A stretch of DNA of 64,000 bases from Antrihabitans stalactiti (GTDB taxonomy: Bacteria > Actinomycetota > Actinomycetes > Mycobacteriales > Mycobacteriaceae), in assembly GCF_012932915.1 (NCBI RefSeq), contig NZ_VCQU01000007.1, positions 310,001-374,000 of the forward strand. The letters run 5' to 3'. The position numbers and the translations under genes are program-made. Each line of letters begins with the position of its first letter. Positions within the stretch are counted from its first letter, which is position 1. This document shows positions 1 through 64,000 of this stretch, one piece after another. Below the pieces are notes generated by a model. It was given only the letters and a program-made list of their open reading frames with translations. It made no database searches and was not told the origin of the DNA.

Positions 1-596
1 TCAGGTGTGAGGGCGCGAGGCTTGCCAATGGCGGCGGCCCGCCAATAGGCGGTGCAGGCCCATTCGAGCAGCAACGCCGACTCGACCGCGTGGTCCAAGT
101 CGCTCGCGTAATTGATCGCGCCGTGGTTGGCCATCAACGCGGCCGATCGGTCCGCGAGGGCGGCGTGAACGTTGTCCGCTAGTTGCTGCGTGCCGAATGT
201 CGCATACGGAGCGACCCGAACCGACCCGCCGAGCGAGAGCATCGAATAGTGCACGCACGGGATTTCGTCGATGACCGATCCCACAGCCACGGCCATTGGA
301 GCGTGGGTATGAACGATGGCTCCCGCGTTGCAGTTCCGGTACAGACCAAGATGCAACTCGAGCTCCGACGTCGGCGCAAGGTCGCCGTCGACAACGTCCC
401 CGCGCAGATTCACCACGGTCACCTGGTCTTCGGTCAGGCCCTCGAACGCAGCGCCCGTCGCCGTGATAGCGACGAGTTCGCCGACCCGCACGCTGACGTT
501 GCCCGCGGTGCCGATCACCAATCCCGCGCCGGCCAGTCGTCGGCACGACTCCGCAATTCGAGCGCGCTCGGCGGCCATAGTTGTGACGGACATCAT
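1..596 (-). CDS. Class II aldolase/adducin family protein (3' end cut by window edge)
   Basis: Zinc-dependent class II aldolase fold, as in L-fuculose-phosphate aldolase and related sugar-phosphate aldolases. The frame stays open from an ATG at 596 to the window edge, giving about 198 residues of an expected 210-230. The family metal site is visible: Glu78 in SELELH, His96 and His98 in HTHA, and His158 in ANHG; the glycine-rich GTAGNVSVR loop near residue 29 fits the phosphate site. A second ATG follows directly, so the start may be 593. The gene is divergent from a TetR gene 57 bp away, which may control it. The family is secure; the substrate is not. Confidence 0.88.
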   Translation of the reverse strand, partial: MMSVTTMAAERARIAESCRRLAGAGLVIGTAGNVSVRVGELVAITATGAAFEGLTEDQVTVVNLRGDVVDGDLAPTSELELHLGLYRNCNAGAIVHTHAPMAVAVGSVIDEIPCVHYSMLSLGGSVRVAPYATFGTQQLADNVHAALADRSAALMANHGAINYASDLDHAVESALLLEWACTAYWRAAAIGKPRALTP

Positions 597-653
597 GGAA
601 AAGGATGCTAGAGTGAATTCGAAACAATCTCAAGTTCGAGTTTTAGGAGCATT

Positions 654-1298
654 GTGACTGCCGCATCCGAACCCGCAACCCGGCTACGCAACCAGCCGCA
701 GCAGGCGCGCAGCCGAGCCCGACTGGAGAAGGTCCTTGCCGCTGCCGACGACCTGCTCGCAAGCGAAGGCGCCGAATCGGTCACCACCACCAAAGTCGCT
801 GCTGAAGCCGGGGTATCGATCGGATCGCTCTACCACTACCTGCCCGACCGAGACGCCATCCTGCACGCCCTCGCCCTCCGATATCTCACGGGATTCGAGG
901 TGCAGATGGCGCAGTACGTTGCACGGGCCGACAATCTGACCTGGGACGATTTCGTCGACGTGGTAATCGACGGCTATGCCGACGCCTACCGCTTGCAACC
1001 AGGATTTCGGGCGCTGTGGTTCGGTCGACACCTCAGCGAGAAGACTTGGGCTGCCGACCGCGACCACAAGGTGAGGATGGCGGAATCGCTGCGGCTTCTG
1101 CTCGTCGGCTTGGGCGTCGAAGACAACGATCGCCTACCTGCCATCTGCAGGACCGCACACCTCACCGCAGACGCCCTGATCCAAGAAGCATTTCGAGCCG
1201 ATCCCAGCGGCGACCCTGCGTTACTCGACGAGTGCAAGCACGTGCTGCGCGCTTACCTGGACACCGTTGGCCCACACACGAAGAAGGCGATTCGTTGA
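654..1298 (+). CDS. TetR/AcrR family transcriptional regulator
   Basis: A 214-residue TetR repressor. The N-terminal helix-turn-helix spans roughly residues 20-65, with the typical VAAEAGVSIGSLYHYLPDR recognition region; the rest is a variable ligand-binding domain. The GTG start at 654 is preceded by AGGAG a few bases upstream. The stop overlaps the TTG start of the ceramidase gene (TTGA), so the two are probably translationally coupled. The divergent aldolase and the ceramidase are the likely targets. The ligand cannot be inferred. Confidence 0.92.
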   Translation: MTAASEPATRLRNQPQQARSRARLEKVLAAADDLLASEGAESVTTTKVAAEAGVSIGSLYHYLPDRDAILHALALRYLTGFEVQMAQYVARADNLTWDDFVDVVIDGYADAYRLQPGFRALWFGRHLSEKTWAADRDHKVRMAESLRLLLVGLGVEDNDRLPAICRTAHLTADALIQEAFRADPSGDPALLDECKHVLRAYLDTVGPHTKKAIR

Positions 1299-3340
1299 AG
1301 ATCTCCCGTAGAGCGGTCCTTTTCGCGCTCGGTGCCGCACCCGTAGCTGCAATGGCGGCGACGCGAAGCGCCTCAGCGGCTCCAGGCAGTGCCGACTACC
1401 TGGTCGGCTGCGGAATATCCGACATGACCGGCGCGGTCGCCGGGCAAGGCTTGATGGGCTATTCCGAACTCGAGCAGGTCGCCGAGGGCCTTCGCCAACG
1501 TTGTTAGGCAAGGGCTTTCGTCGTCGTCGACCAGTCTACTGGCAACCGCGTCGCCTACGTGAACGCCGACGTCGCGTGCTTGTTCGACTCGGTACACCAG
1601 ACGGTCGTGCAGCGTCTGCAGGGCATGTTCGACGGCGTGTACACCGAGGCCAACATCATGCTGACGGCCACACACAACCACAACTCGTGCGGCGGCTCGT
1701 CGTGGGACTTCATCTACACGCTCGCGACAAATGGTTTCCGCCGCAACACCTTCGAAGCCGAAGTCGCAGGCATCATAGAAGCGATCGCGCAGGCGCACGA
1801 CCGCTTGGCACCCGGAACGATCACCTTGGGACGCGAGCAACTGCACAACGCCAGTGCCAACCGTTCGCGCGGCGCGTTCGACCGAAATCCCGAACCCGAC
1901 AAGGCCGCATTCCCAGACGCAATCGATCCGATGGTCACCGTTCTACGATTTCGGCAAGGCGGCCGAGACGTCGGGGCCATCACCTGGTTCGCCACGCACG
2001 GAACGTCACTCACCGATCGCAACCGCTACATCTCGTGCGACAACAAGGGCTATGCGAGCTACCTGTGGGAGCACGACACGGTCGGCGTCCGCTACCTCGA
2101 CGGTCCGGCCGAGTTCGTCGCCGCCTTCTCGCAGACGAACGCCGGCGACATGACGCCGAACCTCGACCTCGTCAAGATGCACCCGACCCGGCCGACGCAG
2201 GACAACGTCGCAAACAACCGGATCATCGGCGAAAGGCAGTTCGACGCAGGCAGATCCGCGTTCGATACGTCGTCGACCATGAGCACCGTTGGTGTATCGA
2301 CCGCGTTCACCTATATCGACATGGGCACTCAGATGATCGACGGCCGCTTCACCCCCGACGGCAAGCCTGCGCGAACGACACCCGCGATGACGGGTGTATC
2401 TACGCTCGCGACCAGCACCGAGGACAATTGGAACAGCCAACTGTCCTTCCTCCAAGAGGGCACGCTCAATCCACTGGCCGTGGCGTTCGGCGGTGTCGAT
2501 ACCCCCGTGCCGCAGTGGATTCGTGATGCACAGTGGCCGAAGCTGGTCGCCTTGCCTGCAGGCCTGATGCCACCTGCACCGTGGGCACCGGAGGTGATTC
2601 CGCTGCAGATCGTGCGGATCGGCGACCTGGTGATCGCGGGCGGTCCGGCCGAATTCACTATCGTCGCCGGGCTGCGCATCCGGCAAGTCGTCGCGCGCGA
2701 ACTCGGCGTGCCGATCGAAAACGTTCTCACCCAGGGCTATACGAACAGTTACGTCGAATACTGCACCACGCCTGAGGAATACGACGCGCAAATGTACGAG
2801 GGCGGTTCGACGATGTACGGGCGCTGGTCACTCTGCGCGTACATGCAGACGTTTGCAGGCCTTGCCGCAGCCATCCGCTCCGACACGCGACCGGCGCGGG
2901 GTCCGGCGCCGTTGGACAAGTCCGGATTCCAGCCGGACCTGCTTCCACCGGTTCCACCCGATGCGCCACAACCGGGGACGGCGTTCGGCGACGTCACGGT
3001 AGCGCCGCAACCCACCTACGCAACAGGCGACACCGTGACCGTCGAATTCGTCGGTGGCCACCCGAACAACGACTTCCGGCGCAACTCCACCTATTTGGAG
3101 GTCCAGCAGTACACCGCGGGCGGCTGGGTCCGTATTGCGGATGACAACAGCTACGAGACGACATTTCATTGGGAACGTCCGAACGGCAGCGACAATCAAT
3201 CCACCGTGCGGATCATCTGGGCGGTCCCGCCGAGCACCACAGCGGGGCGTTACCGCATCCAGCACTACGGTGCGTGGCGCGACAATTCAGGCCGTATCGC
3301 GCCCTACACCGGCACCTCACCCGAATTCACAATCGGCTGA
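1295..3340 (+). pseudogene. Neutral/alkaline ceramidase, interrupted by an in-frame TAG
   Basis: Read through, this frame gives about 681 residues, the usual length of secreted bacterial neutral ceramidases, which hydrolyse ceramide to sphingosine and fatty acid. The start is TTG 1295 with AAGAAGG eight bases upstream. A Tat-like signal (SRRAVLFALG, then Ala-rich to SASAA) follows. Family motifs lie on both sides of the break: GCGISDMTGAVAGQGLMGY before it, THNHNSCGG and a C-terminal immunoglobulin-like domain after it. A TAG at 1505-1507 stops the frame after RQRC, with no frameshift; TGG to TAG would explain it. The nucleophile motif GDxSPN reads GDMTPN, so Thr replaces the catalytic Ser. 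Restart at GTG 1559 lacks a ribosome-binding site. Probably decayed; a sequencing error remains possible. Confidence 0.82.
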
Positions 3341-4224
3341 ACGATATTGCCTGCCACCTCCACCGCGATCTCGATCGCGCGTGCTGCGAGCGGCGAGTGC
3401 GTTCGATGCGCCTGCCACAGCAGGAAGATCTCGCGCGGCGGAAGTGCCGGCTCGAGCTCGTGGACGTATAGCGTCGCATCGGAATCGATATCGGCACCGT
3501 GAATCGCGAGCCGGGGCAGGATGGCCGAACCCATACCCGCGCGCACCATCGACAGCACAGTTTCGTTTCCGCCCGTGCGACAAACGATTTGCGGCCGAAC
3601 ACCGCGGCGAGCGAGGGCCTGCTCCATGCGGGCCTGATCGCAGATCGGCGGGTGCGCGACCATCGGAGTTCCGTCGAGTCGGTCCGTGTGCACGGGACCG
3701 TCTGCGAAGGTGCCGCGACGAGCAATCAACACGTACGGATCGTCGAACAACTTGCGATGTTCGACGTCGCCGTCGACCCGGCCGTCGAAGAACATCAGGT
3801 CGAGATCGCGGACATCAGGTTGGTCGGTCTCCTCTTCGAAAAGTCTTATGTCGCAGCGTGGATGTTCGGCGCGAAGGCCACGAACGATCAACGGCATGAT
3901 CACGTTGGACACACTCTGGAAGGTGCCGATATCGACTCGGCCATCGCCGGCCTTGAACCGGTCGACGGCGTCTGCCATCGACTGGGCTTTCGCCAGCAGA
4001 TCGCGTCCGTGTGCCAGCACGACCGTGCCGAGTGGGGTGATCCGCACCGGTTTCGGTCCACCAGGCCGGTCGAAGACGGCACCGCCGACGGCCTTCTCCA
4101 ACGCTGCGATCTGCTGACTCACCGTCGACTGGGTGTAACCGAGCCGCGCGGCCGCTCGCCCGAACGAGCCCTCGTCGGCCACGGCGGCCATCGCGGTGAG
4201 ATGCCGCAGTTCGATGTCGTACAT
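3304..4224 (-). CDS. LysR family transcriptional regulator
   Basis: A 306-residue LysR regulator. The N-terminal winged HTH (MYDIELRHLTAM..., GRAAARLGYTQSTVSQQIAALE) is followed by a substrate-binding domain. The start MYDIELRHL is preferred to the upstream in-frame codon at 4254 because it matches the family N-terminus and leaves the operator free. The 3' end overlaps the convergent ceramidase by 37 bp. The gene is divergent from the hydrolase/LLM/methyltransferase operon, with a 9-bp inverted repeat between them, so that operon is its likely target. Confidence 0.92.
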   Translation of the reverse strand: MYDIELRHLTAMAAVADEGSFGRAAARLGYTQSTVSQQIAALEKAVGGAVFDRPGGPKPVRITPLGTVVLAHGRDLLAKAQSMADAVDRFKAGDGRVDIGTFQSVSNVIMPLIVRGLRAEHPRCDIRLFEEETDQPDVRDLDLMFFDGRVDGDVEHRKLFDDPYVLIARRGTFADGPVHTDRLDGTPMVAHPPICDQARMEQALARRGVRPQIVCRTGGNETVLSMVRAGMGSAILPRLAIHGADIDSDATLYVHELEPALPPREIFLLWQAHRTHSPLAARAIEIAVEVAGNIVQPIVNSGEVPV

Positions 4225-4242
4225 GTTCAGTATGGTATCGAC

Positions 4243-4277
4243 AAAAGCGATCACATTGATCGGAAACTATCGCTTTT
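4243..4277. promoter_or_regulatory. Inverted repeat in LysR/hydrolase intergenic region (probable LysR operator)
   Basis: AAAAGCGAT (4243-4251) and ATCGCTTTT (4269-4277) are perfect 9-bp arms separated by 17 bp. Extending outward to CGAnAAAAGCGAT gives 13-bp arms with one mismatch. The repeat lies between the divergent LysR start (4224) and the hydrolase start (4310), where LysR-type proteins usually bind. The repeat is seen; the binding is inferred. Confidence 0.6.
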
Positions 4278-4309
4278 CTCGATCGATCCGTCTGTCTAGC
4301 GTTGCAGTC

Positions 4310-5167
4310 ATGACAAAACACCTTTCGAACGGCGAACAACTCATCGACATCAACGACGTCGAACTCTGCATCGAAACCTTCGGCGACCGAACAGATCCGG
4401 CAATCCTGTTCATCGATGGCGCGACCGCCTCGATGCTGTGGTTCGAGACCGAACTATGCGAGCAGATCGCACGCGGCAACCGGTTCGTCATCCGCTACGA
4501 CAACCGCGACACCGGCAGATCGACCAGCTATCCGCCAGGGCAGCCGGGCTACCGCTATAGCGACTTTGCCGCAGACGCAGTCGGCATTCTCGACGCCCTG
4601 AACATCGAGCGCGCTCACGTCGTTTGCCGGTCGATGTCCGGCGGAGTCGGACTCATGATCGGTGTCGATCACCCAGAGCGGGTGGCGTCACTGACCTTCG
4701 TCTCCACCTCTACTGGGGCAGAAGGACTTCCGCCGTCGACCTACGAGCTTCCTCCCGGCACCTCTGTCGACCCAGACCCTGCCGATTCCGTTGCGGTGGT
4801 GGACTTCATCGTCACATCCGCGCAGGCAGGCTCCGGCGGATCGCCCTACTTCGACGAGAAGACAACCCGCGCTCTTGTAGAGCAAGACGTGGCCCGCACA
4901 CGCGATATCGCGGCCACCCTGGGCAATCACTACGCAATGAGCTTCGACGGATCGTCTCGCGATTTCGCCGACATCACGGCGCCGACCCTCGTCGTGCACG
5001 GCGACCACGACCCGGTTCTCCCACTCCCCCACGGATTTGCGGTCCGCGACGCGATTCCAGGCGCGACCCTCCTGGTACTCGAAGGCGCCGGACACGACCT
5101 GCCGGCACCCCTGTGGGGTGTGTTCGTCCCTGCGCTGCTCGCACACACCGACGGCGGCCGCGCATGA
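4310..5167 (+). CDS. Alpha/beta hydrolase
   Basis: A 285-residue alpha/beta-fold hydrolase similar in layout to aclacinomycin-methylesterase-like enzymes. The oxyanion strand lies near residues 25-35 (ILFIDGATASMLWF). The nucleophile elbow reads VVCRSMSGG, so Cys-Arg-Ser-Met-Ser replaces the usual G-x-S-x-G around the Ser. The acid is in VVHGDHDPVLP and the His in GAGHDLP. It is first in a three-gene operon: the next start overlaps its stop (ATGA). The upstream ATG at 4310 fits the family N-terminus. The substrate is unknown; an ester or C-C bond substrate linked to the following F420/FMN oxidoreductase is plausible. Confidence 0.88.
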   Translation: MTKHLSNGEQLIDINDVELCIETFGDRTDPAILFIDGATASMLWFETELCEQIARGNRFVIRYDNRDTGRSTSYPPGQPGYRYSDFAADAVGILDALNIERAHVVCRSMSGGVGLMIGVDHPERVASLTFVSTSTGAEGLPPSTYELPPGTSVDPDPADSVAVVDFIVTSAQAGSGGSPYFDEKTTRALVEQDVARTRDIAATLGNHYAMSFDGSSRDFADITAPTLVVHGDHDPVLPLPHGFAVRDAIPGATLLVLEGAGHDLPAPLWGVFVPALLAHTDGGRA

Positions 5168-5982
5168 CCGGGGCGCGCTCGGCGCTATGGCTGCCGATCT
5201 TCGACGAACTCGCCGACCCGGTCGCAGTCGCACGCTTGGCAGCCGAAGCAGAGGAAGCCGGCTGGGACGGCGTCTTCGTCTGGGACCACCTTCGCTGGCG
5301 CGCGCCGGTCCAGCAGGTCGCCGACCCGTGGATCACGTTGGCCGCCATTGCCACAGCTACCGAATCCGTCCGGATCGGACCCATGATCACACCGCTCGCA
5401 CGCCGCAGGCCGACCAAGCTGGCCAAGGAAACCGCCACCCTGGACCGGCTCAGTGGCGGCCGGCTCACCCTCGGCGTCGGCCTCGGCAGCGATCGCTACG
5501 CGGCAGAGTTATCGGCGACCGGCGAAGAAGTGGTTGATCGCCGGCGAGGCGACATGCTCGACGAGTCACTGGAAATCCTCGTCGCCGCGTGGTCGGGTAG
5601 ACCGGTGCACCATCACAGCGAGCACTACACCGTCGAGGGCATGACCTTCCTTCCCACACCGGTCCAGCGTCCTGGCGTGCCAGTATGGGTTGCAGGACAA
5701 CCCGGCAACGCCAAACCACTGCGCCGCGCCGCCCGGCACGACGGCTTCTTCCCAGTGAATCTCGAACACCACGACCAACTCAGCGAGATCGTCACCACCA
5801 TTGCCGATCTGCGGCAAGGGAAGTCGACTCCCTACGACTTCGTGGTCGGGCTTCCGCTAGGCGTCGACCCGGCGCCGTACGTCTCGGCGGGCGCCACGTG
5901 GTGGCTGCCGGAGTTCAGGCCAGAGACCGTGACACTGGATCAGGTACGAGGAGTGCTCCGCGACGGCCCTGGGATCCGGTGA
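5164..5982 (+). CDS. LLM-class flavin/F420-dependent oxidoreductase
   Basis: A 272-residue luciferase-like (TIM-barrel) oxidoreductase. Family landmarks are the WDGVFVWDHL strand near residue 35, IATATESVRIGPMITPLARRRP, and GRLTLGVGLGSD. The ATG overlaps the hydrolase stop by 4 bp and the stop overlaps the methyltransferase start (TGATG), so the three genes are co-translated. Many members of this subgroup in actinobacteria use F420; cofactor choice (F420 or FMN) cannot be fixed from sequence alone, but the window contains F420 biosynthesis genes. Confidence 0.9.
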   Translation: MTGARSALWLPIFDELADPVAVARLAAEAEEAGWDGVFVWDHLRWRAPVQQVADPWITLAAIATATESVRIGPMITPLARRRPTKLAKETATLDRLSGGRLTLGVGLGSDRYAAELSATGEEVVDRRRGDMLDESLEILVAAWSGRPVHHHSEHYTVEGMTFLPTPVQRPGVPVWVAGQPGNAKPLRRAARHDGFFPVNLEHHDQLSEIVTTIADLRQGKSTPYDFVVGLPLGVDPAPYVSAGATWWLPEFRPETVTLDQVRGVLRDGPGIR

Positions 5983-6713
5983 TGGCTGACGTCTTCGACT
6001 ACGACGCAGAACTGAGTCTGTACAACGAGCACTTCCGTACCGCCGCTCGGGTCGGCCATGCCGACCGTGTGCTCGATATCGGCTGTGGCACAGGACTGTC
6101 CACCCGTGAGGCCGCCCGTGCCGCCGTCGCAGGCAGCGCATTGGGCATCGATGTGTCTGCGCCCATGCTCGAACGGGCCCGACAGCTGAGCGAGGGATTC
6201 ACCAATCTCACGTTCGAGCAGGCCGACGCGCAGGTTCACGCATTTCCCCCGGCGCATTTCGACCTCTGCATCAGCAGATTCGGGACCATGTTCTTCGCCG
6301 ACCCTCTCGCCGCCTTCACCAACATCGGGCGCGCTCTGCGCCCCGCAGGACGGTTGGTCCTACTGGTCTGGCGAGAGCGCGACCGCAACGAGTGGGCCGA
6401 GGCGATCAGGCTCGGTGGGTCCGCTGCGTTCTCCCTGGCAGATTCAACACTGACCCAAGGCATCCTGACGGCAGCCGGCTTCGTCGACGTCACCTTCACC
6501 GAGGTCCACGAGCCCGTCTACTACGGTCCGGACGCGGCCACCGCCTACGACGCGGTCCTGCGGCTACTGAAACTCGAAGACCAACTCGCCGACCTCGACC
6601 CAGCAGCTGCCGAGCAAGCACGCACGCAGCTTCGCGCGACCCTCGACGCCCACACCACCCCCGACGGCGTGTACTTCGACTCCCGCGCCTGGATCGTCGA
6701 GGCTCGTAAGTAG
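5982..6713 (+). CDS. Class I SAM-dependent methyltransferase
   Basis: A 243-residue methyltransferase. The SAM-binding motif I, VLDIGCGTGLSTREAA, lies near residues 30-45, followed by the acidic end of strand 2 (GIDVSAPML) and motif II/III around FEQADAQVHAFP. It is the third gene of the LysR-linked operon and overlaps the preceding stop. It resembles ubiquinone/UbiE-like and natural-product methyltransferases; the acceptor is unknown. Confidence 0.9.
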   Translation: MADVFDYDAELSLYNEHFRTAARVGHADRVLDIGCGTGLSTREAARAAVAGSALGIDVSAPMLERARQLSEGFTNLTFEQADAQVHAFPPAHFDLCISRFGTMFFADPLAAFTNIGRALRPAGRLVLLVWRERDRNEWAEAIRLGGSAAFSLADSTLTQGILTAAGFVDVTFTEVHEPVYYGPDAATAYDAVLRLLKLEDQLADLDPAAAEQARTQLRATLDAHTTPDGVYFDSRAWIVEARK

Positions 6714-6737
6714 GGCAGATCCCGGCAACGCGACGTG

Positions 6738-7406
6738 TCAGCGCGCGGAGCGTGGCGCTGCTGCGGAGAATTCCTGCTCGGGCCGTCCTGTGGTCCCGTA
6801 CCGCAACCCGATTGTCACGTCGCCGACAGAGGCCATTGCTGCCAGATAGCGTTGCGCTGTGGCGCGGGAAACGCCTATCGCCGCAGCCACCTCTGCTGCG
6901 GACATCGGTTGCCCGGATGCCTGCAGAGACTGCAGCACAAGTGTTTTCGTCGGGGATGGCGGAGCGCTTGTGTGCTTGAGACTCGCGACCTTCGGGCGCA
7001 GCGCGTCCAGTGCCGCGTCGACTGCATCCGCTGACACAGTCGGTGGCGACAGGATCTTTCGGTATCGCGCGTATCCGGCCAACCGAGCGGCAAGGTCGAC
7101 CGGGGCGAATGGCTTGACCAGAAAACCGAGCGCTCCGGCTGCGATCGCTTCGCGCACAGTGTGCGACTCGAGGGCAGCGGTAAGCATGATGGCATCGCCG
7201 CGCAGCTCGCGAACGAAGTCCACCCCTGATCCGTCCGGCAGGTACACGTCGACCAACGCGAGGTCGACAGGTCCTACCTTGCGGGCCGCGGTGAGCGTGG
7301 TCACGGTGGCCTCGACCGTAAAACCTGTTATCGCAGAGACGATTCCGGCGTGCATGCTCGCCACGCGAAAGTCGTCGTCGACGACAAGGACAGTCAGGTC
7401 TCCCAC
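6738..7406 (-). CDS. Response regulator, CitB/DcuR type
   Basis: A 222-residue two-component response regulator. The receiver domain (1-120) has the acidic pocket at DDD10-12, the phospho-acceptor Asp53 (ALVDVYLPDG), Thr76 and Lys98 (FLVKPF). The C-terminal winged HTH (about 150-205) contains MSAAEVAAAIGVSRATAQRYL, the CitB/DcuR/CitT pattern. It overlaps the kinase stop by 13 bp. With the upstream kinase and MFS carrier it forms a transport-sensing unit: the kinase probably senses a small carboxylate or related substrate and this protein activates the carrier gene. Confidence 0.94.
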   Translation of the reverse strand: MGDLTVLVVDDDFRVASMHAGIVSAITGFTVEATVTTLTAARKVGPVDLALVDVYLPDGSGVDFVRELRGDAIMLTAALESHTVREAIAAGALGFLVKPFAPVDLAARLAGYARYRKILSPPTVSADAVDAALDALRPKVASLKHTSAPPSPTKTLVLQSLQASGQPMSAAEVAAAIGVSRATAQRYLAAMASVGDVTIGLRYGTTGRPEQEFSAAAPRSAR

Positions 7407-9103
7407 TGCGCCTCCTCGAACACGTCCGAATCCTGCACGTCCGAATCCTGCATGACCCCGGGCAGCCGCGCGATGAACTCAGCCCCACACAGTCGCCGGT
7501 CTGGCTCACCCGGGCTCGACAACCTCAAGTCCCCGCCCAGCCCTCTTGTCAGCTGGCGCGACAAGGTCAACCCGATCCCGCGGCCGCCAGGTATCCCCGA
7601 AGCGGGTTTGGTCGTCGCACCCTCGGTGAACAGCTGATCGACAAAGCCCGGCTCGACGCCTGCGCCACTGTCCGCGACGACGATGTGCAATGTCGAATCA
7701 TCCTGCAAGAGTTCGACTTCCACTTCCTTGACGTCGCCCGACACACCGCGAGTGGCGTCGATGGCGTTGTCGAGGAGGTTACCGAGCACGGTTGTCACCT
7801 CGACGGGAAGCGTCAGCCGCCCAGCGACCCAGGTGTTCTCGCCGATCGTCAACGTGACGCCGGCTTCGCGCGCCCCCGCTGCCTTGGCTGCCAGGAAAGC
7901 CTGAATGTAGGGGTCGCTGATGGCGTCGATGCCGGGCACAGCCGAGCCCAGCGGCCCGGAACCGAGCAGGTCGGCCAGGTACTGCCGTGCTTCGTCGACA
8001 TGGCGGGCATCGAGTAGCCCGTTGAGCAGGTGGAGCCGGTTGGCAAACTCGTGTCGCTGTGCGCGTAGCGCCGTACTCATCAACTGGACGGCATCGAGTT
8101 GGCGGGTAAGCGATTCCACGTCGGTGCGATCGCGAACCACAAGAACTGCGCCCAGGTCGCGACCGTCGCGGATGACCCGGCGAGCCGACACGACAACGAT
8201 ATGGTCGCCGACCGTCGCCAGAGTCGGTGTGGAGTCCGCCGCGAGGAACACGTCGAGCACCCGAGGCGTCAGTCCGATCTCAGCCACCGGGCGGCCTGGT
8301 AGATAGGCGACCTGCAGCAGGCGCATTGCCTCGTCGTTGACGAAGGTCGTGCGCCAATCAGCATCCGCGGCCAGCACGCCTTCGCCGACGCCGTGCAGCA
8401 CCGCCGCCTGTCCGCGCACCATCTCGGCCATTTCGGTTGGCCGCAGGCCCAGGGTCAGCCCACGCCAGCGGCGCTCCAGGAGAATCGACCCGATGACGCC
8501 GACGAGCAAAGCCACCCCGCCGAGCAGCGCGCAGATTCGTAGGCTGCTGTCAAGTTGACGACGCACATCCCGGGTGGAGATTCCCACACTGATTTCGCCG
8601 ACGACGCGATCCGAATTCGGTGCCCGGACAGGGACTTTTCCCGTGACGGCCGGGCCGAGCGTGCCAATTTCATCCAGCACTTCCTCCCCGCCGGCGAGCG
8701 CGCGCGCGGGGTCGGTACTTACCGGCGAACCCAGGTCGTTCGAGTTGGGGTGGGCCAACCGCAACCCTCTACTGTCGGTGATCACCACGAACAGCACATC
8801 GGTGCTTTGTGCAACCTCCGCGGCAATCGCCTGAAGAGGACCCGATTCGAGTTCGGCCCTGAATTCGGGACCGACTGGCAGCGGGTTCGCGTCATAACCG
8901 GCAACACCGGCCCGAACTGCCGGAGCCAGGGCGACGACACGTGCCACATCGAGAGCGCGAATGCCGTACTCGTCGGCAATACGGTGACGGGTGAAAGCCG
9001 CGAACATGCCGAAGGCGACGATCGACGTCAACGCCACGACCACGAGTTGCAGCACCAGCACCTGGGTGGCGAGCCTCAGGTCGATGCGACCTCTCGTGGC
9101 CAT
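7394..9103 (-). CDS. Sensor histidine kinase, CitA/DcuS type
   Basis: A 569-residue membrane sensor kinase. TM1 is about 12-36, a PDC-type extracytoplasmic sensor domain about 40-188, TM2 about 191-209, a PAS domain about 230-330, and a DHp helix with phospho-acceptor His351 (QRHEFANRLHLLNGLL). The ATPase domain shows the N box (NLLDNAID, about 442), G1 (DSGAGVEP) and G2 (GRGIGLTL). The start at 9103 (MATRGRIDLRLATQ) puts TM1 at the N-terminus; the open frame runs further upstream without family support. Near the C-terminus a 15-bp direct repeat duplicates QDSDV. It lies between the MFS gene and its response regulator. Confidence 0.94.
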   Translation of the reverse strand: MATRGRIDLRLATQVLVLQLVVVALTSIVAFGMFAAFTRHRIADEYGIRALDVARVVALAPAVRAGVAGYDANPLPVGPEFRAELESGPLQAIAAEVAQSTDVLFVVITDSRGLRLAHPNSNDLGSPVSTDPARALAGGEEVLDEIGTLGPAVTGKVPVRAPNSDRVVGEISVGISTRDVRRQLDSSLRICALLGGVALLVGVIGSILLERRWRGLTLGLRPTEMAEMVRGQAAVLHGVGEGVLAADADWRTTFVNDEAMRLLQVAYLPGRPVAEIGLTPRVLDVFLAADSTPTLATVGDHIVVVSARRVIRDGRDLGAVLVVRDRTDVESLTRQLDAVQLMSTALRAQRHEFANRLHLLNGLLDARHVDEARQYLADLLGSGPLGSAVPGIDAISDPYIQAFLAAKAAGAREAGVTLTIGENTWVAGRLTLPVEVTTVLGNLLDNAIDATRGVSGDVKEVEVELLQDDSTLHIVVADSGAGVEPGFVDQLFTEGATTKPASGIPGGRGIGLTLSRQLTRGLGGDLRLSSPGEPDRRLCGAEFIARLPGVMQDSDVQDSDVFEEAQWET

Positions 9104-9134
9104 GGGTGGCAGCGTACCGCCATCGTTGCCGACG

Positions 9135-10508
9135 TCAGACTGGGTTGATGTCCTCTTGTCCCCGGTTGCTGGTCCGCGGACCGACTGGCACGAGGACAGC
9201 GACAGCCAAGCCCAAAGCGACCACCACGACTGCGAACATCGCAGCCGGCCCATAGTTGTCGAGCACGGGAATCAAGATGAACGGCAATGCAGCGCTGGAC
9301 AGCCGAGAGATGGAGTAGGTCCAGCCAACCGCGGTGGCGCGCACGTCGCTGGGGAAAATCTCGGCCTGGTAGACGTGATAGACGTTGGAGAACACGTTGG
9401 CCGCGGCGGTGGTGAGCACGCCGAAGACGACTATTGCCGCTGTCTCGCTCAGCGTCGCAAATGCGATGCCGCACAATGCCATCGCAGCCGCGCTTGCGAT
9501 GGTCAGGTACTTGCGTTCCCAGCGCGCCAATAGCGGGATCGACAGCAGCGAACCCAGCGGATACCCCAGGAACGACAGCGCAACGAACAGCAGTGACGAT
9601 GTCACGTCGAAGCCGCGGTGGACCAACACCAACGTCGCCAATGTCCCGAAGCCGTAGTAGCCGAAGGGCTGGAACAGGTGGAACACCGCGAGCATCACCA
9701 CGCGCGCCCGATATGGTGACTGGCGCAGGCGGACAATAGGTTTCGTAGAAAGCGCCGGTGGGGTCGTCGACTCTTCGCTGAGGTCGGCCGGCAGGCTCGT
9801 GTCGGTCTCGAATTGCTGCAGTGCGGCTTGCGCCTCGCCATTGCGGCCTTGGCCCGCGAGCCAGCGCGGGGATTCGGGCAGTCCGCGCCGCATCGCGACG
9901 ACGAAGATCGCTCCCGCAGCGCCGATCAGCAGCAAGATCCGCCAGCCGGCGATGCCCGCGATCGTGTGTCCGGTCAGGCCCAGAGACAGGAACCCCAGGG
10001 CTGGTACTGCCAGGAACGAGCAGGTGTACGCCCACGCCGCCAGGCGCCCACGATGGGACGCCGGGAGCACGTCGGAGAGGTAGGCGTCAGCGACGGGGTA
10101 CTCGGCTCCGATCCCGACCCCGGCCAAGAACCGCGCGACGACCAGAATCGCGAGGTTCGGAGCGAACGCAGCGACCAGGCTGCACACCGAGAACCACACC
10201 AGGTTGATCATGAACGCGCGGCGTCGGCCGATCTTGTCGGCGATGTGGCCGAACGCCGCTGCGCCAACAAACATTCCGACGAACGTCGATGCCATGATGA
10301 CCATCAGCGTCGTCCCGCCCAGACCGTACTCGGTCTTCAGCGCGGTCCCGATCGCGCCTGACAGGAAGATCTCGTAGACCTCGAAGAACAAGCCGAGCCC
10401 GATCGCCACCACAACCCTGCGATGAACTGGACCTACCGGCAAGGCGTCGAGACGACGGCCGATATCGATACCTTTAGCGGGAGAGCCGATTTCTGCTGTC
10501 AGCGTCAT
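9135..10508 (-). CDS. MFS transporter (metabolite:H+ symporter type)
   Basis: A 457-residue major facilitator protein with about 12 membrane segments. The TM2-3 loop signature is visible as GHIADKIGRRRAFMIN, and YPVADAYLSDVLP lies in TM4, as in sugar/aromatic-acid and nicotinate-type carriers. The first segment starts near residue 33. It is the first gene of an operon with the CitA/DcuS-like kinase (31 bp downstream) and the response regulator, so expression is probably induced by its own substrate. The substrate is not assignable; an organic acid is likely from the type of sensor. Confidence 0.9.
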   Translation of the reverse strand: MTLTAEIGSPAKGIDIGRRLDALPVGPVHRRVVVAIGLGLFFEVYEIFLSGAIGTALKTEYGLGGTTLMVIMASTFVGMFVGAAAFGHIADKIGRRRAFMINLVWFSVCSLVAAFAPNLAILVVARFLAGVGIGAEYPVADAYLSDVLPASHRGRLAAWAYTCSFLAVPALGFLSLGLTGHTIAGIAGWRILLLIGAAGAIFVVAMRRGLPESPRWLAGQGRNGEAQAALQQFETDTSLPADLSEESTTPPALSTKPIVRLRQSPYRARVVMLAVFHLFQPFGYYGFGTLATLVLVHRGFDVTSSLLFVALSFLGYPLGSLLSIPLLARWERKYLTIASAAAMALCGIAFATLSETAAIVVFGVLTTAAANVFSNVYHVYQAEIFPSDVRATAVGWTYSISRLSSAALPFILIPVLDNYGPAAMFAVVVVALGLAVAVLVPVGPRTSNRGQEDINPV

Positions 10509-10672
10509 TGCCGTTACATTCCTTGACTTTTCGGATGTTCGGGCGATTCCGATGTCCGTGTGAATCGAAGTTAACGACGCACGGTGGCGAAGGCGCGCTT
10601 GTGCTCACAACGGGCGCAAACGCGCGATCTCGGCATTCTGCGCATTCTGCTCGCGACTACGACCGCTGTCGT

Positions 10673-12664
10673 CTAGACGACCTTGGCGGCGATCAGCAGG
10701 TCCCAGATCTCACCCTGGCCGACGACCTCGACGCCGAGTTTCTCTGCTTTGGTCAGTTTGCTCTCACCGACGCCTGCACCGGTGATGAGCAAGTCGGTGT
10801 TGGCCGAGACCGAGGAGGCTGCCGTCGCGCCCGCCTGCTCACAGAGGCGTTGAAACGTTGGGCGCGCGACCTTCTCGCCAGACCGCGGGTCGCTGATAGC
10901 CCCGGTGATGACCACCGTCTTGCCTTCCAGGGGTGCGCCGGCCGCAATGACCGGGGGAAGGTCCTCTTCACGCACGTCCAGGGATACGCCTGCCGCGCGT
11001 AGCTTTTCGAGTTCCGGGCGTAGGCGGGTGAGGTGAGCGACGAGGGAGGTTGCGACCTTCGCGCCGATGTCATCCACGGCCACGAGCCGTTCCTGGCCCG
11101 CGTCGGCGACCTCTTCGAGGGAGCCGAATCCCGCTCGGGCCAGGCGCGCGGCGGTGCCGTCGGAGGCCATCGGGATGGCCAGGCCGATCAGCGCGCGCCG
11201 CAGGCCGACCTGGCGGCTCGCATCGATCGAGTCGATCATGCGTTGGGCCGAGACCTCGCCGATACGGTCGAACTCGAGCAGGCGTTCCTTCGTCAGTGTG
11301 TAGAAGTCCGACGGGTTCTCGAGGACGCCGGCGTCAGCTAGGCGTTCGATCCACACCTGCCCTATGGCGTCGATATCCGCTGCGGCACGCGACGCCCAGT
11401 GGATGAGCCTGCGGACCGTCTGCGCGGGACACGCGACATTGGTGCAGAACAGTTCTCGGCTGTTGCCTTGCTCGGTCACCGGTTGTTCGCACGAGGGGCA
11501 GACAGCGGGCGGCACGATATCGCGCTCCTCGCCCGTTCGTTTCGCGGCATCGAGAACGCCTGCCACAAAAGGGATTACGTCGCCAGCGCGGCGCACCAGC
11601 ACCGTGTCCCCGATCTTGATGTCGCGGGCGCGAATGACTTCTTGGTTGGCCAGCGTCGCCTTCGTGACCGTCGTGCCGCCGACGAAAACCGGCTCCAGCC
11701 ACGCGACCGGGACGATCTTGCCCGTCTTGCCGACGTCCCAGATCACCTCGCGCAGCAACGTGGTCTTCTCCTCGGCGGCGAACTTGAACGCCAACGCGCC
11801 GCGCGGGGAGTTCGACCGCGTTCCGGCCGCCGCATAGGCCTCTCGATCGGCCAGCCGCAGCACCGCACCGTCGAGGTCGTAGTTCAGCGCGTTGCGACCC
11901 TCCTCGATCGCGGTGATCGCGGCCTGCGCTTGCTCGGCATCGACGCAGTGTTGCATCTGTGCACCGGCGATACCGAGAGCCCGCAGCCCCTCTTCCAGGT
12001 CGACGACGCCATCATCGGCAGGGTCATCCAAGTCGAAGCCGAAAAACTGCAAGCGCCGCTCGGCGACCGTCGCCGGGTCCTTTGCCCGCAAAGTGCCCGC
12101 TGCGGCGTTGCGCGGATTGATCAGCGGCTTATCCGGATTCGCCTTGTTGTATGCGAGGAAGGTCGACCGGAGCATCACCGCTTCGCCACGCACCTCCACC
12201 CGCCCGCGGCTACCGATCCGCTCGGGGACGCCGTCGACCAAGGCGCGAACCAACATGGTCACGTCGTCACCGGTGGTGCCATCGCCGCGGGTGATGGCAC
12301 GTACGAGGCGCCCGTCCTCGAAGACCAGAGCCAGGGACAAGCCGTCGAGCTTCGGCATCACTACAACCGACTGCCCGGGGAAGCGGTTGAAGAACGCCGC
12401 AACCTGCTCAGGTTTGGTCGCCTTCTCCAGTGACAGCATCGGACGCGAATGCCGGACTGGAGCGTGCAGCTCTGCGGGCGCGCCGACCTGCTCCAGCGGA
12501 TTGAGGTCGAGCGTGAGGTCGGGGTGCGCTTCGAGAAGGCCGCGTAGTTCGTCTTCGATCGCGTCGTACTCGGCGTCTGCGACCAGCGGCGCCCCCTGGT
12601 AGTAGGCGTCGCGTAGCTCGACTATGCGGTCCGCGAGCTTCTGAGCGTGTTCCCCTGTTTTCAC
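10673..12664 (-). CDS. NAD-dependent DNA ligase, divergent LigA-type
   Basis: A 663-residue NAD+-dependent DNA ligase. The Ia/adenylation domain carries the nucleotidyl-accepting Lys105 in PKLDGLS (KxDG) and TRGDGTTGDDVT. The OB fold, a four-Cys zinc site (CPSCEQPVTEQ... CTNVACPAQ), HhH repeats and a C-terminal BRCT domain (GKTVVITGAISDPRSG) follow in the usual order, so the enzyme looks complete. KLDG replaces the KIDG usual in the housekeeping mycobacterial enzyme, and much of the sequence differs from that enzyme, which suggests a second ligase. It lies 46 bp behind the CYP153 gene on the same strand, with no repair genes around it. Confidence 0.9.
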   Translation of the reverse strand: MKTGEHAQKLADRIVELRDAYYQGAPLVADAEYDAIEDELRGLLEAHPDLTLDLNPLEQVGAPAELHAPVRHSRPMLSLEKATKPEQVAAFFNRFPGQSVVVMPKLDGLSLALVFEDGRLVRAITRGDGTTGDDVTMLVRALVDGVPERIGSRGRVEVRGEAVMLRSTFLAYNKANPDKPLINPRNAAAGTLRAKDPATVAERRLQFFGFDLDDPADDGVVDLEEGLRALGIAGAQMQHCVDAEQAQAAITAIEEGRNALNYDLDGAVLRLADREAYAAAGTRSNSPRGALAFKFAAEEKTTLLREVIWDVGKTGKIVPVAWLEPVFVGGTTVTKATLANQEVIRARDIKIGDTVLVRRAGDVIPFVAGVLDAAKRTGEERDIVPPAVCPSCEQPVTEQGNSRELFCTNVACPAQTVRRLIHWASRAAADIDAIGQVWIERLADAGVLENPSDFYTLTKERLLEFDRIGEVSAQRMIDSIDASRQVGLRRALIGLAIPMASDGTAARLARAGFGSLEEVADAGQERLVAVDDIGAKVATSLVAHLTRLRPELEKLRAAGVSLDVREEDLPPVIAAGAPLEGKTVVITGAISDPRSGEKVARPTFQRLCEQAGATAASSVSANTDLLITGAGVGESKLTKAEKLGVEVVGQGEIWDLLIAAKVV

Positions 12665-12710
12665 AGCACCCGACGCTACAGATACCCACTGACGCGCTCG
12701 CCTGCGCTGG

Positions 12711-14096
12711 TCAGGCCGGCTGCTTACTGGTGAGCTTGACCATCATCTTCGTGTAGCCCTTCACGAAGTTGGATTGTGCATACTCCGGCTCCGACACCAC
12801 CTCGATGTCTTCGAACCGCGCAAGCAACTCCTCCCAGAGGATTCGCAGCTGCAACTCGGCGAGCCGGCTGCCCATGCATCGATGGACGCCGATGCCGAAC
12901 GAGATGTGATGGCGCGCAGCGGATCGGTCGATGATGAATTCGTCCGGATTCTCGAATTTGCGCTCGTCCCGGTTGCCCGACACGTACCACATGACGAGCT
13001 TGTCGCCCTTTCGGATGAACTGCCCGTTGAGCACGGTGTCTTCCTTGGCGACGCGGCGCATGTACGCCAGCGGCGTCTGCCAGCGGATGATCTCGGGGAT
13101 CATCTTGCGAAGCAGCGCGGGGTTTGCCTTGAGTTTTGCGAACTGGTCCGGGAATTGGTTCAGCGCCAGCACACCGCCGGTCATCGAATTGCGGGTGGTG
13201 TCGTTGCCACCCACGATCAGCAGCAAGAGGTTACCGAGGAACTCCATCGGGCGATGGATCAAATCCTTCGTGTCCTCGGACGACTGGAGCAGGGTGATCA
13301 GGTCGAAACCGGGCTTCTCGCCTGCCGCCAAACGGGCGGCCTTGTCATGCCAGAGTGCACTGAAGTGGCGTGCCATGTCTGCGATGCCCGTGAACATCTC
13401 GTCCATGTCGTTCTCGCCGCCCGTGGCCGAGGCGCTGCCGCCCGCCAAGTCGGACCAATACACCAGCTTGCGGCGCTGTTCGTACGGGAAGTCGAGCAGC
13501 GTCGCCAGCATGCGCGAAGTCAGTTCGATCGAGACCTTGTCCACCCAGTCGAAGGGCTCCCCGATCGGCAGGTTGTCGAGCACTTCTTGCACGCGCGATC
13601 GGATGAGGTCTTCCATTTCTTCGAGGTTTTGGGGCGCAACCACGCCTTGCACGGCGTTGCGCTGCTCGTCATGACGCGGGGGGTCCATGGCGATGAACAT
13701 TTCGACGCTCAGGCCCTCGGGCGGCTCACCGATCACGATGAACGGTTCGGCGGAGAACACGTCGGCGTTCTTGTCGACGGCGATGATGTCCTCGTAGCGA
13801 GTGATCGACCAGAACGGGCCGAAAGGGCTGTTCGGCTGGTAATGCACCGGCGCCTCATCACGCAGGCGCTTGAAGTACGACTGCCATTTTCCCTGGCGGA
13901 AGAGGAATGGGTTACTGACGTCGATCTGTGCCAGCGGCACATCCTCGACGTCAGGAATCGGGCGTTCGACGAAGACCGGCGCGTTGTCACTGACCACCAT
14001 CTTCTTCGCCTTCTGGAAGAGATGCACGCCCTGAATCTGCTTGTCGAGCGGGATCGTCGCCTGCGCCTTGTTGATCACTTGATCGAGAAGGTTCAT
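12711..14096 (-). CDS. Cytochrome P450, CYP153 family (terminal alkane hydroxylase)
   Basis: A 461-residue soluble P450. The heme motif is FGIGVHRCMGSRLAE (Cys407), the I-helix is VGGNDTTRNSMTGG (about 296-308) and the K-helix ExxR is EIIR (335-338). The I-helix and the region after the heme Cys are those of CYP153 enzymes, which hydroxylate the terminal methyl of medium-chain alkanes and related compounds. The start MNLLDQVINKAQ fits the family better than the upstream codon at 14231. The ferredoxin and ferredoxin reductase that often accompany CYP153 are absent here and must be encoded elsewhere. It is divergent from a TetR gene across a perfect palindrome. Confidence 0.93.
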   Translation of the reverse strand: MNLLDQVINKAQATIPLDKQIQGVHLFQKAKKMVVSDNAPVFVERPIPDVEDVPLAQIDVSNPFLFRQGKWQSYFKRLRDEAPVHYQPNSPFGPFWSITRYEDIIAVDKNADVFSAEPFIVIGEPPEGLSVEMFIAMDPPRHDEQRNAVQGVVAPQNLEEMEDLIRSRVQEVLDNLPIGEPFDWVDKVSIELTSRMLATLLDFPYEQRRKLVYWSDLAGGSASATGGENDMDEMFTGIADMARHFSALWHDKAARLAAGEKPGFDLITLLQSSEDTKDLIHRPMEFLGNLLLLIVGGNDTTRNSMTGGVLALNQFPDQFAKLKANPALLRKMIPEIIRWQTPLAYMRRVAKEDTVLNGQFIRKGDKLVMWYVSGNRDERKFENPDEFIIDRSAARHHISFGIGVHRCMGSRLAELQLRILWEELLARFEDIEVVSEPEYAQSNFVKGYTKMMVKLTSKQPA

Positions 14097-14180
14097 GAGT
14101 TCGCCTGCCTGGTGGGGGTTCGAGAGTCCTGGGTCACGTCTGAATTTCGGACAGTCCCTGCGCCGCCGGCCGAGCATTAC

Positions 14181-14200
14181 TAGGAACTGATCAGTTCCTA
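14181..14200. promoter_or_regulatory. Perfect 20-bp palindrome between CYP153 and TetR genes (probable operator)
   Basis: TAGGAACTGATCAGTTCCTA is its own reverse complement. It lies 85 bp upstream of the CYP153 start and about 40 bp upstream of the TetR start. A perfect palindrome in a divergent TetR promoter region is the usual form of a TetR operator, so the adjacent TetR protein probably represses both genes from here. Confidence 0.75.
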
Positions 14201-14240
14201 AAACGGTAGGCGGCGCGACGCGGTGTGTCAAGATTGGAGA

Positions 14241-14879
14241 GTGAACGATTCAACCGCCGTGGTCCGGACGTTCCGAGGCGTCAGCGCAGCGGAGCGCGTG
14301 CGGCTGCGTCGTGATGCCCTGCTCGACGCAGGCCTCAGCGCGCTCGCGGATGGAACTCGCGCATCGGTCACCGTTGACGACGTCAGCGCGCGAGCAGGTT
14401 TGTCGAAGCGCTATTTCTACGAGCACTTCCACACCCGGAACGATTTGTTCGTAGCCCTCGGCGAGCGGTTGGTGGACGAAGTCACTGCAGCTGCCCGGGC
14501 CGCCATCGCAACCCCGGCCCCCGACATGCTCAGTCGAGTGCAAGAAATGGTCGGAAGCGTTGTGTCAGTTCTTATCTCCGACACTCGCAACGCTCGGCTG
14601 TTCGTCGACATGATGGGCGGCGACGAACGCAAAGACACCGTCGGCCGCGCCGAGCACGCGATCGCCGCCATGCTCATCGACGCCGTCGTTTCGGACATCG
14701 AGGTGACCGAAAAAGAACGCATTCGTTTGGATGTCGCCGCCTTGATGCTCATCGTCGGAGCAGCGCAAGCCATCAGCGATTGGGTGGACGGCGGAATCGA
14801 ACTCTCACGAGCCGAGCTGATCGAGGAAATCGTTCGAATGGTCGCCGCGGCGATTCGCACGGTGCGTCCCGATCTCTAA
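14241..14879 (+). CDS. TetR/AcrR family transcriptional regulator (probable CYP153 repressor)
   Basis: A 212-residue TetR protein with its HTH at about 30-65 ([24 protein letters not shown]). Two in-frame GTG codons, 14223 and 14241, could start it; GGAGA lies directly before 14241, too close to be ideal, so the start is uncertain. It is divergent from CYP153 with a perfect palindrome between them. Its 3' end overlaps the convergent CoA-transferase gene by 4 bp. An alkane- or alcohol-responsive role is an inference from the neighbour. Confidence 0.88.
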
Positions 14880-15565
14880 CCCAGCCCGTCGCCTTCGCGC
14901 CATGTGCGGGCGTGGACCGATATCGCCCCAACGTCGAGCAGCGTATCGGTGAGGGCGGCAACCTCGTCGACGGTCACACCCGGAGCGAGTTCCCGGAGCG
15001 CAAGAGTGCCATCGCCGGTGACGTCGATGACCGCGAGGTTGGTGATGATGCGGTCGACCACGCCCTGGCCTGTCAGCGGCAGCGTGCAGGCGTCGACAAT
15101 TTTCGGCTTTCCATCCCGGTCGATGTGTTCCATGACGACGATGACGCGACTTGCCCCATGGACGAGATCCATCGCGCCGCCCATGCCCTTGACCATCTTT
15201 CCGGGGACCATCCAGTTCGCGAGGTCACCGTTCTTGGCGACCTGCATAGCACCCAGTATCGCGGTGTCGATGTGGCCGCCTCTGATCATCCCGAACGACA
15301 GTGCGGAATCGAAGAACGAGGCGCCCGGGTTGACCGTGACCGTCTCCTTGCCCGCATTGATCAGATTGGCGTCGACCGCGTTTTCGGTTGGATAGGGTCC
15401 TGTCCCGAGAATCCCGTTCTCGGAATGCAACGTCACATGAACGTCGGGGTCGCGGTAAGCGGGAATGAGCGTAGGCAGTCCGATACCGAGGTTAACGTAC
15501 TCGCCGTCGACCAGCTCTGCGGCCGCGCGTTCAGCCATTTGCGCGCGAGTCCATCCCCGGCTCAC
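14876..15565 (-). CDS. scoB: 3-oxoacid CoA-transferase subunit B
   Basis: A 229-residue beta subunit of a class I 3-oxoacid CoA-transferase. The catalytic Glu is in [11 protein letters not shown] and the family motif GIGLPTLIP is near residue 27. It begins inside the subunit A stop (ATGA overlap), so the two subunits are made together. It activates or releases acids using succinyl-CoA or another CoA donor; PcaJ-like (3-oxoadipate) and ScoB-like (acetoacetate) members look alike, so the substrate is open. Two copies of the island operator precede the A gene. Confidence 0.93.
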
Positions 15566-16329
15566 CGCGTTGCCTCTTTTGCTGTTGTGACAGTTCGCTT
15601 TTCGATTCGCGTCCGCTGTGGACCCGTCTCGACGATTCGTTGGACAAACACTCCCGGCAGATGAACTTGCGCGGGATCGAGGGTGCCCGTGGGCACGAGT
15701 TGTTCCACCTGCGCGACGGTTACCCTGCCAGCCATCGCGGCGAGAGGGTTGAAATTCATTGCGGTCTTGTCGAAGACGAGATTGCCGGCCGAATCTCCTT
15801 GCAATGCATGCACCAACGCGAAGTCGGATGTGATTCCGTGTTCGAGGACGTACCGGGTGCCACCGAAGACTCGCACTTCTTTTGGGGGTGAGCCGATTGC
15901 GACCGAGCCGTCACTGTTGAACTTCCACGGCAGTCCGCCGTCAGCGACTGGGCTGCCGACACCGGCCGGAGTGAAGAACGCGGGGATGCCGACTCCCCCT
16001 GCACGCAGTCGTTCTGCCAGCGTGCCCTGCGGCGTCAGCTCGACTTCGAGTTCGCCGGCGAGGTACTGACGAGCGAATTCTTTGTTCTCCCCGACGTAGG
16101 ACGCGGTGACTCGGCGCACTCGATGGGTGTCGAGCAAAATGCCAAGTCCGTGGGCGTCGATTCCGCAGTTGTTGGAGAAGATTTCGAGATTGCCGACGTC
16201 TGAGTCGGCCAGTGCCCAGATCAGCGCGTCGGGTATGCCGCAGAGCCCGAATCCGCCGACGGCGATCGATGCGCCGTCGGCGATGTCGGCGACCGCGTCT
16301 TCCGGTGTGGTGTACACCTTCGTTCCCAT
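15562..16329 (-). CDS. scoA: 3-oxoacid CoA-transferase subunit A
   Basis: A 255-residue alpha subunit with the CoA-binding glycine motif [14 protein letters not shown] near residue 24 and [13 protein letters not shown]. The ATG at 16329 is chosen because AGAGGAC lies seven bases upstream; a TTG sits directly before it. It is translationally coupled to subunit B. Its promoter region holds two TCAAC-N6-GTTG sites, which places it under the same control as the divergent Baeyer-Villiger monooxygenase and suggests that the pathway ends in an acid needing CoA activation. Confidence 0.93.
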
Positions 16330-16368
16330 CAAAGTCCTCTTTCGCTGTGTTCCACACCGCCAAGTTTG

Positions 16369-16384
16369 TCAACGTGACTGTTGC
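16369..16384. promoter_or_regulatory. Island operator copy 1 (TCAAC-N6-GTTGC)
   Basis: TCAAC GTGACT GTTGC, one base off the consensus TC(A/T)AC-N6-GTTGA that recurs at three promoter regions between 16.3 and 22.1 kb. It lies about 40 bp upstream of scoA. Confidence 0.6.
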
Positions 16385-16401
16385 TCACGGACCACGCGTT
16401 G

Positions 16402-16417
16402 TCAACATGAACGTTGA
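16402..16417. promoter_or_regulatory. Island operator copy 2 (TCAAC-N6-GTTGA)
   Basis: TCAAC ATGAAC GTTGA, inside the longer inverted repeat GTTGTCAAC (16398-16406) / GTTGACAAC (16413-16421), whose 9-bp arms are perfect. It sits between scoA and the monooxygenase gene and is the best-formed copy. Confidence 0.72.
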
Positions 16418-16456
16418 CAACGACACCTGTGGATGTCAGGATTCGAAAGACGCTTG

Positions 16457-16472
16457 TCAACGTCCGCGTTGA
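16457..16472. promoter_or_regulatory. Island operator copy 3 (TCAAC-N6-GTTGA)
   Basis: TCAAC GTCCGC GTTGA, 20 bp before the monooxygenase ATG at 16492 and just ahead of its ribosome-binding site, where a bound repressor would block transcription. Confidence 0.7.
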
Positions 16473-16491
16473 TTCTTGGAGAGAGGTACAC

Positions 16492-18420
16492 ATGCAAGAC
16501 GAAGACGGCTACTTCAACCCGGATCGCTTGAGCGAGCAGGAAGTGCGGGCCGCGGTGGCCATCGCGAACGTGCCGGCGTTGCTCATGGTCGTTTATCAGA
16601 CGACCGGCGACCCGAAATGGCTCGAGGAGCCCTATCGCCCGACCCGCGGAAAAGGTTTGGGGGACCATGATTCCGGCGGCTTGGCTCCCACATTGCAGGA
16701 CGAGATACGCGAAAATGCTGTGGCTGCGATCCTGTCGCTCCAAGCCGGTCACGCACCGGCCATCCCGTCCCCATCGCCCGAAGACACGGTCCGGATGATG
16801 ACAGTGTGCATGGGCGAACCCGTCGGCGACGAGTACGGTCCGATGCTTTCCCAGGAGCTCGCCCGCCGCGTTGCTCCCGACGCCCCCGAGATCGCGCTCG
16901 AGCCTGTGCAGCCACCGCCGGGCTTCAATGTGGTGCTGATCGGCACGGGCGTGGCGGGAATCGCGGCAGCCCAACAGCTCGAGGACATGGGCGTGGATTA
17001 CGTCATCCTCGAGAAGCAACCCGAGTCGGGAGGCAACTGGTTCCAGAACACCTATCCGGGTGCCGGCGTCGACACCCCGAGCCACCTCTACTCGTTCTCG
17101 TTCGCGAAGAACGACTGGAACACACACTTCGAGTTGCGAAACGACTTGCAGCTCTACTTCACCCGAACGATGAAAGCTCTCGGCGGGCACGAGCGAGTGC
17201 GCTACGGCACCGAGGTTCTCAGCGCTGACTACGACGAAACCACCAAGCGGTGGAACGTCGCCGTCCGCAACGGGGCAGGCGAAGAAGAGGTCCTGAACGC
17301 GAGCGTGGTCATCAGCGCCGTGGGAGTCCTCAATCGACCAAAGCTACCCAATGTTGCTGGAATGGAGACTTTTTCGGGCATTCAGTTCCATTCGTCAGAC
17401 TGGCCAGAGGGGCTCGAACTCGAGGACAAGCGCGTCGCCGTCGTCGGCACCGGAGCCAGCTCCATGCAGATCACACCGGCCATCGCAGATCGCGTCGAGC
17501 AACTGACCGTCTTCCAGCGATCGCCGCAGTGGGTCGCGCCATTCGAGAAGTTCCGAACACCAATTCCTCTGGAGCTGCGCCGGTTGATGCAGTCGTGCCC
17601 CGAGTATCACAGCTGGTACTGGATTCGGCTGTTTTGGCAGTTCGGCGACAAGGTCATCGAGTCCCTTCGCGTCGACCCCGCGTGGGAGCATCCGGAGCGT
17701 GCGGTCAACGCGCGCAACGACGCGCACCGCGAGTACTTCACGCGCTATATCACCGCACAACTCGGGGACCGTACCGACCTGCTGGACAAAGTCCTTCCGG
17801 ACTACCCACCGTTCGGCAAGCGAATCCTGTTGGACAACGGGTGGTTCGCAGCGCTGCGCAAGGACAATGTGGAGCTGGTGAACGACGGAGTCGACCGAGT
17901 AACTCCCACCGGCCTTGTCAGCAGTGCGGGGGTCGAGTTCGACGCCGACGTCATCATTTGGGCCACAGGCTTCGAGGCCGCACGTTTCGTGTCGTCTCTC
18001 GATGTCCGTGGCATCGGCGGACTCTCGCTGCGACAGGCGTGGAACGACGATGACCCGAGGGCATATCTCGGTGTGTCTGTTCCCGACTTTCCCAACTTCT
18101 TCATGCTCGGCGGCCCGAACTCGTTCCCTGGCAGCGGCAGCTTCATGTTCTTCATGGAGGTCCAGATGCGTTACATCCGTGGACTTCTCACGGAGATGTT
18201 CAAGAACGACATCACCGCGATCGACGCCACAGCCGAGGCGAACGACCGCTACAACGAGCTCGTCGACACCACTCACGACAAGACGGTGTGGACCCACCGC
18301 GGAATGTCGACCTACTACCGCAACCGACACGGTCGAGTCGTGTTCGTGATGCCCTTCCTCAACGTCGAGTACTGGCAGATGACTGAACGGCCCGACCTCG
18401 AGAACTACACCAAGCGCTGA
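16492..18420 (+). CDS. Baeyer-Villiger monooxygenase, 4-hydroxyacetophenone monooxygenase-like
   Basis: A 642-residue flavoprotein that should insert oxygen next to a ketone to give an ester or lactone, using FAD and NADPH. The BVMO fingerprint FSGIQFHSSDWP (294-305) lies between two Rossmann motifs, GTGVAG (151-156) and GTGASS (319-324). An N-terminal extension of about 140 residues precedes the FAD domain, as in 4-hydroxyacetophenone monooxygenases (about 640 residues) and not in cyclohexanone monooxygenases. The start at 16492 has GAGAGG seven bases upstream; an in-frame ATG at 16414 lies within the operators and is rejected. A strong hairpin follows the stop. Whether its ketone is aromatic or alicyclic is not known. 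Confidence 0.93.
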   Translation: MQDEDGYFNPDRLSEQEVRAAVAIANVPALLMVVYQTTGDPKWLEEPYRPTRGKGLGDHDSGGLAPTLQDEIRENAVAAILSLQAGHAPAIPSPSPEDTVRMMTVCMGEPVGDEYGPMLSQELARRVAPDAPEIALEPVQPPPGFNVVLIGTGVAGIAAAQQLEDMGVDYVILEKQPESGGNWFQNTYPGAGVDTPSHLYSFSFAKNDWNTHFELRNDLQLYFTRTMKALGGHERVRYGTEVLSADYDETTKRWNVAVRNGAGEEEVLNASVVISAVGVLNRPKLPNVAGMETFSGIQFHSSDWPEGLELEDKRVAVVGTGASSMQITPAIADRVEQLTVFQRSPQWVAPFEKFRTPIPLELRRLMQSCPEYHSWYWIRLFWQFGDKVIESLRVDPAWEHPERAVNARNDAHREYFTRYITAQLGDRTDLLDKVLPDYPPFGKRILLDNGWFAALRKDNVELVNDGVDRVTPTGLVSSAGVEFDADVIIWATGFEAARFVSSLDVRGIGGLSLRQAWNDDDPRAYLGVSVPDFPNFFMLGGPNSFPGSGSFMFFMEVQMRYIRGLLTEMFKNDITAIDATAEANDRYNELVDTTHDKTVWTHRGMSTYYRNRHGRVVFVMPFLNVEYWQMTERPDLENYTKR

Positions 18421-18434
18421 CGACACGGCTGAGA

Positions 18435-18460
18435 GGGCGGGAACCGAAAGGTTCCCGCCC
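18435..18460 (+). terminator. Hairpin after monooxygenase gene
   Basis: GGGCGGGAACC (18435-18445), GAAA loop, GGTTCCCGCCC (18450-18460): a perfect 11-bp GC-rich stem 15 bp after the stop. The T-run is weak (AAATAACTT), so termination strength is uncertain. Confidence 0.75.
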
Positions 18461-18478
18461 AAATAACTTGGCCCTCAA

Positions 18479-18531
18479 CGCATGAATGCGACATTCACTC
18501 AGTCTGACTGAGTCAGTGCGACATTCATGCG
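18479..18531. repeat. Double inverted repeat between convergent genes
   Basis: Outer arms CGCATGAATG (18479-18488) and CATTCATGCG (18522-18531) enclose inner arms ACTCAGTC (18497-18504) and GACTGAGT (18506-18513). All arms are perfect. It overlaps the flavin reductase stop and probably ends transcription from that side. Confidence 0.6.
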
Positions 18532-19037
18532 GTAGCGGCCGGCGCGCAGGCGCGGTAGCCGCCCTGGAAGAAGATCAGGGGATCGTCGATCGCGTCGAGT
18601 TCCATGGCGTCGACCCGGCCGACGGCGATGTAGTGATCGCCCGCTTCGTGCACGGCATCGATCGTGCATTCGATCCACGCGAGAGCGTCGGTGATTCGGG
18701 GCAAGCCCGTCGCCGTGGGAGACCACAAAATATCGGCGAACTTGTCGGTGCCCTTTCGCGACAGCGCACGGCAGACGGCCTGTTGCCGTGAGCTGAGGAC
18801 GTTGACGCAGAACCTGCCGTTCGCGCGCACGATCGGGAAGGTCGTCGAGGAACGGTCCGGCAGGAAGGCCACCAGCGGCGGGTCGAGCGACACCGAGGTG
18901 AACGAGCCAACGGCCATGCCGACGGGATTGCCGTTGCCGTCGAGTGACGTGATCGCTGTTACTCCCGTCGGGAAATGGCCGAGGACGTGTCGAAATCGGC
19001 TCCGTTCGACCGTCCGTGTCGGGTCGAGAATCGTCAT
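18525..19037 (-). CDS. Flavin reductase (NADH:FMN/FAD oxidoreductase) domain protein
   Basis: A 170-residue short-chain flavin reductase of the HpaC/DszD type, with FRHVLGHFPTGVTAIT near residue 15, the flavin-binding FTSVSLDPPLVAFLP, and RFCVNVLSS. Such enzymes supply reduced FMN or FAD to two-component monooxygenases. The ATG at 19037 has GGAAGGTGA upstream. It is convergent with the BVMO and divergent from the NTF2/crotonase operon, with three operator copies in the divergent promoter. The most likely client in this island is the LLM monooxygenase at 26.6-27.7 kb. Confidence 0.9.
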   Translation of the reverse strand: MTILDPTRTVERSRFRHVLGHFPTGVTAITSLDGNGNPVGMAVGSFTSVSLDPPLVAFLPDRSSTTFPIVRANGRFCVNVLSSRQQAVCRALSRKGTDKFADILWSPTATGLPRITDALAWIECTIDAVHEAGDHYIAVGRVDAMELDAIDDPLIFFQGGYRACAPAATA

Positions 19038-19111
19038 CGAAGTCACCTTCCGAGAATGCATTGATCTGCGCTGCTCCCCTACGTCAATGGTCACACCGTT
19101 GAGTTTCCTTG

Positions 19112-19127
19112 TCAATGCTCGCGTTGA
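19112..19127. promoter_or_regulatory. Island operator copy 4 (TCAAT-N6-GTTGA)
   Basis: TCAAT GCTCGC GTTGA, 75 bp from the flavin reductase start. It is 21 bp, two helical turns, from copy 5. Confidence 0.6.
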
Positions 19128-19132
19128 TTCAA

Positions 19133-19148
19133 TCTACGTCCGCGTTGA
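19133..19148. promoter_or_regulatory. Island operator copy 5 (TCTAC-N6-GTTGA)
   Basis: TCTAC GTCCGC GTTGA, 21 bp downstream of copy 4. Its spacer is identical to that of copy 3. Confidence 0.62.
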
Positions 19149-19172
19149 CAATTGCCGCGATTCACGCGATGA

Positions 19173-19188
19173 TCTACACGTACGTTGA
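19173..19188. promoter_or_regulatory. Island operator copy 6 (TCTAC-N6-GTTGA)
   Basis: TCTAC ACGTAC GTTGA, 21 bp upstream of the ATG at 19210 and adjacent to its ribosome-binding site. Confidence 0.65.
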
Positions 19189-19209
19189 CGACAACGAGGA
19201 GAACCCGCC

Positions 19210-19698
19210 ATGACCACTGCCCAGGACACGACAACGCGAGAACTAGCGGAGCTGTTGTCGATCAAGAAGATCGAGCGCGTTCTCTTCGACTACGCGTACT
19301 ACCTCGATATGAACCTGCCCGACGATCTCGCTGCCCTGTTCACGGAGGATTGCTACGTCGCCTATGGACCGAACTTCGGCGCCGACGGTCGCAAGGCCTA
19401 TCGCGAAACCCTCGATGGGATCGGAACCTTCTTCACCGCAACGAGCCACCACGTCTCCAACGTCGTCGTCGACTTCAGCGACGATCTGCGCTCGGCAAAG
19501 GTTCGATCGGTGTTGTATGCATGGCACCGCTACACCAAAGAGGGCAAGGCGGACGGGTACTTCTTCGGCCAGTATCACGACGAGTTCGTCTTCGACGACA
19601 CCAGCGGTTGGCTGTTCACCCGACGCGAACTGCGAGCATCGGGCGTAACCGATTTCCATGTCAAGAAGCAGATTCCGATCGGCCGAGCGTCGGCATGA
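19210..19698 (+). CDS. SnoaL/NTF2-fold protein
   Basis: A 162-residue NTF2-like (alpha+beta cone) protein of the SnoaL_4 type, with the opening helix around IERVLFDYAYYLDMNL, the pocket strand ALFTEDCYVAYGPNFGADG, and paired His residues in TSHHVSNVVVDF. In catabolic clusters such proteins act as isomerases, dehydratases or epoxide hydrolases, or as ring-hydroxylase beta subunits; no alpha subunit is near. GAGGAG precedes the ATG. Its stop overlaps the next start (ATGA), and three operator copies precede it. Confidence 0.85.
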   Translation: MTTAQDTTTRELAELLSIKKIERVLFDYAYYLDMNLPDDLAALFTEDCYVAYGPNFGADGRKAYRETLDGIGTFFTATSHHVSNVVVDFSDDLRSAKVRSVLYAWHRYTKEGKADGYFFGQYHDEFVFDDTSGWLFTRRELRASGVTDFHVKKQIPIGRASA

Positions 19699-20537
19699 CC
19701 TCCTCGACCGCAGTGGATGTCGAGTACGAGAACCTCCAGATCGAGCATCGAGGACCGATCAGTTGGATCGTGCTCGATCGCCCGACCAAGGCGAACGCGC
19801 TCTCCACTGCACTCCTGGACGAGTTCAGCCATGCACTGGACCGGCTGACGTACGAGGGTGGCCCCGTGATCGGCATCCGCGGTCGCGGGCGCGGCTTCTC
19901 TGCCGGCTACGACATCGACCAGGTAGGCAAGGTCGTAGCCGAACCTGATCCGGTCGCGGATCGAGAACGCCTCGCACGCAACATGAATCGATTCCTGGCC
20001 ATCTGGGACCATCCCAAGCCAGTCATCGCCGCAGTACACGGATATTGCATCGCCGGCGCAACACAGATGTGCGTGTTCGCCGATCTGACGTTCGTTGCCG
20101 ACGACGCGAAAATCGGGGAACCTGCCATGCCGCTCGGAGGGGGCTACATCGCTCCCGTCTGGGCACCGTTGGTCGGACCGAAACGTGCAAAAGAGCTAGC
20201 GTTTGTGCCCGGCAACACCATCGACGGAACTACCGCGGTCGAGTGGGGATGGGCGAATCATGCAGTCCCTGAAAGCGAGTTGATCGCTGCGGTAGAAACA
20301 TTTGCAGCCAGAGTCGCCCGGACGCCCTCGGATGTGCTGCGGATCAAGAAACTCTCGATCAACCGCTCCATGGAAGCTATGGGCGTGCGTAACGCCGCGC
20401 AGAGCGGAGCGGAGATGGACGCATTGCTGCACCTGTCGCCGTCCGTGAAGCAGATCCGAGCATGGATCGCCGACGTCGGACTCAAAGCCGCTGTGGCGCA
20501 CTACAAGCGCCCTGTCGGTCCCGAAGAACTCTACTAG
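19695..20537 (+). CDS. Enoyl-CoA hydratase/isomerase family protein
   Basis: A 280-residue crotonase. The oxyanion-hole segments are GRGFSAGYDIDQ (near 70) and GYCIAGATQMCVFADL (near 115); the first catalytic Glu position is in KIGEPAMPLGGG. It is longer than a typical fatty-acid enoyl-CoA hydratase, with a C-terminal segment ending YKRPVGPEELY, and may act on an unusual acyl-CoA, for example ring cleavage or retro-Claisen. It overlaps the NTF2 gene and is followed 13 bp later by a second crotonase. Confidence 0.9.
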   Translation: MTSSTAVDVEYENLQIEHRGPISWIVLDRPTKANALSTALLDEFSHALDRLTYEGGPVIGIRGRGRGFSAGYDIDQVGKVVAEPDPVADRERLARNMNRFLAIWDHPKPVIAAVHGYCIAGATQMCVFADLTFVADDAKIGEPAMPLGGGYIAPVWAPLVGPKRAKELAFVPGNTIDGTTAVEWGWANHAVPESELIAAVETFAARVARTPSDVLRIKKLSINRSMEAMGVRNAAQSGAEMDALLHLSPSVKQIRAWIADVGLKAAVAHYKRPVGPEELY

Positions 20538-20550
20538 ACAAGGAAACTCC

Positions 20551-21327
20551 ATGAGCTCAGGAATCGGATTCGCGGTCGATGGTCACATCGCGCGCGTCAC
20601 CCTCGATCGGCCGAAGGCCCTCAACTCGATCAACGCCGAGATGGACCTCGCCTTGTTCGAAGCGTGGACCGAAATCAACAACAACCCCGACATTTGGGTC
20701 GCGGTGTTGTCTGCCACCGGCGAGAAGGCATTCTGCGCGGGCGCAGACGTCAGCGGTACCGGCGGCGGCGCAGGGCGCCGAATGGCCCTCGGCGGCGGAC
20801 TCACAGGCGTCGGAGGGCCCCTGCTGACCCTTCGCAAGCCACTTGTTGCGGCGGTACAGGGCTACGCCATCGGCGGCGGCTTCGAACTCGCAATGTGCGC
20901 CGACATCATCGTTGCGGCCGACACCACGAAGTTCGGCATTCCCGAGACCAAGGTCGGGATCATCGGCGAGGCCGGCATCATGCACCGGGCGATTCGTCAA
21001 CTCCCCCACCACATCGCGTTGGCCATGATCCTGACCGGCGATCGCATCGACGTGCATCAAGCGGAGCGCTACGGACTGGTGAACGAGGTCGTTCCATACG
21101 AAAAGCTCGATGAGACTGCGACCCTGTGGGCCGAGCGAATTGCGTCCGCATCACCGCTGGCAGTACAGGCAGCAAAGGACGCCGTGCTCTCCCGTGCGGG
21201 CTGGCCGCTCGAGACTGCTCTGGCGACGCGGTACGAGCCAATCGAGGCGTACGAGTACAGCGCTGACCGACTCGAAGGGCGTAAAGCATTCGCGGAGAAG
21301 CGAAATGCTGTGTGGACCGGCCGCTAG
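20551..21327 (+). CDS. Enoyl-CoA hydratase/isomerase family protein
   Basis: A 258-residue crotonase with oxyanion segments AFCAGADVSG (near 62) and GYAIGGGFELAMCADI (near 108), and Glu in FGIPETKVGIIGEAG. Length and motifs are those of a standard enoyl-CoA hydratase. It is the last gene of the NTF2-crotonase-crotonase operon; its stop overlaps that of the convergent TetR gene by 4 bp. Two neighbouring crotonases suggest two separate hydration, isomerisation or cleavage steps. Confidence 0.92.
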   Translation: MSSGIGFAVDGHIARVTLDRPKALNSINAEMDLALFEAWTEINNNPDIWVAVLSATGEKAFCAGADVSGTGGGAGRRMALGGGLTGVGGPLLTLRKPLVAAVQGYAIGGGFELAMCADIIVAADTTKFGIPETKVGIIGEAGIMHRAIRQLPHHIALAMILTGDRIDVHQAERYGLVNEVVPYEKLDETATLWAERIASASPLAVQAAKDAVLSRAGWPLETALATRYEPIEAYEYSADRLEGRKAFAEKRNAVWTGR

Positions 21328-21998
21328 CGCTTGACCGCTCCGTCGAAGAAGATCGCGCAGAACGCGTCGATGGTTTGGCGAGCGTCGGTCTTGCGCATAC
21401 CTGGCTTGAGCCACCGGTGCGTCCAGTTGATCATCCCGAACAGCGCTTTCGCCATCAACGTCACCGACACGTCGGCGCGAAGCACACCGTCGTCCACGCC
21501 TTGCTGTAGGACGTCGGTGACAATGGTTTCGAAGCGCTTCGTCTTGCGCGCCATGTCTCTGGCCCACGCCGTGTTCTCCAAGCTCAGCTTCGCCATGTCT
21601 TCCTGGATGTAGAGAAAGACATAGGGATAGTGCTTCTCGTACGACATCAACTGTTGCTCGACCAGGGCACGCAGCTTGTCCGGTGCCGATCTGTCCGACG
21701 CAGCGATCTCGGACGCCACCGCGACGTTCTCGTTCAGCACTCCGATGAGGATGTCGTGGAAAAGCGCTTGAAAAAGTTCCTTCTTGCTGGCGAAGTAGTA
21801 GTAGATCGACGCGCGATCGGTCCCGAAACGCTCGGCGATGTCGTTGAGGGTCGCCGCCTCGAATCCCTTCTCCTTGAACACTTCTGCGGCAAGCCCCATG
21901 AGTTCTGCCCGCTTCGCCTGGTAGCCGGGACTGTTCTCGGTTTGAGCGCTGCTTCTGCGCTTGCTCATGCCACTGGAGGTCGTCGAGGAGGTAGCCAC
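21324..21998 (-). CDS. TetR family regulator, likely repressor of the BVMO island
   Basis: A 224-residue TetR regulator. The HTH lies around LNDIAERFGTDRASIYYYFASK (about 45-66), followed by a C-terminal domain like those of acyl-CoA-responsive TetR proteins. The start is a GTG at 21998; an ATG at 21968 is possible. Its own promoter carries two copies of the operator also found before scoA, the BVMO, the flavin reductase and the NTF2 operon, so it is the best candidate for the protein that binds them, with autoregulation. A CoA thioester from the pathway is a plausible ligand. Confidence 0.9.
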   Translation of the reverse strand: MATSSTTSSGMSKRRSSAQTENSPGYQAKRAELMGLAAEVFKEKGFEAATLNDIAERFGTDRASIYYYFASKKELFQALFHDILIGVLNENVAVASEIAASDRSAPDKLRALVEQQLMSYEKHYPYVFLYIQEDMAKLSLENTAWARDMARKTKRFETIVTDVLQQGVDDGVLRADVSVTLMAKALFGMINWTHRWLKPGMRKTDARQTIDAFCAIFFDGAVKR

Positions 21999-22019
21999 GA
22001 CACAGGATTCTACAGGCCG

Positions 22020-22035
22020 ACTACATCAACGTTGA
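22020..22035. promoter_or_regulatory. Island operator copy 7 (ACTAC-N6-GTTGA)
   Basis: ACTAC ATCAAC GTTGA, directly upstream of the TetR gene that reads leftwards. The left half-site departs from consensus in its first base. Confidence 0.55.
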
Positions 22036-22040
22036 CGTAA

Positions 22041-22056
22041 TCCACCTGCGCGTTGA
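22041..22056. promoter_or_regulatory. Island operator copy 8 (TCCAC-N6-GTTGA)
   Basis: TCCAC CTGCGC GTTGA, 21 bp from copy 7. Copies 4/5 show the same 21-bp pairing, which suits two TetR dimers on one face of the helix. Confidence 0.58.
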
Positions 22057-22710
22057 TCAGCGAACGCCCTGGGACGATGGCGCCTTCTCGGCGATGGCCA
22101 AGGCCTCACGCACGGCAAGGGCGCCGGCGCCGAGGCGCAACGCATTCGCTAAGTGAAACCGGAACGCGGGCAGGTAACGGTGGCCGGGCGTTGCGTCGCA
22201 CGCCATCGACACAAGCTCCTTTGTCAGCGCCGGGACAGTCTTGCTCTGCCACGGGACCGAACAGAACTCGAAAAATGCCGCGAAGGCTTCGGGCGACATC
22301 CGCAGTAACGCGTCGAGAAAGCCCGGGACTGCCACTTCGGCTCTGGCCCAATACGAATCGTCTCCGACGTAGTGTGCCCACAGCTCGCGATCTGCCGCCA
22401 CCGGAGCGGCAGGGTCCTGCTCTGCGGCAATACGCGCCAGCTGCCTCGACGACTCGAAGAACGTGTGCATCCCGATTGCGGCCACCACGGTGAGCACCTC
22501 GTGGACCTGCGCCGGCGTGGCGCCCGCGGCCAGTGCCAATCTGATGTACCGCTCACTGCCTTCGGTATCCATCGTGGTGACCACAGCCCTGACGGAAAGC
22601 CCGATCAGCGCGGCGGTGAGGTCGTCCAGTCCGTCACCGTCGGCCACTTCTCGCAGCACGTCCTCCGCGACCCCGCGGATCTCGGCCGACGTGACGACGG
22701 CCTCGGTCAT
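22057..22710 (-). CDS. Carboxymuconolactone decarboxylase-like (AhpD-fold) protein
   Basis: A 217-residue all-helical protein with two CMD-like halves: DLTAALIGLSVRAVVTT... ATPAQVHEVLTVVAAIGMH in the first, and PALTKELVSMACDATPGHRY... FHLANALRLGAGALAVREAL in the second. No CxxC redox pair is present, so a peroxidase role is unlikely and a CMD-like decarboxylase or isomerase role on a lactone is more plausible, which fits the lactone a BVMO would make. The ATG at 22710 overlaps the acyl-CoA synthetase stop by 4 bp. Confidence 0.82.
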   Translation of the reverse strand: MTEAVVTSAEIRGVAEDVLREVADGDGLDDLTAALIGLSVRAVVTTMDTEGSERYIRLALAAGATPAQVHEVLTVVAAIGMHTFFESSRQLARIAAEQDPAAPVAADRELWAHYVGDDSYWARAEVAVPGFLDALLRMSPEAFAAFFEFCSVPWQSKTVPALTKELVSMACDATPGHRYLPAFRFHLANALRLGAGALAVREALAIAEKAPSSQGVR

Positions 22711-24368
22711 GAAGCGGGACTCATACTTTCGCTTCTGTCGCGAAGGATCGCGCGCAACCCTCGCTTGTTGATCTTGGTTGCAGATATCGGCCACTCCCCT
22801 GCCGCGACGAAGTAGACATCACGCGGGATCTTGTAGCGACCGATCTTTCCCTGGCAGAACGACATCAACTCGTCTGCGGTGAGGTCGTGCCCCTCGCGGA
22901 TCTCGACGAACGCGATCGGCACTTCGTCGAGACGTTCGTCGGGACGACCGATGACTGCGGAGTTGAGCACAGCAGGATGTTCGCACAGGAAGGACTCGAT
23001 TTCGATGGCGGCGACGTTTTCGCCACCGACCTTCAGCATGTCCTTGAGTCGGCCGTGGAATACCAGGCATCCCGATTCGGTCCGGCTGTATAGATCGCCG
23101 GTGTGCAGCCACCCTTCGCTGTCGAGCGCTTCCGCCGTCTTCGCTGGATCCTTGTAATAGCCGTCTGTGACGCAGAACCCACGCACGAGAATCTCACCGG
23201 GGACGTCGATCGGTTGTTCCCGACGAGTGACGGGGTCGACGATGCGCACCTCGATCCCCGGTGCGGGCTTGCCCTGAGCGTTGGACCGGTCCTCGAACGT
23301 CTCGGTCTCATCGCTGAGAGCGTAGATTCCGCCGGTCTCGGTCATGCCGCACGCAGCGACGAGTTCGGCTCGCGGAAAAAGCGTCTGGGTCTCGGCGATC
23401 AACACACGCGGACCGATCAGAAAGACATAGCGCACCGAATCCAGCACTGCTGCATCGAAACTCGGATGACTGGTCAACATCTGCATGGGACCGGGGAACC
23501 AGGGCCAGATCGTCGTCGGTCGCTCCCGCACCATGAGTTCGATCGCTCGACCTGGCTCGAAATAGGTGTCGGTGAGGTAGGTACCGCCCGCTCCCATGGC
23601 TCCGATGAGCGGCGCGAGGGCTGCGATGTGAAACATCGGTCCGCCACCCCAGCTGACGTGTCGTGTCTCGGTCACCAGTCGGTGTCGTGCACGGAACACC
23701 GGTCCACGAGTGATCGCCTCGTGAGTGAGCATGCAGCCCTTGGGATTCGCCGTCGTACCCGACGTGTAGAGGATTGCGGCCACGTCGCGGACACGTACCT
23801 GCATGCGCCGACGGTCGACCTCGTCGACGGCGACACGGGCGGCGGCGAGATCGAATGTCGAGCGGGAGACGAACCCTGCGCGTTCGTCCCCCTTCAGCAA
23901 GATCGCCGCGCGCAATCGAGGCGCCTCGGGCACAGCCAAGGACCGGCCGTGGTCCGCTGCGCGCAGCGACGGTAGCGCCTCGTGCATCACGTCGACGAAG
24001 TCGATGTAGTCGTTGTCTCCCGAAACGGTCAGGAGGGCAGTCAAATCCGCGTTCTCGACGATATAGCCGAGTTCGGCGGACTTGTGCCTCGCGTTGAGAG
24101 GGACCACGACGCATCCTGCCAAAGCCGCGCCGAAGAATCCCTCGAGGAACTCGATTCCGTTGTGCGCCAACAGACCGACGTTGTCCCCGGCTTCGACGCC
24201 GAGGCCGATGAGACCTCGTGCCACCCGTATCGATCGGTCGTAGACCTGCGCGTAGGTATACCGACTCTCGGGGAAGACGATCAGATCGCGATCAGGATGG
24301 TCAGTGGCTCCTCGACCGAGTAGGTCCGCGAGGGGCGAGATCTCGCTCCAGTAAGCGTTGTTCGACAT
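22707..24368 (-). CDS. Acyl-CoA synthetase (AMP-dependent ligase)
   Basis: A 553-residue ANL-superfamily enzyme that activates an acid with ATP and CoA. The P-loop-like motif is YTSGTTANPKG (near 202), the adenine motif includes CGMTETGGIY, and the hinge region reads HTGDLYSRTESGCLVFHGRLKDMLK; the C-terminal catalytic Lys is in ISATKINKRG. Fatty-acid, benzoate and ring-acid ligases look alike here, so the acid is unknown. It starts one base into the stop of the RibBA/flavokinase gene (TGATG) and is coupled to the CMD-like gene behind it. Confidence 0.92.
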   Translation of the reverse strand: MSNNAYWSEISPLADLLGRGATDHPDRDLIVFPESRYTYAQVYDRSIRVARGLIGLGVEAGDNVGLLAHNGIEFLEGFFGAALAGCVVVPLNARHKSAELGYIVENADLTALLTVSGDNDYIDFVDVMHEALPSLRAADHGRSLAVPEAPRLRAAILLKGDERAGFVSRSTFDLAAARVAVDEVDRRRMQVRVRDVAAILYTSGTTANPKGCMLTHEAITRGPVFRARHRLVTETRHVSWGGGPMFHIAALAPLIGAMGAGGTYLTDTYFEPGRAIELMVRERPTTIWPWFPGPMQMLTSHPSFDAAVLDSVRYVFLIGPRVLIAETQTLFPRAELVAACGMTETGGIYALSDETETFEDRSNAQGKPAPGIEVRIVDPVTRREQPIDVPGEILVRGFCVTDGYYKDPAKTAEALDSEGWLHTGDLYSRTESGCLVFHGRLKDMLKVGGENVAAIEIESFLCEHPAVLNSAVIGRPDERLDEVPIAFVEIREGHDLTADELMSFCQGKIGRYKIPRDVYFVAAGEWPISATKINKRGLRAILRDRSESMSPAS

Positions 24369-25771
24369 CAGTGCACCAACATCTTCCGGGCCTGCTGCAC
24401 GTCGTTGTTCAAGGCCGCAATCAGTTCTTCCTTCGATCCGAAAGCTGTCTGCGAGCGGATCCAGCCGACCAATCGAACCGTCAACTCTCTGTCGTACAGG
24501 TCGCCCGTGAAGTCGAGCAGGTGCGCCTCGAGAAGCCTGCGACCGGCGTTTCCGTAGAAGGTGGATCGCCGTCCGATCGACACGGCCGCGGAAACGGTCC
24601 GGCCATCGTCGAGCTCACAACGCGCTGCCCAGACTCCGTCGGCGAGGAATTTGCTCGACGCCGCCGAACCGTCGTTGTCCAATTCGATATTCGCCGTAGG
24701 GAACCCAAGAACCCGACCACGTTGGTCCCCATGTTGGACCAGTCCCGTCACCACTGGCGCGTCGGAAGCGCGTTCGCCCTGCTCGACGAGTTCGACGGTC
24801 GTGTAACCGATGGTGCGGACGATTTCGGCCACGTCGGCGTCGACCGCTGCCATGTGGCGAGCGTTGTCAGACAAGGACTGCCGCTCCGAGTACCGCTCGA
24901 CCACCACCGTTCCGTGGCCGTGCCGCGCGACCGATTTCATCGCCGTTGCCAAGGAGTCGGCCAGGCCCAGCGAACCCACGTCGGCGGCGTCTTCGCGATG
25001 GCGAACGACTTGCGGTGCAGTGTCGTGGCCGTTGACGTCGGCGACGGTGTAGGCCACGAAGTCGGTACCGGTGACATCGCTGTGAAAGCCCCTCGCCACA
25101 TACGGGCCGAAAGTCGTGGCTCCGTTGTGCCGGAACGTTGCTCGCACCGCAGTTTCGGTCGCTCGGCGATAGGCCACGACATCGTCGATGAACAGCCAGG
25201 CCAACTTGTGTCGGGCCGCAAAGTCGTTGGCCTCCTGCGGGTTGGCCATTCGAGTCTCATCTGCGACGGACACCAGTGCGGTGTAGGCGCCCGCGCTCAT
25301 AACCCCAGCCAAGCGCGTCAAATCCGTGGCCGCTTCTGCCGCACCGATCTTGCCGAGCACGCCGCCGGGGTGTGCTCGCGCTGGCATGACATGCCCGGGA
25401 CGGGTGAAAGTCGCTGGCAGACTGTGCGGATCGGCCAGGAGCCGTAGCGTGCAAGCTCGATCGATTGCCGAGATTCCAGTCCCGGAACCGTCAGCGGTAT
25501 CGACCGACACCAGGTAGTCGACGGAACTGCTTCCACTGCACAAGGTCGACATCGGTGACAGGCCGAGCCGATCGGCATCGGCTCCGGTCACTGCTGCGCA
25601 GATCAATCCCGAACCGTGCCGGACCATGAAGGCAATAGACGCGGTCGAGGACTTCTCGGCTGCGGCAAGCAGATAGCTGTCTTGGTCGGCTGTACCGCCG
25701 ATGAGCACGATCGAACGACCTGCGGCCACATCGGCCAACGCCTGCTCGACTCGCGCGATGGGTGTTCGCAT
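24368..25771 (-). CDS. Degenerate RibB-RibA protein fused to a riboflavin kinase domain
   Basis: A 467-residue, three-part flavin protein. Residues 1-205 follow 3,4-dihydroxybutanone-phosphate synthase (IAFMVRHGSGLIC, TGISAIDRA, RPGHVMP), but the acidic DDEDRENEGD metal loop is GTADQDSYLL, the HTEA His is gone (GAAEA) and the CEI Glu is missing. Residues 206-330 follow GTP cyclohydrolase II, but all three zinc Cys are lost (HREDAADVGSLGLADS). Residues 338-467 look like an intact riboflavin kinase: GRVLGFPTANIEL with Thr359 and Asn361, catalytic Glu415 in LEAHLLDFTGDLYDREL. So it probably phosphorylates riboflavin to FMN, with the RibBA part as a binding or regulatory scaffold. The start at 25771 has AAAGGA upstream. 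Co-transcription with catabolic genes is unusual; FMN supply to local flavoenzymes is inferred. Confidence 0.85.
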   Translation of the reverse strand: MRTPIARVEQALADVAAGRSIVLIGGTADQDSYLLAAAEKSSTASIAFMVRHGSGLICAAVTGADADRLGLSPMSTLCSGSSSVDYLVSVDTADGSGTGISAIDRACTLRLLADPHSLPATFTRPGHVMPARAHPGGVLGKIGAAEAATDLTRLAGVMSAGAYTALVSVADETRMANPQEANDFAARHKLAWLFIDDVVAYRRATETAVRATFRHNGATTFGPYVARGFHSDVTGTDFVAYTVADVNGHDTAPQVVRHREDAADVGSLGLADSLATAMKSVARHGHGTVVVERYSERQSLSDNARHMAAVDADVAEIVRTIGYTTVELVEQGERASDAPVVTGLVQHGDQRGRVLGFPTANIELDNDGSAASSKFLADGVWAARCELDDGRTVSAAVSIGRRSTFYGNAGRRLLEAHLLDFTGDLYDRELTVRLVGWIRSQTAFGSKEELIAALNNDVQQARKMLVH

Positions 25772-25806
25772 GTCGCTCAATCCTTTTCGGAGAAGTTCTT
25801 GGTGAT

Positions 25807-25842
25807 CCGCTGGGGTGGGCGCTGTGCAACCCACCCCAGCGG
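25807..25842 (-). terminator. Hairpin between SDR and RibBA/flavokinase genes
   Basis: Perfect 13-bp arms CCGCTGGGGTGGG (25807-25819) and CCCACCCCAGCGG (25830-25842) with a 10-nt loop, just after the SDR stop. No clear U-run follows on the minus strand, so it may attenuate rather than fully end transcription, lowering expression of the genes downstream. Confidence 0.7.
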
Positions 25843-25855
25843 AGGTATTTCGTTT

Positions 25856-26605
25856 CTATTGCGCGAGCATTCCGGCATCGACGAGGTGTTCGGAGCCCGT
25901 GATGTAGGACGACTCGTCCGAAGCGAGGAACAACACGAGGTTGGACACTTCCTGCGGATCGGCGATGCGCCCCAGCGGGATCTGAGCCAACGCGTCGCCA
26001 CCCTCTTCATTGGTGGCTTCCACCATCATCGGAGTCTGGATGAATCCCGGATGGACAGAATTGACCCGAATGTTCTTGCGTCCGTATTCGACTGCCGTCG
26101 CCTTCGTCATCCCGCGGACCGCGAACTTGCTGGCAACGTACGCCAGATTGGGAAATCCGTAGTTCGCGGCCATTCCGGCGATCGACGAGATGTTCACTAT
26201 GGAACCGATACCTGCCCGCTCCATAGACGGCAGGACCGCCTTCATCCCGAAGAACACACCGTCCTGGTTGATTCGGCAGACGTTCCGGTAGTCGTTCTCG
26301 GTCAAGTCTGCGGTGGCCGCCAACGGACCGAGTACACCCGCATTGTTCACCAGAACATTGATCTCGCCGAACGCGCTGACACCGCTCTCGACGACCGACT
26401 TCCATGAATCCGGTTGCGTCACATCGTGATGCACGAAGATCGCGTTGTCTTCCAACTCTGCCGCCAGCTTCTCACCGGCCTCGTCTGAGACGTCGGCGAG
26501 GATGACCTTCGCCCCCTGTGCGACGAAGGTCCGCGCATGGGACGCACCCATTCCGCGAGATGCGCCGGTCACGAGGGCAACTTTGCCTTCCAAACGATTC
26601 GACAT
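25856..26605 (-). CDS. Short-chain dehydrogenase/reductase
   Basis: A 249-residue classical SDR. The NAD(P) motif is TGASRGMGASHA (near 14), NNAG is at about 88, the catalytic Ser is in NISSIAG, and Tyr/Lys in YVASKFA. An acidic residue at the end of strand 2 (LADVSD) favours NAD+. It should interconvert an alcohol and a ketone, for example making the ketone the BVMO attacks. It lies six bases after the LLM monooxygenase stop and belongs to the same leftward operon. Confidence 0.93.
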   Translation of the reverse strand: MSNRLEGKVALVTGASRGMGASHARTFVAQGAKVILADVSDEAGEKLAAELEDNAIFVHHDVTQPDSWKSVVESGVSAFGEINVLVNNAGVLGPLAATADLTENDYRNVCRINQDGVFFGMKAVLPSMERAGIGSIVNISSIAGMAANYGFPNLAYVASKFAVRGMTKATAVEYGRKNIRVNSVHPGFIQTPMMVEATNEEGGDALAQIPLGRIADPQEVSNLVLFLASDESSYITGSEHLVDAGMLAQ

Positions 26606-26611
26606 GACGAC

Positions 26612-27727
26612 CTAGACCGAAACCGGTGTCGGCAGGGAGATTCGGGGTGCGACTTCCTTGGCGATGAGCTCGAGGGAGTTGAACCACGGAGCCGGGTCCT
26701 CGGAGTAGTCGTGTGACTCGACCTGGAGGGTGCCCCAGCCGCCGCTGGCCTCGAACAAGGTGCCGATCTTCTCGACGACTGTGTCCGGTGATCCCACACA
26801 GAAGACGTTGTCGACGATCCATTCGAGGTTGACGTCGGACTTGTGAGCGCCGGCGTCCTTGATGAATCCGTCCATCATGCCGAAGCGCCACCAGATCGGG
26901 ATCAGGTATCGCTCGAAGCAATGCCCGATCGGACCCTCCATGACGAGTCGCTTGGCTTCCTTGTCGGTGTCGGCGACGAAGACCGTCTGCGACACGTGGT
27001 AACGCGAGCGGTCCGCGACGTGACCGTTGGCTTCGGCTGCAGTGGAATAGGTTTCCCAGTGTGTCTTGAGAGCGTCGAGACCGGAGAAGATCGACATCGG
27101 CCGGAATCCTCGTTCGCCTGCGAACTTCATCGACGGCGACTTGGCGCTGAATCCGGTCACTGCGATCTCCGGCGCACCGCCCCATGGGCTGAAGTCGGCG
27201 AGCATGTGCTGGTCGTCGCCCTCGTCGCCGTGCAGCTCTTCCGGGTAGCCGGCGTTCCAGAACTGGCCCTCGTAGAAGAAGGGGTCACGCTTCCAGATCT
27301 TCTCCATGATCTCGAGGGACTCACGGACCATCTTGTTGGTGAACTCGGTGTCCTCACCGTTCTTGATGCCGTGAATGTAGGTGGACTGCGGGTACGCACC
27401 AGCACCCACTCCGAGGAAGTACCGGCCCTCGAGAATCTGCGAGAGCCAGCCGATCATGACGGCGAGCTTCGCCGGATTGTGGTGGGGCAGAATGTGTGCC
27501 ATCGGAGCAAACTTGATCCGCTCGGTCTGGCGGGCGGCCGCCGCGATCACCAGCTCCGGTGCGGGGATGTTCTCCCAACGCTGGGAGGAGTGCTCGGAGT
27601 ACATGACGGAGTCGAAGCCGATTTGATCGGCGACTATCGCCTGCTCGACACACCAGTCGAACGTCTGGCGCGAGGTGTGCTCTGGGCGCATGTACGGGTG
27701 GACGATGAGTCCGGTTTCCATTGCCAT
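26612..27727 (-). CDS. LLM-class (luciferase-like) monooxygenase
   Basis: A 371-residue luciferase-like flavoprotein. The TIM-barrel landmarks are FDSVMYSEHSS (near 40), QTERIKFAPMAHILPHHNP and GRYFLGVGAGAYPQ. The length and the linked SDR and NTF2-fold genes recall the limonene 1,2-monooxygenase/epoxide hydrolase/dehydrogenase set of Rhodococcus, though this is only a layout resemblance. FMN from the flavin reductase, or F420, could serve as cofactor. AAAGG lies nine bases before the ATG. Confidence 0.9.
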   Translation of the reverse strand: MAMETGLIVHPYMRPEHTSRQTFDWCVEQAIVADQIGFDSVMYSEHSSQRWENIPAPELVIAAAARQTERIKFAPMAHILPHHNPAKLAVMIGWLSQILEGRYFLGVGAGAYPQSTYIHGIKNGEDTEFTNKMVRESLEIMEKIWKRDPFFYEGQFWNAGYPEELHGDEGDDQHMLADFSPWGGAPEIAVTGFSAKSPSMKFAGERGFRPMSIFSGLDALKTHWETYSTAAEANGHVADRSRYHVSQTVFVADTDKEAKRLVMEGPIGHCFERYLIPIWWRFGMMDGFIKDAGAHKSDVNLEWIVDNVFCVGSPDTVVEKIGTLFEASGGWGTLQVESHDYSEDPAPWFNSLELIAKEVAPRISLPTPVSV

Positions 27728-27753
27728 GATTATTTGCCTTTCTGTGGAACTAC

Positions 27754-28155
27754 TCAGACGTAGAAGATGTCGTATGCGTGCTTGGTGTCCATGTACTCCT
27801 TGACGGACAGGATTTTCCCGTCGCGGAACTCGAACAAGAAGTGGTAGGCGTTCTGATAGACCTTGCCGTTCTTCAACTTTGCGTACGACGTGGCTTCGAC
27901 AGCGACCTTGTCGCCTTGCGCGATCGCACCGGTCGGAGTGACCTCCAGTGCGCCGTCCTCGTACACGGTGGTGACCCCGCTCAAGAGCGCACCGAGACCC
28001 TCCTTGTCGTAGGTCCCCGACATGCCCTCGATCCCGCCGGAGACCCAGTAGGTCCCCTCGGGGTGGAGGGTGTCGAGGATCTGCGCCACGTCACCCGTGG
28101 AGAAGACTTTCGCGAAATTGTTCGCTGCCTCGATGTTCTGTTCCGGCGTGCTCAT
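27754..28155 (-). CDS. SnoaL-like NTF2-fold protein
   Basis: A 133-residue NTF2-like protein with FAKVFSTGDVAQILDTLHPEGTYWVSG at the N-terminus, the strand QNAYHFLFEFRDGKILSVKEYMDT near the C-terminus, and the short-chain length of SnoaL/ketosteroid-isomerase relatives. Limonene-1,2-epoxide hydrolase shares this fold, but its Arg/Asp catalytic set cannot be confirmed by eye. It is the first gene of the leftward operon (NTF2, LLM, SDR, RibBA/flavokinase, acyl-CoA synthetase, CMD). Confidence 0.82.
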   Translation of the reverse strand: MSTPEQNIEAANNFAKVFSTGDVAQILDTLHPEGTYWVSGGIEGMSGTYDKEGLGALLSGVTTVYEDGALEVTPTGAIAQGDKVAVEATSYAKLKNGKVYQNAYHFLFEFRDGKILSVKEYMDTKHAYDIFYV

Positions 28156-28344
28156 TGGTTACTCCGTCTGTTCGACAAGTTCGCTCGTCTATGACCTGCA
28201 TCACTGTCCATCGTTGCGATTCACCGCAAAACCGTAGAAATACTCGGTTCGCGAACTCGGGTAGAACAGCACTGAATCCCCTGCTCACAGGGCTAGCCGG
28301 ACAACGCGAAGTCAGTTGTTGCGCGTCAATACGAACGATGTCAC

Positions 28345-31035
28345 ATGTTGACCAGGCGGCCGATGGCGTGCACTATCGACCAGGTGACGCCGGTCACAAG
28401 TAAGAAATCGACAGAGCCGAGACACCGAGTGAACTCCGACGAATGGCGCCAGATCGTCGACCTCAGGAACGAGGGCGAGTCGGTCTCAGCGATCGCCACC
28501 ACCCTGGGCATATCTCGCAACACGGTGCGTCGAGCACTGACTTTCGAGACACCGCCGCGCGACCACCGACCACGATCCGGATCGTTGGCGGATTCGCTCG
28601 CGCCCGCGATAGGCAGGCTTCTCGATGTCAACCCGAATATGACTGTGGCTCAATTGCATCGAGAGTTGCAGTGGAATGGATCGCGCAACACACTTGCCCG
28701 CGCCGTCGAGCGGGTCAGGGCCGAACGCGCTGCGCTGACACCGCAGGCTGCGGCTGGGCAGTCCTCGAACATTCCGCACTTCGCAACCAGTTTCGTCGGG
28801 AGAAAGGACGATTTACGAAGTCTGCGTGCGATGCTCGGCGAGAGCCGACTCGTCACCATCGCCGGTCCGGGTGGTATCGGTAAGACCCGACTCGCCGCCG
28901 AGGCAGCATCGGAGTATCGGCGGGCATTCGCCGATGGCGTTCGATTCATCGAGCTCGCATCGCTACGGAGCAAATCGCTACTGCCGCAAGCGGTTCTGGA
29001 CGGCCTTGGGTTCGGCGACACCGATCTGCCGGAACACAGCGTGCTCGAATCACTTGTCGGGTCCGTTCGTGACAAGAAGCTGCTGATCGTTCTCGACAAC
29101 TGCGAGCACGTGATCTCAGCCTGCGTCGAGCTGATATCGCTGATCCTCAGAAGCACCGTCGACGTCAAGATCTTGGTAACCAGTCGCGAGGTACTGACCG
29201 TTCCGGACGAGCACGTCTACGTCTTGGAACCGTTGTCCACCGAAAACAACAGCGCGGCAATCGAATTGTTCGAGAATCGAGCATCCGCCGCGATTGCCGG
29301 GTTCACACTGAACGACGCGAGTCGAGATGCAGTCCGGCGGGTGTGTATTCAGCTCGACGGAATTCCACTCGCCATCGAACTCGCCTGCGCACGGTTGACC
29401 GCGCTGTCGGTCGACGATCTAGCCGCACGGCTCGACGACAGACTCGCACTGCTGACCGTCGGAAATCGTGGCGGCCCGGACCGACACCGCAGCTTGAATG
29501 CAACTGTCGAATGGAGTTACGACCTGTGCAACTTGCGCGAACAGGCACTCTGGTCTCGACTGTCGATTTTCGCCGAGGGATTCGATCTCAAAATGGCCGA
29601 AACTGTATGCGCGAATGCCACAGTGGAAGCCGGTCAGGTGCTGGACGTTATCGCCGGCTTGGTCAGCAAATCGGTTCTGCTACGAGACGGCAGCAGTGGT
29701 ACCGTCCGATTTCGCATGCTGGAGACCCTTCGACATTTCGGAGCGAGCAAGCTGACGCCGGATGACGCGGCACAACTCCGTTGCGCCCACCTTCGATGGT
29801 GTTCGACTCTGGTCGAGTCCGCACGAAGCAAATGGACTGGCAGCGAACAGGAACGAGTCAGCAACCGGCTCCGCGAAAACCGAGCCAACCTGAGACTCGC
29901 ACTACAGACTGCGCTGAGTAGTCCGACCGACGAATCGATCGAGTTGGCATCGGATCTAATTGCAACGTGGTTCTTGTGGTCGTCGGCTTTCTCCATCCGC
30001 GAGCATCGGATGTGGATCACGCAATTCTTGAAGCTCACGACACTCAGCAACGCCCGCATCGGCCAACTCGAGGCAACAATGGGCGTCCTCCAGACGATGC
30101 AGGGTGACCGCGCCCAGGCGGCTCGAACCCTCGAATCTGCCGTCCGGCGTGCAGAATTGGCGAACGACGACGCGACGCTGGCATTTGCGCGCCAGACACA
30201 GGGTCTCAACACCTACCTCGGCGGTGATTTCGAAGGCGGCGAACGTCACCTCGACGAGGCGCTCGCGCTCTACGATCGGATCCCCGACGGCACTGCCCTC
30301 ATGTGGACTGCGCACATCGAGATGGGCATGTTGTGCAGTTCCAACGGCGAGACACTACGCGCTGCAAAGCATTTCGAGCTGGTTCACGAACAAGCCTCGG
30401 CCACAGGCGAGAAGTGGATGTTGTCCTACTCGGTCTACGGGCTTGGCCTTGTTGCTCTCGTCAAGGGTGAATTCGAGGAGGCAATCCGGCTCGCGACACT
30501 CAGCCTCGGCCTCAAGCGCGCATTCGACGACACCGTGGGAACAACGCTTGTGACAGATCTGCTGTCGTGGGCAGAGGCAGCGGCAGGCTCCAACGAACGT
30601 GCAGCCGTACTCCTCGGGGCGGCATCGTCGATGTGGGATTCGTTCGGGATGCAGCTCTACGGTTCACAGCACTGGGTCGAGCGACGCGAAGTGTACGAAG
30701 CGCGTGCGCGAAAGTCCCTCGGCAATTCGACCTACACACAATCGCGCCAACAGGGCGCCACGATGTCGCGGGCCCAGGTGATCGCCTTCGCACTCAAAGA
30801 AGAGCGGGATCAGCGTGCCGACCCTCGATCGACCGCGACATCGGAACTCTCTCCGCGTGAACGCGACATAGCCTCATACGTTGCACAAGGGCTCTCCAAC
30901 AAGGAGATTGCCAACCTCATGGTGCTCTCGGTTCGGACCGTCGAAGGCCACGTTGCGCACGTGCTCCGGAAGTTGGGGATTACTCGCCGCCAACAAGTAG
31001 TCAACGCGCTCACCGACACCGCCGGAAGGTTCTGA
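28345..31035 (+). CDS. LuxR-family regulator with NB-ARC-type ATPase and an extra N-terminal HTH
   Basis: An 896-residue regulator. Residues about 30-66 form an IS21-transposase-like HTH (VSAIATTLGISRNTVRRAL). A P-loop ATPase follows (GPGGIGKT, 174-181; Walker B LLIVLDNCEH), then an all-alpha TPR-like region, and a LuxR C-terminal HTH (LSPRERDIASYVAQGLSNKE... VRTVEGHVAHVL) near 830-890. Two separate DNA-binding domains in one STAND regulator is uncommon. It is divergent from the LLM/SDR operon, 190 bp away, and is followed one base after its stop by a MaoC gene. It probably activates the divergent operon, with nucleotide binding gating activity. Confidence 0.92.
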   Translation: MLTRRPMACTIDQVTPVTSKKSTEPRHRVNSDEWRQIVDLRNEGESVSAIATTLGISRNTVRRALTFETPPRDHRPRSGSLADSLAPAIGRLLDVNPNMTVAQLHRELQWNGSRNTLARAVERVRAERAALTPQAAAGQSSNIPHFATSFVGRKDDLRSLRAMLGESRLVTIAGPGGIGKTRLAAEAASEYRRAFADGVRFIELASLRSKSLLPQAVLDGLGFGDTDLPEHSVLESLVGSVRDKKLLIVLDNCEHVISACVELISLILRSTVDVKILVTSREVLTVPDEHVYVLEPLSTENNSAAIELFENRASAAIAGFTLNDASRDAVRRVCIQLDGIPLAIELACARLTALSVDDLAARLDDRLALLTVGNRGGPDRHRSLNATVEWSYDLCNLREQALWSRLSIFAEGFDLKMAETVCANATVEAGQVLDVIAGLVSKSVLLRDGSSGTVRFRMLETLRHFGASKLTPDDAAQLRCAHLRWCSTLVESARSKWTGSEQERVSNRLRENRANLRLALQTALSSPTDESIELASDLIATWFLWSSAFSIREHRMWITQFLKLTTLSNARIGQLEATMGVLQTMQGDRAQAARTLESAVRRAELANDDATLAFARQTQGLNTYLGGDFEGGERHLDEALALYDRIPDGTALMWTAHIEMGMLCSSNGETLRAAKHFELVHEQASATGEKWMLSYSVYGLGLVALVKGEFEEAIRLATLSLGLKRAFDDTVGTTLVTDLLSWAEAAAGSNERAAVLLGAASSMWDSFGMQLYGSQHWVERREVYEARARKSLGNSTYTQSRQQGATMSRAQVIAFALKEERDQRADPRSTATSELSPRERDIASYVAQGLSNKEIANLMVLSVRTVEGHVAHVLRKLGITRRQQVVNALTDTAGRF

Positions 31036-31036
31036 G

Positions 31037-31492
31037 ATGGGCGACGACGGACCAGCCAAGTTTGCCGAGGACCTTGCAGTCGGCACGATCATCGACCTCG
31101 GCACCTATTCGGTCACACACGGCGAGATCATTGCATTTGCCACTCAATGGGATCCGTTGCCATTCCACATCGATCAGGCAGCCGCGGAGAGCGGCTACTT
31201 CGGTGGTCTAATCGCAAGCGGCATACACTCTCTCGCGATCTTTCAACGGCTCGCTGCGCTCGGTGCATACCGGCACTGGTCGATCATCGCCGGCCGAGCT
31301 CTGCGCGATGTCGAACTTCGTCGGCCGGTTCGGCCAGGAATAACGCTTTCCGGCTCGATCAGAATCGATGCGGTGACCCCCACACGGCCCGATCGCTCGG
31401 CCGTGACCACAACTGGTTTGCTCACCGCGGCCGGGGAGACCGTGCTGTCATCGGTCACCGATTCGATTGTGCGAAATCGTCCTGAGGTCTAG
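31037..31492 (+). CDS. MaoC-like (R)-hydratase domain protein
   Basis: A 151-residue hot-dog protein with the hydratase 2 motif: Asp and His in TQWDPLPFHIDQAAAE (near 38-45), then GYFGGLIASGIHSLA. These residues are the catalytic pair of (R)-specific enoyl-CoA hydratases. The ATG lies one base after the LuxR stop, so the two are coupled. It probably hydrates an enoyl-CoA of the pathway in the adjacent island. Confidence 0.9.
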   Translation: MGDDGPAKFAEDLAVGTIIDLGTYSVTHGEIIAFATQWDPLPFHIDQAAAESGYFGGLIASGIHSLAIFQRLAALGAYRHWSIIAGRALRDVELRRPVRPGITLSGSIRIDAVTPTRPDRSAVTTTGLLTAAGETVLSSVTDSIVRNRPEV

Positions 31493-31591
31493 TTCGGTGG
31501 AGTGCCACGGCCTCGCCAACCGAGACCGATCACCTTGCGCCTCGGCCTAGGGAGGTGCCCGCTGCTCGCTCGCCTGGCGGCCAGTCGCCGC

Positions 31592-31756
31592 TCAGGAGTT
31601 CGCGTGGGCGTTTGCGCAGGCCGGGCAGATGGTCACCTCGGTACCGACGACCCAGCCGTTGATCTGGGCGTCGGCGCGCGGGTGGCGATAATCGGTGGCG
31701 AAGCGACGTTCGCAGTAGTTGCACTGCAGCGAGCTGGTGTGGTCGGTGTGGTCCAT
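31592..31756 (-). CDS. Small zinc-ribbon-like protein, 54 aa
   Basis: A short leftward frame translates to 54 residues with two CxxC knuckles: LQCNYCERRF at about 11-15 and ICPACANAHA at about 44-47. The spacing fits a zinc ribbon. No other domain is present. It lies upstream of, and divergent from, the Hsp20 gene. Small CxxC proteins of this kind are often DNA- or chaperone-associated, but no function can be assigned. Confidence 0.6.
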   Translation of the reverse strand: MDHTDHTSSLQCNYCERRFATDYRHPRADAQINGWVVGTEVTICPACANAHANS

Positions 31757-31903
31757 GACGGTCGCGGGCGTTGTTGTCGGGTGGTTGGTCAGCGCCGTGG
31801 CCGGTGGCGGCGCTTTCGTTGTCGCGGTACATCATTGGAAAATTTTCGGTTGTCGACTCTTGATTCAGTCTAGATCCAGTGTCACAATAAATCTATGCCG
31901 GTT

Positions 31904-31919
31904 ACCACAGATAAGTGGT
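31904..31919. promoter_or_regulatory. Inverted repeat upstream of Hsp20 gene
   Basis: ACCAC AGATAA GTGGT, perfect 5-bp arms about 40 bp before the Hsp20 start in an AT-richer stretch. Repeats of CTAGATC flank it (near 31870 and 31930). It does not match the HspR HAIR motif (CTTGAGT-N7-ACTCAAG), so another regulator is implied. Confidence 0.4.
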
Positions 31920-31957
31920 GACATCGATACTAGATCGAATTATTGGAGGTGGCGACG

Positions 31958-32377
31958 ATGTTGATGCGTACCGACCCGTTCCGAGATCTCGACCGCCTGA
32001 CCCAGCAGGTGTTCGGCACCTCGGCCCGACCGACGGTCATGCCGATCGACGCCTGGCGCGAGGGCGACGAATTCGTGGTCGAATTCGACCTGCCCGGCAT
32101 GAAACCGGACTCGCTGGATCTCGACATCGAGCGCAACGTGATCACCGTGCGAGCCGAACGTCCGGACGTGGACACCGACCGGGACATGATCGCCGCCGAG
32201 CGACCGCGTGGCGTATTCAGCCGCCAACTGTTCCTCGGCGAGCAACTCGACACCGACCGAATTCAGGCCGACTACACCGACGGCGTTCTGCGCTTACGAA
32301 TTCCGGTCGCAGAGCAGGCCAAGCCCCGCAAAATCGAGATCGCACACCGCAACGGCCGACGGGCAATCGACGCCTGA
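31958..32377 (+). CDS. Hsp20/alpha-crystallin family small heat-shock protein
   Basis: A 139-residue small heat-shock protein with a compact N-terminus ([20 protein letters not shown]), the alpha-crystallin domain from about 35 to 125 ([23 protein letters not shown]... [11 protein letters not shown]... [14 protein letters not shown]) and a basic tail. It holds unfolding proteins as an ATP-independent chaperone. GGAGG eight bases before ATG 31958 fixes the start. Confidence 0.95.
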
Positions 32378-32412
32378 CCGGCGCCAACTCGACCAGCGTG
32401 GGAGTGAGCACG

Positions 32413-32808
32413 ATGACTCGCATGAACTGCCAGTCCGGTATCGGCGCGATCACCGGTGCCGAGCAGTTATGGCGCCTGGATCCCGACGTCGCTGCGTTGT
32501 TCGACGACATCGACGAGATCCTGTGCGAGGCGCTCGCCCGGCGACCGTGCCCACCCCCATCGCCGCCGATCACCACCGCTATCGATCCGCTCCCACGCGG
32601 CCTCGTCCCGCCGAGCGATGCGTCGCAGCCGTACAGCCGCAGGAGAAGGCACCACACCCGCGCAACCCAGCGCGCACCCCCGGCCGACGACAACCAGATA
32701 CCGAACCTCGTACCGCGACACACACGAAAGGCAGGCGAGAACAGCACACCGACACCGCACTCATGGAGGCCGTGGCACCACCCCGCATCCCACACATCTC
32801 GGCGCTGA
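32413..32808 (+). CDS. Hypothetical protein downstream of Hsp20
   Basis: A possible 131-residue protein starting at ATG 32413 after GGAG. The first 45 residues (RLDPDVAALFDDIDEILCEALARR) look like a genuine acidic helix; the rest is Pro/Arg-rich and low in hydrophobics, and might be non-coding tail or a disordered region. No family is recognised. It follows Hsp20 by 35 bp on the same strand. Confidence 0.45.
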   Translation: MTRMNCQSGIGAITGAEQLWRLDPDVAALFDDIDEILCEALARRPCPPPSPPITTAIDPLPRGLVPPSDASQPYSRRRRHHTRATQRAPPADDNQIPNLVPRHTRKAGENSTPTPHSWRPWHHPASHTSRR

Positions 32809-33024
32809 ACCCTCATGCCGACCATCCCACGGTCCGGCTCCGGTAGCGCACCGCCACACGGCAATACCAACTGGTCGGGGTCGCGCCACGGCCCCATTTC
32901 CCTTCACCCCCTCGAGCAGAGCAGTGCATTCAACCAGCGGCGCCAGCGCACCGCTCCCTCGAGCAGGTCCAGCGGTTGCAGATCAGGCACGGCGCCGCGC
33001 ACGAGCACCTGGGAGGAGCGCGCG

Positions 33025-33288
33025 ATGACCATTCTCGATCCGATTCCCACTGCAGCCGAGGCCGACCTCGCCGAGCAGGCAGCGCAGGTCGTCGATAGCG
33101 ACGACCCCGACATCGACTACCCCCACCAGACACACCGCACCCGAATCTTCGACATCGACGATCCAGATTGCATCGACGTCACGTCACCGACCGCGACCAA
33201 CGACGCGCACCAGGTCGCCGCGGTCTGGCCCGATCCAAGCCCCCTCGATGCCTGGTGGCACCACGTCATGACCCACACCGGCAGGTAA
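33025..33288 (+). CDS. Small acidic hypothetical protein
   Basis: An 87-residue acidic protein with GGAGGAG eight bases before the ATG. It is rich in Asp (DSDDPDIDY, IFDIDDPDCID) and ends with DAWWHHVMTHTGR. No domain is recognised. It is the last gene of the Hsp20 islet and is convergent with fbiC, 28 bp away. The good ribosome-binding site and codon pattern support it. Confidence 0.6.
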   Translation: MTILDPIPTAAEADLAEQAAQVVDSDDPDIDYPHQTHRTRIFDIDDPDCIDVTSPTATNDAHQVAAVWPDPSPLDAWWHHVMTHTGR

Positions 33289-33315
33289 CACGGCGACGGC
33301 CGAAGCCACACCGGC

Positions 33316-35844
33316 TCACATTGGGAGCTGCCAGTTTTGCTTACAGGTGGCGTAGTCCGTGGTGCGTTGATGTGCGGGCCTTCCGATGCCGTCGGCGATT
33401 GCGCGCAGCTCGGCAACGGATCTCGCGCTGCCATGCCGTGAACCAGCCATCCTGGAGATCGTTTCTTCCATCAGAGTCCCGCCGAGGTCGTTGGCGCCGC
33501 CCTGCAGCATCATCTGCGTGCCCGTCGTGCCCAATTTCACCCAGCTGGTCTGGATGTTGGAAATGCGGCCGTGCAACATTATGCGGGCCAACGCGTGCAC
33601 CGCCCGATTGTCGCGGATAGTCGGGCCAGGTCTGGCCGCCCCCGCCAGGTACAGCGGGGAACTCTGATGCACGAACGGCAATGGCACGAACTCGGTGAAT
33701 CCGCCTGTCTCGTCTTGGATCCCACGCAGCACTCGCAGATGCCCGACCCAATGTTTCGGGTTGTCGACGTGGCCGTACATCATCGTCGAACTCGACCGCA
33801 ATCCGACCTGGTGAGCCGTCGTGACCACTTCCACCCATGCCGCGGTCGGCAATTTGCCTTTGGTCAAGATCCACCGGACATCGTCGTCGAGAATCTCAGC
33901 AGCGGTACCCGGAATGGTATCGAGTCCCGCGGCCCGCAGTTCGAGGAGCCAGTCCCGAATGCTTTGGCCACCACGGGAAGCCCCGTTGACGATCTCCATC
34001 GGACTGAACGCATGCACGTGCAGCGACGGCGCACGCGCCTTCACCGCGCGCACCAGGTCCGCGTAGCCGGTGACCGGCAACTCCGGATCGATACCACCTT
34101 GCATGCAGATCTCCGTCGCGCCTTCGACGTGCGCCTCCCACGCCCGATCGACGACGTCGTCGATCGACAACGTGAACGCATCGGCGTCGCCCTTGCGCTG
34201 CGCGAAGGCGCAGAAGCGGCAACCGGTGTAGCAAATGTTGGTGAAATTGATGTTCCGGTTTACGACGTAGGTGACGGTGTCGCCCACCACATCCCGGCGC
34301 AGCTCGTCGGCGAGCGCAACCACCGCTTCCAGCCCCCGTCCGTCGGCGGTGGCGAGCGCAAGGTACTCGTCGTCGGAGCAGCCGCCAGGGTCGCGTTCGG
34401 CCGACCGCAGTGCGGCAACCAGGTCCGTATCGAAGCGTTCGGGCGCCTGCAGCGACAAGACCTGCTCCCGTACGGTCTCCCAATCGCCGAACGCATTGGA
34501 AATGTCGCTGCGGGTATCGGTATGGCGACCGTCGGTGTCGATAGCCGAATGCAGGTCGGTCCGACCGACCGATTCCCATGCTTCGTCGGGCTCCTGCCAA
34601 CGCAGGCCGACGGGTTTGGTGTCGAGTTTCGCCAGTCCCGTCGCCGGATCCGCCAACGCCCGGACGTGCGCGATGATCCGGGGATCGATCCACGGCTGCC
34701 CGGCGAGCACGTATTTCGGCTGTGCAGCAATGCGTTCGGTCAACACGAAACCCGCAGCGGCAGTGATGTCGGCGAGTGTGTCCAGGTTCGGCCAAGGTCG
34801 CTCAGGATTCACATGATCAGGAGTCAATGGTGAGACACCGCCCCAATCGTCGACTCCCGCACCGATCAACGCAATGCACTCCTCGTTCGAGACGAGATTC
34901 GGTGGCGCTTGGATGCGCATGCCCGGACCGAGCAGCAGTCGGGCGACCGCGATCGTTGCCAAGAACTCTTCCAGCCCAGCATCCGGCACATCCCGCATTG
35001 CGGTGTCGCCCTTGGCCAGAAAGTTCTGGATGATCACTTCCTGCACATGACCGAATGCTTTGTGCGACTTGCGGATAGCCATGATCGATTCGACTCGGTC
35101 GGTCAGAGTCTCACCGATGCCGACGAGTATCCCCGTAGTGAACGGCACGCTGAGCCGGCCTGCGTCGGTAATCGTGCGGAGCCGAACCGCGGGATCCTTG
35201 TCGGGACTTCCATAGTGGCATTGCCCTTGTTCGGTGTGTAACCGCCTCGACGTCGTCTCTAGCATCAAGCCCATCGACGGCGCGACCGGCTTGAGCCGCG
35301 AGATCTCTTGCCAACTCAGCACTCCCGGGTTCAGGTGGGGCAGCAGGCCGGTCTCCTCGAGCACGCGAATAGACATGGCGCGGACGTAATCCAGCGTCGA
35401 CGCGTAGCCACGCGAATGGAGCCACTTCTCAGCCTCGGGCCACCGGCCTTCCGGCCGGTCACCGAGGGTGAACAGCGCTTCCTTGCACCCGAGTTCCGCA
35501 CCGCGTCTGGCAATCTGGAGCACTTCGTCTGGATCGAGGTACATTCCTTGGCCGTCGGCGCGCAGCTTGCCGGGCACCGTCACGAAGGTGCAGTAGTGGC
35601 ATTTGTCGCGGCACAACCTGGTCAATGGGATGAAGACCTTGCGCGAATAGGTGACCTGTTTCGGTCGGCCTTCAGCCTCTAGGCCGGCGTCGCGCACCCT
35701 GGCCGCCGACGAACACAGGTCGACAAGATCGGCGGCCCGCGCCTGCAGCAGAACAGCGGCTTCGTCGACGTTGAGAGTCGCTCCGTCCCGCGCACGCCGC
35801 AGCGCCCGACGGATTCCGGCAGTCGAGGGCACATCGATCAGCAC
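33316..35844 (-). CDS. fbiC: 7,8-didemethyl-8-hydroxy-5-deazariboflavin synthase FbiC (CofG/CofH fusion)
   Basis: An 842-residue fusion of two radical-SAM domains that builds the deazaflavin Fo from tyrosine and 5-amino-6-ribitylaminouracil for coenzyme F420. Each half has a CxxxCxxC cluster motif: CRDKCHYC (Cys78/82/85) in the CofG half and CYTGCRFC (about 535) in the CofH half. Length and order are those of actinobacterial FbiC. It overlaps fbiD by 7 bp and is last in the fgd-fbiD-fbiC operon. A decayed copy of its 3' end lies at 50.3 kb. Confidence 0.96.
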
Positions 35845-36476
35845 GCTGTAGCTCCAATTCGCAGGTCTTCGAAGTACCGGGCCAGAACCTCCGCCGTTGC
35901 GCGACCGACGCCGAGTTGCGCGACGGCCTCGAGGTGCTCCGTGAGGTCGACATCGCGCACAAGGCCGGGACAGTCGTCGACGTCCAATGCGGCGTGCCCT
36001 GCTTGCGTGTGTGCCCGATGGGAATTGGGGCCGAATGCCGGATGCAGCCTGCTACTCGACGCGAATAGCGCCGTGGTGCCGAGTTTGTCGCGGTCTGGAA
36101 CGTAGCTGGATTCGAACTCCGCGGCGCGCGAGCACGCAGTGGAGAATTCTGCGGGTGTCAGCGCCGGCAAGTCTGCCATCACCACTGCGATATCCGAACG
36201 AGGCGCCGCCGCGCGAATAGCCGCGGCGCCGGTATGTAGCGCTTCGTTGAGCCCGCGCGGTGTGTGCGTGACAGACACGTCCGGCAGCACGGAAAGGCTC
36301 TGTCGCACAATGTGATCGTCGGTGAGGACCAGGATCATCGCGATGTCCGCGCATTGGCTGACTGCCGCGATCGTGTCCTTGGCAAAGGCTATGGCAAAGG
36401 CAGAACGTAGACCGCCGACGTCCAGCCTCGTTTTGGCGTGCGTAAGCCGCTTGACGGGAAGCAGTACGGACCGCAT
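35838..36476 (-). CDS. fbiD: Phosphoenolpyruvate/2-phospho-L-lactate guanylyltransferase FbiD (CofC)
   Basis: A 212-residue nucleotidyltransferase that primes F420 assembly by joining GMP to phosphoenolpyruvate or 2-phospholactate. The N-terminal [14 protein letters not shown] matches the GTP-binding start of CofC, and [11 protein letters not shown] is the metal-binding acidic loop; GTTALFASS follows. It overlaps fbiC by 7 bp and lies 29 bp after fgd. Confidence 0.94.
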
Positions 36477-36505
36477 ATTCGCTCCTACTCATCTGGCTGT
36501 CATCG

Positions 36506-37561
36506 CTAGATCGTCGTTCGACCTCGACGACGCTGACCGCTCCGCGGGAGCAATTCGAGAGCGCGCAGCCGGGGTGCGAGATCGTTCTCGAACAAGGTGA
36601 GGAATCGGCGTTGGTCGCGCCCCGGCGCGTGGAAGACGAGGTGGTCGAAGCCGGCGTCGATGTAGGGCTTGACCGCGGCGACCACCTCGTCGGGATCGGA
36701 GCCGACGATCCACCGCTTCGCGACTTGTTCGATCGGCAGCGCGTCCGCGGCCGCTTCCATGGTGATCGGGTCGTCGATGGTGTGCTTTTGTTGTGGCGTC
36801 AACGACAACGGCGCCCAGAACCGTGTATTGCTCAGTGCCAGTTCAGGATCCCTCTCGTAGGAAATCTTGATTTCGATCATCCGATCGATGTCACCAGCCG
36901 GCTGGCCGGCGGCCTCCGCACCTTCGTCGACTGCAGGTAGCAGCTTGTCTGTGTAGAGGTCCATGCCTTTGCCGGATGTACAGATGAAGCCGTCGCCCGA
37001 CTCGCCCGCATAGCGTGCGACGACGGGTCCGCCGGCGGCGATGTAGATCGGGATGCCACCCTCGGGGACGTCGTAGATCGACGCACTCTTAGTGCGGTAG
37101 TACTCGCCGCGGAAATCCACGCGTTCGCCCTGCCACAATTCGCGCATGAGAGCCACGGCCTCACGCAAGCGTGCGAAACGTTCCTTGAACGCTGGCCATT
37201 CACCGACGTACCCGGTCGCGATCTCGTTGAGCGCCTCACCTGTTCCGACACCGAGCATGATCCTGTCGGGGTACAGACACGCCATCGTGGCGAACGCTTG
37301 CGCGACGACGGCTGGGTTGTAGCGGAAAGTAGGCGTCAACACCGATGTGCCGAGCTGGATTCGCTCGGTGCGCTCGCCGACCGCAGTCATCCACGAGATC
37401 GAGAACGGCGCGTGCCCGCCCTTGTGGCGCCACGGCTGAAAGTGATCGGAGACTGTCGCCGATTCCATACCGTGTACTTCGGCCAACACGCCCAATTCGA
37501 CCAACTCGCGGGGTCCGAACTGCTCGGCCGAGGCCTTGTAGCCCAGCTTCAGCGCGCGCAT
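36506..37561 (-). CDS. fgd: F420-dependent glucose-6-phosphate dehydrogenase
   Basis: A 351-residue TIM-barrel enzyme that oxidises glucose-6-phosphate and reduces F420, the main source of F420H2 in mycobacteria and relatives. The N-terminus [20 protein letters not shown] and segments [35 protein letters not shown] and [17 protein letters not shown] follow mycobacterial FGD closely. The start MRALKLGYK (37561) matches the family N-terminus; in-frame starts at 37588 or 37696 are possible. A basic C-terminal tail of about 15 residues is extra. It is first in the operon with fbiD and fbiC, which couples cofactor making to its reduction. Confidence 0.95.
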
Positions 37562-37765
37562 AGGCAGAGCGGGGTGCGCCGGCTGCATTCGGTCGTACTT
37601 GCAAGAGTCCACGACACAATCCGTTCTGCCGTAATGCTTTTCGTCGTTGATGGTTGGTGTTCGCGCACGACGATGCGGGTCGAACACCCGCCTCATCGAG
37701 GCCGGGCGCGACTATTCGCGCGAAAGACGTTTCTAAGCAACAGATTTAGAACAGCCGAGCGACCC

Positions 37766-38962
37766 TCACAAGCTGTCTAGACCAAGTGTCGCGAGCGCTG
37801 CGCACGTGAGTTCCGCCGGGAACTGCTTGTATTGCCGCAGATGTGGAATCCGCACGCAATCGTCGATGATCGTCTTGGCTGCCCGGACCAGCGTCGAGGC
37901 ACGTGTGTCGGGCAGTTCGGGGCGGGCAACCGACATCCAGCGTTGCCACTCCGAAATGTAGTCGGCTTGAACGCGATCGAAGCGCTCGACGACCGGACCG
38001 GGGAGGTAGAGCCGTTCGGTGAGTGAAACAGCCAGCAGATCGGTCGCCTCGAGTGCTATCCGTATGTACCCGTGGACGAGTTGGACGATCACGGCCTCGT
38101 CGGGGCACGGAAGGCGCATAGCTCGCGACATTTCCAGCGCCAGCCATTCGTCGAGTCGATTCATGGTGGCGACCAAGATCTCAGCTTTGTTGTCGAAATA
38201 CCGATAGAGCGCGGGGCCGACGATGCCGAGCTGACCGCCGATATCGTCGATGCTGACCCCGGCGAACCCTTTGTTGCGGAATGCGCTGGCCGCGGCGTAG
38301 ATCAGTTGTTCACGCCGTGAGCTCGATGTCCTGTCGACTTCAGCGCCGACCGACATCCCTTCAGCGACTGGCGCGTTGATGACCCGCTTGCCCGCTGCGA
38401 TCAGATCCTGGGCGAGGCGTTGACGTGAGAGTGTGCTCTCGTAGAGTCCGGTACCAGTCATGATGCTGACAACGGCCCAGCTTCTGATGTCGGCGACGGC
38501 GTCGTCGAAGTCATCTCGCTCGGAGTTCACGACGAGTGCTTCGACTTGTTTGGCCATCGATCGGGCTTGTCTGCGGACCAATCGATAGTTGTCGGGATCG
38601 AGGTGTCGGGCCTCGCGTTGCCAGAGCAGGGACAATCGACGGCTGTCGAGTGCTGCCTCGGTGAAAGCAGTCAGGGATGCGTCGAGACCGCGCGGCTCGG
38701 ATGACTGCTTCGCCAGGTCGGCGAAGGTCTCCATAAGCCGTTGCTGGTCCTGCAGCACGACATGCGACAGCAGGGCCTGCTTGTTCTGGTAATGGCGGTA
38801 GAGGGCCCGGGCCGTGATATTGCTCGCCTCGGCGATGTCCTCCATGCGCACGGCGTGGAAGCCGCGCGCGCTGAATAGCTCGCTGGCGTTCTCGGCGATT
38901 TCAGCTCGTCGGTGTCGAGGGCGGGCCTTGGGGGCCCGGGATTCCGCGGCGGCGGCGTCCAT
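37766..38962 (-). CDS. Tandem TetR regulator (two fused TetR domains)
   Basis: A 398-residue protein holding two full TetR units. The first HTH is at about 20-60 (MEDIAEASNITARALYRHYQNKQALL) and its ligand domain runs to about 205; the second HTH is at about 225-265 (IDDIGGQLGIVGPALYRYFDNKAEIL). One chain would make a pseudo-dimer. ATG 38962 has GGAGAGGAG upstream. It follows the SMP-30 gene by 100 bp on the same strand and probably controls the ligase/dehydrogenase operon. Confidence 0.93.
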   Translation of the reverse strand: MDAAAAESRAPKARPRHRRAEIAENASELFSARGFHAVRMEDIAEASNITARALYRHYQNKQALLSHVVLQDQQRLMETFADLAKQSSEPRGLDASLTAFTEAALDSRRLSLLWQREARHLDPDNYRLVRRQARSMAKQVEALVVNSERDDFDDAVADIRSWAVVSIMTGTGLYESTLSRQRLAQDLIAAGKRVINAPVAEGMSVGAEVDRTSSSRREQLIYAAASAFRNKGFAGVSIDDIGGQLGIVGPALYRYFDNKAEILVATMNRLDEWLALEMSRAMRLPCPDEAVIVQLVHGYIRIALEATDLLAVSLTERLYLPGPVVERFDRVQADYISEWQRWMSVARPELPDTRASTLVRAAKTIIDDCVRIPHLRQYKQFPAELTCAALATLGLDSL

Positions 38963-39062
38963 TTCAGTAGTCTCCTCTCCGCCTGCCGGTATCTTAGTTG
39001 CCAGTTCGGACGTCAAGAACGGGGCTGGACTCGCACCGTTCTCACGCTTGCTGCCAAGTAAT

Positions 39063-39935
39063 TCAGGCGCCGGACGCACCGGGTGCCCCCTCGCGTCCGA
39101 CCTCTGCGACGGCGATCACAGCTTTCGAGCGTCCTTGGAGGAAGTCTTCAAGCGTGGTGTCGTTGCAACTCATGTAAAGCGTGCCGAGATCCTCGCCGCC
39201 GAACGCGCACGCGACCGCCTGGGCGCCCGAAACCGGTACCTTGTCGGTGATCTCGCCGCCCTCCATAACACGGTAGAAGCCACTGTCGTCGCCAGTAGTC
39301 AGAGCGTTGCCGAACCACACACCACCGTCACGGTCGAGGGCGATGCCGTCAGGGTTGAACGAATCCTCAAGTTGGGCCCAGGCCCGCTGATTCGACAGCG
39401 ATCCGTCTGCGGCGATGTCGTAGGCAGTGACCCGGTGCCGGAAGGTCTCGGCGACCAGCAGAACCCCCTCGGGCGTGACAGCCATACCGTTGGGAAAGAG
39501 CACATCGCCGACGACGGTATTGACGGTGCCTTGCGGATCGATGTGCGCCAGCGCCGTGGGCTTGGGGTCCTCCGACCCGACGGCGAAACCGAAGTTGCCC
39601 GCGTAGATGTGCCCGTCTGCAGTAACGAGCATGTCGTTGCCCGGTCCTCCGGCGATGCTGCTGAAGTCGGCAAACGTGCTCACCGACCCGTCGTCGGCGA
39701 CGCGTTGGATTGTCGCGTCGGCTTGGGAAACGACGAGTGTCGAACCATCGGGCAAGAACCCCAAACCGGAAGGGGCGCCAGGAATTTCGGTGATAGTGGT
39801 GGCCGTTCCATCCGCTGCGAACGTCATGACCTTCTTACTGAAGAAATCACTGGCCCAGAGTGCGCCGTCGTGCCAGCGCAAGCCTTCGAGGAACTGGTGA
39901 CCCGATGCGAACTCGGTCAGGGTGTGCGTTTTCAT
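39063..39935 (-). CDS. SMP-30/gluconolactonase/LRE family protein
   Basis: A 290-residue six-bladed beta-propeller. The metal-site segments are EGLRWHDGALWASDFF (first Glu), GAPSGLGFLPDGS, GGPGNDMLVTADGHIY (Asn/Asp) and NPDGIALDRDGGVWFGNAL. The family hydrolyses lactones, so it may open a ring lactone in the acyl-CoA pathway encoded beside it. It overlaps the ligase stop by 4 bp and is the last gene of the operon that begins at 45.66 kb. Confidence 0.9.
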   Translation of the reverse strand: MKTHTLTEFASGHQFLEGLRWHDGALWASDFFSKKVMTFAADGTATTITEIPGAPSGLGFLPDGSTLVVSQADATIQRVADDGSVSTFADFSSIAGGPGNDMLVTADGHIYAGNFGFAVGSEDPKPTALAHIDPQGTVNTVVGDVLFPNGMAVTPEGVLLVAETFRHRVTAYDIAADGSLSNQRAWAQLEDSFNPDGIALDRDGGVWFGNALTTGDDSGFYRVMEGGEITDKVPVSGAQAVACAFGGEDLGTLYMSCNDTTLEDFLQGRSKAVIAVAEVGREGAPGASGA

Positions 39936-41554
39936 TGTTCGCTCCTTGAGGTTGCGGTGAGCTGATAGCCGGACTGTGTGTTCTCACGCGCCAGCGCGCG
40001 GAGTGTGAATTTTTGGACTTTGCCGCTTGGGTTGCGTGGAAGGGCGTCGAGCAAGATGAGGCGTTCCGGAAGCTTCTGGCGCGCGATCTGCCGGCCAGTC
40101 AGCCACACGACGATCTCGGAGAGCGTGATGCTCTCCCCCGGTTCAGGGACGACGACTGCGCAGACCCGTTCGACAAGCACCGGGTCCGGGGATGAGACGA
40201 CCGCGATGTCTGAGATCTTCGGGTGCTCGAACAAGTGGTCCTCGATCTCCTTGGCGCTGATGTTCTCACCGCCACGGATGATGATGTCTTTCTTCCGGCC
40301 AACGATCTCGACGAAGCCGTCGGCGTCGATGCGCGCTAGGTCGCCGGTCCGAAACCAGCCGTCGGCGCTGAACGCGTCGTCGTTGAGGGCGGCATCGAGA
40401 TACCCCAGAAACAGCTCCGGCCCACGGACTTGGAGCTCACCATCTGGTCCAAGGCGCAAATCAGCGTTGCCGAGGGCTCTCCCATCGGTGTGTGCTCGTT
40501 TGGTCAGCGCATCCGATTCGTTGCTGCCGGTGGCGGTCGGGTATTCGGTGGATCCGTATCCTCGGCTGACCATGCAGTGCAGCGTCGAAGTAGCGGCCTT
40601 GATCAGCTCCGGAGGCACGTCGGCGCCACCGCAGGCGAAGACTCGTAGCGAGCTGATGTCGTAATCGGACAGCGTCGGCTCGTGGAGAATTCCGTAAAGG
40701 AACGGTGTCGCGGCCACGACGAAGCTGCACGCGTGCTGCTGGATCAGTGCCAGCGCCCGCTCGGGCCTCCAGATGTCGAGAAGCACGACGGTACTGCCCA
40801 GCATGAAGGGAAGCTGTATCCCGTAGAGGACTCCGATGATGTGCCCGACTGGAGACGGCATGAATACGACGTCCGACGTGGAGAGTCCGAAGAAGTCGAT
40901 AACGCTGCGGTTTTCGTAATCGAGCGTGTTATGGCTGTGCAACACACCTTTCGGTACTGATGTGGTGCCCGAGGTATACAGCAACAACGCGATGTCGTTC
41001 GCGTCACGAGGACCCCGCGCGATGTCTTGGGCTCGGCCCTCGTTGATCAGGTCGTCGAACCGCACGTGATTGTTGTCGGCCCGGGCGCCGACCACGACGA
41101 CGATCTCCAGGTCGCGGACATCCGGCCAAATCTCATCAATCATCGCCGGATAGTCGAAGCCCCGAAATTTCTGTGGGACCACAACCACTTTCGACACTGC
41201 CTGCCGCAGAATGAACGCGGTCTCCTTGGAGCGGTAGATCGGGATGATCGGGTTGCTGACCGCACCGATCCGTAGCGATGCCAGGTGAACCACGATCGCC
41301 TCGACCCAGTTCGGCAGCATCCACGAGACCACATCGCCGTGCCCGACCCCGCGTGCGCTCAGCGCAGAGGCGAGCCGGTTCACGTTCTGATCCAGATTGC
41401 GGTAAGTCCAGGATCGTCCTCGGTCGATGACGGCGACGTGCTCGGGCGATGTGGTGGCGTGGGCGGTCAGGTAGTCGTCGACCAGATTTCCTGCCCAAAG
41501 CCCTTCATCGATGTGGTGGCGCATTCTCGCGTCGTCGAGCCTCGTTGCCTTCAC
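39932..41554 (-). CDS. AMP-dependent acyl-CoA ligase (cyclohexanecarboxylate-CoA ligase-like)
   Basis: A 540-residue ANL enzyme with LLYTSGTTSVPKGVLHSH (near 195), the motif RGYGSTEYP, GWFRTGDLARIDADGFVEIVGRKKDIIIRGGENIS and the catalytic Lys in NPSGKVQKF. The overall pattern recalls cyclohexanecarboxylate- and medium-chain acyl-CoA ligases. It activates the acid that the two acyl-CoA dehydrogenases and the crotonase then process. It overlaps its neighbours by 4 bp on each side. Confidence 0.92.
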   Translation of the reverse strand: MKATRLDDARMRHHIDEGLWAGNLVDDYLTAHATTSPEHVAVIDRGRSWTYRNLDQNVNRLASALSARGVGHGDVVSWMLPNWVEAIVVHLASLRIGAVSNPIIPIYRSKETAFILRQAVSKVVVVPQKFRGFDYPAMIDEIWPDVRDLEIVVVVGARADNNHVRFDDLINEGRAQDIARGPRDANDIALLLYTSGTTSVPKGVLHSHNTLDYENRSVIDFFGLSTSDVVFMPSPVGHIIGVLYGIQLPFMLGSTVVLLDIWRPERALALIQQHACSFVVAATPFLYGILHEPTLSDYDISSLRVFACGGADVPPELIKAATSTLHCMVSRGYGSTEYPTATGSNESDALTKRAHTDGRALGNADLRLGPDGELQVRGPELFLGYLDAALNDDAFSADGWFRTGDLARIDADGFVEIVGRKKDIIIRGGENISAKEIEDHLFEHPKISDIAVVSSPDPVLVERVCAVVVPEPGESITLSEIVVWLTGRQIARQKLPERLILLDALPRNPSGKVQKFTLRALARENTQSGYQLTATSRSEQ

Positions 41555-42711
41555 TTTCGGCCCCCAACTTGCGCCGGTGCGTCGTCGCGTCCGGAGTCGG
41601 TGGTTGTGGTTGCCGGGGCGATGTGCAGGAGAGCCGTACCGACCTTCAACTGCAGCTCGGTGTCGTCGCCGTACCAGCTCCGCAGAGCCAGCGCACGCTT
41701 GTAGTACCAGCTCACGTCACTTTCGGTGGTGAATCCCATTCCGCCGTGCAGCTGGATGGCGTCCTCGCAGATAAGGATTGCCGTCAGGGCGGCGTGCGCT
41801 TTCGCGGTCGCCGCCAAGATGTCCAAGTCGGCTGCGGATGCGTGGTCGGCATTGTCGAGAGATGCCACGCATAGGTTGTGCAAACCAGCCCAGCGTGTGT
41901 GCATATCGGCAGCGATGTGTTTGACCGCTTGGAAGCTTCCGATCGGTCGGTCGAACTGCCTGCGTTGGCTCAGGTACTCGATGGTGCGCTCGAGACTGCG
42001 GTGTGCGACGCCGCTGAGCTCACAGGCGATGAGGAGCCGGGCCCATGAGCGGATGCGGGTGACGAGTGCCTCGGCCGCGGGCCCGAATGCCGCCGCTTCG
42101 GCGTGGACCTCATTGAAAGTGACACGAGCAAACTCGGTCGCGGGGTCGGCGCTGTCTACTTCTTCGATGTGCACTCCGGCCGCTGCCGCGTCGACCAAAC
42201 ACACTGCTAGCCCCGGCGTTGCTTCTGCCACAACGACCAACAGGCTCGCCTGTCCTGCGAAGCGGACAGCGTTAACGGTGCCGGCAAGGGTGTGATCATG
42301 CAGCGTCACCGATCCGAGGTCGGCGCTCCAGTCGGCAGTGACGCCGGCGTCGACGAGCGCCAGCGGAATCCCGGTCTCGACAGCTGCGGCAATTGGAGGT
42401 GACAACTCCGAGCCGTCGAGTCTCAGCAACAGGGCGGGGAGCAGGACGTTCTCCAGCAGCGGGCCCGTCGCCAGGTGCCGACCGAACTGGGCGAACACTG
42501 TGCCGAGTTCGGAAAGGGGTGCCCCGAGCCCCCCATAAATCTCGGGCACTGCAAGCGCGTACCACCCGAGATCGGCCAGTTCAGTTGCAAATCCAGGGTC
42601 CCAACCACCGGTCTCGAGGATCTTGCGACGCCGGTCTCCGTCGTAGGAACGAGTGAGGTATTCGTCGACTGCGGTGGCGAACTCCGCGGTGCTCTGGTTG
42701 TCGTCAGCCAC
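41551..42711 (-). CDS. Acyl-CoA dehydrogenase (first of a pair)
   Basis: A 386-residue acyl-CoA dehydrogenase with LADLGWYALAVPEIYGGLGAPLSELGTVFAQFG at the N-terminal domain and IQLHGGMGFTTESDVSWYYKR at the C-terminal domain. The usual strand FAD segment is poorly kept, so this may be a partner subunit. It overlaps the second dehydrogenase gene by 8 bp. Adjacent, dissimilar pairs of this kind form alpha2beta2 enzymes in steroid and ring-acid pathways, which is the likely arrangement here. Confidence 0.9.
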   Translation of the reverse strand: MADDNQSTAEFATAVDEYLTRSYDGDRRRKILETGGWDPGFATELADLGWYALAVPEIYGGLGAPLSELGTVFAQFGRHLATGPLLENVLLPALLLRLDGSELSPPIAAAVETGIPLALVDAGVTADWSADLGSVTLHDHTLAGTVNAVRFAGQASLLVVVAEATPGLAVCLVDAAAAGVHIEEVDSADPATEFARVTFNEVHAEAAAFGPAAEALVTRIRSWARLLIACELSGVAHRSLERTIEYLSQRRQFDRPIGSFQAVKHIAADMHTRWAGLHNLCVASLDNADHASAADLDILAATAKAHAALTAILICEDAIQLHGGMGFTTESDVSWYYKRALALRSWYGDDTELQLKVGTALLHIAPATTTTDSGRDDAPAQVGGRK

Positions 42712-43885
42712 GGGGAAGTCCTAGGAGTCGTTCGGCGATGATGTTGCGTTGTATTTGTGAGGTGCCGCCGTAGATGGATGCCGCGCGTGAGTAGAGATGC
42801 TCATGGGCCCAGCGTTCGCACTGCAGGCCGTGCGGTTGGGAGTTCGACAGCGCGCGCAGCGGTCCAAGAAGGTCGGAGATCTCGGAAAATACAGTCTGCT
42901 CAACCTCGTTGAGCAGCAGCTTGTCAACTGAATCCACAGGCGTTGGCCCTGCGGCCGCGACCAGTCTGGCAGTGGTCTGGCGTGTCTGAGCGTTCAGCAC
43001 TTGCAGTGCGATGTGTGCGCGACCGATGGCGGCGCGGGTACGCCGGTCCAGTTCTGAATTGCCGGTGGTGTTGCCGTTGCGATGTTCTCTGAGTTGGCCG
43101 ACCGCGTCGTCCAGCGCCACTTCTAGTTCGACTCGGCGCCGCAGCGTAGCTCCCGCGCGTTCGCTACCGAGGGTGTGTGTTGCGATGAGCCATCCTTCGT
43201 TCAAGTCGCCGAGCAAGTTTCGGTGCGGTACTCGAACTTCGTCGAAGAAGACTTCGCAAAATTCCTTGTCGCCGGTCATTTGTTCGACCTGATTTGTGGT
43301 GATGCCGGGACTTGTCATGTCGACCAGGAGATAGCTGATGCCGGCCTGTTTGCGCACGGACGTGTCCGTGCGGACGAGCAGGGCGCACCATTGCGCCTCG
43401 TGCGCCCAGCTGGTCCAGATCTTCTGTCCGGACACGACGAACTCGTCACCTCCGACCACTGCCCGGGTACGCAGTGAGGCCAGGTCTGATCCCGCGTCCG
43501 GTTCGGAGAAGCCTTGGCACCAGATGTCGTCGCCAGACAGCAGCCGCGGTAACAGCTCAGTTCGCTGCCAGTCACTTCCGTACCTGTCGATCGAAGGCCC
43601 AACGACTTCGAGTCCGATGAGTCCGATCGGAGCGGCCGCTCTGGCTCGGACGAGTTCCTCGATGAACACCAGCTGATGCAGGTGGGTAAGCCCTTGTCCC
43701 CCTGCCTCTTTCGACCAGGCGATGCCGACCCAGCCGGCCTCGAAGAGAGTCTTCTGCCACTGTCGTAGGACCGCGAATCGTGCGGTGAGATCGAGTGGCA
43801 CGTCGGGAAGTTCGGTGTCGGCAAGCCATGCCCTCGCCCGCATCCGGTACGTGTCGAGTGATTCGCTCGTCATTGTCGCGTTCAT
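42704..43885 (-). CDS. Acyl-CoA dehydrogenase (second of a pair)
   Basis: A 393-residue acyl-CoA dehydrogenase with KEAGGQGLTHLHQLVFIEEL, the FAD segment WCQGFSEPDAGSDLASL, and KIWTSWAHEAQW. The C-terminal motif is YGGTSQIQRNIIAERLLGLPR: the Glu common just before GT in fatty-acid enzymes is Gly, as in many actinobacterial FadE proteins, so the base may be placed elsewhere or supplied by the partner. It starts within the crotonase stop (ATGA). Confidence 0.92.
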   Translation of the reverse strand: MNATMTSESLDTYRMRARAWLADTELPDVPLDLTARFAVLRQWQKTLFEAGWVGIAWSKEAGGQGLTHLHQLVFIEELVRARAAAPIGLIGLEVVGPSIDRYGSDWQRTELLPRLLSGDDIWCQGFSEPDAGSDLASLRTRAVVGGDEFVVSGQKIWTSWAHEAQWCALLVRTDTSVRKQAGISYLLVDMTSPGITTNQVEQMTGDKEFCEVFFDEVRVPHRNLLGDLNEGWLIATHTLGSERAGATLRRRVELEVALDDAVGQLREHRNGNTTGNSELDRRTRAAIGRAHIALQVLNAQTRQTTARLVAAAGPTPVDSVDKLLLNEVEQTVFSEISDLLGPLRALSNSQPHGLQCERWAHEHLYSRAASIYGGTSQIQRNIIAERLLGLPRG

Positions 43886-44655
43886 CGCCCTGTGTAAATC
43901 GGTGCGCGCCGTTCGAGAAAAGCGTTGACCGCCTCTTTGGAGTCGTCGTAGGCGGACAATTCACGGGTTAGCGCCTGCTCGAATTCATAACCCGGTTTGA
44001 GGTCCATGTACTCGATGCCGTTGAGGCTGCGTTTGGCGAGTTCGAGGGTCACGGGGCTGTGCCGGGCGATCGAGCGAGCCAGCGCCAGAGCGGATTCGAG
44101 CAACTTCTCCTCTGGGACGATTTCCACGATCCCGCCGTACGGCAGCAGCTTTTCGGCGGGATATTGGTCACCGGTGTAGTGCATCAAACGCACCACTCCT
44201 TGCGGCGCGAGCCGTGAGAGGTGTTTTGCGCCGCCGAGCACCCCGACGTTGACCTCGGGTGTGGCAAACCGTGCCCCCTCGGCCGCGATGACGAGGTCGC
44301 ACGATGCCGCGATCGCGAGTCCGGACCCCACCGCGGCACCGTGGACCGCTGCGATAACGGGGAACGGTGAGTCGTAAATCGCCCAGAACGCTTCACGAGC
44401 CAGCTTCAGCCGTTCTGGCGCATTGTCCGGATTCAAGGTTTGGAAGTCAGCGAGGTCATTGCCCGCGCAGAAGTGCTTGCCCTTCGCGGCGAGCACCACG
44501 ACCCGGGCTCGTGGGAGGTATTCGACTGCGTGGCTGAAGAATTCGCGGATTTCGCTGTAAAATCTTTGGTCGGTCGCGTTGAGCGGCGGCCGGTTCAGCC
44601 ACACGGTGGCGACGGGACCTTCCTCGCTCCACTCGATGAACATGAGGTCTTTCAT
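43882..44655 (-). CDS. Enoyl-CoA hydratase/isomerase family protein
   Basis: A 257-residue crotonase with AKGKHFCAGNDLADFQ (near 60) and HGAAVGSGLAIAASCDL (near 105) forming the oxyanion hole, and ARFATPEVNVGVLGGAKHL. It should hydrate the enoyl-CoA made by the dehydrogenase pair. It lies 25 bp behind the LLM gene and overlaps the dehydrogenase start. Confidence 0.92.
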   Translation of the reverse strand: MKDLMFIEWSEEGPVATVWLNRPPLNATDQRFYSEIREFFSHAVEYLPRARVVVLAAKGKHFCAGNDLADFQTLNPDNAPERLKLAREAFWAIYDSPFPVIAAVHGAAVGSGLAIAASCDLVIAAEGARFATPEVNVGVLGGAKHLSRLAPQGVVRLMHYTGDQYPAEKLLPYGGIVEIVPEEKLLESALALARSIARHSPVTLELAKRSLNGIEYMDLKPGYEFEQALTRELSAYDDSKEAVNAFLERRAPIYTGR

Positions 44656-44680
44656 TGTCGTTTGAACCCCTTTTGGTTGG

Positions 44681-45655
44681 TCAGCCGTGGAACGCTGTGG
44701 CGAATGCCTCGAGCTCGCGTGGGATATCCGCGCCGGCGGGTTGGAAGTGCACGAAATCGCACCCGCCCTCTTCGAGCTGGGCGAGCTTGTCCCGCCACTG
44801 TTGTGCAGTGAGTGAGAGCCCAGCGCCCACCATCACCGCACCGTTGATGAAGGGTCGGTCGACGTCGTTGACGCCGACTACGTGGCGATCGTGCATCGCA
44901 ATGTGACGGATGTTCTCAGGAATGTGGTCGTACGCAGCGGCCCAAGCCCTGCCACCTTCACCAAGCAACTCGTCGATCACGTCGTGCTCGACGGCCCAGT
45001 GCAGAAACAGACCGGCGCCGTGGCCGGCCGCGTCGATTGCCCTTTCGGACCCGGGGTCCTCGCCGTCATCGAGCACCGTGCCGATAACCATCATCATTTG
45101 ACGATCGAAACCTGGTTCAGGGGCGGTGATCCGGAGAAGTTCGGCACCAAGCTCCCGGGCGACCTGGGTGCCCTTCGGACCCTCGCCGGCCACACCCCAG
45201 GGCACGGTGATCGGAAGAGTTGGGCCGAAGCGCTCGTCGGGGTGTATCAGCTGCATGATTGCCCCCTCCCATTCGACCTGCTCACCACGCAAAAGTGCTT
45301 GAACAGTGCGCGCGTAGTGCTTGACCGTCGCCCATCGCACTGGGGGCTGCCCCATGGCTAGGCGCCCGGTGAAACCACTCCCGATTCCTACAAGAACGCG
45401 CTCCACGCCCACGGCCTTGACGAGCGTCGTGATCGCCGACGCCGTCACCATCGGATGCCGCAGGCTCGGAATCAAAACCCCCGTCCCGAGCACGATTCGG
45501 TCGGTGAGGTCCGCCGCCTGGATCAGTTCCATCCAAACGTCCGGGTAGAGCGCCGGAGAGTCGTAGCAAAGCGCTCGCTCGTAACCGAGTTTCTCAGCGA
45601 TGCGGATGTGCTCCGGAGTCTCCAGCGACGTTGCGAATGAGCATCCCAGCTTCAT
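44681..45655 (-). CDS. LLM-class F420-dependent oxidoreductase
   Basis: A 324-residue luciferase-like TIM barrel with CYDSPALYPDVWMEL, DRIVLGTGVLIPSLRHP and VERVLVGIGSGFTGRLAMG. The GSGFTGR segment and length fit actinobacterial F420-dependent members similar to methylenetetrahydromethanopterin reductases. It is the first gene of the operon 45.66-39.06 kb, so it probably carries out an early oxidation or reduction on the substrate. An inverted repeat lies 84 bp upstream. Confidence 0.9.
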   Translation of the reverse strand: MKLGCSFATSLETPEHIRIAEKLGYERALCYDSPALYPDVWMELIQAADLTDRIVLGTGVLIPSLRHPMVTASAITTLVKAVGVERVLVGIGSGFTGRLAMGQPPVRWATVKHYARTVQALLRGEQVEWEGAIMQLIHPDERFGPTLPITVPWGVAGEGPKGTQVARELGAELLRITAPEPGFDRQMMMVIGTVLDDGEDPGSERAIDAAGHGAGLFLHWAVEHDVIDELLGEGGRAWAAAYDHIPENIRHIAMHDRHVVGVNDVDRPFINGAVMVGAGLSLTAQQWRDKLAQLEEGGCDFVHFQPAGADIPRELEAFATAFHG

Positions 45656-46318
45656 GTCGAGTCTCTCTCAGTCGTAGTGGACGCGAGCCCACGAACTCGG
45701 TGTCGTACGTCACTCAGTGTGGACAGCGCGTCCAGCACTTGTCAATAGACAATAACTTTCATATGCCCACTCGCCGCGAGTACTGCCCGGCCTGCCTGCC
45801 CGAAGATGCACTCCCGTGAAGCGGCCGTAATCCGACTATTTCAGCCAATATGCTTATGCTGTAACACTATTTGAACATCGACGAAGTGTCGAAATCGTGC
45901 CGAGTGGGCGCGAACCACGCCGCCAACATTGCAAAATGCACGATAGTGTCCATTGCTGCTAACTCTCGCGCCGAGTGACTTAAGCCGACGCCGCCGTGGC
46001 GCGGAGAGGATGCGGGCCGGGATCGCCCTGGGTTCACCACAAGTTGATCCACCTGGCGCCGCGGGCAGCCACCAATGCCGACAAGCGTGATCACTCGTTG
46101 ACAAAATGGCCCCTGCTATGCACCCTTGGTAGGCAGCAACGATTCAGATTCATCCGTAAATTGCGTTAGCGTTGATGGACTTGCAGCAACGCGGTTGCGG
46201 TCATCGCTTCTGCGATTCGGACTGGTGCCTATCCCGGCAGCCACGCATCGAAAGGACTCTCGGTGACCCGTCAGAAGCTCGACACCTATCTCCTCGACGC
46301 CACCACACGGGGGCCGCG
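45656..46318. other. Intergenic region, 0.66 kb, no supported gene apart from a short leader frame
   Basis: The region holds the promoter side of the leftward LLM operon, with the repeat TTGTC-AATA-GACAA at 45739-45752, and an AT-richer patch around 45838-45880. Frames in it are short and lack family features; a fragment MPTRREYCPACLPEDALP (45763-45819) has a CxxC but no ribosome-binding site. A 20-codon frame (46263-46325) with AAAGGACTC upstream runs into the start of the next gene. Confidence 0.5.
45739..45752. promoter_or_regulatory. Inverted repeat upstream of the LLM/acyl-CoA operon
   Basis: TTGTC AATA GACAA: perfect 5-bp arms with a 4-bp centre, 84 bp upstream of the LLM start. A candidate operator for the tandem TetR protein or another regulator. 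Confidence 0.45.
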
Positions 46319-46606
46319 GTGCTGATCCATTGCCTCACGCTCAAGTTCAAGGAGTCGGCGAGCGACATCGAGATCGAGGAGATGCGCGCTGCACTCGCTG
46401 CGCTGCCGAGCCACTTCGATTTCCCCATCCGCACTCGGTACGGTCGCGACCTTGGTGAACGCGCTACGAACGCCGACTACGCGGTCGTCACAGAGTTCGA
46501 GAACCCTGACGACTTCGACACCTATCTCAAACACCCGGCACATCTCGCAGTGCCGCGCGACCACGTCGACACAATGCACAGTGTCCAATTTCTATTCGAC
46601 TCGTAG
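46319..46606 (+). CDS. Dabb (stress-responsive A/B barrel) family protein
   Basis: A 95-residue ferredoxin-like A/B-barrel protein. It starts LIHCLTLKFKESASDIEIEEM and ends EFENPDDFDTYLKHPAHLAVPRDHV, with the family His near the C-terminus. Dabb proteins are small dimeric enzymes or stress proteins. The GTG at 46319 matches the normal family N-terminus. An upstream 20-codon frame ends in TGA inside this start, which suggests translational coupling or a truncated remnant. Confidence 0.82.
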   Translation: MLIHCLTLKFKESASDIEIEEMRAALAALPSHFDFPIRTRYGRDLGERATNADYAVVTEFENPDDFDTYLKHPAHLAVPRDHVDTMHSVQFLFDS

Positions 46607-46668
46607 GCCGGCGGCACGGGCCGAACGAGCAGCAGGCCTCGCCGAGCTCGCGGTGGAATTGGGTTCAA

Positions 46669-46713
46669 GTCGACGAAGTCGACGAAGTCGACGAAGTCGA
46701 CGAAGTCGACGAA
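46669..46713. repeat. 9-bp tandem repeat, five copies of GTCGACGAA
   Basis: Five perfect head-to-tail copies of GTCGACGAA. Because the unit is three codons long, every frame stays open across it. It abuts the integrase remnant on its left side. Confidence 0.95.
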
Positions 46714-46732
46714 GACACTGCTTGCATCCCGC

Positions 46733-46995
46733 ACGTTTCACGCGATGGACGACGCGATCGGCTGGCTCGCCGCCGAACGTCCTCGCATCGAACTCGGTAC
46801 GTGGACGCATCAGCTTCAAACCGAAGCGCCGAGAAAGACATTGACACTGTCGACGTATGCAGACCGCTGGTGGAACCAGACCGAAAGACGCCACAAACCG
46901 CGTACGCGAACGTTGAACCGCGGGTATCTCGGCCGCGTCAGCCTGACTGAGCTCGGAACCACTCGCCCTGACGGCGCTGACTGTCCGCTCTGTAC
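46733..46995 (+). pseudogene. Integrase remnant, duplicate of the N-terminal part of the intact integrase
   Basis: This stretch is a diverged copy of 56473-56735 inside the intact integrase. It keeps the protein segments RTFHAMDDAIGWLAAERPR and TYADRWWNQTERRHKPRTRT almost unchanged (compare RTFQAKDDAVAWLAAERRR and TYADRWWSQTESRHKPRTRT). The copy lacks an N-terminus, shifts frame near 46970 after LGTT, and loses similarity soon after; the catalytic half is absent. It is what is left of an earlier element using a closely related recombinase. Confidence 0.88.
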
Positions 46996-47195
46996 ACGGT
47001 CTCCGGTGTATCGATGCGGTTCGATGCCTCCGTGAGATCGTCTCTCGGAATCGTTCCAGACGAGTCCTTTGTGCTGGCGGGCTTCGAGGCCGAGCAGCCT
47101 TCTTGCCATTGCGGCGAGGACCTCTGGCCCTGTGGGTCCGACGCCCGATCACGCGATCATCGACGGGACAGGAACGAGTCGAAGAGGGAGCGCAA

Positions 47196-47540
47196 ATGAA
47201 GATCGACGATCTGAAGACCGCCGCCGGAGACATTCTGAAGTCGAGCATCGTCTATGCGGAGCCGATCGAGAAGGATGCAGTCACCGTCATCGCAGCCGCA
47301 TCGGTGTCGGGTGGCGGTGGGTTCGGGAACGGCCATGACGAGAAGGGTCAAGGCGAGGGTGCTGGCCTTGGGCTGCACGGAAAGCCGGCCGGAGCGTTCA
47401 TTGTCAAAGGAGACCGAGTGCGGTGGCAACCAGCCGTCGACGTCAACCGTCTGATCGCTGTGGTCGGTGTTGTTGCGGTGGTGGCGCTGATTGTCGGAGG
47501 GCGGATCGCCCGAGCTGAATCGACTCGCGCTGCAAACTAA
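47196..47540 (+). CDS. GerW-family (YtfJ-like) membrane-anchored protein
   Basis: A 114-residue protein with a GerW/YtfJ-type core: YAEPIEKDAVTVIAAASVSGGGGFGNG, a Gly-rich loop, then PAGAFIVKGDRVRWQPAVD. One membrane helix (LIAVVGVVAVVALIVGG, about 86-102) follows. The family was named from spore germination proteins but is common in non-spore-forming actinobacteria with unknown function. GAGGGAG lies six bases before the ATG. Confidence 0.75.
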   Translation: MKIDDLKTAAGDILKSSIVYAEPIEKDAVTVIAAASVSGGGGFGNGHDEKGQGEGAGLGLHGKPAGAFIVKGDRVRWQPAVDVNRLIAVVGVVAVVALIVGGRIARAESTRAAN

Positions 47541-47674
47541 ATATTCTGCAGTGCAACAGTTTCCGACAGTCGTCCCAATTCTCGACGTGCCGTCGTCGTC
47601 GTGCGTTCGGCGCCATTAGCCCTTCCCGTACTCCCGCTCGGCTCGACCGAACAGCAATCCGAAGGACGTGCGTC

Positions 47675-48388
47675 ATGGCTTTACTGGAGATGGTGAACCC
47701 ACACGCCGAACGGCACCGCGGTGCGCACGCGGGCTGGCTGCGGGCAGCGATTCTGGGCGCCAACGACGGACTGGTGTCGACTGCGAGCCTCATGGTCGGC
47801 GTCGCGGCCAGCGGTGCGGGAGCGGGCGCGGTCCTCACCGCGGGGCTGGCCGGACTCGCGGCCGGATCGATGGCGATGGCCGCGGGCGAATACGTTTCAG
47901 TCAGTTCACAAGTCGACGTCGAACGCGGCGACCGTGCCAAGGAAGAACACGAACTGGCCACCGACTCCGACGCCGAACTCGAAGAGCTGGAAGGCATCTA
48001 CCGCGACCGCGGCCTACCCGCGGAACTGGCCGCGCAGGTTGCCGCCGCGCTGCACGACAACGATCCGCTCGCCGCCCACTTACGAGACGAGCTCGGGCAC
48101 AACGAAATCACCGCCGCCCGCCCAGCGCAAGCGGCGATGGCCTCGGCCGCAAGCTTTTTCATCGGTGGACTGCTACCGCTGCTGGGTCTGATCGCACCGA
48201 CCAGTGCCACCCGGCTGGGACTCATCGTGATCGTCACCGTGCTGGGACTTGCCGTCGCCGGCGTTCTCGGAGCGCGGGTCGCCGGAACGAGCACGCTGCG
48301 CCCGGCACTGCGAGTCGTCATCGGTGGCAGCCTCGCCATGGCGGTCACAGCGCTGGTAGGTCAACTCGTCCACGTCGCGGGTATCTGA
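47675..48388 (+). CDS. VIT1/CCC1-family iron/manganese transporter
   Basis: A 237-residue membrane protein of the VIT1/CCC1 family. It opens with WLRAAILGANDGLVSTASLMVGVAASG, the family signature, followed by AAGSMAMAAGEYVSVSSQVD, a cytoplasmic acidic helix (EEHELATDSDAELEELEG) that binds metal in relatives, and three C-terminal membrane segments. It moves Fe2+ or Mn2+ out of the cytosol. ATG 47675 has GAAGGAC upstream. Confidence 0.93.
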   Translation: MALLEMVNPHAERHRGAHAGWLRAAILGANDGLVSTASLMVGVAASGAGAGAVLTAGLAGLAAGSMAMAAGEYVSVSSQVDVERGDRAKEEHELATDSDAELEELEGIYRDRGLPAELAAQVAAALHDNDPLAAHLRDELGHNEITAARPAQAAMASAASFFIGGLLPLLGLIAPTSATRLGLIVIVTVLGLAVAGVLGARVAGTSTLRPALRVVIGGSLAMAVTALVGQLVHVAGI

Positions 48389-48438
48389 CCCGGCCGGTCG
48401 GTCTGCACGGCGACGTGTTTCGGGACGCCCTGAGGATT

Positions 48439-49455
48439 TCAGTCCGACGGCACGTATTCCAGCAGGACCGGCCGATCGCCGGGGCCGTGCGGGAGAGGGA
48501 AATAGGTGTGGTGGGTGAGTGGGTCCAGTGCCAGGGTGTGGGCTCCGTCGGCGAGCATCATCGAGCCGAGCACGGTGGTGCGCCCCTCGTGGTGGTCGAA
48601 AACGCTCACCCAGCCGCTTTCGGCGGCCAGGTAGATCCGATGCAGTTCCGCGTCGTAGACGAGTACATCGGGCGTTTCGCCGACGGCCTGATGACCGGTG
48701 ACGGTTCCCGCCTTCAGGTCGACGCTGACCATCGTGGCGTTATGTTCGCAGCCGACGAACATCACCTGCGCCACGTTATCGAGCGCCTGCCCGTGCGGGC
48801 CCTCGCACTCCGGAGTGGGGATCCGGCGGGTGACTGTCAGGCTGACCGGGTCGATCACCGCGAGTTCGTCGCGCCCTTGCACGGCCACAATCATCGTCGC
48901 GGTCGCCAGATCGTAGACGACGTTGCCGACCTCGCCCCCGAGATCGACGGTGCCCCGAACGGTTCCAGTGTCGGCGTCGACGACTGTTTCGGTTCCCCCT
49001 CGTTCGTTGGTGGTCCACACCGTGTCGTGAACAGGGTCGTACGCCAGGCCGTCGGGATAGGTGCCAGTCGACGCGGCGAACAACCGCGCGCCTGTGTCCT
49101 CGTCGAAGGCCACGACCTGGTTTTGCCCGGTCGCCGTAGCGTAGACGCGGTGTCGATCGGGCACCACGATCACGCCGTGCACATCCGGCAGATCGCCGAT
49201 CGTGCGGAGCACCGCACCAGCGTGCAGATCGACCTCCACGAGCTGGCCGGCGCCCATGTGAGCGAGGAACATCAGGCCACGGGATGGATCGATGCTGGCG
49301 TAGTCGAACCGAACCGGCCCACCGCTCAACTCGATCTCACCCACTGCACTGATCGGTAGTCCGCCCGCGTCGGGCGTGTGCGTGGTTGGCGAGCATCCCG
49401 CGCTCAGCGTGGTCGCGACCACCGCCAGAGCGGAACCCAGCCACCGCATACGCAC
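48439..49455 (-). CDS. YncE-like beta-propeller lipoprotein
   Basis: A 338-residue exported lipoprotein. The N-terminus has a hydrophobic signal and lipobox LSAGC, then a seven-bladed-propeller pattern of repeats such as GVIVVPDRHRVYATATGQNQVVAFDEDTG and GLAYDPVHDTVWTTNE. GGAG lies six bases before the GTG at 49455; ATG 49449 is an alternative. Such propellers bind partners or small molecules at the cell surface. It is convergent with the VIT1 gene and has no clear partner. Confidence 0.85.
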   Translation of the reverse strand: MRMRWLGSALAVVATTLSAGCSPTTHTPDAGGLPISAVGEIELSGGPVRFDYASIDPSRGLMFLAHMGAGQLVEVDLHAGAVLRTIGDLPDVHGVIVVPDRHRVYATATGQNQVVAFDEDTGARLFAASTGTYPDGLAYDPVHDTVWTTNERGGTETVVDADTGTVRGTVDLGGEVGNVVYDLATATMIVAVQGRDELAVIDPVSLTVTRRIPTPECEGPHGQALDNVAQVMFVGCEHNATMVSVDLKAGTVTGHQAVGETPDVLVYDAELHRIYLAAESGWVSVFDHHEGRTTVLGSMMLADGAHTLALDPLTHHTYFPLPHGPGDRPVLLEYVPSD

Positions 49456-49545
49456 ACTCGTCACTCCAGGAATGTAACGACGGTTTCGTTGGACGATTTG
49501 TGGAGGGCGAGGCACTGGCATGTCCGATCAGCGACGTATACGCAC

Positions 49546-50019
49546 TCAGCGCACGGCGGGATCGACCCGATAGATCGGATAGTTCGCGGCGACGCGCTCG
49601 TACTCGGCGGGAGAAGCGTCGAGGCTGATCGGAACGTGTGGGCGTGCGCCTGGTGCGCCCCGCAGGAACTGCCGCAAGATGGGACCGCTCAACGCAGGAT
49701 CGGCATCGACCAGGCGCACGCTTTCTCGCCGTCCGTGTCGCAGGATCGCCTGGCCATCGGCCGCGTTCAAATTGCGAACCCAGTTGGCATCGCGACCCAG
49801 CATCGACACGACGTAACTGTGGCCCTCGAACTCGGTCAACGCGACGGGAAACCAGATCAGCCGCCCGCTGCGGCGGCCGTGAATGCCGAGTGCGGCGACA
49901 CGGTGTGGAAGGATCCCCCTCGCGAACAGCTCCGCGGTCGCGCGATTTTGAACGCGCGCCCACAGATTCGGGCGGCCACCGCGATAGAGCCAACGCAGAT
50001 ACTCGTCGTAGCACTGCAT
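49546..50019 (-). CDS. Deazaflavin (F420)-dependent nitroreductase-family protein (Ddn-like)
   Basis: A 157-residue split-barrel protein of the Ddn/DUF385 family, which uses F420H2 to reduce quinones and nitro compounds. The core runs LGIHGRRSGRLIWFPVALTEFEGHSYVVSMLGRD... WVRNLNAADGQAILRHG, with the phosphate-contacting GRRSG motif. Of the two neighbouring ATGs, the second (50019) has GGAG seven bases upstream and is preferred. It lies beside a decayed piece of fbiC, another F420 gene. Confidence 0.85.
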   Translation of the reverse strand: MQCYDEYLRWLYRGGRPNLWARVQNRATAELFARGILPHRVAALGIHGRRSGRLIWFPVALTEFEGHSYVVSMLGRDANWVRNLNAADGQAILRHGRRESVRLVDADPALSGPILRQFLRGAPGARPHVPISLDASPAEYERVAANYPIYRVDPAVR

Positions 50020-50298
50020 AGTCATTCTCCTGACTCGGACAGTCGCACATATTGTCGGCGGCGCCGCGCCCGCACCCCAAGGGCCCAAAGGCTCCAGACG
50101 AAGGGGCCCTCTCGAACTCGAGCGCTGCACGAGACGTATCAGCGCGTCCGAGCGGTAGTACTCGACGGGCGACGATGGCACTAACGTGCCTTCGTCGCCG
50201 AAATGTGTTCAGAAACGGTACCGAATGCCGTTCAGTGGCAGCCGTTGTAAGCACTTCCAGCCCATAAGTGGGCCGGCGTTGTGTTCCGGGCAAGGTCG

Positions 50299-50482
50299 CA
50301 GCTGCGAGTTCTGCTTGCAGGTGGCGTAGTCCGTGGTGCGTTGATGTGCGGGTTCTGATGTCGGCGGCGATCGCGTGCAGCATCATCTGCGTGCCCGTCG
50401 TGCCCAGTTTCACCCAGCTGGTCTGGATGCTGGAAGTGCGGCCGTCCAACATTATGCGGGTGCATCGCGCTCATCGCGGCAT
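50299..50482 (-). pseudogene. Decayed 3' fragment of fbiC
   Basis: This stretch is a near copy of the last part of fbiC (33326-33600). The segment [18 protein letters not shown] is intact, then 99 bp are missing between two GCAGC repeats (fbiC 33405 and 33504), and a 2-bp loss shifts the frame before the C-terminus. No upstream part of the gene is present. It is either a remnant of a second F420 locus or a stray duplication. Confidence 0.88.
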
Positions 50483-50501
50483 GTACGTGGGTTCGGCGAT
50501 T

Positions 50502-51047
50502 TCACGTGGGGGTCCAAAGCTGGGCTAGGCGTTGGCAAATGGCTCGCGTCGAGGCGGCGTCGAGGCCGTGGGCGAGAAGGCCTTCGATGGTGAACACGCC
50601 GATCTTGATTTCGGCTTCTATGTCGGTGCCGCTCAGACCGGCCTGCTCGAGTGTGGTGCGGAACAATGTTTCGGTCATCAGGTGAAACCCGTTGTGCCAC
50701 GCGTCAACGGCTGGTGACCGCGTCGCTCGGGAGTGCACGGTGCTCACGAGCGTTCGCATCTGCTGAAGCGTATCGACGATCCACAACAGCTGCTCGGCTA
50801 TCGGCGCAGTCGACACCTGCTCGTAGTCGGCGAGCGCGTCGGCGACGACGGCGTTCAGGACGGCAACCAGGACGTCATCCTTGTCGGTGAAATACCAGTA
50901 GATCGTGTTCCCCGCCACCCCCGCCGCCTTCGCAAGGGCGGCCATCGACGTCGACTCGTAACCATCCTCGATGAAGAGTCGGCGGGCTTCGCTGAGGAGT
51001 TCCGCGCGCTTCTCCGCACGGTCTTGTTGAGGCTTGTTCGCCGGCAT
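50502..51047 (-). CDS. TetR/AcrR family transcriptional regulator
   Basis: A 181-residue TetR protein with its HTH at about 28-62 (MAALAKAAGVAGNTIYWYFTDKDDVL). It is divergent from the alpha/beta hydrolase at 51152. The intergenic region has two CTTGA-N7-TCAAG sites, one near each start, which are probably its operators; it would then repress itself and the hydrolase. Confidence 0.92.
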   Translation of the reverse strand: MPANKPQQDRAEKRAELLSEARRLFIEDGYESTSMAALAKAAGVAGNTIYWYFTDKDDVLVAVLNAVVADALADYEQVSTAPIAEQLLWIVDTLQQMRTLVSTVHSRATRSPAVDAWHNGFHLMTETLFRTTLEQAGLSGTDIEAEIKIGVFTIEGLLAHGLDAASTRAICQRLAQLWTPT

Positions 51048-51067
51048 GAGTTCACCCTACCCGACCT

Positions 51068-51084
51068 CTTGATTAATGATCAAG
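51068..51084. promoter_or_regulatory. TetR operator copy 1 (CTTGA-N7-TCAAG)
   Basis: CTTGA TTAATGA TCAAG, 21 bp from the TetR start at 51047. The inverted repeat extends to CTTGAT/ATCAAG. Confidence 0.7.
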
Positions 51085-51111
51085 AAGAACGTACGGTAAT
51101 CCCATCGAGTT

Positions 51112-51128
51112 CTTGATCGACATTCAAG
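51112..51128. promoter_or_regulatory. TetR operator copy 2 (CTTGA-N7-TCAAG)
   Basis: CTTGA TCGACAT TCAAG, extended to TTCTTGA/TCAAGAA, 24 bp before the hydrolase ATG at 51152. Spacing from copy 1 is 44 bp, about four helical turns. Confidence 0.72.
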
Positions 51129-51151
51129 AACGCAATGAAGGGATCTGGAAG

Positions 51152-52063
51152 ATGAGCGGCTACACCCGCCAAGACGTCACGTTCGACTCGCACGGCACAG
51201 CTTGCGCGGCGTGGCTGTACCGCCCGACCGGCGCGCAGAACCCGCCGATCATCGCCATGGCGCACGGTTTCGCGGCGATCCGGGCACTTCGCCTGGACGC
51301 GTATGCCGCCCGGTTCGCTGACGCCGGCTACGCCGTGCTCGTATTCGACTATCGAGGATGGGGCGACAGCGCGGGTGAGCCTCGGCGCGTACTCGACATC
51401 GGCGCTCAGCATCTCGACTGGCGCGCCGGTGTTGCCTACGCCCGCAGCATCGAGAACGTCGACACGAGCCGGGTAGTGCTGTGGGGTTCGTCGTTCGGCG
51501 GCGGTCACGCATTGCACCTGGCCGCAGAGGACCACGACGTCGCCGCCGTCATTGCGCAGGTGCCGCACATCAGCGGCCTGGCGTCGACGTTCACCCAGTC
51601 ACCGGGTCTGGTCGCGCGGTTGATCGCGGCGGGGGTGCGGGACCAGATCGGTGCGATCGCCGGACTCCAGCCCTATCGGGTCGCCGCGGTCGGCTACCCG
51701 GGCGACGTCGCCATGATGACCTCGCCCGACGCGGCGCCGATGGCCGAACGCCTGGCCGGGGACCGTCGCGAGGAACTGCTCGCGGAGAACGACGTGGCTG
51801 CCCGGATCGCGCTGCGTGTGCCGTTCTACTCACCCGGCCGCAGCGCCCGCAAGATCACCGCGCCCACGTTGGTCCAGATCGCCATGCGCGACAGCGTCAC
51901 CCCGTTCGACGTCGCTCTGAAGGCTGCCCGGCAGATCCCCAAGGGCGAGGTCCTCACCTACGACTGCGCGCACTTCGAGCCCTACCTCGAGCCGTACTTC
52001 GACAGCGTCGTCGCCGGGCAGCTCGACTTCCTCGCGGTTCACGTTCCGATCACCCAGCCCTGA
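51152..52063 (+). CDS. Alpha/beta hydrolase (dienelactone-hydrolase/acetyl-xylan-esterase-like)
   Basis: A 303-residue alpha/beta hydrolase. Segments are PPIIAMAHGFAAIRALRLD (oxyanion), FDYRGWGDSAGEPR, the nucleophile GSSFGGGHAL (G-x-S-x-G) near residue 127, an Asp in IAMRDSVTPFDV and His in YDCAHFEPYLEP. This pattern fits the S9/DUF1749-like group of small esterases. The start is ATG 51152, because the upstream in-frame start lies inside the operator. It is probably induced by the ligand of the divergent TetR. Confidence 0.9.
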   Translation: MSGYTRQDVTFDSHGTACAAWLYRPTGAQNPPIIAMAHGFAAIRALRLDAYAARFADAGYAVLVFDYRGWGDSAGEPRRVLDIGAQHLDWRAGVAYARSIENVDTSRVVLWGSSFGGGHALHLAAEDHDVAAVIAQVPHISGLASTFTQSPGLVARLIAAGVRDQIGAIAGLQPYRVAAVGYPGDVAMMTSPDAAPMAERLAGDRREELLAENDVAARIALRVPFYSPGRSARKITAPTLVQIAMRDSVTPFDVALKAARQIPKGEVLTYDCAHFEPYLEPYFDSVVAGQLDFLAVHVPITQP

Positions 52064-52299
52064 CGCCCAACGCAGACGAGATGGCCAAAGGGATACGACG
52101 AGGCTCGGGAGCTGTCGACGAAACCGGGCCCGGCCAGTCTTCACGGGTCCAGCGCGACCTCGCTAACCCTACTACGATGCTGCGGCCGAACGATTGGCCC
52201 CCTATCTTGTCAGCGGTCGAACGGAAGTTCTTGCGCGTAGCCATAATTGCCGTGAAGCAGGATGCAGTCCTTTACGGCCGCGCTGGCCATCATCGCGGC

Positions 52300-52545
52300 A
52301 GAAGGCCGAGGCGCTGACGATCGGCGTGCCCTGGTCCGACGACCGATTCGTTGCCGTGCGCGAGGACGACACTCCGATTCGTCCCAAATGGTGGTTCGAC
52401 GAATTCCATCGGCTGTGCAGGCGGGCCGGGCTACGTCGAATTCAGCTGAAGGGTCTGCGCAAAACCTCGGTTACAGCGAGGCTCAGCCCGACGATCTACG
52501 CGCGGCGGGTGCGACGCTGTTCGAGTGACTCGTCAGGCAGCAAAG
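52300..52545 (+). pseudogene. Second integrase remnant (C-terminal part)
   Basis: In one frame the stretch reads DDRFVAVREDDTPIRPKWWFDEFHRLCRRAGLRRIQLKGLRKTS, which is the late part of a tyrosine recombinase just before the HxLRHS box; the His-x-x-Arg box itself reads KGLRKTS, so a catalytic His is lost. The frame then runs into unrelated sequence and no GHxx or Tyr motif follows. It does not resemble the intact integrase closely, so it comes from another element. The rest of 52064-52757 holds no supported gene. Confidence 0.7.
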
Positions 52546-52757
52546 TGCGCCTTCGGACCCGATGCGTTCCCACTACGAAGCCCAACAAGCACCTCGAACC
52601 GATCCACCGAGCCACTAGGACCAGCGGCCCCTGCATCGAGGACAAGCACGTCGCCGTCATCAGCGAAAACGACCGCCATCCTGTGAATCGAGTTCAACGG
52701 CGCGAGAACCTGTGGATCGCACGCTGCCAACCTCGTTGCAAGGAAGGGCTGACAATT

Positions 52758-53438
52758 TCACGACATGCCGAGGAGCGCAACTATTGCATTGGTGATTCCT
52801 CGTCGAGCTAGGTCGAGATCGGTGTAGGTGCCGAGTTGCTTCTCCGACGCAATTCCTCGCATCGCACCCGGGATGAATGCGGCGACCTCCGCGAGGCGTT
52901 CGGGATCCACGTCCAGCCCTGCGAACGCGCGGCGACAGGTGTCGAGCCACGCATCTCGCCACGACGCGAATTCCGCTGCAGTGAGCGGATACAGCCGCTC
53001 GAACTCGTCCCGATCGCGTGGCATTGCGGCTCGTAGCGTTTCGATGGCACGCGAATCGGTTCCGGCGAGTCCGTCGTACATATTGTCGATGATCGCTGTC
53101 ACCCGCTCACGCAACGAGGCGGTGCTGGGCACATTCGCGGGAAGGTCTCCGCGACGCTCGGCGGTGTGGCGTAGCACTGCGGCCCACAATCCGTCGATGT
53201 CGCCGAACTGGTATTTGACTGTCCCCCACGTGGCGCCAATCTCCTTGGCTATGCGATTTCCCGAGACCGCACCCGGGTCCCCGGACGCGAGCGATCGAAT
53301 GGCGGCGTCGAGCATGCTCTCGCGAGTGGCCAAGCCACGCTTGTTGGCGCGTCTGCCTACCACCATCTCCACGTCGGTCATTTCGCCAATGTTAGTGGCA
53401 CCCGTGACGTGCACCGATACTTGCTCCACCCGTTTCAT
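52758..53438 (-). CDS. TetR/AcrR family transcriptional regulator
   Basis: A 226-residue TetR regulator with the HTH at about 58-90 (NRIAKEIGATWGTVKYQFGDIDG). The start at 53438 has GAGGG upstream; an ATG at 53381 is possible. It is divergent from the Rieske oxygenase operon, and an 11-bp direct repeat (TCATAGAACCC) covers its start and the intergenic region. It probably represses the oxygenase pair. Confidence 0.88.
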   Translation of the reverse strand: MKRVEQVSVHVTGATNIGEMTDVEMVVGRRANKRGLATRESMLDAAIRSLASGDPGAVSGNRIAKEIGATWGTVKYQFGDIDGLWAAVLRHTAERRGDLPANVPSTASLRERVTAIIDNMYDGLAGTDSRAIETLRAAMPRDRDEFERLYPLTAAEFASWRDAWLDTCRRAFAGLDVDPERLAEVAAFIPGAMRGIASEKQLGTYTDLDLARRGITNAIVALLGMS

Positions 53439-53468
53439 AGAACCCTCTTTCCTTTAATCATAGAACCC
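53435..53468. promoter_or_regulatory. 11-bp direct repeat in TetR/Rieske intergenic region
   Basis: TCATAGAACCC at 53435-53445 and again at 53458-53468, 23 bp apart. The first copy covers the TetR start codon. No inverted repeat is evident, so the binding mode is uncertain. Confidence 0.45.
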
Positions 53469-53508
53469 ACTACGATTCGGAAGCAGGCGAATGGCAGCGG
53501 GAGGCGCG

Positions 53509-54516
53509 ATGGCGAAGACACCGTTACCGATGAAGCCGACTGGATGGTTTCAGGTGGCATGGTCTGCCGAGATCCTCGTGGGCGATGTCCGGCGCATGAA
53601 GTATTTCGACACGGAGATGATCGCCTGGCGATCGGCGTCGGGGCAGGTCACCGTTATGGACGCCTACTGCGAGCACCTGGGTGCACATCTGGGCTACGGC
53701 GGCACCGTTAATGGCGAGACCCTGCAATGCCCGTTTCACGGTTGGCAATGGAATACCGAGGGACGCAACGTGTGCATTCCCTACGAGAAGCACCCGAACA
53801 AGGCCCGCCGGATTCGAACCTACCCGGTAGCCGAGCACAGCGAATCGGTCTTCATCTGGTACGACGCCGACCGGCGTGAGCCATATTTCGACGTGACCAA
53901 CGTCCTGACCGGGTTCGACGACGGCCGCAGCGCAGCGGACTACTACCCCGCCTATGGTCACAGCACCCTGTTCGAGACAGCCCTCGAGATTCATCCGCAA
54001 TACGTGATGGAAAACGGTGTGGACTTCGCGCACTTCAAATACGTGCACAAAACGCCGTTGGTCCCCGAGTTCACCCGTCACGACTTCGAAGCGCCAGTGT
54101 CCTACGTCGACTTCACGATTGCGTTCGAAGACGTTCCGGCCGGCGAGGTCAACAGCGGAGTGCAAGCGATCAACAGCGGAATCGGTGTGGCTGCCACCAA
54201 GAGTTGGGGAATGATCGACAACCGGACGCTGACCGCGGTCACCCCGATCGATGACTCGACCTCTGATATTCGATTCACGGTCTGGATCGGACGCAAGCCC
54301 CATGACGACAGCGATCAACCGACCAGACGGGCACTCGAATACGCCGAGGCCGTCATCGAGCAGTTTCAGAACGACATCCACATCTGGAAGCACCAGAGGT
54401 ACTCCGATCCGCCGGCGCTATCGCCCTCGGAGTTCAAGGGCTTCACTGCCATTCGGGAATGGGCCACCCAGTTCTATCCCGCCGACTTCGATTGCAGAAA
54501 GGCCACCACCCGATGA
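53509..54516 (+). CDS. Rieske non-heme iron oxygenase (KshA-like)
   Basis: A 335-residue oxygenase subunit. The Rieske site is CEH...CPFH, Cys54/His56 and Cys74/His77, with the C-x-H-x17-C-x2-H spacing. Mononuclear iron ligands are Asp172, His175 and His180 in NGVDFAHFKYVH. Length and the ligand motif are like 3-ketosteroid 9-alpha-hydroxylase oxygenase KshA, although specificity may differ. The ATG at 53509 has GGGAGG upstream; an ATG at 53491 is possible. No reductase is adjacent. The following gene starts in its stop. Confidence 0.9.
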   Translation: MAKTPLPMKPTGWFQVAWSAEILVGDVRRMKYFDTEMIAWRSASGQVTVMDAYCEHLGAHLGYGGTVNGETLQCPFHGWQWNTEGRNVCIPYEKHPNKARRIRTYPVAEHSESVFIWYDADRREPYFDVTNVLTGFDDGRSAADYYPAYGHSTLFETALEIHPQYVMENGVDFAHFKYVHKTPLVPEFTRHDFEAPVSYVDFTIAFEDVPAGEVNSGVQAINSGIGVAATKSWGMIDNRTLTAVTPIDDSTSDIRFTVWIGRKPHDDSDQPTRRALEYAEAVIEQFQNDIHIWKHQRYSDPPALSPSEFKGFTAIREWATQFYPADFDCRKATTR

Positions 54517-55604
54517 AAACGATTGAGCACCCACCGATCCGCGTTTTTCAGGTCGCCACCGGCAATGTCGGATCAGAGATGATCAAGCGGATCAGTACCC
54601 ATCGCGACCTCGAACTCATCGGATTGCATTGCTACACAGCGGAAAAGATCGGCAAGGACGCTGGCGAGATCGCGGGCCTCGCGCCTAACGGCGTCATCGC
54701 GACCGGGTCTGTCGAGGAGATCATCGCCGCCAAGCCCGACGTGCTGACCTTCCACGGCGTGTTCCCCGACGAGGACCTTTACGTGAAGGTCCTCGAGGCC
54801 GGGATCGATGTCGTCACGACGGCAGACTGGATCACCGGTTGGCATCGCGACACCAACCACCCGCACAGCTCGGGCAAGCCGGTGACGCAGCTCCTGCGGG
54901 AAGCGTGCGAGAAGGGCGGCTCGACCTTCTACGGCACCGGCATGAATCCAGGCGTGAATCAGATCCTCGGGGTGGTGTGCTCCGCCGACGTCGCCGAGAT
55001 CGAAAACATCGTCACCCTCGAGTCCGTCGACGTGTCGTGTCATCACTCGAGGGACACCTGGATCGAAGTCGGCTATGGATCGCCGGTCGACGATCCAACC
55101 ATCCCAGGCAAGTTGGAGAAGTACAACCGCGTTTTTGCCGACAGCGTGCTGATGATGGCGGACTGCTTCGGCCTGGAACTCGACTCGGTCGAGTTCTGTT
55201 ACGAACTCGGCGCCTGCACCAAAGATGTCGACCTGGGCTGGTACCAGTTGCCGAAGGGGTCCCTTGGCAGCAACTATCTCAAGTACCAGGGCATGGTCGA
55301 CGGCGTCGCGAAGGTCGAAACTCATCTGGAATGGCAGATGACCCCACACACTGAACCAAACTGGAACATCAAAGGCTGCTACATCACTCAGATCAAGGGC
55401 GACCCGTGCATTTACAACAAGCACATGATCTTGCCAAAGCCCGGAGTCGACCTGTCCAATCCGGACAACTTCGCCTCGATAGGCATGACCGTCACCGGGC
55501 TGCCAGCGCTCAACGCTATCGCCTCGGTGGTCGCGGCCCCACCGGGACTACTCACTAGTGCCGACCTCCCGCTGCGCGGATTCGCCGGCCGATTCAAGAA
55601 ATAG
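54513..55604 (+). CDS. DapB-fold NAD(P)-dependent dehydrogenase-like protein
   Basis: A 363-residue protein whose N-terminus (IRVFQVATGNVGSEMIKRI) is a Rossmann domain of the dihydrodipicolinate reductase type, followed by LELIGLHCYTAEKIGKDAG and a C-terminal domain with FYGTGMNPGVNQI. Similar proteins include 2,4-diaminopentanoate dehydrogenases and actinobacterial proteins encoded with oxygenases. It overlaps the Rieske stop (ATGA). A role in oxidising or reducing the oxygenase product is an inference; a DapB role in lysine synthesis is unlikely in this context. Confidence 0.85.
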   Translation: MKTIEHPPIRVFQVATGNVGSEMIKRISTHRDLELIGLHCYTAEKIGKDAGEIAGLAPNGVIATGSVEEIIAAKPDVLTFHGVFPDEDLYVKVLEAGIDVVTTADWITGWHRDTNHPHSSGKPVTQLLREACEKGGSTFYGTGMNPGVNQILGVVCSADVAEIENIVTLESVDVSCHHSRDTWIEVGYGSPVDDPTIPGKLEKYNRVFADSVLMMADCFGLELDSVEFCYELGACTKDVDLGWYQLPKGSLGSNYLKYQGMVDGVAKVETHLEWQMTPHTEPNWNIKGCYITQIKGDPCIYNKHMILPKPGVDLSNPDNFASIGMTVTGLPALNAIASVVAAPPGLLTSADLPLRGFAGRFKK

Positions 55605-55727
55605 ACCGTCTCAACGGTTCCCGAGGTACTCGATACAACGAACGCTCGGATCAGAACCTGTCACTCACGAAGGGACCGAACGAGGTTGCTGTGGTGCGGC
55701 GACCTAACTCGCGTTTTGCCGATTCGA

Positions 55728-56192
55728 TCAGGCGCGACTGCGCGACGCTGAGATTGATCTCACGTCTTCTGCGACACCAGCCAACTCAGTCGTCGCAAGA
55801 ATGTGCAATTGCGTTGCAACCATGTCGATTTCGCGAATAAGGTCGTCGACCTCGGTCCGGAGCATATAGAACGTCCGCAGGTCTTCGTCGTCGAGCTCTT
55901 CGGTGTCTCGAATACGCGGCGACAAAACTGTATTTAGATAGCCCTCTTCGCGGAGAAACAGCGAAATCCGTTCATACAGACGAGCGACGAGATCCAATCC
56001 CGTATCGCGGAACCCATTCTCATGATCACGCACTTGCGTCGTGAGGTGGGTGAGGTTGAGGTTCCACACACTCACGAACAGCGCGATCGCAGCCACGACC
56101 GCGGTCCACGAGTTCCGGGTCGTCTGTACTTGACATCTCTGAACTGCACAAACTTTGTCGGGCTGACAGGATTTGAACCTGCCTGGTAGCAC
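55728..56192 (-). CDS. Small membrane protein, N-terminus overlapping an attachment site
   Basis: A possible protein of up to 154 residues: one membrane helix (WTAVVAAIALFVSVW) followed by a long amphipathic, coiled-coil-like region (TTQVRDHENGFRDTGLDLVARLYERISLFLREEG) and ELDDEDLRTFYMLRTEVDDLIREID. No family is recognised. The first 20 or so residues are encoded by the tRNA-like attachment sequence, so the true start is probably further in (56100 area) or was made by the integration. Confidence 0.5.
   Translation of the reverse strand: MLPGRFKSCQPDKVCAVQRCQVQTTRNSWTAVVAAIALFVSVWNLNLTHLTTQVRDHENGFRDTGLDLVARLYERISLFLREEGYLNTVLSPRIRDTEELDDEDLRTFYMLRTEVDDLIREIDMVATQLHILATTELAGVAEDVRSISASRSRA
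56157..56182 (-). other. tRNA 3'-end copy, probable attachment (att) site
   Basis: Read on the minus strand this gives a full T-arm, GCAGG-TTCAAAT-CCTGT, then acceptor sequence CAGCCCGAC, as at the 3' end of a tRNA (best fit tRNA-Pro). No D-arm or anticodon lies upstream, so it is a partial copy. It sits 165 bp before the start of the intact integrase, the usual place of an att site made by tRNA-targeting integration. Confidence 0.75.
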
Positions 56193-56299
56193 TCTCCTTC
56201 AACTGCTCTGACCTGGGAAATTATCCTCTGTACCAGGGAATATGGGGCGAGCTGAAGTGGTCAGAAAGTAGCGCGAGCGGGCGTTGAATGACTCTCATT

Positions 56300-56320
56300 C
56301 TGCACGTATTCTGCACGTAT
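56300..56320. repeat. 10-bp direct repeat before the integrase
   Basis: CTGCACGTAT occurs twice, separated by one T, 27-47 bp upstream of the integrase start. It might be an arm-type integrase site or part of its promoter control. Confidence 0.45.
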
Positions 56321-56346
56321 CCTGGAACGTGGAGGAGGGAACATCG

Positions 56347-57468
56347 TTGGCAGGAAAAGCTCGGGCATCGGGGTCCAAACGATCATTCGGCGGTCTACGA
56401 CAGCTGCCGTCAGGTCGGTGGCAGGCGCAGTACACGGCGCCCGACGGGCTGCCGTTCAAAGCACCTCGCACGTTCCAAGCGAAGGACGACGCGGTCGCCT
56501 GGCTCGCGGCCGAACGTCGCCGTATCGAGCTCGGAACGTGGACGCGCCAGCTCCAAACCGATGTGCCAAGAAGGACATTGACTTTGGCTACGTACGCAGA
56601 CCGCTGGTGGAGCCAGACCGAGAGCCGCCACAAACCGCGTACCCGAACGTTGAACCGCGGGTATCTCGACCGCGTCATTCTGCCCGAGTTAGGAACCACT
56701 CCCCTGACGGCGCTCACCGTCAGCTGTATTCGCGAATGGTTCGCCGGCCTGGACGCCTTCCCAACCCGAAATGCCAATGCCTACTCGCTGTTACGAACAA
56801 TCCTCAATCAAGCAGTGGACGACGAACTGATCGCGGCAAACCCGTGTCGGATCCGCGGCGGCTCGGTCAAACATCGCAAGGTCGAGCCCGTGGTGCTGTC
56901 GCCTGCCGAAATGCGCGAACTCATGTCGCGACTCCCCGATCAATGGCGCGCACTGATTCTGCTCGCTGCGATGTCGGGCCTTCGATGGGGCGAGGTCGCT
57001 GCGTTGCGCCGCTCGGACCTAGATCTGTCCCCAAACGGAATGTTGGTCACCGTCGCCCGAGGGCTGACGAAGGATCGCGGAACATGGGTGGTCGGCCGCC
57101 CGAAGTCACGGACCGCGCTGCGGACAGTCCCTTTGCCCGAAGCGCTACGGCCGTTGCTCGTCGAACAGATCGAGCGCTGGGCCGAGCCAGGCCGCGCGGG
57201 CCTGTTGTTCCCCTCGAAGCACGGCGGCTTCCTCGATGCGACTGCCCCACGACGAGCCTTGACTCGCGCACTTGCCGCGATGCAGTACCCGCATATGCGA
57301 CTTCACGACCTAAGACACTCGGCAGCAACGATTTTCGCCCAAGCTGGCTCGACATTGAGTGATCACATGGCGCTGATGGGGCACTCGTCATCGGCGATGT
57401 CCGCGAGGTACGTCGGCACATCCGCAGCTCGGAATCGTGTTCTGATCGAAGGTATTTGGACGGATTGA
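56347..57468 (+). CDS. Tyrosine recombinase/phage-type integrase
   Basis: A 373-residue integrase. An AP2-like arm domain (KRSFGGLRQLPSGRWQAQY) is followed by an SAM-like core-binding domain (about 75-165) and the catalytic domain with Arg213 (SGLRWGEV), His320-x-x-Arg323 (HDLRHS), His346 (GHSS) and Tyr355 (ARYV). All catalytic residues are present. The TTG start at 56347 follows GGAGGAGGG; the frame is open further upstream but without family match. It lies beside the tRNA 3'-end copy and probably catalyses integration there. A paralogous remnant lies at 46.7 kb. Confidence 0.93.
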   Translation: MAGKARASGSKRSFGGLRQLPSGRWQAQYTAPDGLPFKAPRTFQAKDDAVAWLAAERRRIELGTWTRQLQTDVPRRTLTLATYADRWWSQTESRHKPRTRTLNRGYLDRVILPELGTTPLTALTVSCIREWFAGLDAFPTRNANAYSLLRTILNQAVDDELIAANPCRIRGGSVKHRKVEPVVLSPAEMRELMSRLPDQWRALILLAAMSGLRWGEVAALRRSDLDLSPNGMLVTVARGLTKDRGTWVVGRPKSRTALRTVPLPEALRPLLVEQIERWAEPGRAGLLFPSKHGGFLDATAPRRALTRALAAMQYPHMRLHDLRHSAATIFAQAGSTLSDHMALMGHSSSAMSARYVGTSAARNRVLIEGIWTD

Positions 57469-57565
57469 CCGCGTTCGCACCTGACGACGGAGGTGTGGCA
57501 GGGTGGGACCGCTTTGACGGAACCTGGTCCAATCCCAGTATCGCGTACCACAGTTAGACCAGGTC

Positions 57566-57590
57566 AGGCCCCCTTTCGAGGGGGCCTTTC
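57566..57590 (+). terminator. Rho-independent terminator after integrase
   Basis: AGGCCCCC (57566-57573), loop TTTCGA, GGGGGCCT (57580-57587), then TTCTTGT. It ends the integrase transcript about 100 bp after its stop. Confidence 0.85.
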
Positions 57591-57977
57591 TTGTCGCCGT
57601 CGTCTTATCGTGGTCTTAGCAAAGTTAGAAACAACGATCAACCTGTTGTTACGCGCGCGGATCGACGGCACCATCGCAGCAGCTGAGGTGTCACAAGCCA
57701 TTGGACCCTATTCTGCGGGAAGTGCGGACTAGCCCTTGGCAGATCGCGGTTAGCCGACTGCGCACAGACGTCTGGCGATCTGATCAGTTTCTCGCTAGCG
57801 CGGGACGCAAGTGGTCACTGTCCCCAATTGCACCTTGCGGTGACGCGATCCCGGCTGGCTTCGATGCAGCTGGTCACCCGTCTGCGATTGTTCCAAATTC
57901 GGTCCGCTGCAAATTTCATCGAGTCGTAGGCCACTGCCCCGGGGTCGAACGTCAGAACATGGTGGTGCTTCGCCAAG
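57591..57977. other. Stretch without supported gene
   Basis: Frames here are short. One ends LAKLETTINLLLRARIDGTI... (to 57732) and looks helical, but it has no ribosome-binding site or family. No repeats or RNA features are clear. Confidence 0.4.
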
Positions 57978-58187
57978 TCAGGAGGCTGTCGGACGCTTCC
58001 TTGCCGGTACATCCGAGATATGGTCGGGACAATAATCACCGTCGGGTCGGATCGCCCAGCCACGACCCGACGCCATCGCCCGGGCATCGGCAACATCACC
58101 CTTGGCCACTTTCACCGAGACGTCACTGGAGCAACCCGCGTGATTGCACTTCACCCGTACTTCGCTGGCTCCGATCACAATCGTCAT
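57978..58187 (-). CDS. Small Cys/His-rich hypothetical protein
   Basis: A 69-residue protein beginning MTIVIGASEVRVKCNHAGC and ending DGDYCPDHISDVPARKRP. The CxxxxC...CxxH pattern and GWAIRPDGDYCPDH resemble small zinc-binding proteins found in actinobacteria and their phages. A GGGTGGGGGG patch precedes the ATG at 58187. No function can be given; it may belong to the integrated element. Confidence 0.55.
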   Translation of the reverse strand: MTIVIGASEVRVKCNHAGCSSDVSVKVAKGDVADARAMASGRGWAIRPDGDYCPDHISDVPARKRPTAS

Positions 58188-58435
58188 CGCCGTCACGCCC
58201 CCCACCCTTTGCTGATCCCCGTCCGACACCAACGCTAGACGCAGATCGGCTGAACACGCGACTCGAGCGTGCTGTCCTCAAGGGTGTTCGGTAGGGCGCG
58301 AATGTGTTGATCCCACCAACTTTAACTGGACGACGCCGCGCAACGATCTCACATGGAGCGCCCCGCAGCCCTCCGCAACGATTGCGCAGATTACGCGACA
58401 GATCGGGGCGGCCGCCGCAGCAGGCGGCGTTGTTT

Positions 58436-58807
58436 TCACAGGGTAAGAGCGTCGTCGTGATCGTGTCGCGTGTGATCCCTCAGTTCCGGGAATCGGCGAT
58501 ACCTCGGGGCTGGGCGGGCCAATTCTTCGCTCTCTGCACGTATGTCGTCGTTGAGGATGCGGGCGCGACGTTCTGCCGCCTCTTTCTTCAATCGACGCAC
58601 ATTCGATGCGGCATGTTCGGCCTTCTCGATCCCGATGGTGATGTCGGAAATGCGCTCTGAGATCAACGCAATGAAGACGATCGCCAGGAAGGCGTCCGAT
58701 TCACTCGGTGTCGCATTTGCAACCACGGTTGACAACCGACCTAGTACCAGACCTGCAGCGACATCGGATCGAACCCAAACCATGATCCGTGAACGCGAGG
58801 TACACAC
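58436..58807 (-). CDS. Small membrane/coiled-coil hypothetical protein
   Basis: A possible 123-residue protein with one hydrophobic segment (SDAFLAIVFIALIS, near 38-52) and then a charged helix (IEKAEHAASNVRRLKKEAAERRARILNDD). The GTG at 58807 is the longest start; ATG 58783 is an alternative. No family recognised; the absence of a clear ribosome-binding site keeps confidence low. Confidence 0.45.
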   Translation of the reverse strand: MCTSRSRIMVWVRSDVAAGLVLGRLSTVVANATPSESDAFLAIVFIALISERISDITIGIEKAEHAASNVRRLKKEAAERRARILNDDIRAESEELARPAPRYRRFPELRDHTRHDHDDALTL

Positions 58808-58889
58808 TCGAATGCCGAACGAGGGCAGGCAGGTCCGCCCAATGCTTTGACGAGACCATAGTGGTCGAAAATCGATGCCGCTCCGGCGG

Positions 58890-59516
58890 TCACGACCGCG
58901 AGAGGGACATCTGACTCGCTAGACCGAGGTAGCGAAGGGCGACCTCGGATATCCGCCTCCCAGTTTCGGCGCTATCCGACGTGGGCAGCACAACATGGCT
59001 GATCGTCAGCCGGATCAAGGCGTCGACACCATCGATGACGTCATCGCTGTCGAGCTGAGGGAAATGTTTTCCGATCCAACCCACTAGCCGTGCGGACGCG
59101 AGCTCGAGCATCGACGCCGACGTGGTCAGCAGCGGCAGCACGCCAGTCTCTTCGGGGCGGCTGTCGGCACCAGGAGACGTAAGCACCGACTTCAACAGCG
59201 GACTGGACGAGGCCTCGTTGAGCGTGTAGCGGACGGCAGCCGGGATCGCTTCTTCGAGAGCGTCGCGGTGGTCATCGAGCGTCGCTCCAATCCCCACCAA
59301 GAATCTCTCGGCCTCCTCCAACACGAGCGCGTCTCCGAGTCCTTGTTTGTCACCGAACTCCTTGTACAAGGTCGGACGCGACACTCCGATAAGTGCGGCG
59401 ACCTCGCTGACTCGGACCCGATCCCAACCCTTTTCCAGGGTCAGCGCGTGCGCGGCACGGATTGCCTCCTTGCGCAAATGACGCCGAAACGACAACCGAA
59501 CAGATTCATCGACCAC
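58890..59516 (-). CDS. TetR/AcrR family transcriptional regulator
   Basis: A 208-residue TetR protein with HTH at about 30-65 (RVSEVAALIGVSRPTLYKEFGDKQGL). The GTG at 59516 is chosen because a GTG at 59540 would put the start inside the inverted repeat 59520-59537. It is divergent from the thioesterase/P450/BtrH-like operon and is its probable repressor. Confidence 0.88.
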   Translation of the reverse strand: MVDESVRLSFRRHLRKEAIRAAHALTLEKGWDRVRVSEVAALIGVSRPTLYKEFGDKQGLGDALVLEEAERFLVGIGATLDDHRDALEEAIPAAVRYTLNEASSSPLLKSVLTSPGADSRPEETGVLPLLTTSASMLELASARLVGWIGKHFPQLDSDDVIDGVDALIRLTISHVVLPTSDSAETGRRISEVALRYLGLASQMSLSRS

Positions 59517-59519
59517 GCA

Positions 59520-59537
59520 CCAAACTGTATCAGTTGG
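59520..59537. promoter_or_regulatory. Inverted repeat upstream of TetR gene
   Basis: CCAAACTGTATCAGTTGG: arms CCAA(A)CTG and CAGTTGG with one bulged A. It lies directly before the TetR start and is a candidate autoregulatory operator. Confidence 0.45.
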
Positions 59538-59660
59538 CACTTTTGTTCATAAATTTACAGTAACCGACCCTTGGTCCAACCGTAAACGCAGGCGGGCCGA
59601 CCTCGACACGCGGGTCGCGTTCGCGCTTTTTTCGTCGAAATCGCAGTTTTTGAACTTTTG

Positions 59661-59687
59661 TTGACACCGCAAGGGTTTTTGTATCCA
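59661..59687 (+). promoter_or_regulatory. Candidate promoter of the thioesterase operon
   Basis: TTGACA (59661-59666) and TATCCA (59682-59687), 15 bp apart; CAATAG at 59686 is an alternative -10. About 80 bp before the ATG at 59760. Confidence 0.45.
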
Positions 59688-59688
59688 A

Positions 59689-59703
59689 TAGTCAGCGTGA
59701 CTA
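59689..59703. promoter_or_regulatory. Perfect inverted repeat at the thioesterase promoter
   Basis: TAGTCA GCG TGACTA: 6-bp perfect arms with a 3-bp centre, directly after the candidate -10, where a repressor would block initiation. It differs from the repeat at the TetR start. Confidence 0.6.
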
Positions 59704-59759
59704 ACGAAATCGGGAGTTGCGCAGTCAACGGAGCCGTTGGCACAGAAGTGAGGTACGTA

Positions 59760-60290
59760 ATGCACGACGCCCAGGACACCAGACCAACGTCATCTAATCC
59801 ATACATGTCGGATTGGCTAAGTTCGATGCAGACCACTGCACATGATTCGGCTCTGCTTCCGCCCCATCACGGGGATTGCCTCGGGTGCGGTCCCGCGAAT
59901 CAACATGGGCACCACCTGCGCGCACGTCGACATGGGGACGGTGTAGTCGCAGCTCATGTCTTCGACGGACGCCATGTCGGCGCGCCGGGAATCGCTCACG
60001 GCGGCGCAGTGGCGACAGTCTTAGACGACTTGTTCGGCTTCGCGCTGTATGTGGTCGGTGAACTGGCAGTCACACGCAAACTGGAAGTCGAGTACCTCGC
60101 CCCGGTATTACTCCAGACCGAGTACACCTTGCACGCCGAGATGCTGTCGCGAAACGGGCGCAAGCTACGACTCCGGGCGAGAGTGGAGGACCAAAACGGG
60201 CAAGTTGTTGCCACCGCCGACGCGCTTTTCATTGTGGTCGGTCCCGCGCACTTCACCAGTCGGGCCCCAGTCATTCAGGCCCGACGGTGA
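59760..60290 (+). CDS. PaaI-like hot-dog thioesterase
   Basis: A 176-residue hot-dog protein. After a variable N-terminus it has HHGDCLGCGPANQHGHHLR, then GAPGIAHGGAVATVLDDLFGFAL, the PaaI-type active-site helix with HGG and an acidic residue, and KLEVEYLAPVLL. It should hydrolyse an acyl thioester (CoA or carrier-protein bound). ATG 59760 has GAGG eight bases upstream. Its stop overlaps the P450 start (GTGA). Its place before a P450 and a BtrH-like acyltransferase suggests it edits or releases the acyl group handled there. Confidence 0.88.
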   Translation: MHDAQDTRPTSSNPYMSDWLSSMQTTAHDSALLPPHHGDCLGCGPANQHGHHLRARRHGDGVVAAHVFDGRHVGAPGIAHGGAVATVLDDLFGFALYVVGELAVTRKLEVEYLAPVLLQTEYTLHAEMLSRNGRKLRLRARVEDQNGQVVATADALFIVVGPAHFTSRAPVIQARR

Positions 60291-61498
60291 CCGCACCCCC
60301 ACGCGAGTTGCTGCTCGCTGCCCTGCTCACCGCTCATGGCCAGGCTGGCCCCTACGACGCCTTCCGCCGGCTCCGCGAAGCGCATCCGGCGATGTTGACC
60401 CAGTCCGGCGTATTGGTATTGAGCCGTTACGACGACTGCGCCGCCGCACTGCGGGACCGCAGGCTCGGGAAGGTCGACGAGTCTCTCGGGTTCGGGCTGA
60501 CCGACATCCCAGAAGAATTACAACGCCAAGCCATGCACCGCTTCCGGCGCACGATGCTGTTTCGCAATCCACCCGACCATCAGCGCCTACGACGACTCGT
60601 TGCCGACGTATTCACTCCCCACCACGTCGAGGACCTCCGAGCCCGAATAGTCCTGCAAATCGATCGCCTACTCGACGGCATCGCCGATCAGCCGGTCGCA
60701 GATATCATCACCGAATTGGCATTGCCGTTGCCCGTCAACGTAATCGGCGACCTCCTCGGAGTCCCTGCCGAGGCTCGCTCCGCCGCCGCTCCTTTAGTAC
60801 GCGCACTGATCGCCTCGCTCGAACCCAGCGCAAACACTGCTGACCTCACCCGAGCGTGCGAGGCCGAAGACCAACTCGCCCACTACTTCTCCGAACTTAT
60901 GGCAGAAAAACGGGCTGATCCGTCTGACGACCTGCTCAGCCGGCTCGCCGCAGCCCGCGGCGACGACACTCTCGACGACGATGAATGCGTGGGCACCGCC
61001 ATCTTGTTGTTCGCGGCAGGATTCGAAACCACGACAAACCTGATCGGCAACGGCGTCGCCGCGCTGCTTTCTCACCCCGATCAGATGGCGCTTCTACGCG
61101 AACGTCCGGATTTGGCCGCAACCGCAGTCGATGAACTGCTGCGCTACGACGCGCCTGTGCAAACCAATGGGCGGACCGTTCTCGAAGCAACTCGACTTGC
61201 CGGTATAGACCTGCGACCGGGCCAGGTCGTGCTCACCCTTCTCGGCGCCGCCAATCGAGACCCCGACCGGTTCCCCAATCCAGACGTGCTCGACATCACT
61301 CGAACCGGAACCGTCCCACTGTCCTTCGGCGCTGGCATCCACTTCTGCCTCGGTGCACCGCTGGCTCGACTTGAAGGAACCGAATTGTTCCCACGCCTCG
61401 TCTCACGCTTTCCGCGGCTCACGCTGGCGAGTGAACCAATTTGGCGAACCGGAATGTCGTTTCGCGGATTGTCGAGCCTGAAAGTAGTCACCCGATGA
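60287..61498 (+). CDS. Cytochrome P450
   Basis: A 403-residue soluble P450. The heme site is FGAGIHFCLGAPLARLE (Cys354), the I-helix AGFETTTN (244-251) with the conserved acid/Thr pair, and ExxR at Glu283-Arg286. The layout is that of bacterial CYP107/CYP105-like enzymes of natural-product and catabolic pathways. It overlaps genes on both sides by 4 bp, so it works with the thioesterase and BtrH-like protein. No redox partner gene is near. Confidence 0.93.
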   Translation: MTAPPRELLLAALLTAHGQAGPYDAFRRLREAHPAMLTQSGVLVLSRYDDCAAALRDRRLGKVDESLGFGLTDIPEELQRQAMHRFRRTMLFRNPPDHQRLRRLVADVFTPHHVEDLRARIVLQIDRLLDGIADQPVADIITELALPLPVNVIGDLLGVPAEARSAAAPLVRALIASLEPSANTADLTRACEAEDQLAHYFSELMAEKRADPSDDLLSRLAAARGDDTLDDDECVGTAILLFAAGFETTTNLIGNGVAALLSHPDQMALLRERPDLAATAVDELLRYDAPVQTNGRTVLEATRLAGIDLRPGQVVLTLLGAANRDPDRFPNPDVLDITRTGTVPLSFGAGIHFCLGAPLARLEGTELFPRLVSRFPRLTLASEPIWRTGMSFRGLSSLKVVTR

Positions 61499-62559
61499 CC
61501 CGAGTCCTGATCGACTACCCACATAAGAAAGCCGGCCATTGCGGTTCGGGCGCGCTGCGCGACCTAATGGAATGGGCCAAGCTCGGTTGGGGCGCACCAC
61601 CCAGCGAGGGCCTTGTGTTCACTCTCGGCGGGGCACTCGATTTCGCCTATATCCGGGACGTCACCTTGCAACCCCCGATCTACCTCGTCGGACGCGGAGC
61701 CGATATGGAACTTGACCTGCTGCACCGACTTGGCGCCCATACGGATTTACGCCAGACTGACGACGCCGACCTCGGATGGAAATGGGTCACCACCGAAATC
61801 GACTCCGGACGGCCAGTCATGGTTTGGGCCGATATCGCCGAACTTCCCTACCTGCGCGTACGGCTCACGATGAGCCGCCACGACATCGTAGTCATCGGCT
61901 ACGACGCCTCTGCGCGAATCGCCTACGTCATCGACAACGACCGCGACGCCGTCCAAACGGTTCCTTACGACGCGTTGGCACGAGCCCGCTCCTCTACCGG
62001 CTTCCCTATACCCACGCGCCACACCACCTACGTCGTCGACTGGCCAACATTCCCACCCGACCTCCTCACTACCGCGGCCGACGCCCTGCAGCGATCCGCC
62101 TACACGCTCCGCAACGGCGGACCCGGCATATTCGCCGCCGCATCACCGCACGTGGTTGCCGGAACAGGACTCGCCGGTGTCCGCGCCTTTTCCAACGATC
62201 TGCGCCACTGGTCTGACAGCTTCGACACACCGACACTTCATGGCGCACTCGGCGCACTCGCTGCCTTCATTGAAAAAGCAGGCACCGGCGGCGGACTCTT
62301 CCGCTACCTCCTCTGCCAGGGATGCACTGACCTCAAGAACCACTCCCCCGACCCGGCCCTCCAGGCCGCCGCCGTCGCGGCGGGCCGAGCCGCACAAGCC
62401 TGGACGGCCGTCGCAGTAGCCGCTACTACCAGTGACCGCACCGCACAACAACGCGCCACTCATGCGGCCCAACTCGCCGCACTTCTGCCAGACCTCGAGG
62501 AGACCCTCGCCAACGCCCTCGCCGACGCCGCGCAGTCACTGGATGCCCGGGCGGATTGA
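61495..62559 (+). CDS. BtrH-N domain protein (Cys-dependent acyltransferase-like)
   Basis: A 354-residue protein. The first half matches the BtrH N-terminal domain: HCGSGALRDLMEW with the nucleophilic Cys16, SEGLVFTLGGALDFAY, YLVGRGADMELDLLHRLG and SRHDIVVIGYDASARIAYVIDND, with His in RHD. The second half is an all-helical DUF4872-like domain. BtrH moves an acyl chain from a carrier protein to an aminoglycoside in butirosin synthesis, so an acyl- or aminoacyl-transfer role is plausible. It overlaps the P450 stop (ATGA). A peptidase-like role is the main alternative. No aminoglycoside or carrier-protein gene is visible in the window. Confidence 0.8.
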   Translation: MTRVLIDYPHKKAGHCGSGALRDLMEWAKLGWGAPPSEGLVFTLGGALDFAYIRDVTLQPPIYLVGRGADMELDLLHRLGAHTDLRQTDDADLGWKWVTTEIDSGRPVMVWADIAELPYLRVRLTMSRHDIVVIGYDASARIAYVIDNDRDAVQTVPYDALARARSSTGFPIPTRHTTYVVDWPTFPPDLLTTAADALQRSAYTLRNGGPGIFAAASPHVVAGTGLAGVRAFSNDLRHWSDSFDTPTLHGALGALAAFIEKAGTGGGLFRYLLCQGCTDLKNHSPDPALQAAAVAAGRAAQAWTAVAVAATTSDRTAQQRATHAAQLAALLPDLEETLANALADAAQSLDARAD

Positions 62560-63110
62560 CAGCGCACCGAGTTTGAACTGGGGAATTCGATGATCGCAAT
62601 CGAGACCCTCGCTCGCCCGCTCGCTCTGAGCCCTTCCGGTCAATGGCAAGCGATTCGACCTGACGGGCTGTTCGATTGCCCCCTTGAACGCCGCCACGAA
62701 GGCACGAGGCCGTATCGAGGCGCGCGCCCGCGATCATCCAAGCCGAATTTCGGTTCGCGCGGGATCTGCAGTCCATCTGGGACCAGTGCTGGGCAACAGC
62801 GTATTTCTGGCGGCCCCATCCGTGGCCCCCAACGGCCAGGCTCGGCCATATCGGGTAGTTCGGTCCACCAGTTATAGCCCTGCCGGTACTGTTACTTCGG
62901 CTGGCCTGGATCTCAGTCGTGTCGTGCAAACACGGGAACCACGAGCACCGAATGTTGTTTATAAAGCGCCTATTTCAGATCCATTTGGGCCTCAGACCGG
63001 GGTTGGAGTAATGCCGTTACGGACTGTCCAGCCTGCTGCGAAACGCCTTGAACCTTGAAACTATGCATGACACAGAGTATCGTCCACTTGTCGCCTGAAA
63101 GTACTTGATC
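62560..63110. other. Intergenic stretch with decayed reading frames
   Basis: A frame from ATG 62590 (after GGGGAATTCG) reads MIAIETLARPLALSPSGQW for about 35 plausible residues, then turns into Arg/Pro-rich sequence. Another frame (about 62688-62858) reads FRFARDLQSIWDQCWATAYFW and ends in TAG. One frameshift between them would give a protein of about 90 residues, so this may be a broken gene. No family is recognised. Confidence 0.35.
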
Positions 63111-63281
63111 GTTTGCGGGCGAGAAGGCGCTGCGATGCAGCAAACAGTACGGACCGTGATGCCCCGAAGGAGGGTGGGAACCCCAGCGATCGCGCAACAC
63201 CCGCCCTTCACGCGGATGTCAGGGATCCGCGGGGCCGCACTCAGCGGGGTCTGGTGAAGGTACCCCTCACAGGAGGACAGC
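63111..63281 (+). promoter_or_regulatory. Structured 5' leader of the PF10118 gene
   Basis: Before the ribosome-binding site AGGAGGA (63271-63277) lie paired segments: GTTTGC/GCAAAC (63111-63116 / 63140-63145) and CGCGGAT/ATCCGCG (63211-63217 / 63225-63231), plus the CTGC-GAT-GCAG hairpin that competes with the first. GGTGGGAACCCC... GCGCAAC in the middle recalls conserved riboswitch cores, but no class fits with confidence. Confidence 0.35.
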
Positions 63282-64000
63282 ATGACCGCAAATCACGCAC
63301 CCGCACGGACGGCTCCGATCGACCGCGTCAAGACGCGGCGGATCAAGTTCGACTTCGGTGAGCCCACGCCGATGGTGCGCCACTTCGCGAACAACGACCT
63401 GGTGTTCAGCCATCTCATCGCCACGCTGTCGATGTCGTTCCCCGTTGGTGAAGAGTTGTTCATCCGGTCAGTGCGCCGGTACAGCGACCAGATCACCGAT
63501 CCCGTTCTGCGGCAGCAGATCCGTGGCTTCATCGGTCAAGAAATGTCGCACGGGCAAGAACACCGCCGGCTGAACGACAAGCTAGTGGAAATCGGTTACA
63601 GCACCAGAATGGTGGACACCATCCTCAAAGGGGTACAGCGATTGGAAGAATGGTTGCCCCAACGTGCGCCCCTGGCGATGACCGCTGCAGCAGAGCACTT
63701 CACGGCAGTCCTCGCGGAGCGCATCCTGTCGGAGCAAGAGGTGCAGGACATGGCACACGACCGGGAGGTCAAGAACCTGCTCATGTGGCATGCGCTCGAG
63801 GAAGTCGAACATAAGGCCGTTGCTTTCGACGTTTACAAAGCCGTCGGCGGCCCCGAATGGTCGCGGATCGTGACGATGTTGGTGATGTTCGGCGCTGCGT
63901 TCCCGCTCATTGCTGCGGCAACCTTGGTTTCGGTGGTCCAGGATCCGGAGGGGCGCAACCCGATCCGGGTGGCCCGCGGAGTGGTGGCGACGCTACGGGG
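63282..64000 (+). CDS. PF10118 metal-dependent hydrolase (3' end cut by window edge)
   Basis: An open frame of 239 residues from ATG 63282 to the window end, with AGGAGGA four bases upstream. Segments are FDFGEPTPMVRHFANNDLVFSHLIATLS, FIGQEMSHGQEHRRLN and HALEEVEHKAVAFDVYKAVGG, with Glu/His residues placed as in a ferritin-like di-metal site. This is the family annotated as predicted metal-dependent hydrolase, common in rhodococci and mycobacteria, with no firm function. A membrane-like segment (TMLVMFGAAFPLIAAATL) follows near residue 205. Confidence 0.88.
   Translation, partial: MTANHAPARTAPIDRVKTRRIKFDFGEPTPMVRHFANNDLVFSHLIATLSMSFPVGEELFIRSVRRYSDQITDPVLRQQIRGFIGQEMSHGQEHRRLNDKLVEIGYSTRMVDTILKGVQRLEEWLPQRAPLAMTAAAEHFTAVLAERILSEQEVQDMAHDREVKNLLMWHALEEVEHKAVAFDVYKAVGGPEWSRIVTMLVMFGAAFPLIAAATLVSVVQDPEGRNPIRVARGVVATLR

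Follow-up and report, generated by a model that had tools for sequence, protein, structure and literature searches.

The window, by which we mean the whole 64,000-nucleotide stretch of DNA analyzed, contains a gene that joins RibB-like, RibA-like, and riboflavin kinase (RFK) domains in a single protein. The gene starts at an ATG at 25771 with AGGA upstream, and is part of a run of genes ordered SnoaL-LLM-SDR-fusion-AMP ligase-CMD (Table 1). The original prediction placed it in an operon of Baeyer-Villiger monooxygenase (BVMO), LLM, and CoA genes. The LLM and the AMP-binding CoA ligase are part of the run, but the type I BVMO lies 6 kb off on the opposite strand; homology makes the operon's own LLM a type II BVMO. 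No FMN riboswitch was matched at the Rfam gathering threshold in the window or in loci L091, L092, L094, and L101, and tblastn found no dodecin near the actinobacterial clusters at E 0.01 (11 loci).

Table 1. Coordinates of the fusion gene, its domains, and surrounding features in the window.
Feature	Position	Strand	Evidence
RibB-RibA(X)-riboflavin kinase fusion gene, 467 aa	24368..25771	-	Pfam, NCBIfam, structure model
RibB-like domain (DHBP synthase fold), residues 9-201, active site lost	25169..25747	-	
Former RibB metal/acidic loop, residues 25-34, GGTADQDSYL (DDEDRENEGDL when intact)	25670..25699	-	Alignment
RibA-like (RibX-like) middle domain, residues ~206-335, lacking zinc Cys and the GHEGRG segment	24767..25156	-	
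RFK domain, residues 341-465, PTAN and E415	24377..24751	-	
SnoaL-like gene, first of the run	27754..28155	-	
LLM, 3,6-diketocamphane 1,6-monooxygenase relative (75% identity), type II BVMO	26612..27727	-	
Short-chain dehydrogenase (SDR)	25856..26605	-	
Strong 17-pair hairpin (z -4.7) in the SDR-fusion intergenic gap	25806..25843	-	
AMP-binding CoA ligase, 1-nt overlap with fusion gene	22707..24368	-	
Carboxymuconolactone decarboxylase-like (CMD) gene	22057..22710	-	
TetR-family regulator, candidate reader of palindrome	21324..21968	-	
Flavin reductase, candidate reductase partner of LLM	18525..19037	-	
Type I BVMO (CHMO/PAMO/OTEMO-like)	16492..18420	+	
Palindrome TCAACGTNNACGTTGA, 1 mismatch	16402..16417	.	
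Palindrome TCAACGTNNACGTTGA, 1 mismatch	16457..16472	.	
Palindrome TCAACGTNNACGTTGA, 2 mismatches, between flavin reductase and SnoaL/ECH genes	19133..19148	.	

Domain searches confirmed the predicted combination of a dead RibB-RibA pair with an intact-looking RFK. Pfam recognizes DHBP_synthase (E 5e-49) and Flavokinase (E 5e-32) over the two outer domains but no GTP cyclohydrolase II at E 0.001, and residues 4-305 align to NCBIfam RibBA profiles. Foldseek matched an AlphaFold2 model of the fusion (pLDDT 81) to Mycobacterium tuberculosis RibA2 (4i14, the top match), Acinetobacter baumannii RibBX (6mnz), and riboflavin kinases such as 1n06. By fold and sequence family, the N-terminal domain is thus a DHBP synthase (RibB).

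It is not a RibB by its active site. Where the separate RibBA of the same genome has the DDEDRENEGDL loop, GHTEA, and ICEIVS, the fusion has GGTADQDSYL, GAAEA, and YTALVS, bearing out the predicted absence of the acidic metal loop, the HTEA His, and a further Glu. Ten residues that are invariant in 16/16 intact RibB domains, nine of them within these three loops, are lost in 12/12 members of the fusion family (the intact set excludes three partly degenerate rows, L148, L008, and L015). The residue roles named here, including the metal ligands, the catalytic Glu, and PTAN, are those generally assigned in these enzyme families. In the RibA part, the HSECLTGDVFGSLRCDCG of the genome's own RibBA becomes RHREDAADVGSLGLAD. 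The three zinc cysteines are absent, as had been predicted, but the loss is not confined to them: the GHEGRG catalytic segment and what lies after it are mostly missing, and the domain does not qualify as a GTP cyclohydrolase II (RibA). Nor is the protein a RibBX, a functional RibB with a dead RibA-like domain; the middle domain fits that description, but the RibB site is lost.

Other parts of the RibB-like domain are retained. TGISAxDRA and FTRPGH persist in 12/12 family members, next to new invariants specific to the family: R7, D31, A59, A145, A165, and L166 are found in all 12 dead members and in no more than one of the 16 intact RibBs. This pattern could reflect newly acquired catalysis on a pathway intermediate. 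With the metal ligands and catalytic Glu absent, and with retained residues that may be structural, we regard such a gain as improbable, and we know of no precedent for it in a RibB-like domain.

The RFK domain keeps GFPTAN (T359, N361) and LLEAHLLDF (E415), so that the prediction of a kinase domain with PTAN and its catalytic Glu holds for the window protein, which qualifies as a riboflavin kinase by fold, PTAN, and catalytic Glu. T359, N361, and E415 are invariant across the six intact fusions aligned, though four of the six have RTAN instead of PTAN. Between the window and L092, conservation is higher in the RFK (68%) than in the middle domain (31%), which suggests that the kinase matters. 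Since a Pfam search found no FMN adenylyltransferase module in the fusion, we infer that FMN is not passed on to FAD.

The neighboring LLM is 75.4% identical over 366 amino acids to 3,6-diketocamphane monooxygenase (3,6-DKCMO), and this close relationship to a characterized member places it among the type II BVMOs. By homology it would be an FMN-dependent Baeyer-Villiger enzyme, with FMNH2-dependent lactone formation inferred. Among 401 family genomes, drawn from a larger group, the LLM is present at at least 88% identity in seven (next best 46-47%), and the fusion, among the matches listed, is present in the identical seven; within one genus, five of 28 genomes have them. Four candidates were scored per genome and the fusion was counted among the matches listed, so a more divergent fusion could be missed. 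The fusion and the LLM are not always adjacent: the LLM is on a different contig in G277 and ~21 kb from the fusion in G237. A P450cam relative adjoins the fusion in both of these genomes. At E 1e-40, neither G000 nor G268 gives a P450cam-type match, and the substrate may therefore be something other than camphor itself. As a certain substrate, camphor was dropped for the source genome, where the window P450 is CYP153-like and no P450cam-type match was found at that threshold.

An RFK beside an LLM could also serve riboflavin breakdown rather than supply, and the five-gene set of Microbacterium RcaE reportedly includes an RFK. RcaE is described as an FMN-dependent riboflavin monooxygenase within a set of that size (PMC12746152). 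The window LLM, however, is a relative of diketocamphane monooxygenase, and none of its 17 PDB matches is a chain named riboflavin lyase (RcaE itself was outside the comparison), leaving breakdown a reading to which we give almost no weight.

In further sampling, the fusion is present in one of four genomes of the source's own genus and one of 37 of the genus of G268. None of 55 loci from genome contigs covers the whole-length protein, and no plasmid record among 332 reaches 80% coverage. Draws at order and phylum level (397 and 396 genomes) yielded only the window's own gene and one threshold score (G033), which was the intact RibBA of L082. In unannotated loci, neighboring genes came from a simple ORF caller. 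The fusion is not the sole riboflavin kinase or RibBA of its genome, which would have refuted the original prediction: a housekeeping role is ruled out by a separate RibF and a separate RibBA in the source genome and by a second Flavokinase match across the whole profile, taken as RibF, in all seven fusion genomes.

Upstream of the fusion in other genomes we observed a palindrome, TCAACGTNNACGTTGA, that precedes 8/8 fusion copies in loci L090-L096 and is conserved in six genomes. It also occurs near LLM2, AMP ligase, flavin reductase, TetR, and SDR genes, with 28 sites intergenic and none genic. The palindrome was first noticed before six fusions and its form was fixed afterwards, so the total of 28 sites cannot serve as an independent test; 22 of the 28 sites are outside those six, and the intergenic-genic split is still telling. 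In the window, the SnoaL-LLM-SDR-fusion run has no palindrome directly ahead of it. The palindrome is operator-like, and TetR control is inferred.

The 12 family members form one clade in our tree, separate from the clade that holds the four RibBX rows included; the tree gives no support for derivation of the RibB part from a proteobacterial RibBX. RibB-domain dN/dS is 0.1-0.3 in four pairs: ~0.15 for L090/L092, 0.12 for L091/L095 and 0.20 for window/L092 (dS near saturation in both), and ~0.3 for the closest pair, which has few changes. The middle domain is weakly constrained (~0.5, window/L092). A nonfunctional fusion, drifting and retained only through its position in a useful cluster, would account for that closest pair, for a frameshift that splits the RFK in G237, for two extra copies in G271 (one frameshifted, one lacking the RFK), and for tblastn identities lower for the fusion (44-49%) than for the AMP ligase (70-75%) or LLM (88-96%). 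But CMD is equally divergent (46-53%), the fusion is unbroken in six of seven genomes with its upstream palindrome conserved in six, and the remaining RibB-domain ratios are low. Because 12/12 members lack the same residues, form one clade, and have RibB-domain dN/dS of 0.1-0.3, the fusion is not a decaying gene; drift is weakened as an explanation, and we find it very improbable. The fusion clearly exemplifies how selection can retain two dead enzyme domains beside an intact-looking one.

In other LLM clusters, RFK and RibB(X) are encoded by separate genes. A Sphingobium xenophagum plasmid carries a homologous cluster in which the RFK and a RibBX with an intact site are separate genes, with the palindrome ~50 nt before the RFK gene and also before a DUF2889-RibBX gene pair. 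Among the plasmid records listed (60 of 67), 22 were annotated as RibF-type, 28 without usable annotation were left unclassified, and 10 were recognized as standalone RFKs. All 10 were viewed: each has an LLM within ~11 kb and nine have a flavin reductase, although near-identical clusters reduce these to about seven independent cases and only two controls address LLM genes near RibF-type genes. Of plasmid ribB(X) genes not selected for LLM, five of seven have an LLM within 9 kb (H2, H53, H59, H61, and H62, with H53 chosen knowing that its strain has an LLM); H45 and H54 do not.

We favor, with some reservation, a reading of the fusion as a kinase that makes FMN specifically for the catabolic pathway and is built on a scaffold of pseudo-RibBA; kinase activity, scaffold role, direction of supply, and TetR control are all inferred. 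The C-terminal RFK would convert riboflavin to FMN with no onward step to FAD, and the cluster's flavin reductase would reduce FMN to FMNH2 for the diketocamphane-type LLM. The fusion is thus probably a private FMN supply for the key oxygenase of a terpene-ketone-type breakdown cluster in a soil bacterium. The predicted dedicated supplier gains support from the second RFK and RibBA, the co-occurrence in 7/401 genomes, the palindrome shared elsewhere, and the separate RibBX and RFK of the homologous cluster. RibB enzymes are dimers, and the N-terminal RibB and RibA parts, predicted to be a conserved folded body with no catalysis of either kind left, would most likely oligomerize, hold, or regulate the kinase. 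The scaffold role has only indirect support: these parts are conserved although no catalytic site is left in them.

Alternatively, RFK activity could be secondary, with the pseudo-RibBA sensing flavin, a riboflavin precursor, or a pathway ligand, or pairing with the genome's own RibBA, and so gating FMN production or repressing riboflavin synthesis. RFK-less relatives (L097-L099, L005) have different neighbors and no palindrome, implying a role for the RibBA part separable from the RFK; their persistence, in two cases within type I BVMO gene runs (L005, L098), fits a regulatory pseudoenzyme, as do the six residues invariant in dead members and rare in intact RibBs. The X domain of Shewanella oneidensis RibBX is reported to regulate RibB (cited in PMC10012899). 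No ligand or partner is known, however, and the RFK is conserved above the middle domain, so we hold this alternative to be rather unlikely. A broader scheme, which we offer tentatively and would not yet bet on, has LLM-type catabolic clusters carrying their own flavin-supply module (RibB or RibBX, RFK, flavin reductase, and once dodecin) under the pathway regulator. In actinobacteria the module would have merged into one protein, in which the pseudo-RibBA would gate the FMN kinase, either by sensing flavin or by pairing with the housekeeping RibBA, and so avoid the peroxide cost of excess FMN.

To our knowledge, accounts of two-component monooxygenases draw free FMN from the general pool of the cell. 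The dedicated-supply reading points to catabolic clusters that bring an FMN kinase with them, could explain why orphan riboflavin kinase and ribB genes sit close to LLM genes, and suggests parts for Baeyer-Villiger biocatalysts; whether the dead half controls the live half is a testable question. Searches of open-licence literature, one of which gave mostly off-topic papers, brought up neither a RibB-RibA-RFK fusion nor any account of RFK genes partnering an LLM. The Pseudomonas putida reductase Frp1 is reported to work with FMN but not with riboflavin, and high FMN concentrations were inhibitory to the reductases in aerobic assays, an effect of peroxide (PMC5192521).

Among known systems, RibF (bifunctional riboflavin kinase/FAD synthetase) has a homologous RFK domain together with the FMN adenylyltransferase module not found in the fusion. 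RibBA, represented by M. tuberculosis RibA2 (4i14), shares domain order and fold, but the fusion keeps neither active site. RibBX likewise combines RibB with a zinc-free RibA-like body, and the fusion model matches 6mnz; the fusion differs in that its RibB is also dead, an RFK is added, and it falls outside the RibBX clade. On the P. putida CAM plasmid, the 3,6-diketocamphane monooxygenase system has an oxygenase 75% identical to the window LLM, whereas the suppliers of FMNH2 studied there comprise the putidaredoxin reductase of the plasmid and, from the chromosome, Frp1, Frp2, and Fred (PMC6843404). Standalone RFKs on plasmids of Arthrobacter (p2MP, pDCT5), Phaeobacter, Agrobacterium, Rhizobium, Maritalea, and Sphingobium share the pairing of RFK with LLM, usually with a flavin reductase, but as separate genes without a pseudo-RibBA.

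The protein encoded by the fusion gene comprises a DHBP synthase (RibB) domain at residues 9-201, a RibA-like middle part of ~130 residues, and a riboflavin kinase (RFK) domain at residues 341-465. Its AlphaFold2 model (mean pLDDT 81) aligned over ~330 columns with Mycobacterium tuberculosis RibA2 and Acinetobacter baumannii RibBX – a functional RibB with a GTP-cyclohydrolase-dead RibA-like domain – and over 129 columns with riboflavin kinase 1n06. We did not find this RibB-RibA-RFK architecture described in a literature search limited to open-licence papers.

Motif residues with catalytic roles in RibB, RibA, and RFK allowed the three parts to be judged separately. Relative to the intact RibBA of the same genome, the RibB part of the fusion reads GGTADQDSYL for the DDEDRENEGDL loop, GAAEA for GHTEA, and YTALVS for ICEIVS. 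Missing from its RibA part are all three cysteines, the GHEGRG segment, and most of the sequence beyond it. The RFK part retains GFPTAN and LLEAHLLDF, though RTAN replaces PTAN in four of six aligned fusions. These comparisons bear out the original prediction that the acidic loop, the HTEA histidine, a further glutamate, and the RibA cysteines are gone while the kinase's PTAN and catalytic glutamate motifs are intact, and the RibB losses recur in all 12 family members. Among 50 positions invariant in 16 intact RibBs, these members have all lost 10 (nine within three active-site loops) and all kept 21, with 19 mixed; partly degenerate sequences outside the clade (L148, L008, and L015) were excluded from the count. 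Because the replacement residues D31, A145, A165, and L166 are also common to the family, the loss is old and was retained. Judged by sequence, both non-kinase parts, RibB and RibA, are dead.

Coordinates of the fusion gene and other features (window positions unless a comparison locus, L, is named)
Feature	Position	Strand	Remarks
RibB-RibA-RFK fusion gene	24368-25771	-	467 residues
Luciferase-like monooxygenase (LLM) gene	26612-27727	-	
Hairpin between SDR and fusion genes	25806-25843		17 pairs; z -4.7; ~34 nt to start codon
Regulator gene	28345-31035		NB-ARC ATPase, LuxR-type HTH, additional N-terminal HTH
P450 gene	12711-14096		close to CYP153 alkane hydroxylases
Radical SAM/CofH_C gene and small gene behind	33316-36476		upstream of more LLM and acyl-CoA genes
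Dodecin gene, Sphingobium xenophagum cluster	L184:11942-12166		adjoins flavin reductase gene
Frameshifted extra fusion copy, genome G271	L164:6067-7558		~10 kb from unbroken copy
RFK-less RibB-like protein	L005:7983-8636		residue losses of the fusion family; near type I BVMO-like, thiolase, OB-fold, and MaoC genes
RFK-less RibB-like protein	L098:9674-10744		residue losses of the fusion family; nearby ORFs resemble L005's, judged by first residues only
RibB-like gene, Mycobacterium branderi plasmid	L148:7950-9059		different, partly degenerate; near LLM and ring-hydroxylating dioxygenase genes

The possibility that the fusion is its genome's only RFK or RibBA, and thus housekeeping, did not hold, as a separate RibF-type RFK and a full-motif RibBA are encoded in the same genome. 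Six further family genomes carry the fusion (44-49% tblastn identity), and five more relatives lack the RFK. These 12 members form a single clade (support 98/98), separate from RibBA and RibBX. Two fusions cluster with four of the RFK-less members (89/87), and the remaining RFK-less member lies with others, implying that RFK either was present in the ancestor or has come or gone on several occasions – which remains undecided. RibB-domain dN/dS was 0.065/0.438 for L090/L092, 0.187/1.62 for L091/L095, and 0.403/1.99 for window/L092 (dS near saturation in the latter two), and 0.009/0.031, from few changes, for the closest pair. The middle domain is under looser constraint (0.894/1.785 in window/L092). 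The RFK of one fusion (genome G237) is frameshifted, and G271 has two extra copies, one frameshifted and one RFK-less. The fusion is thus conserved and not housekeeping.

The fusion gene lies in a run, SnoaL-LLM-SDR-fusion-AMP ligase-carboxymuconolactone decarboxylase-like, in which the first four genes are separated by 26, 6, and 84 nt and the last two junctions overlap by 1 and 4 nt. Genes for a flavin reductase, CoA transferases, enoyl-CoA hydratases, a TetR regulator, and a type I BVMO are nearby. The LLM is 75.4% identical over 366 residues to 3,6-diketocamphane 1,6-monooxygenase; such type II Baeyer-Villiger enzymes are described as receiving FMNH2 from a separate reductase (PMC12239570; PMC4631483). 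The hairpin preceding the fusion gene may serve in message stabilisation or attenuation. The NB-ARC regulator has relatives at 54-69% identity in the clusters and 36% in G271, and elsewhere in the window the radical SAM/CofH_C gene and the small gene behind it resemble F420 biosynthesis genes.

LLM matches of at least 88% identity occur in 7 of 401 family genomes (next best 46-47%), and among the matches listed those same seven, and no others, carry the fusion. Were the two independent, the chance of this coincidence would be 3e-15 across the full set and 1e-5 in a single genus (n=28), but shared descent and whole-cluster transfer account for part of it. Cluster gene order varies among genomes. 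A P450cam relative adjoins the fusion in G277 (E 7e-158 to P450cam) and G237, and one with an internal stop lies ~1.4 kb before it in G271; downstream in G277 are a reductase and a small gene, likely a ferredoxin (no domain scan). Our search of family genomes found no P450cam-type P450 in the window genome.

A palindrome, TCAACGTNNACGTTGA, first noticed upstream of fusions, precedes eight of eight fusion copies in loci L090-L096. Allowing up to two mismatches, ten cluster loci (36 kb intergenic and 193 kb genic sequence) contain 28 merged sites, all intergenic, compared with no intergenic and one genic site in six control loci. Sites also lie near LLM2, AMP ligase, flavin reductase, TetR, and SDR genes; none was found in the four loci of RFK-less relatives (L097-L099 and L005). 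Within the window, palindromes precede the CoA transferases and BVMO, and the flavin reductase, but none directly precedes the fusion-bearing operon. We infer that TetR reads the palindrome.

Elsewhere, RFK and RibB-type proteins are encoded by separate genes. Sphingobium xenophagum plasmid pSH1 carries a homologous cluster (enoyl-CoA hydratases 63-66%, CoA transferases 53-57%, AMP ligase 52%, LLM 44%, and TetR 41% identity) in which, unlike in the fusion, RFK (33%) and RibBX (34%, intact RibB motifs) are two genes. The palindrome lies ~50 nt before this RFK gene and between TetR and the DUF2889 gene preceding RibBX. The cluster also includes a flavin reductase and a dodecin, a family of flavin-storing proteins; no dodecin match was found in 11 actinobacterial cluster loci. 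In Novosphingobium ES2-1, RibBX lies between an AMP ligase and an LLM that shares 71% identity with that of the window, with a TetR gene intervening before the LLM. Recognised standalone plasmid RFKs had an LLM gene within ~11 kb in 10 of 10 cases and a flavin reductase in nine, compared with no LLM in the viewed neighbourhoods of two RibF controls. Two Phaeobacter plasmids combine LLM, intact-motif ribB, flavin reductase, and RFK, and five of seven plasmid ribB(X) genes not chosen for LLM had one within 9 kb. One report on Rhodococcus D-6 places a 214-aa RibBA-like gene, whose sequence we have not seen, between both genes of a two-component monooxygenase, with joint induction of all three (PMC12442392).

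If a kinase lacking an FAD-forming module were made whenever the pathway is active, FMN would rise on demand. In one study, Frp1, a reductase able to feed diketocamphane monooxygenases, worked with FMN but not with riboflavin, and in aerobic assays the reductases were inhibited via peroxide when FMN was high (PMC5192521). Pathway-timed FMN supply by the fusion's kinase is well supported, though its activity was not assayed. We propose that the pseudo-RibBA part supplies the dimeric scaffold and may also restrain the kinase. The fusion should act like a standalone riboflavin kinase – and, by the tests made, it belongs with none of RibB, RibA, or RibBX.
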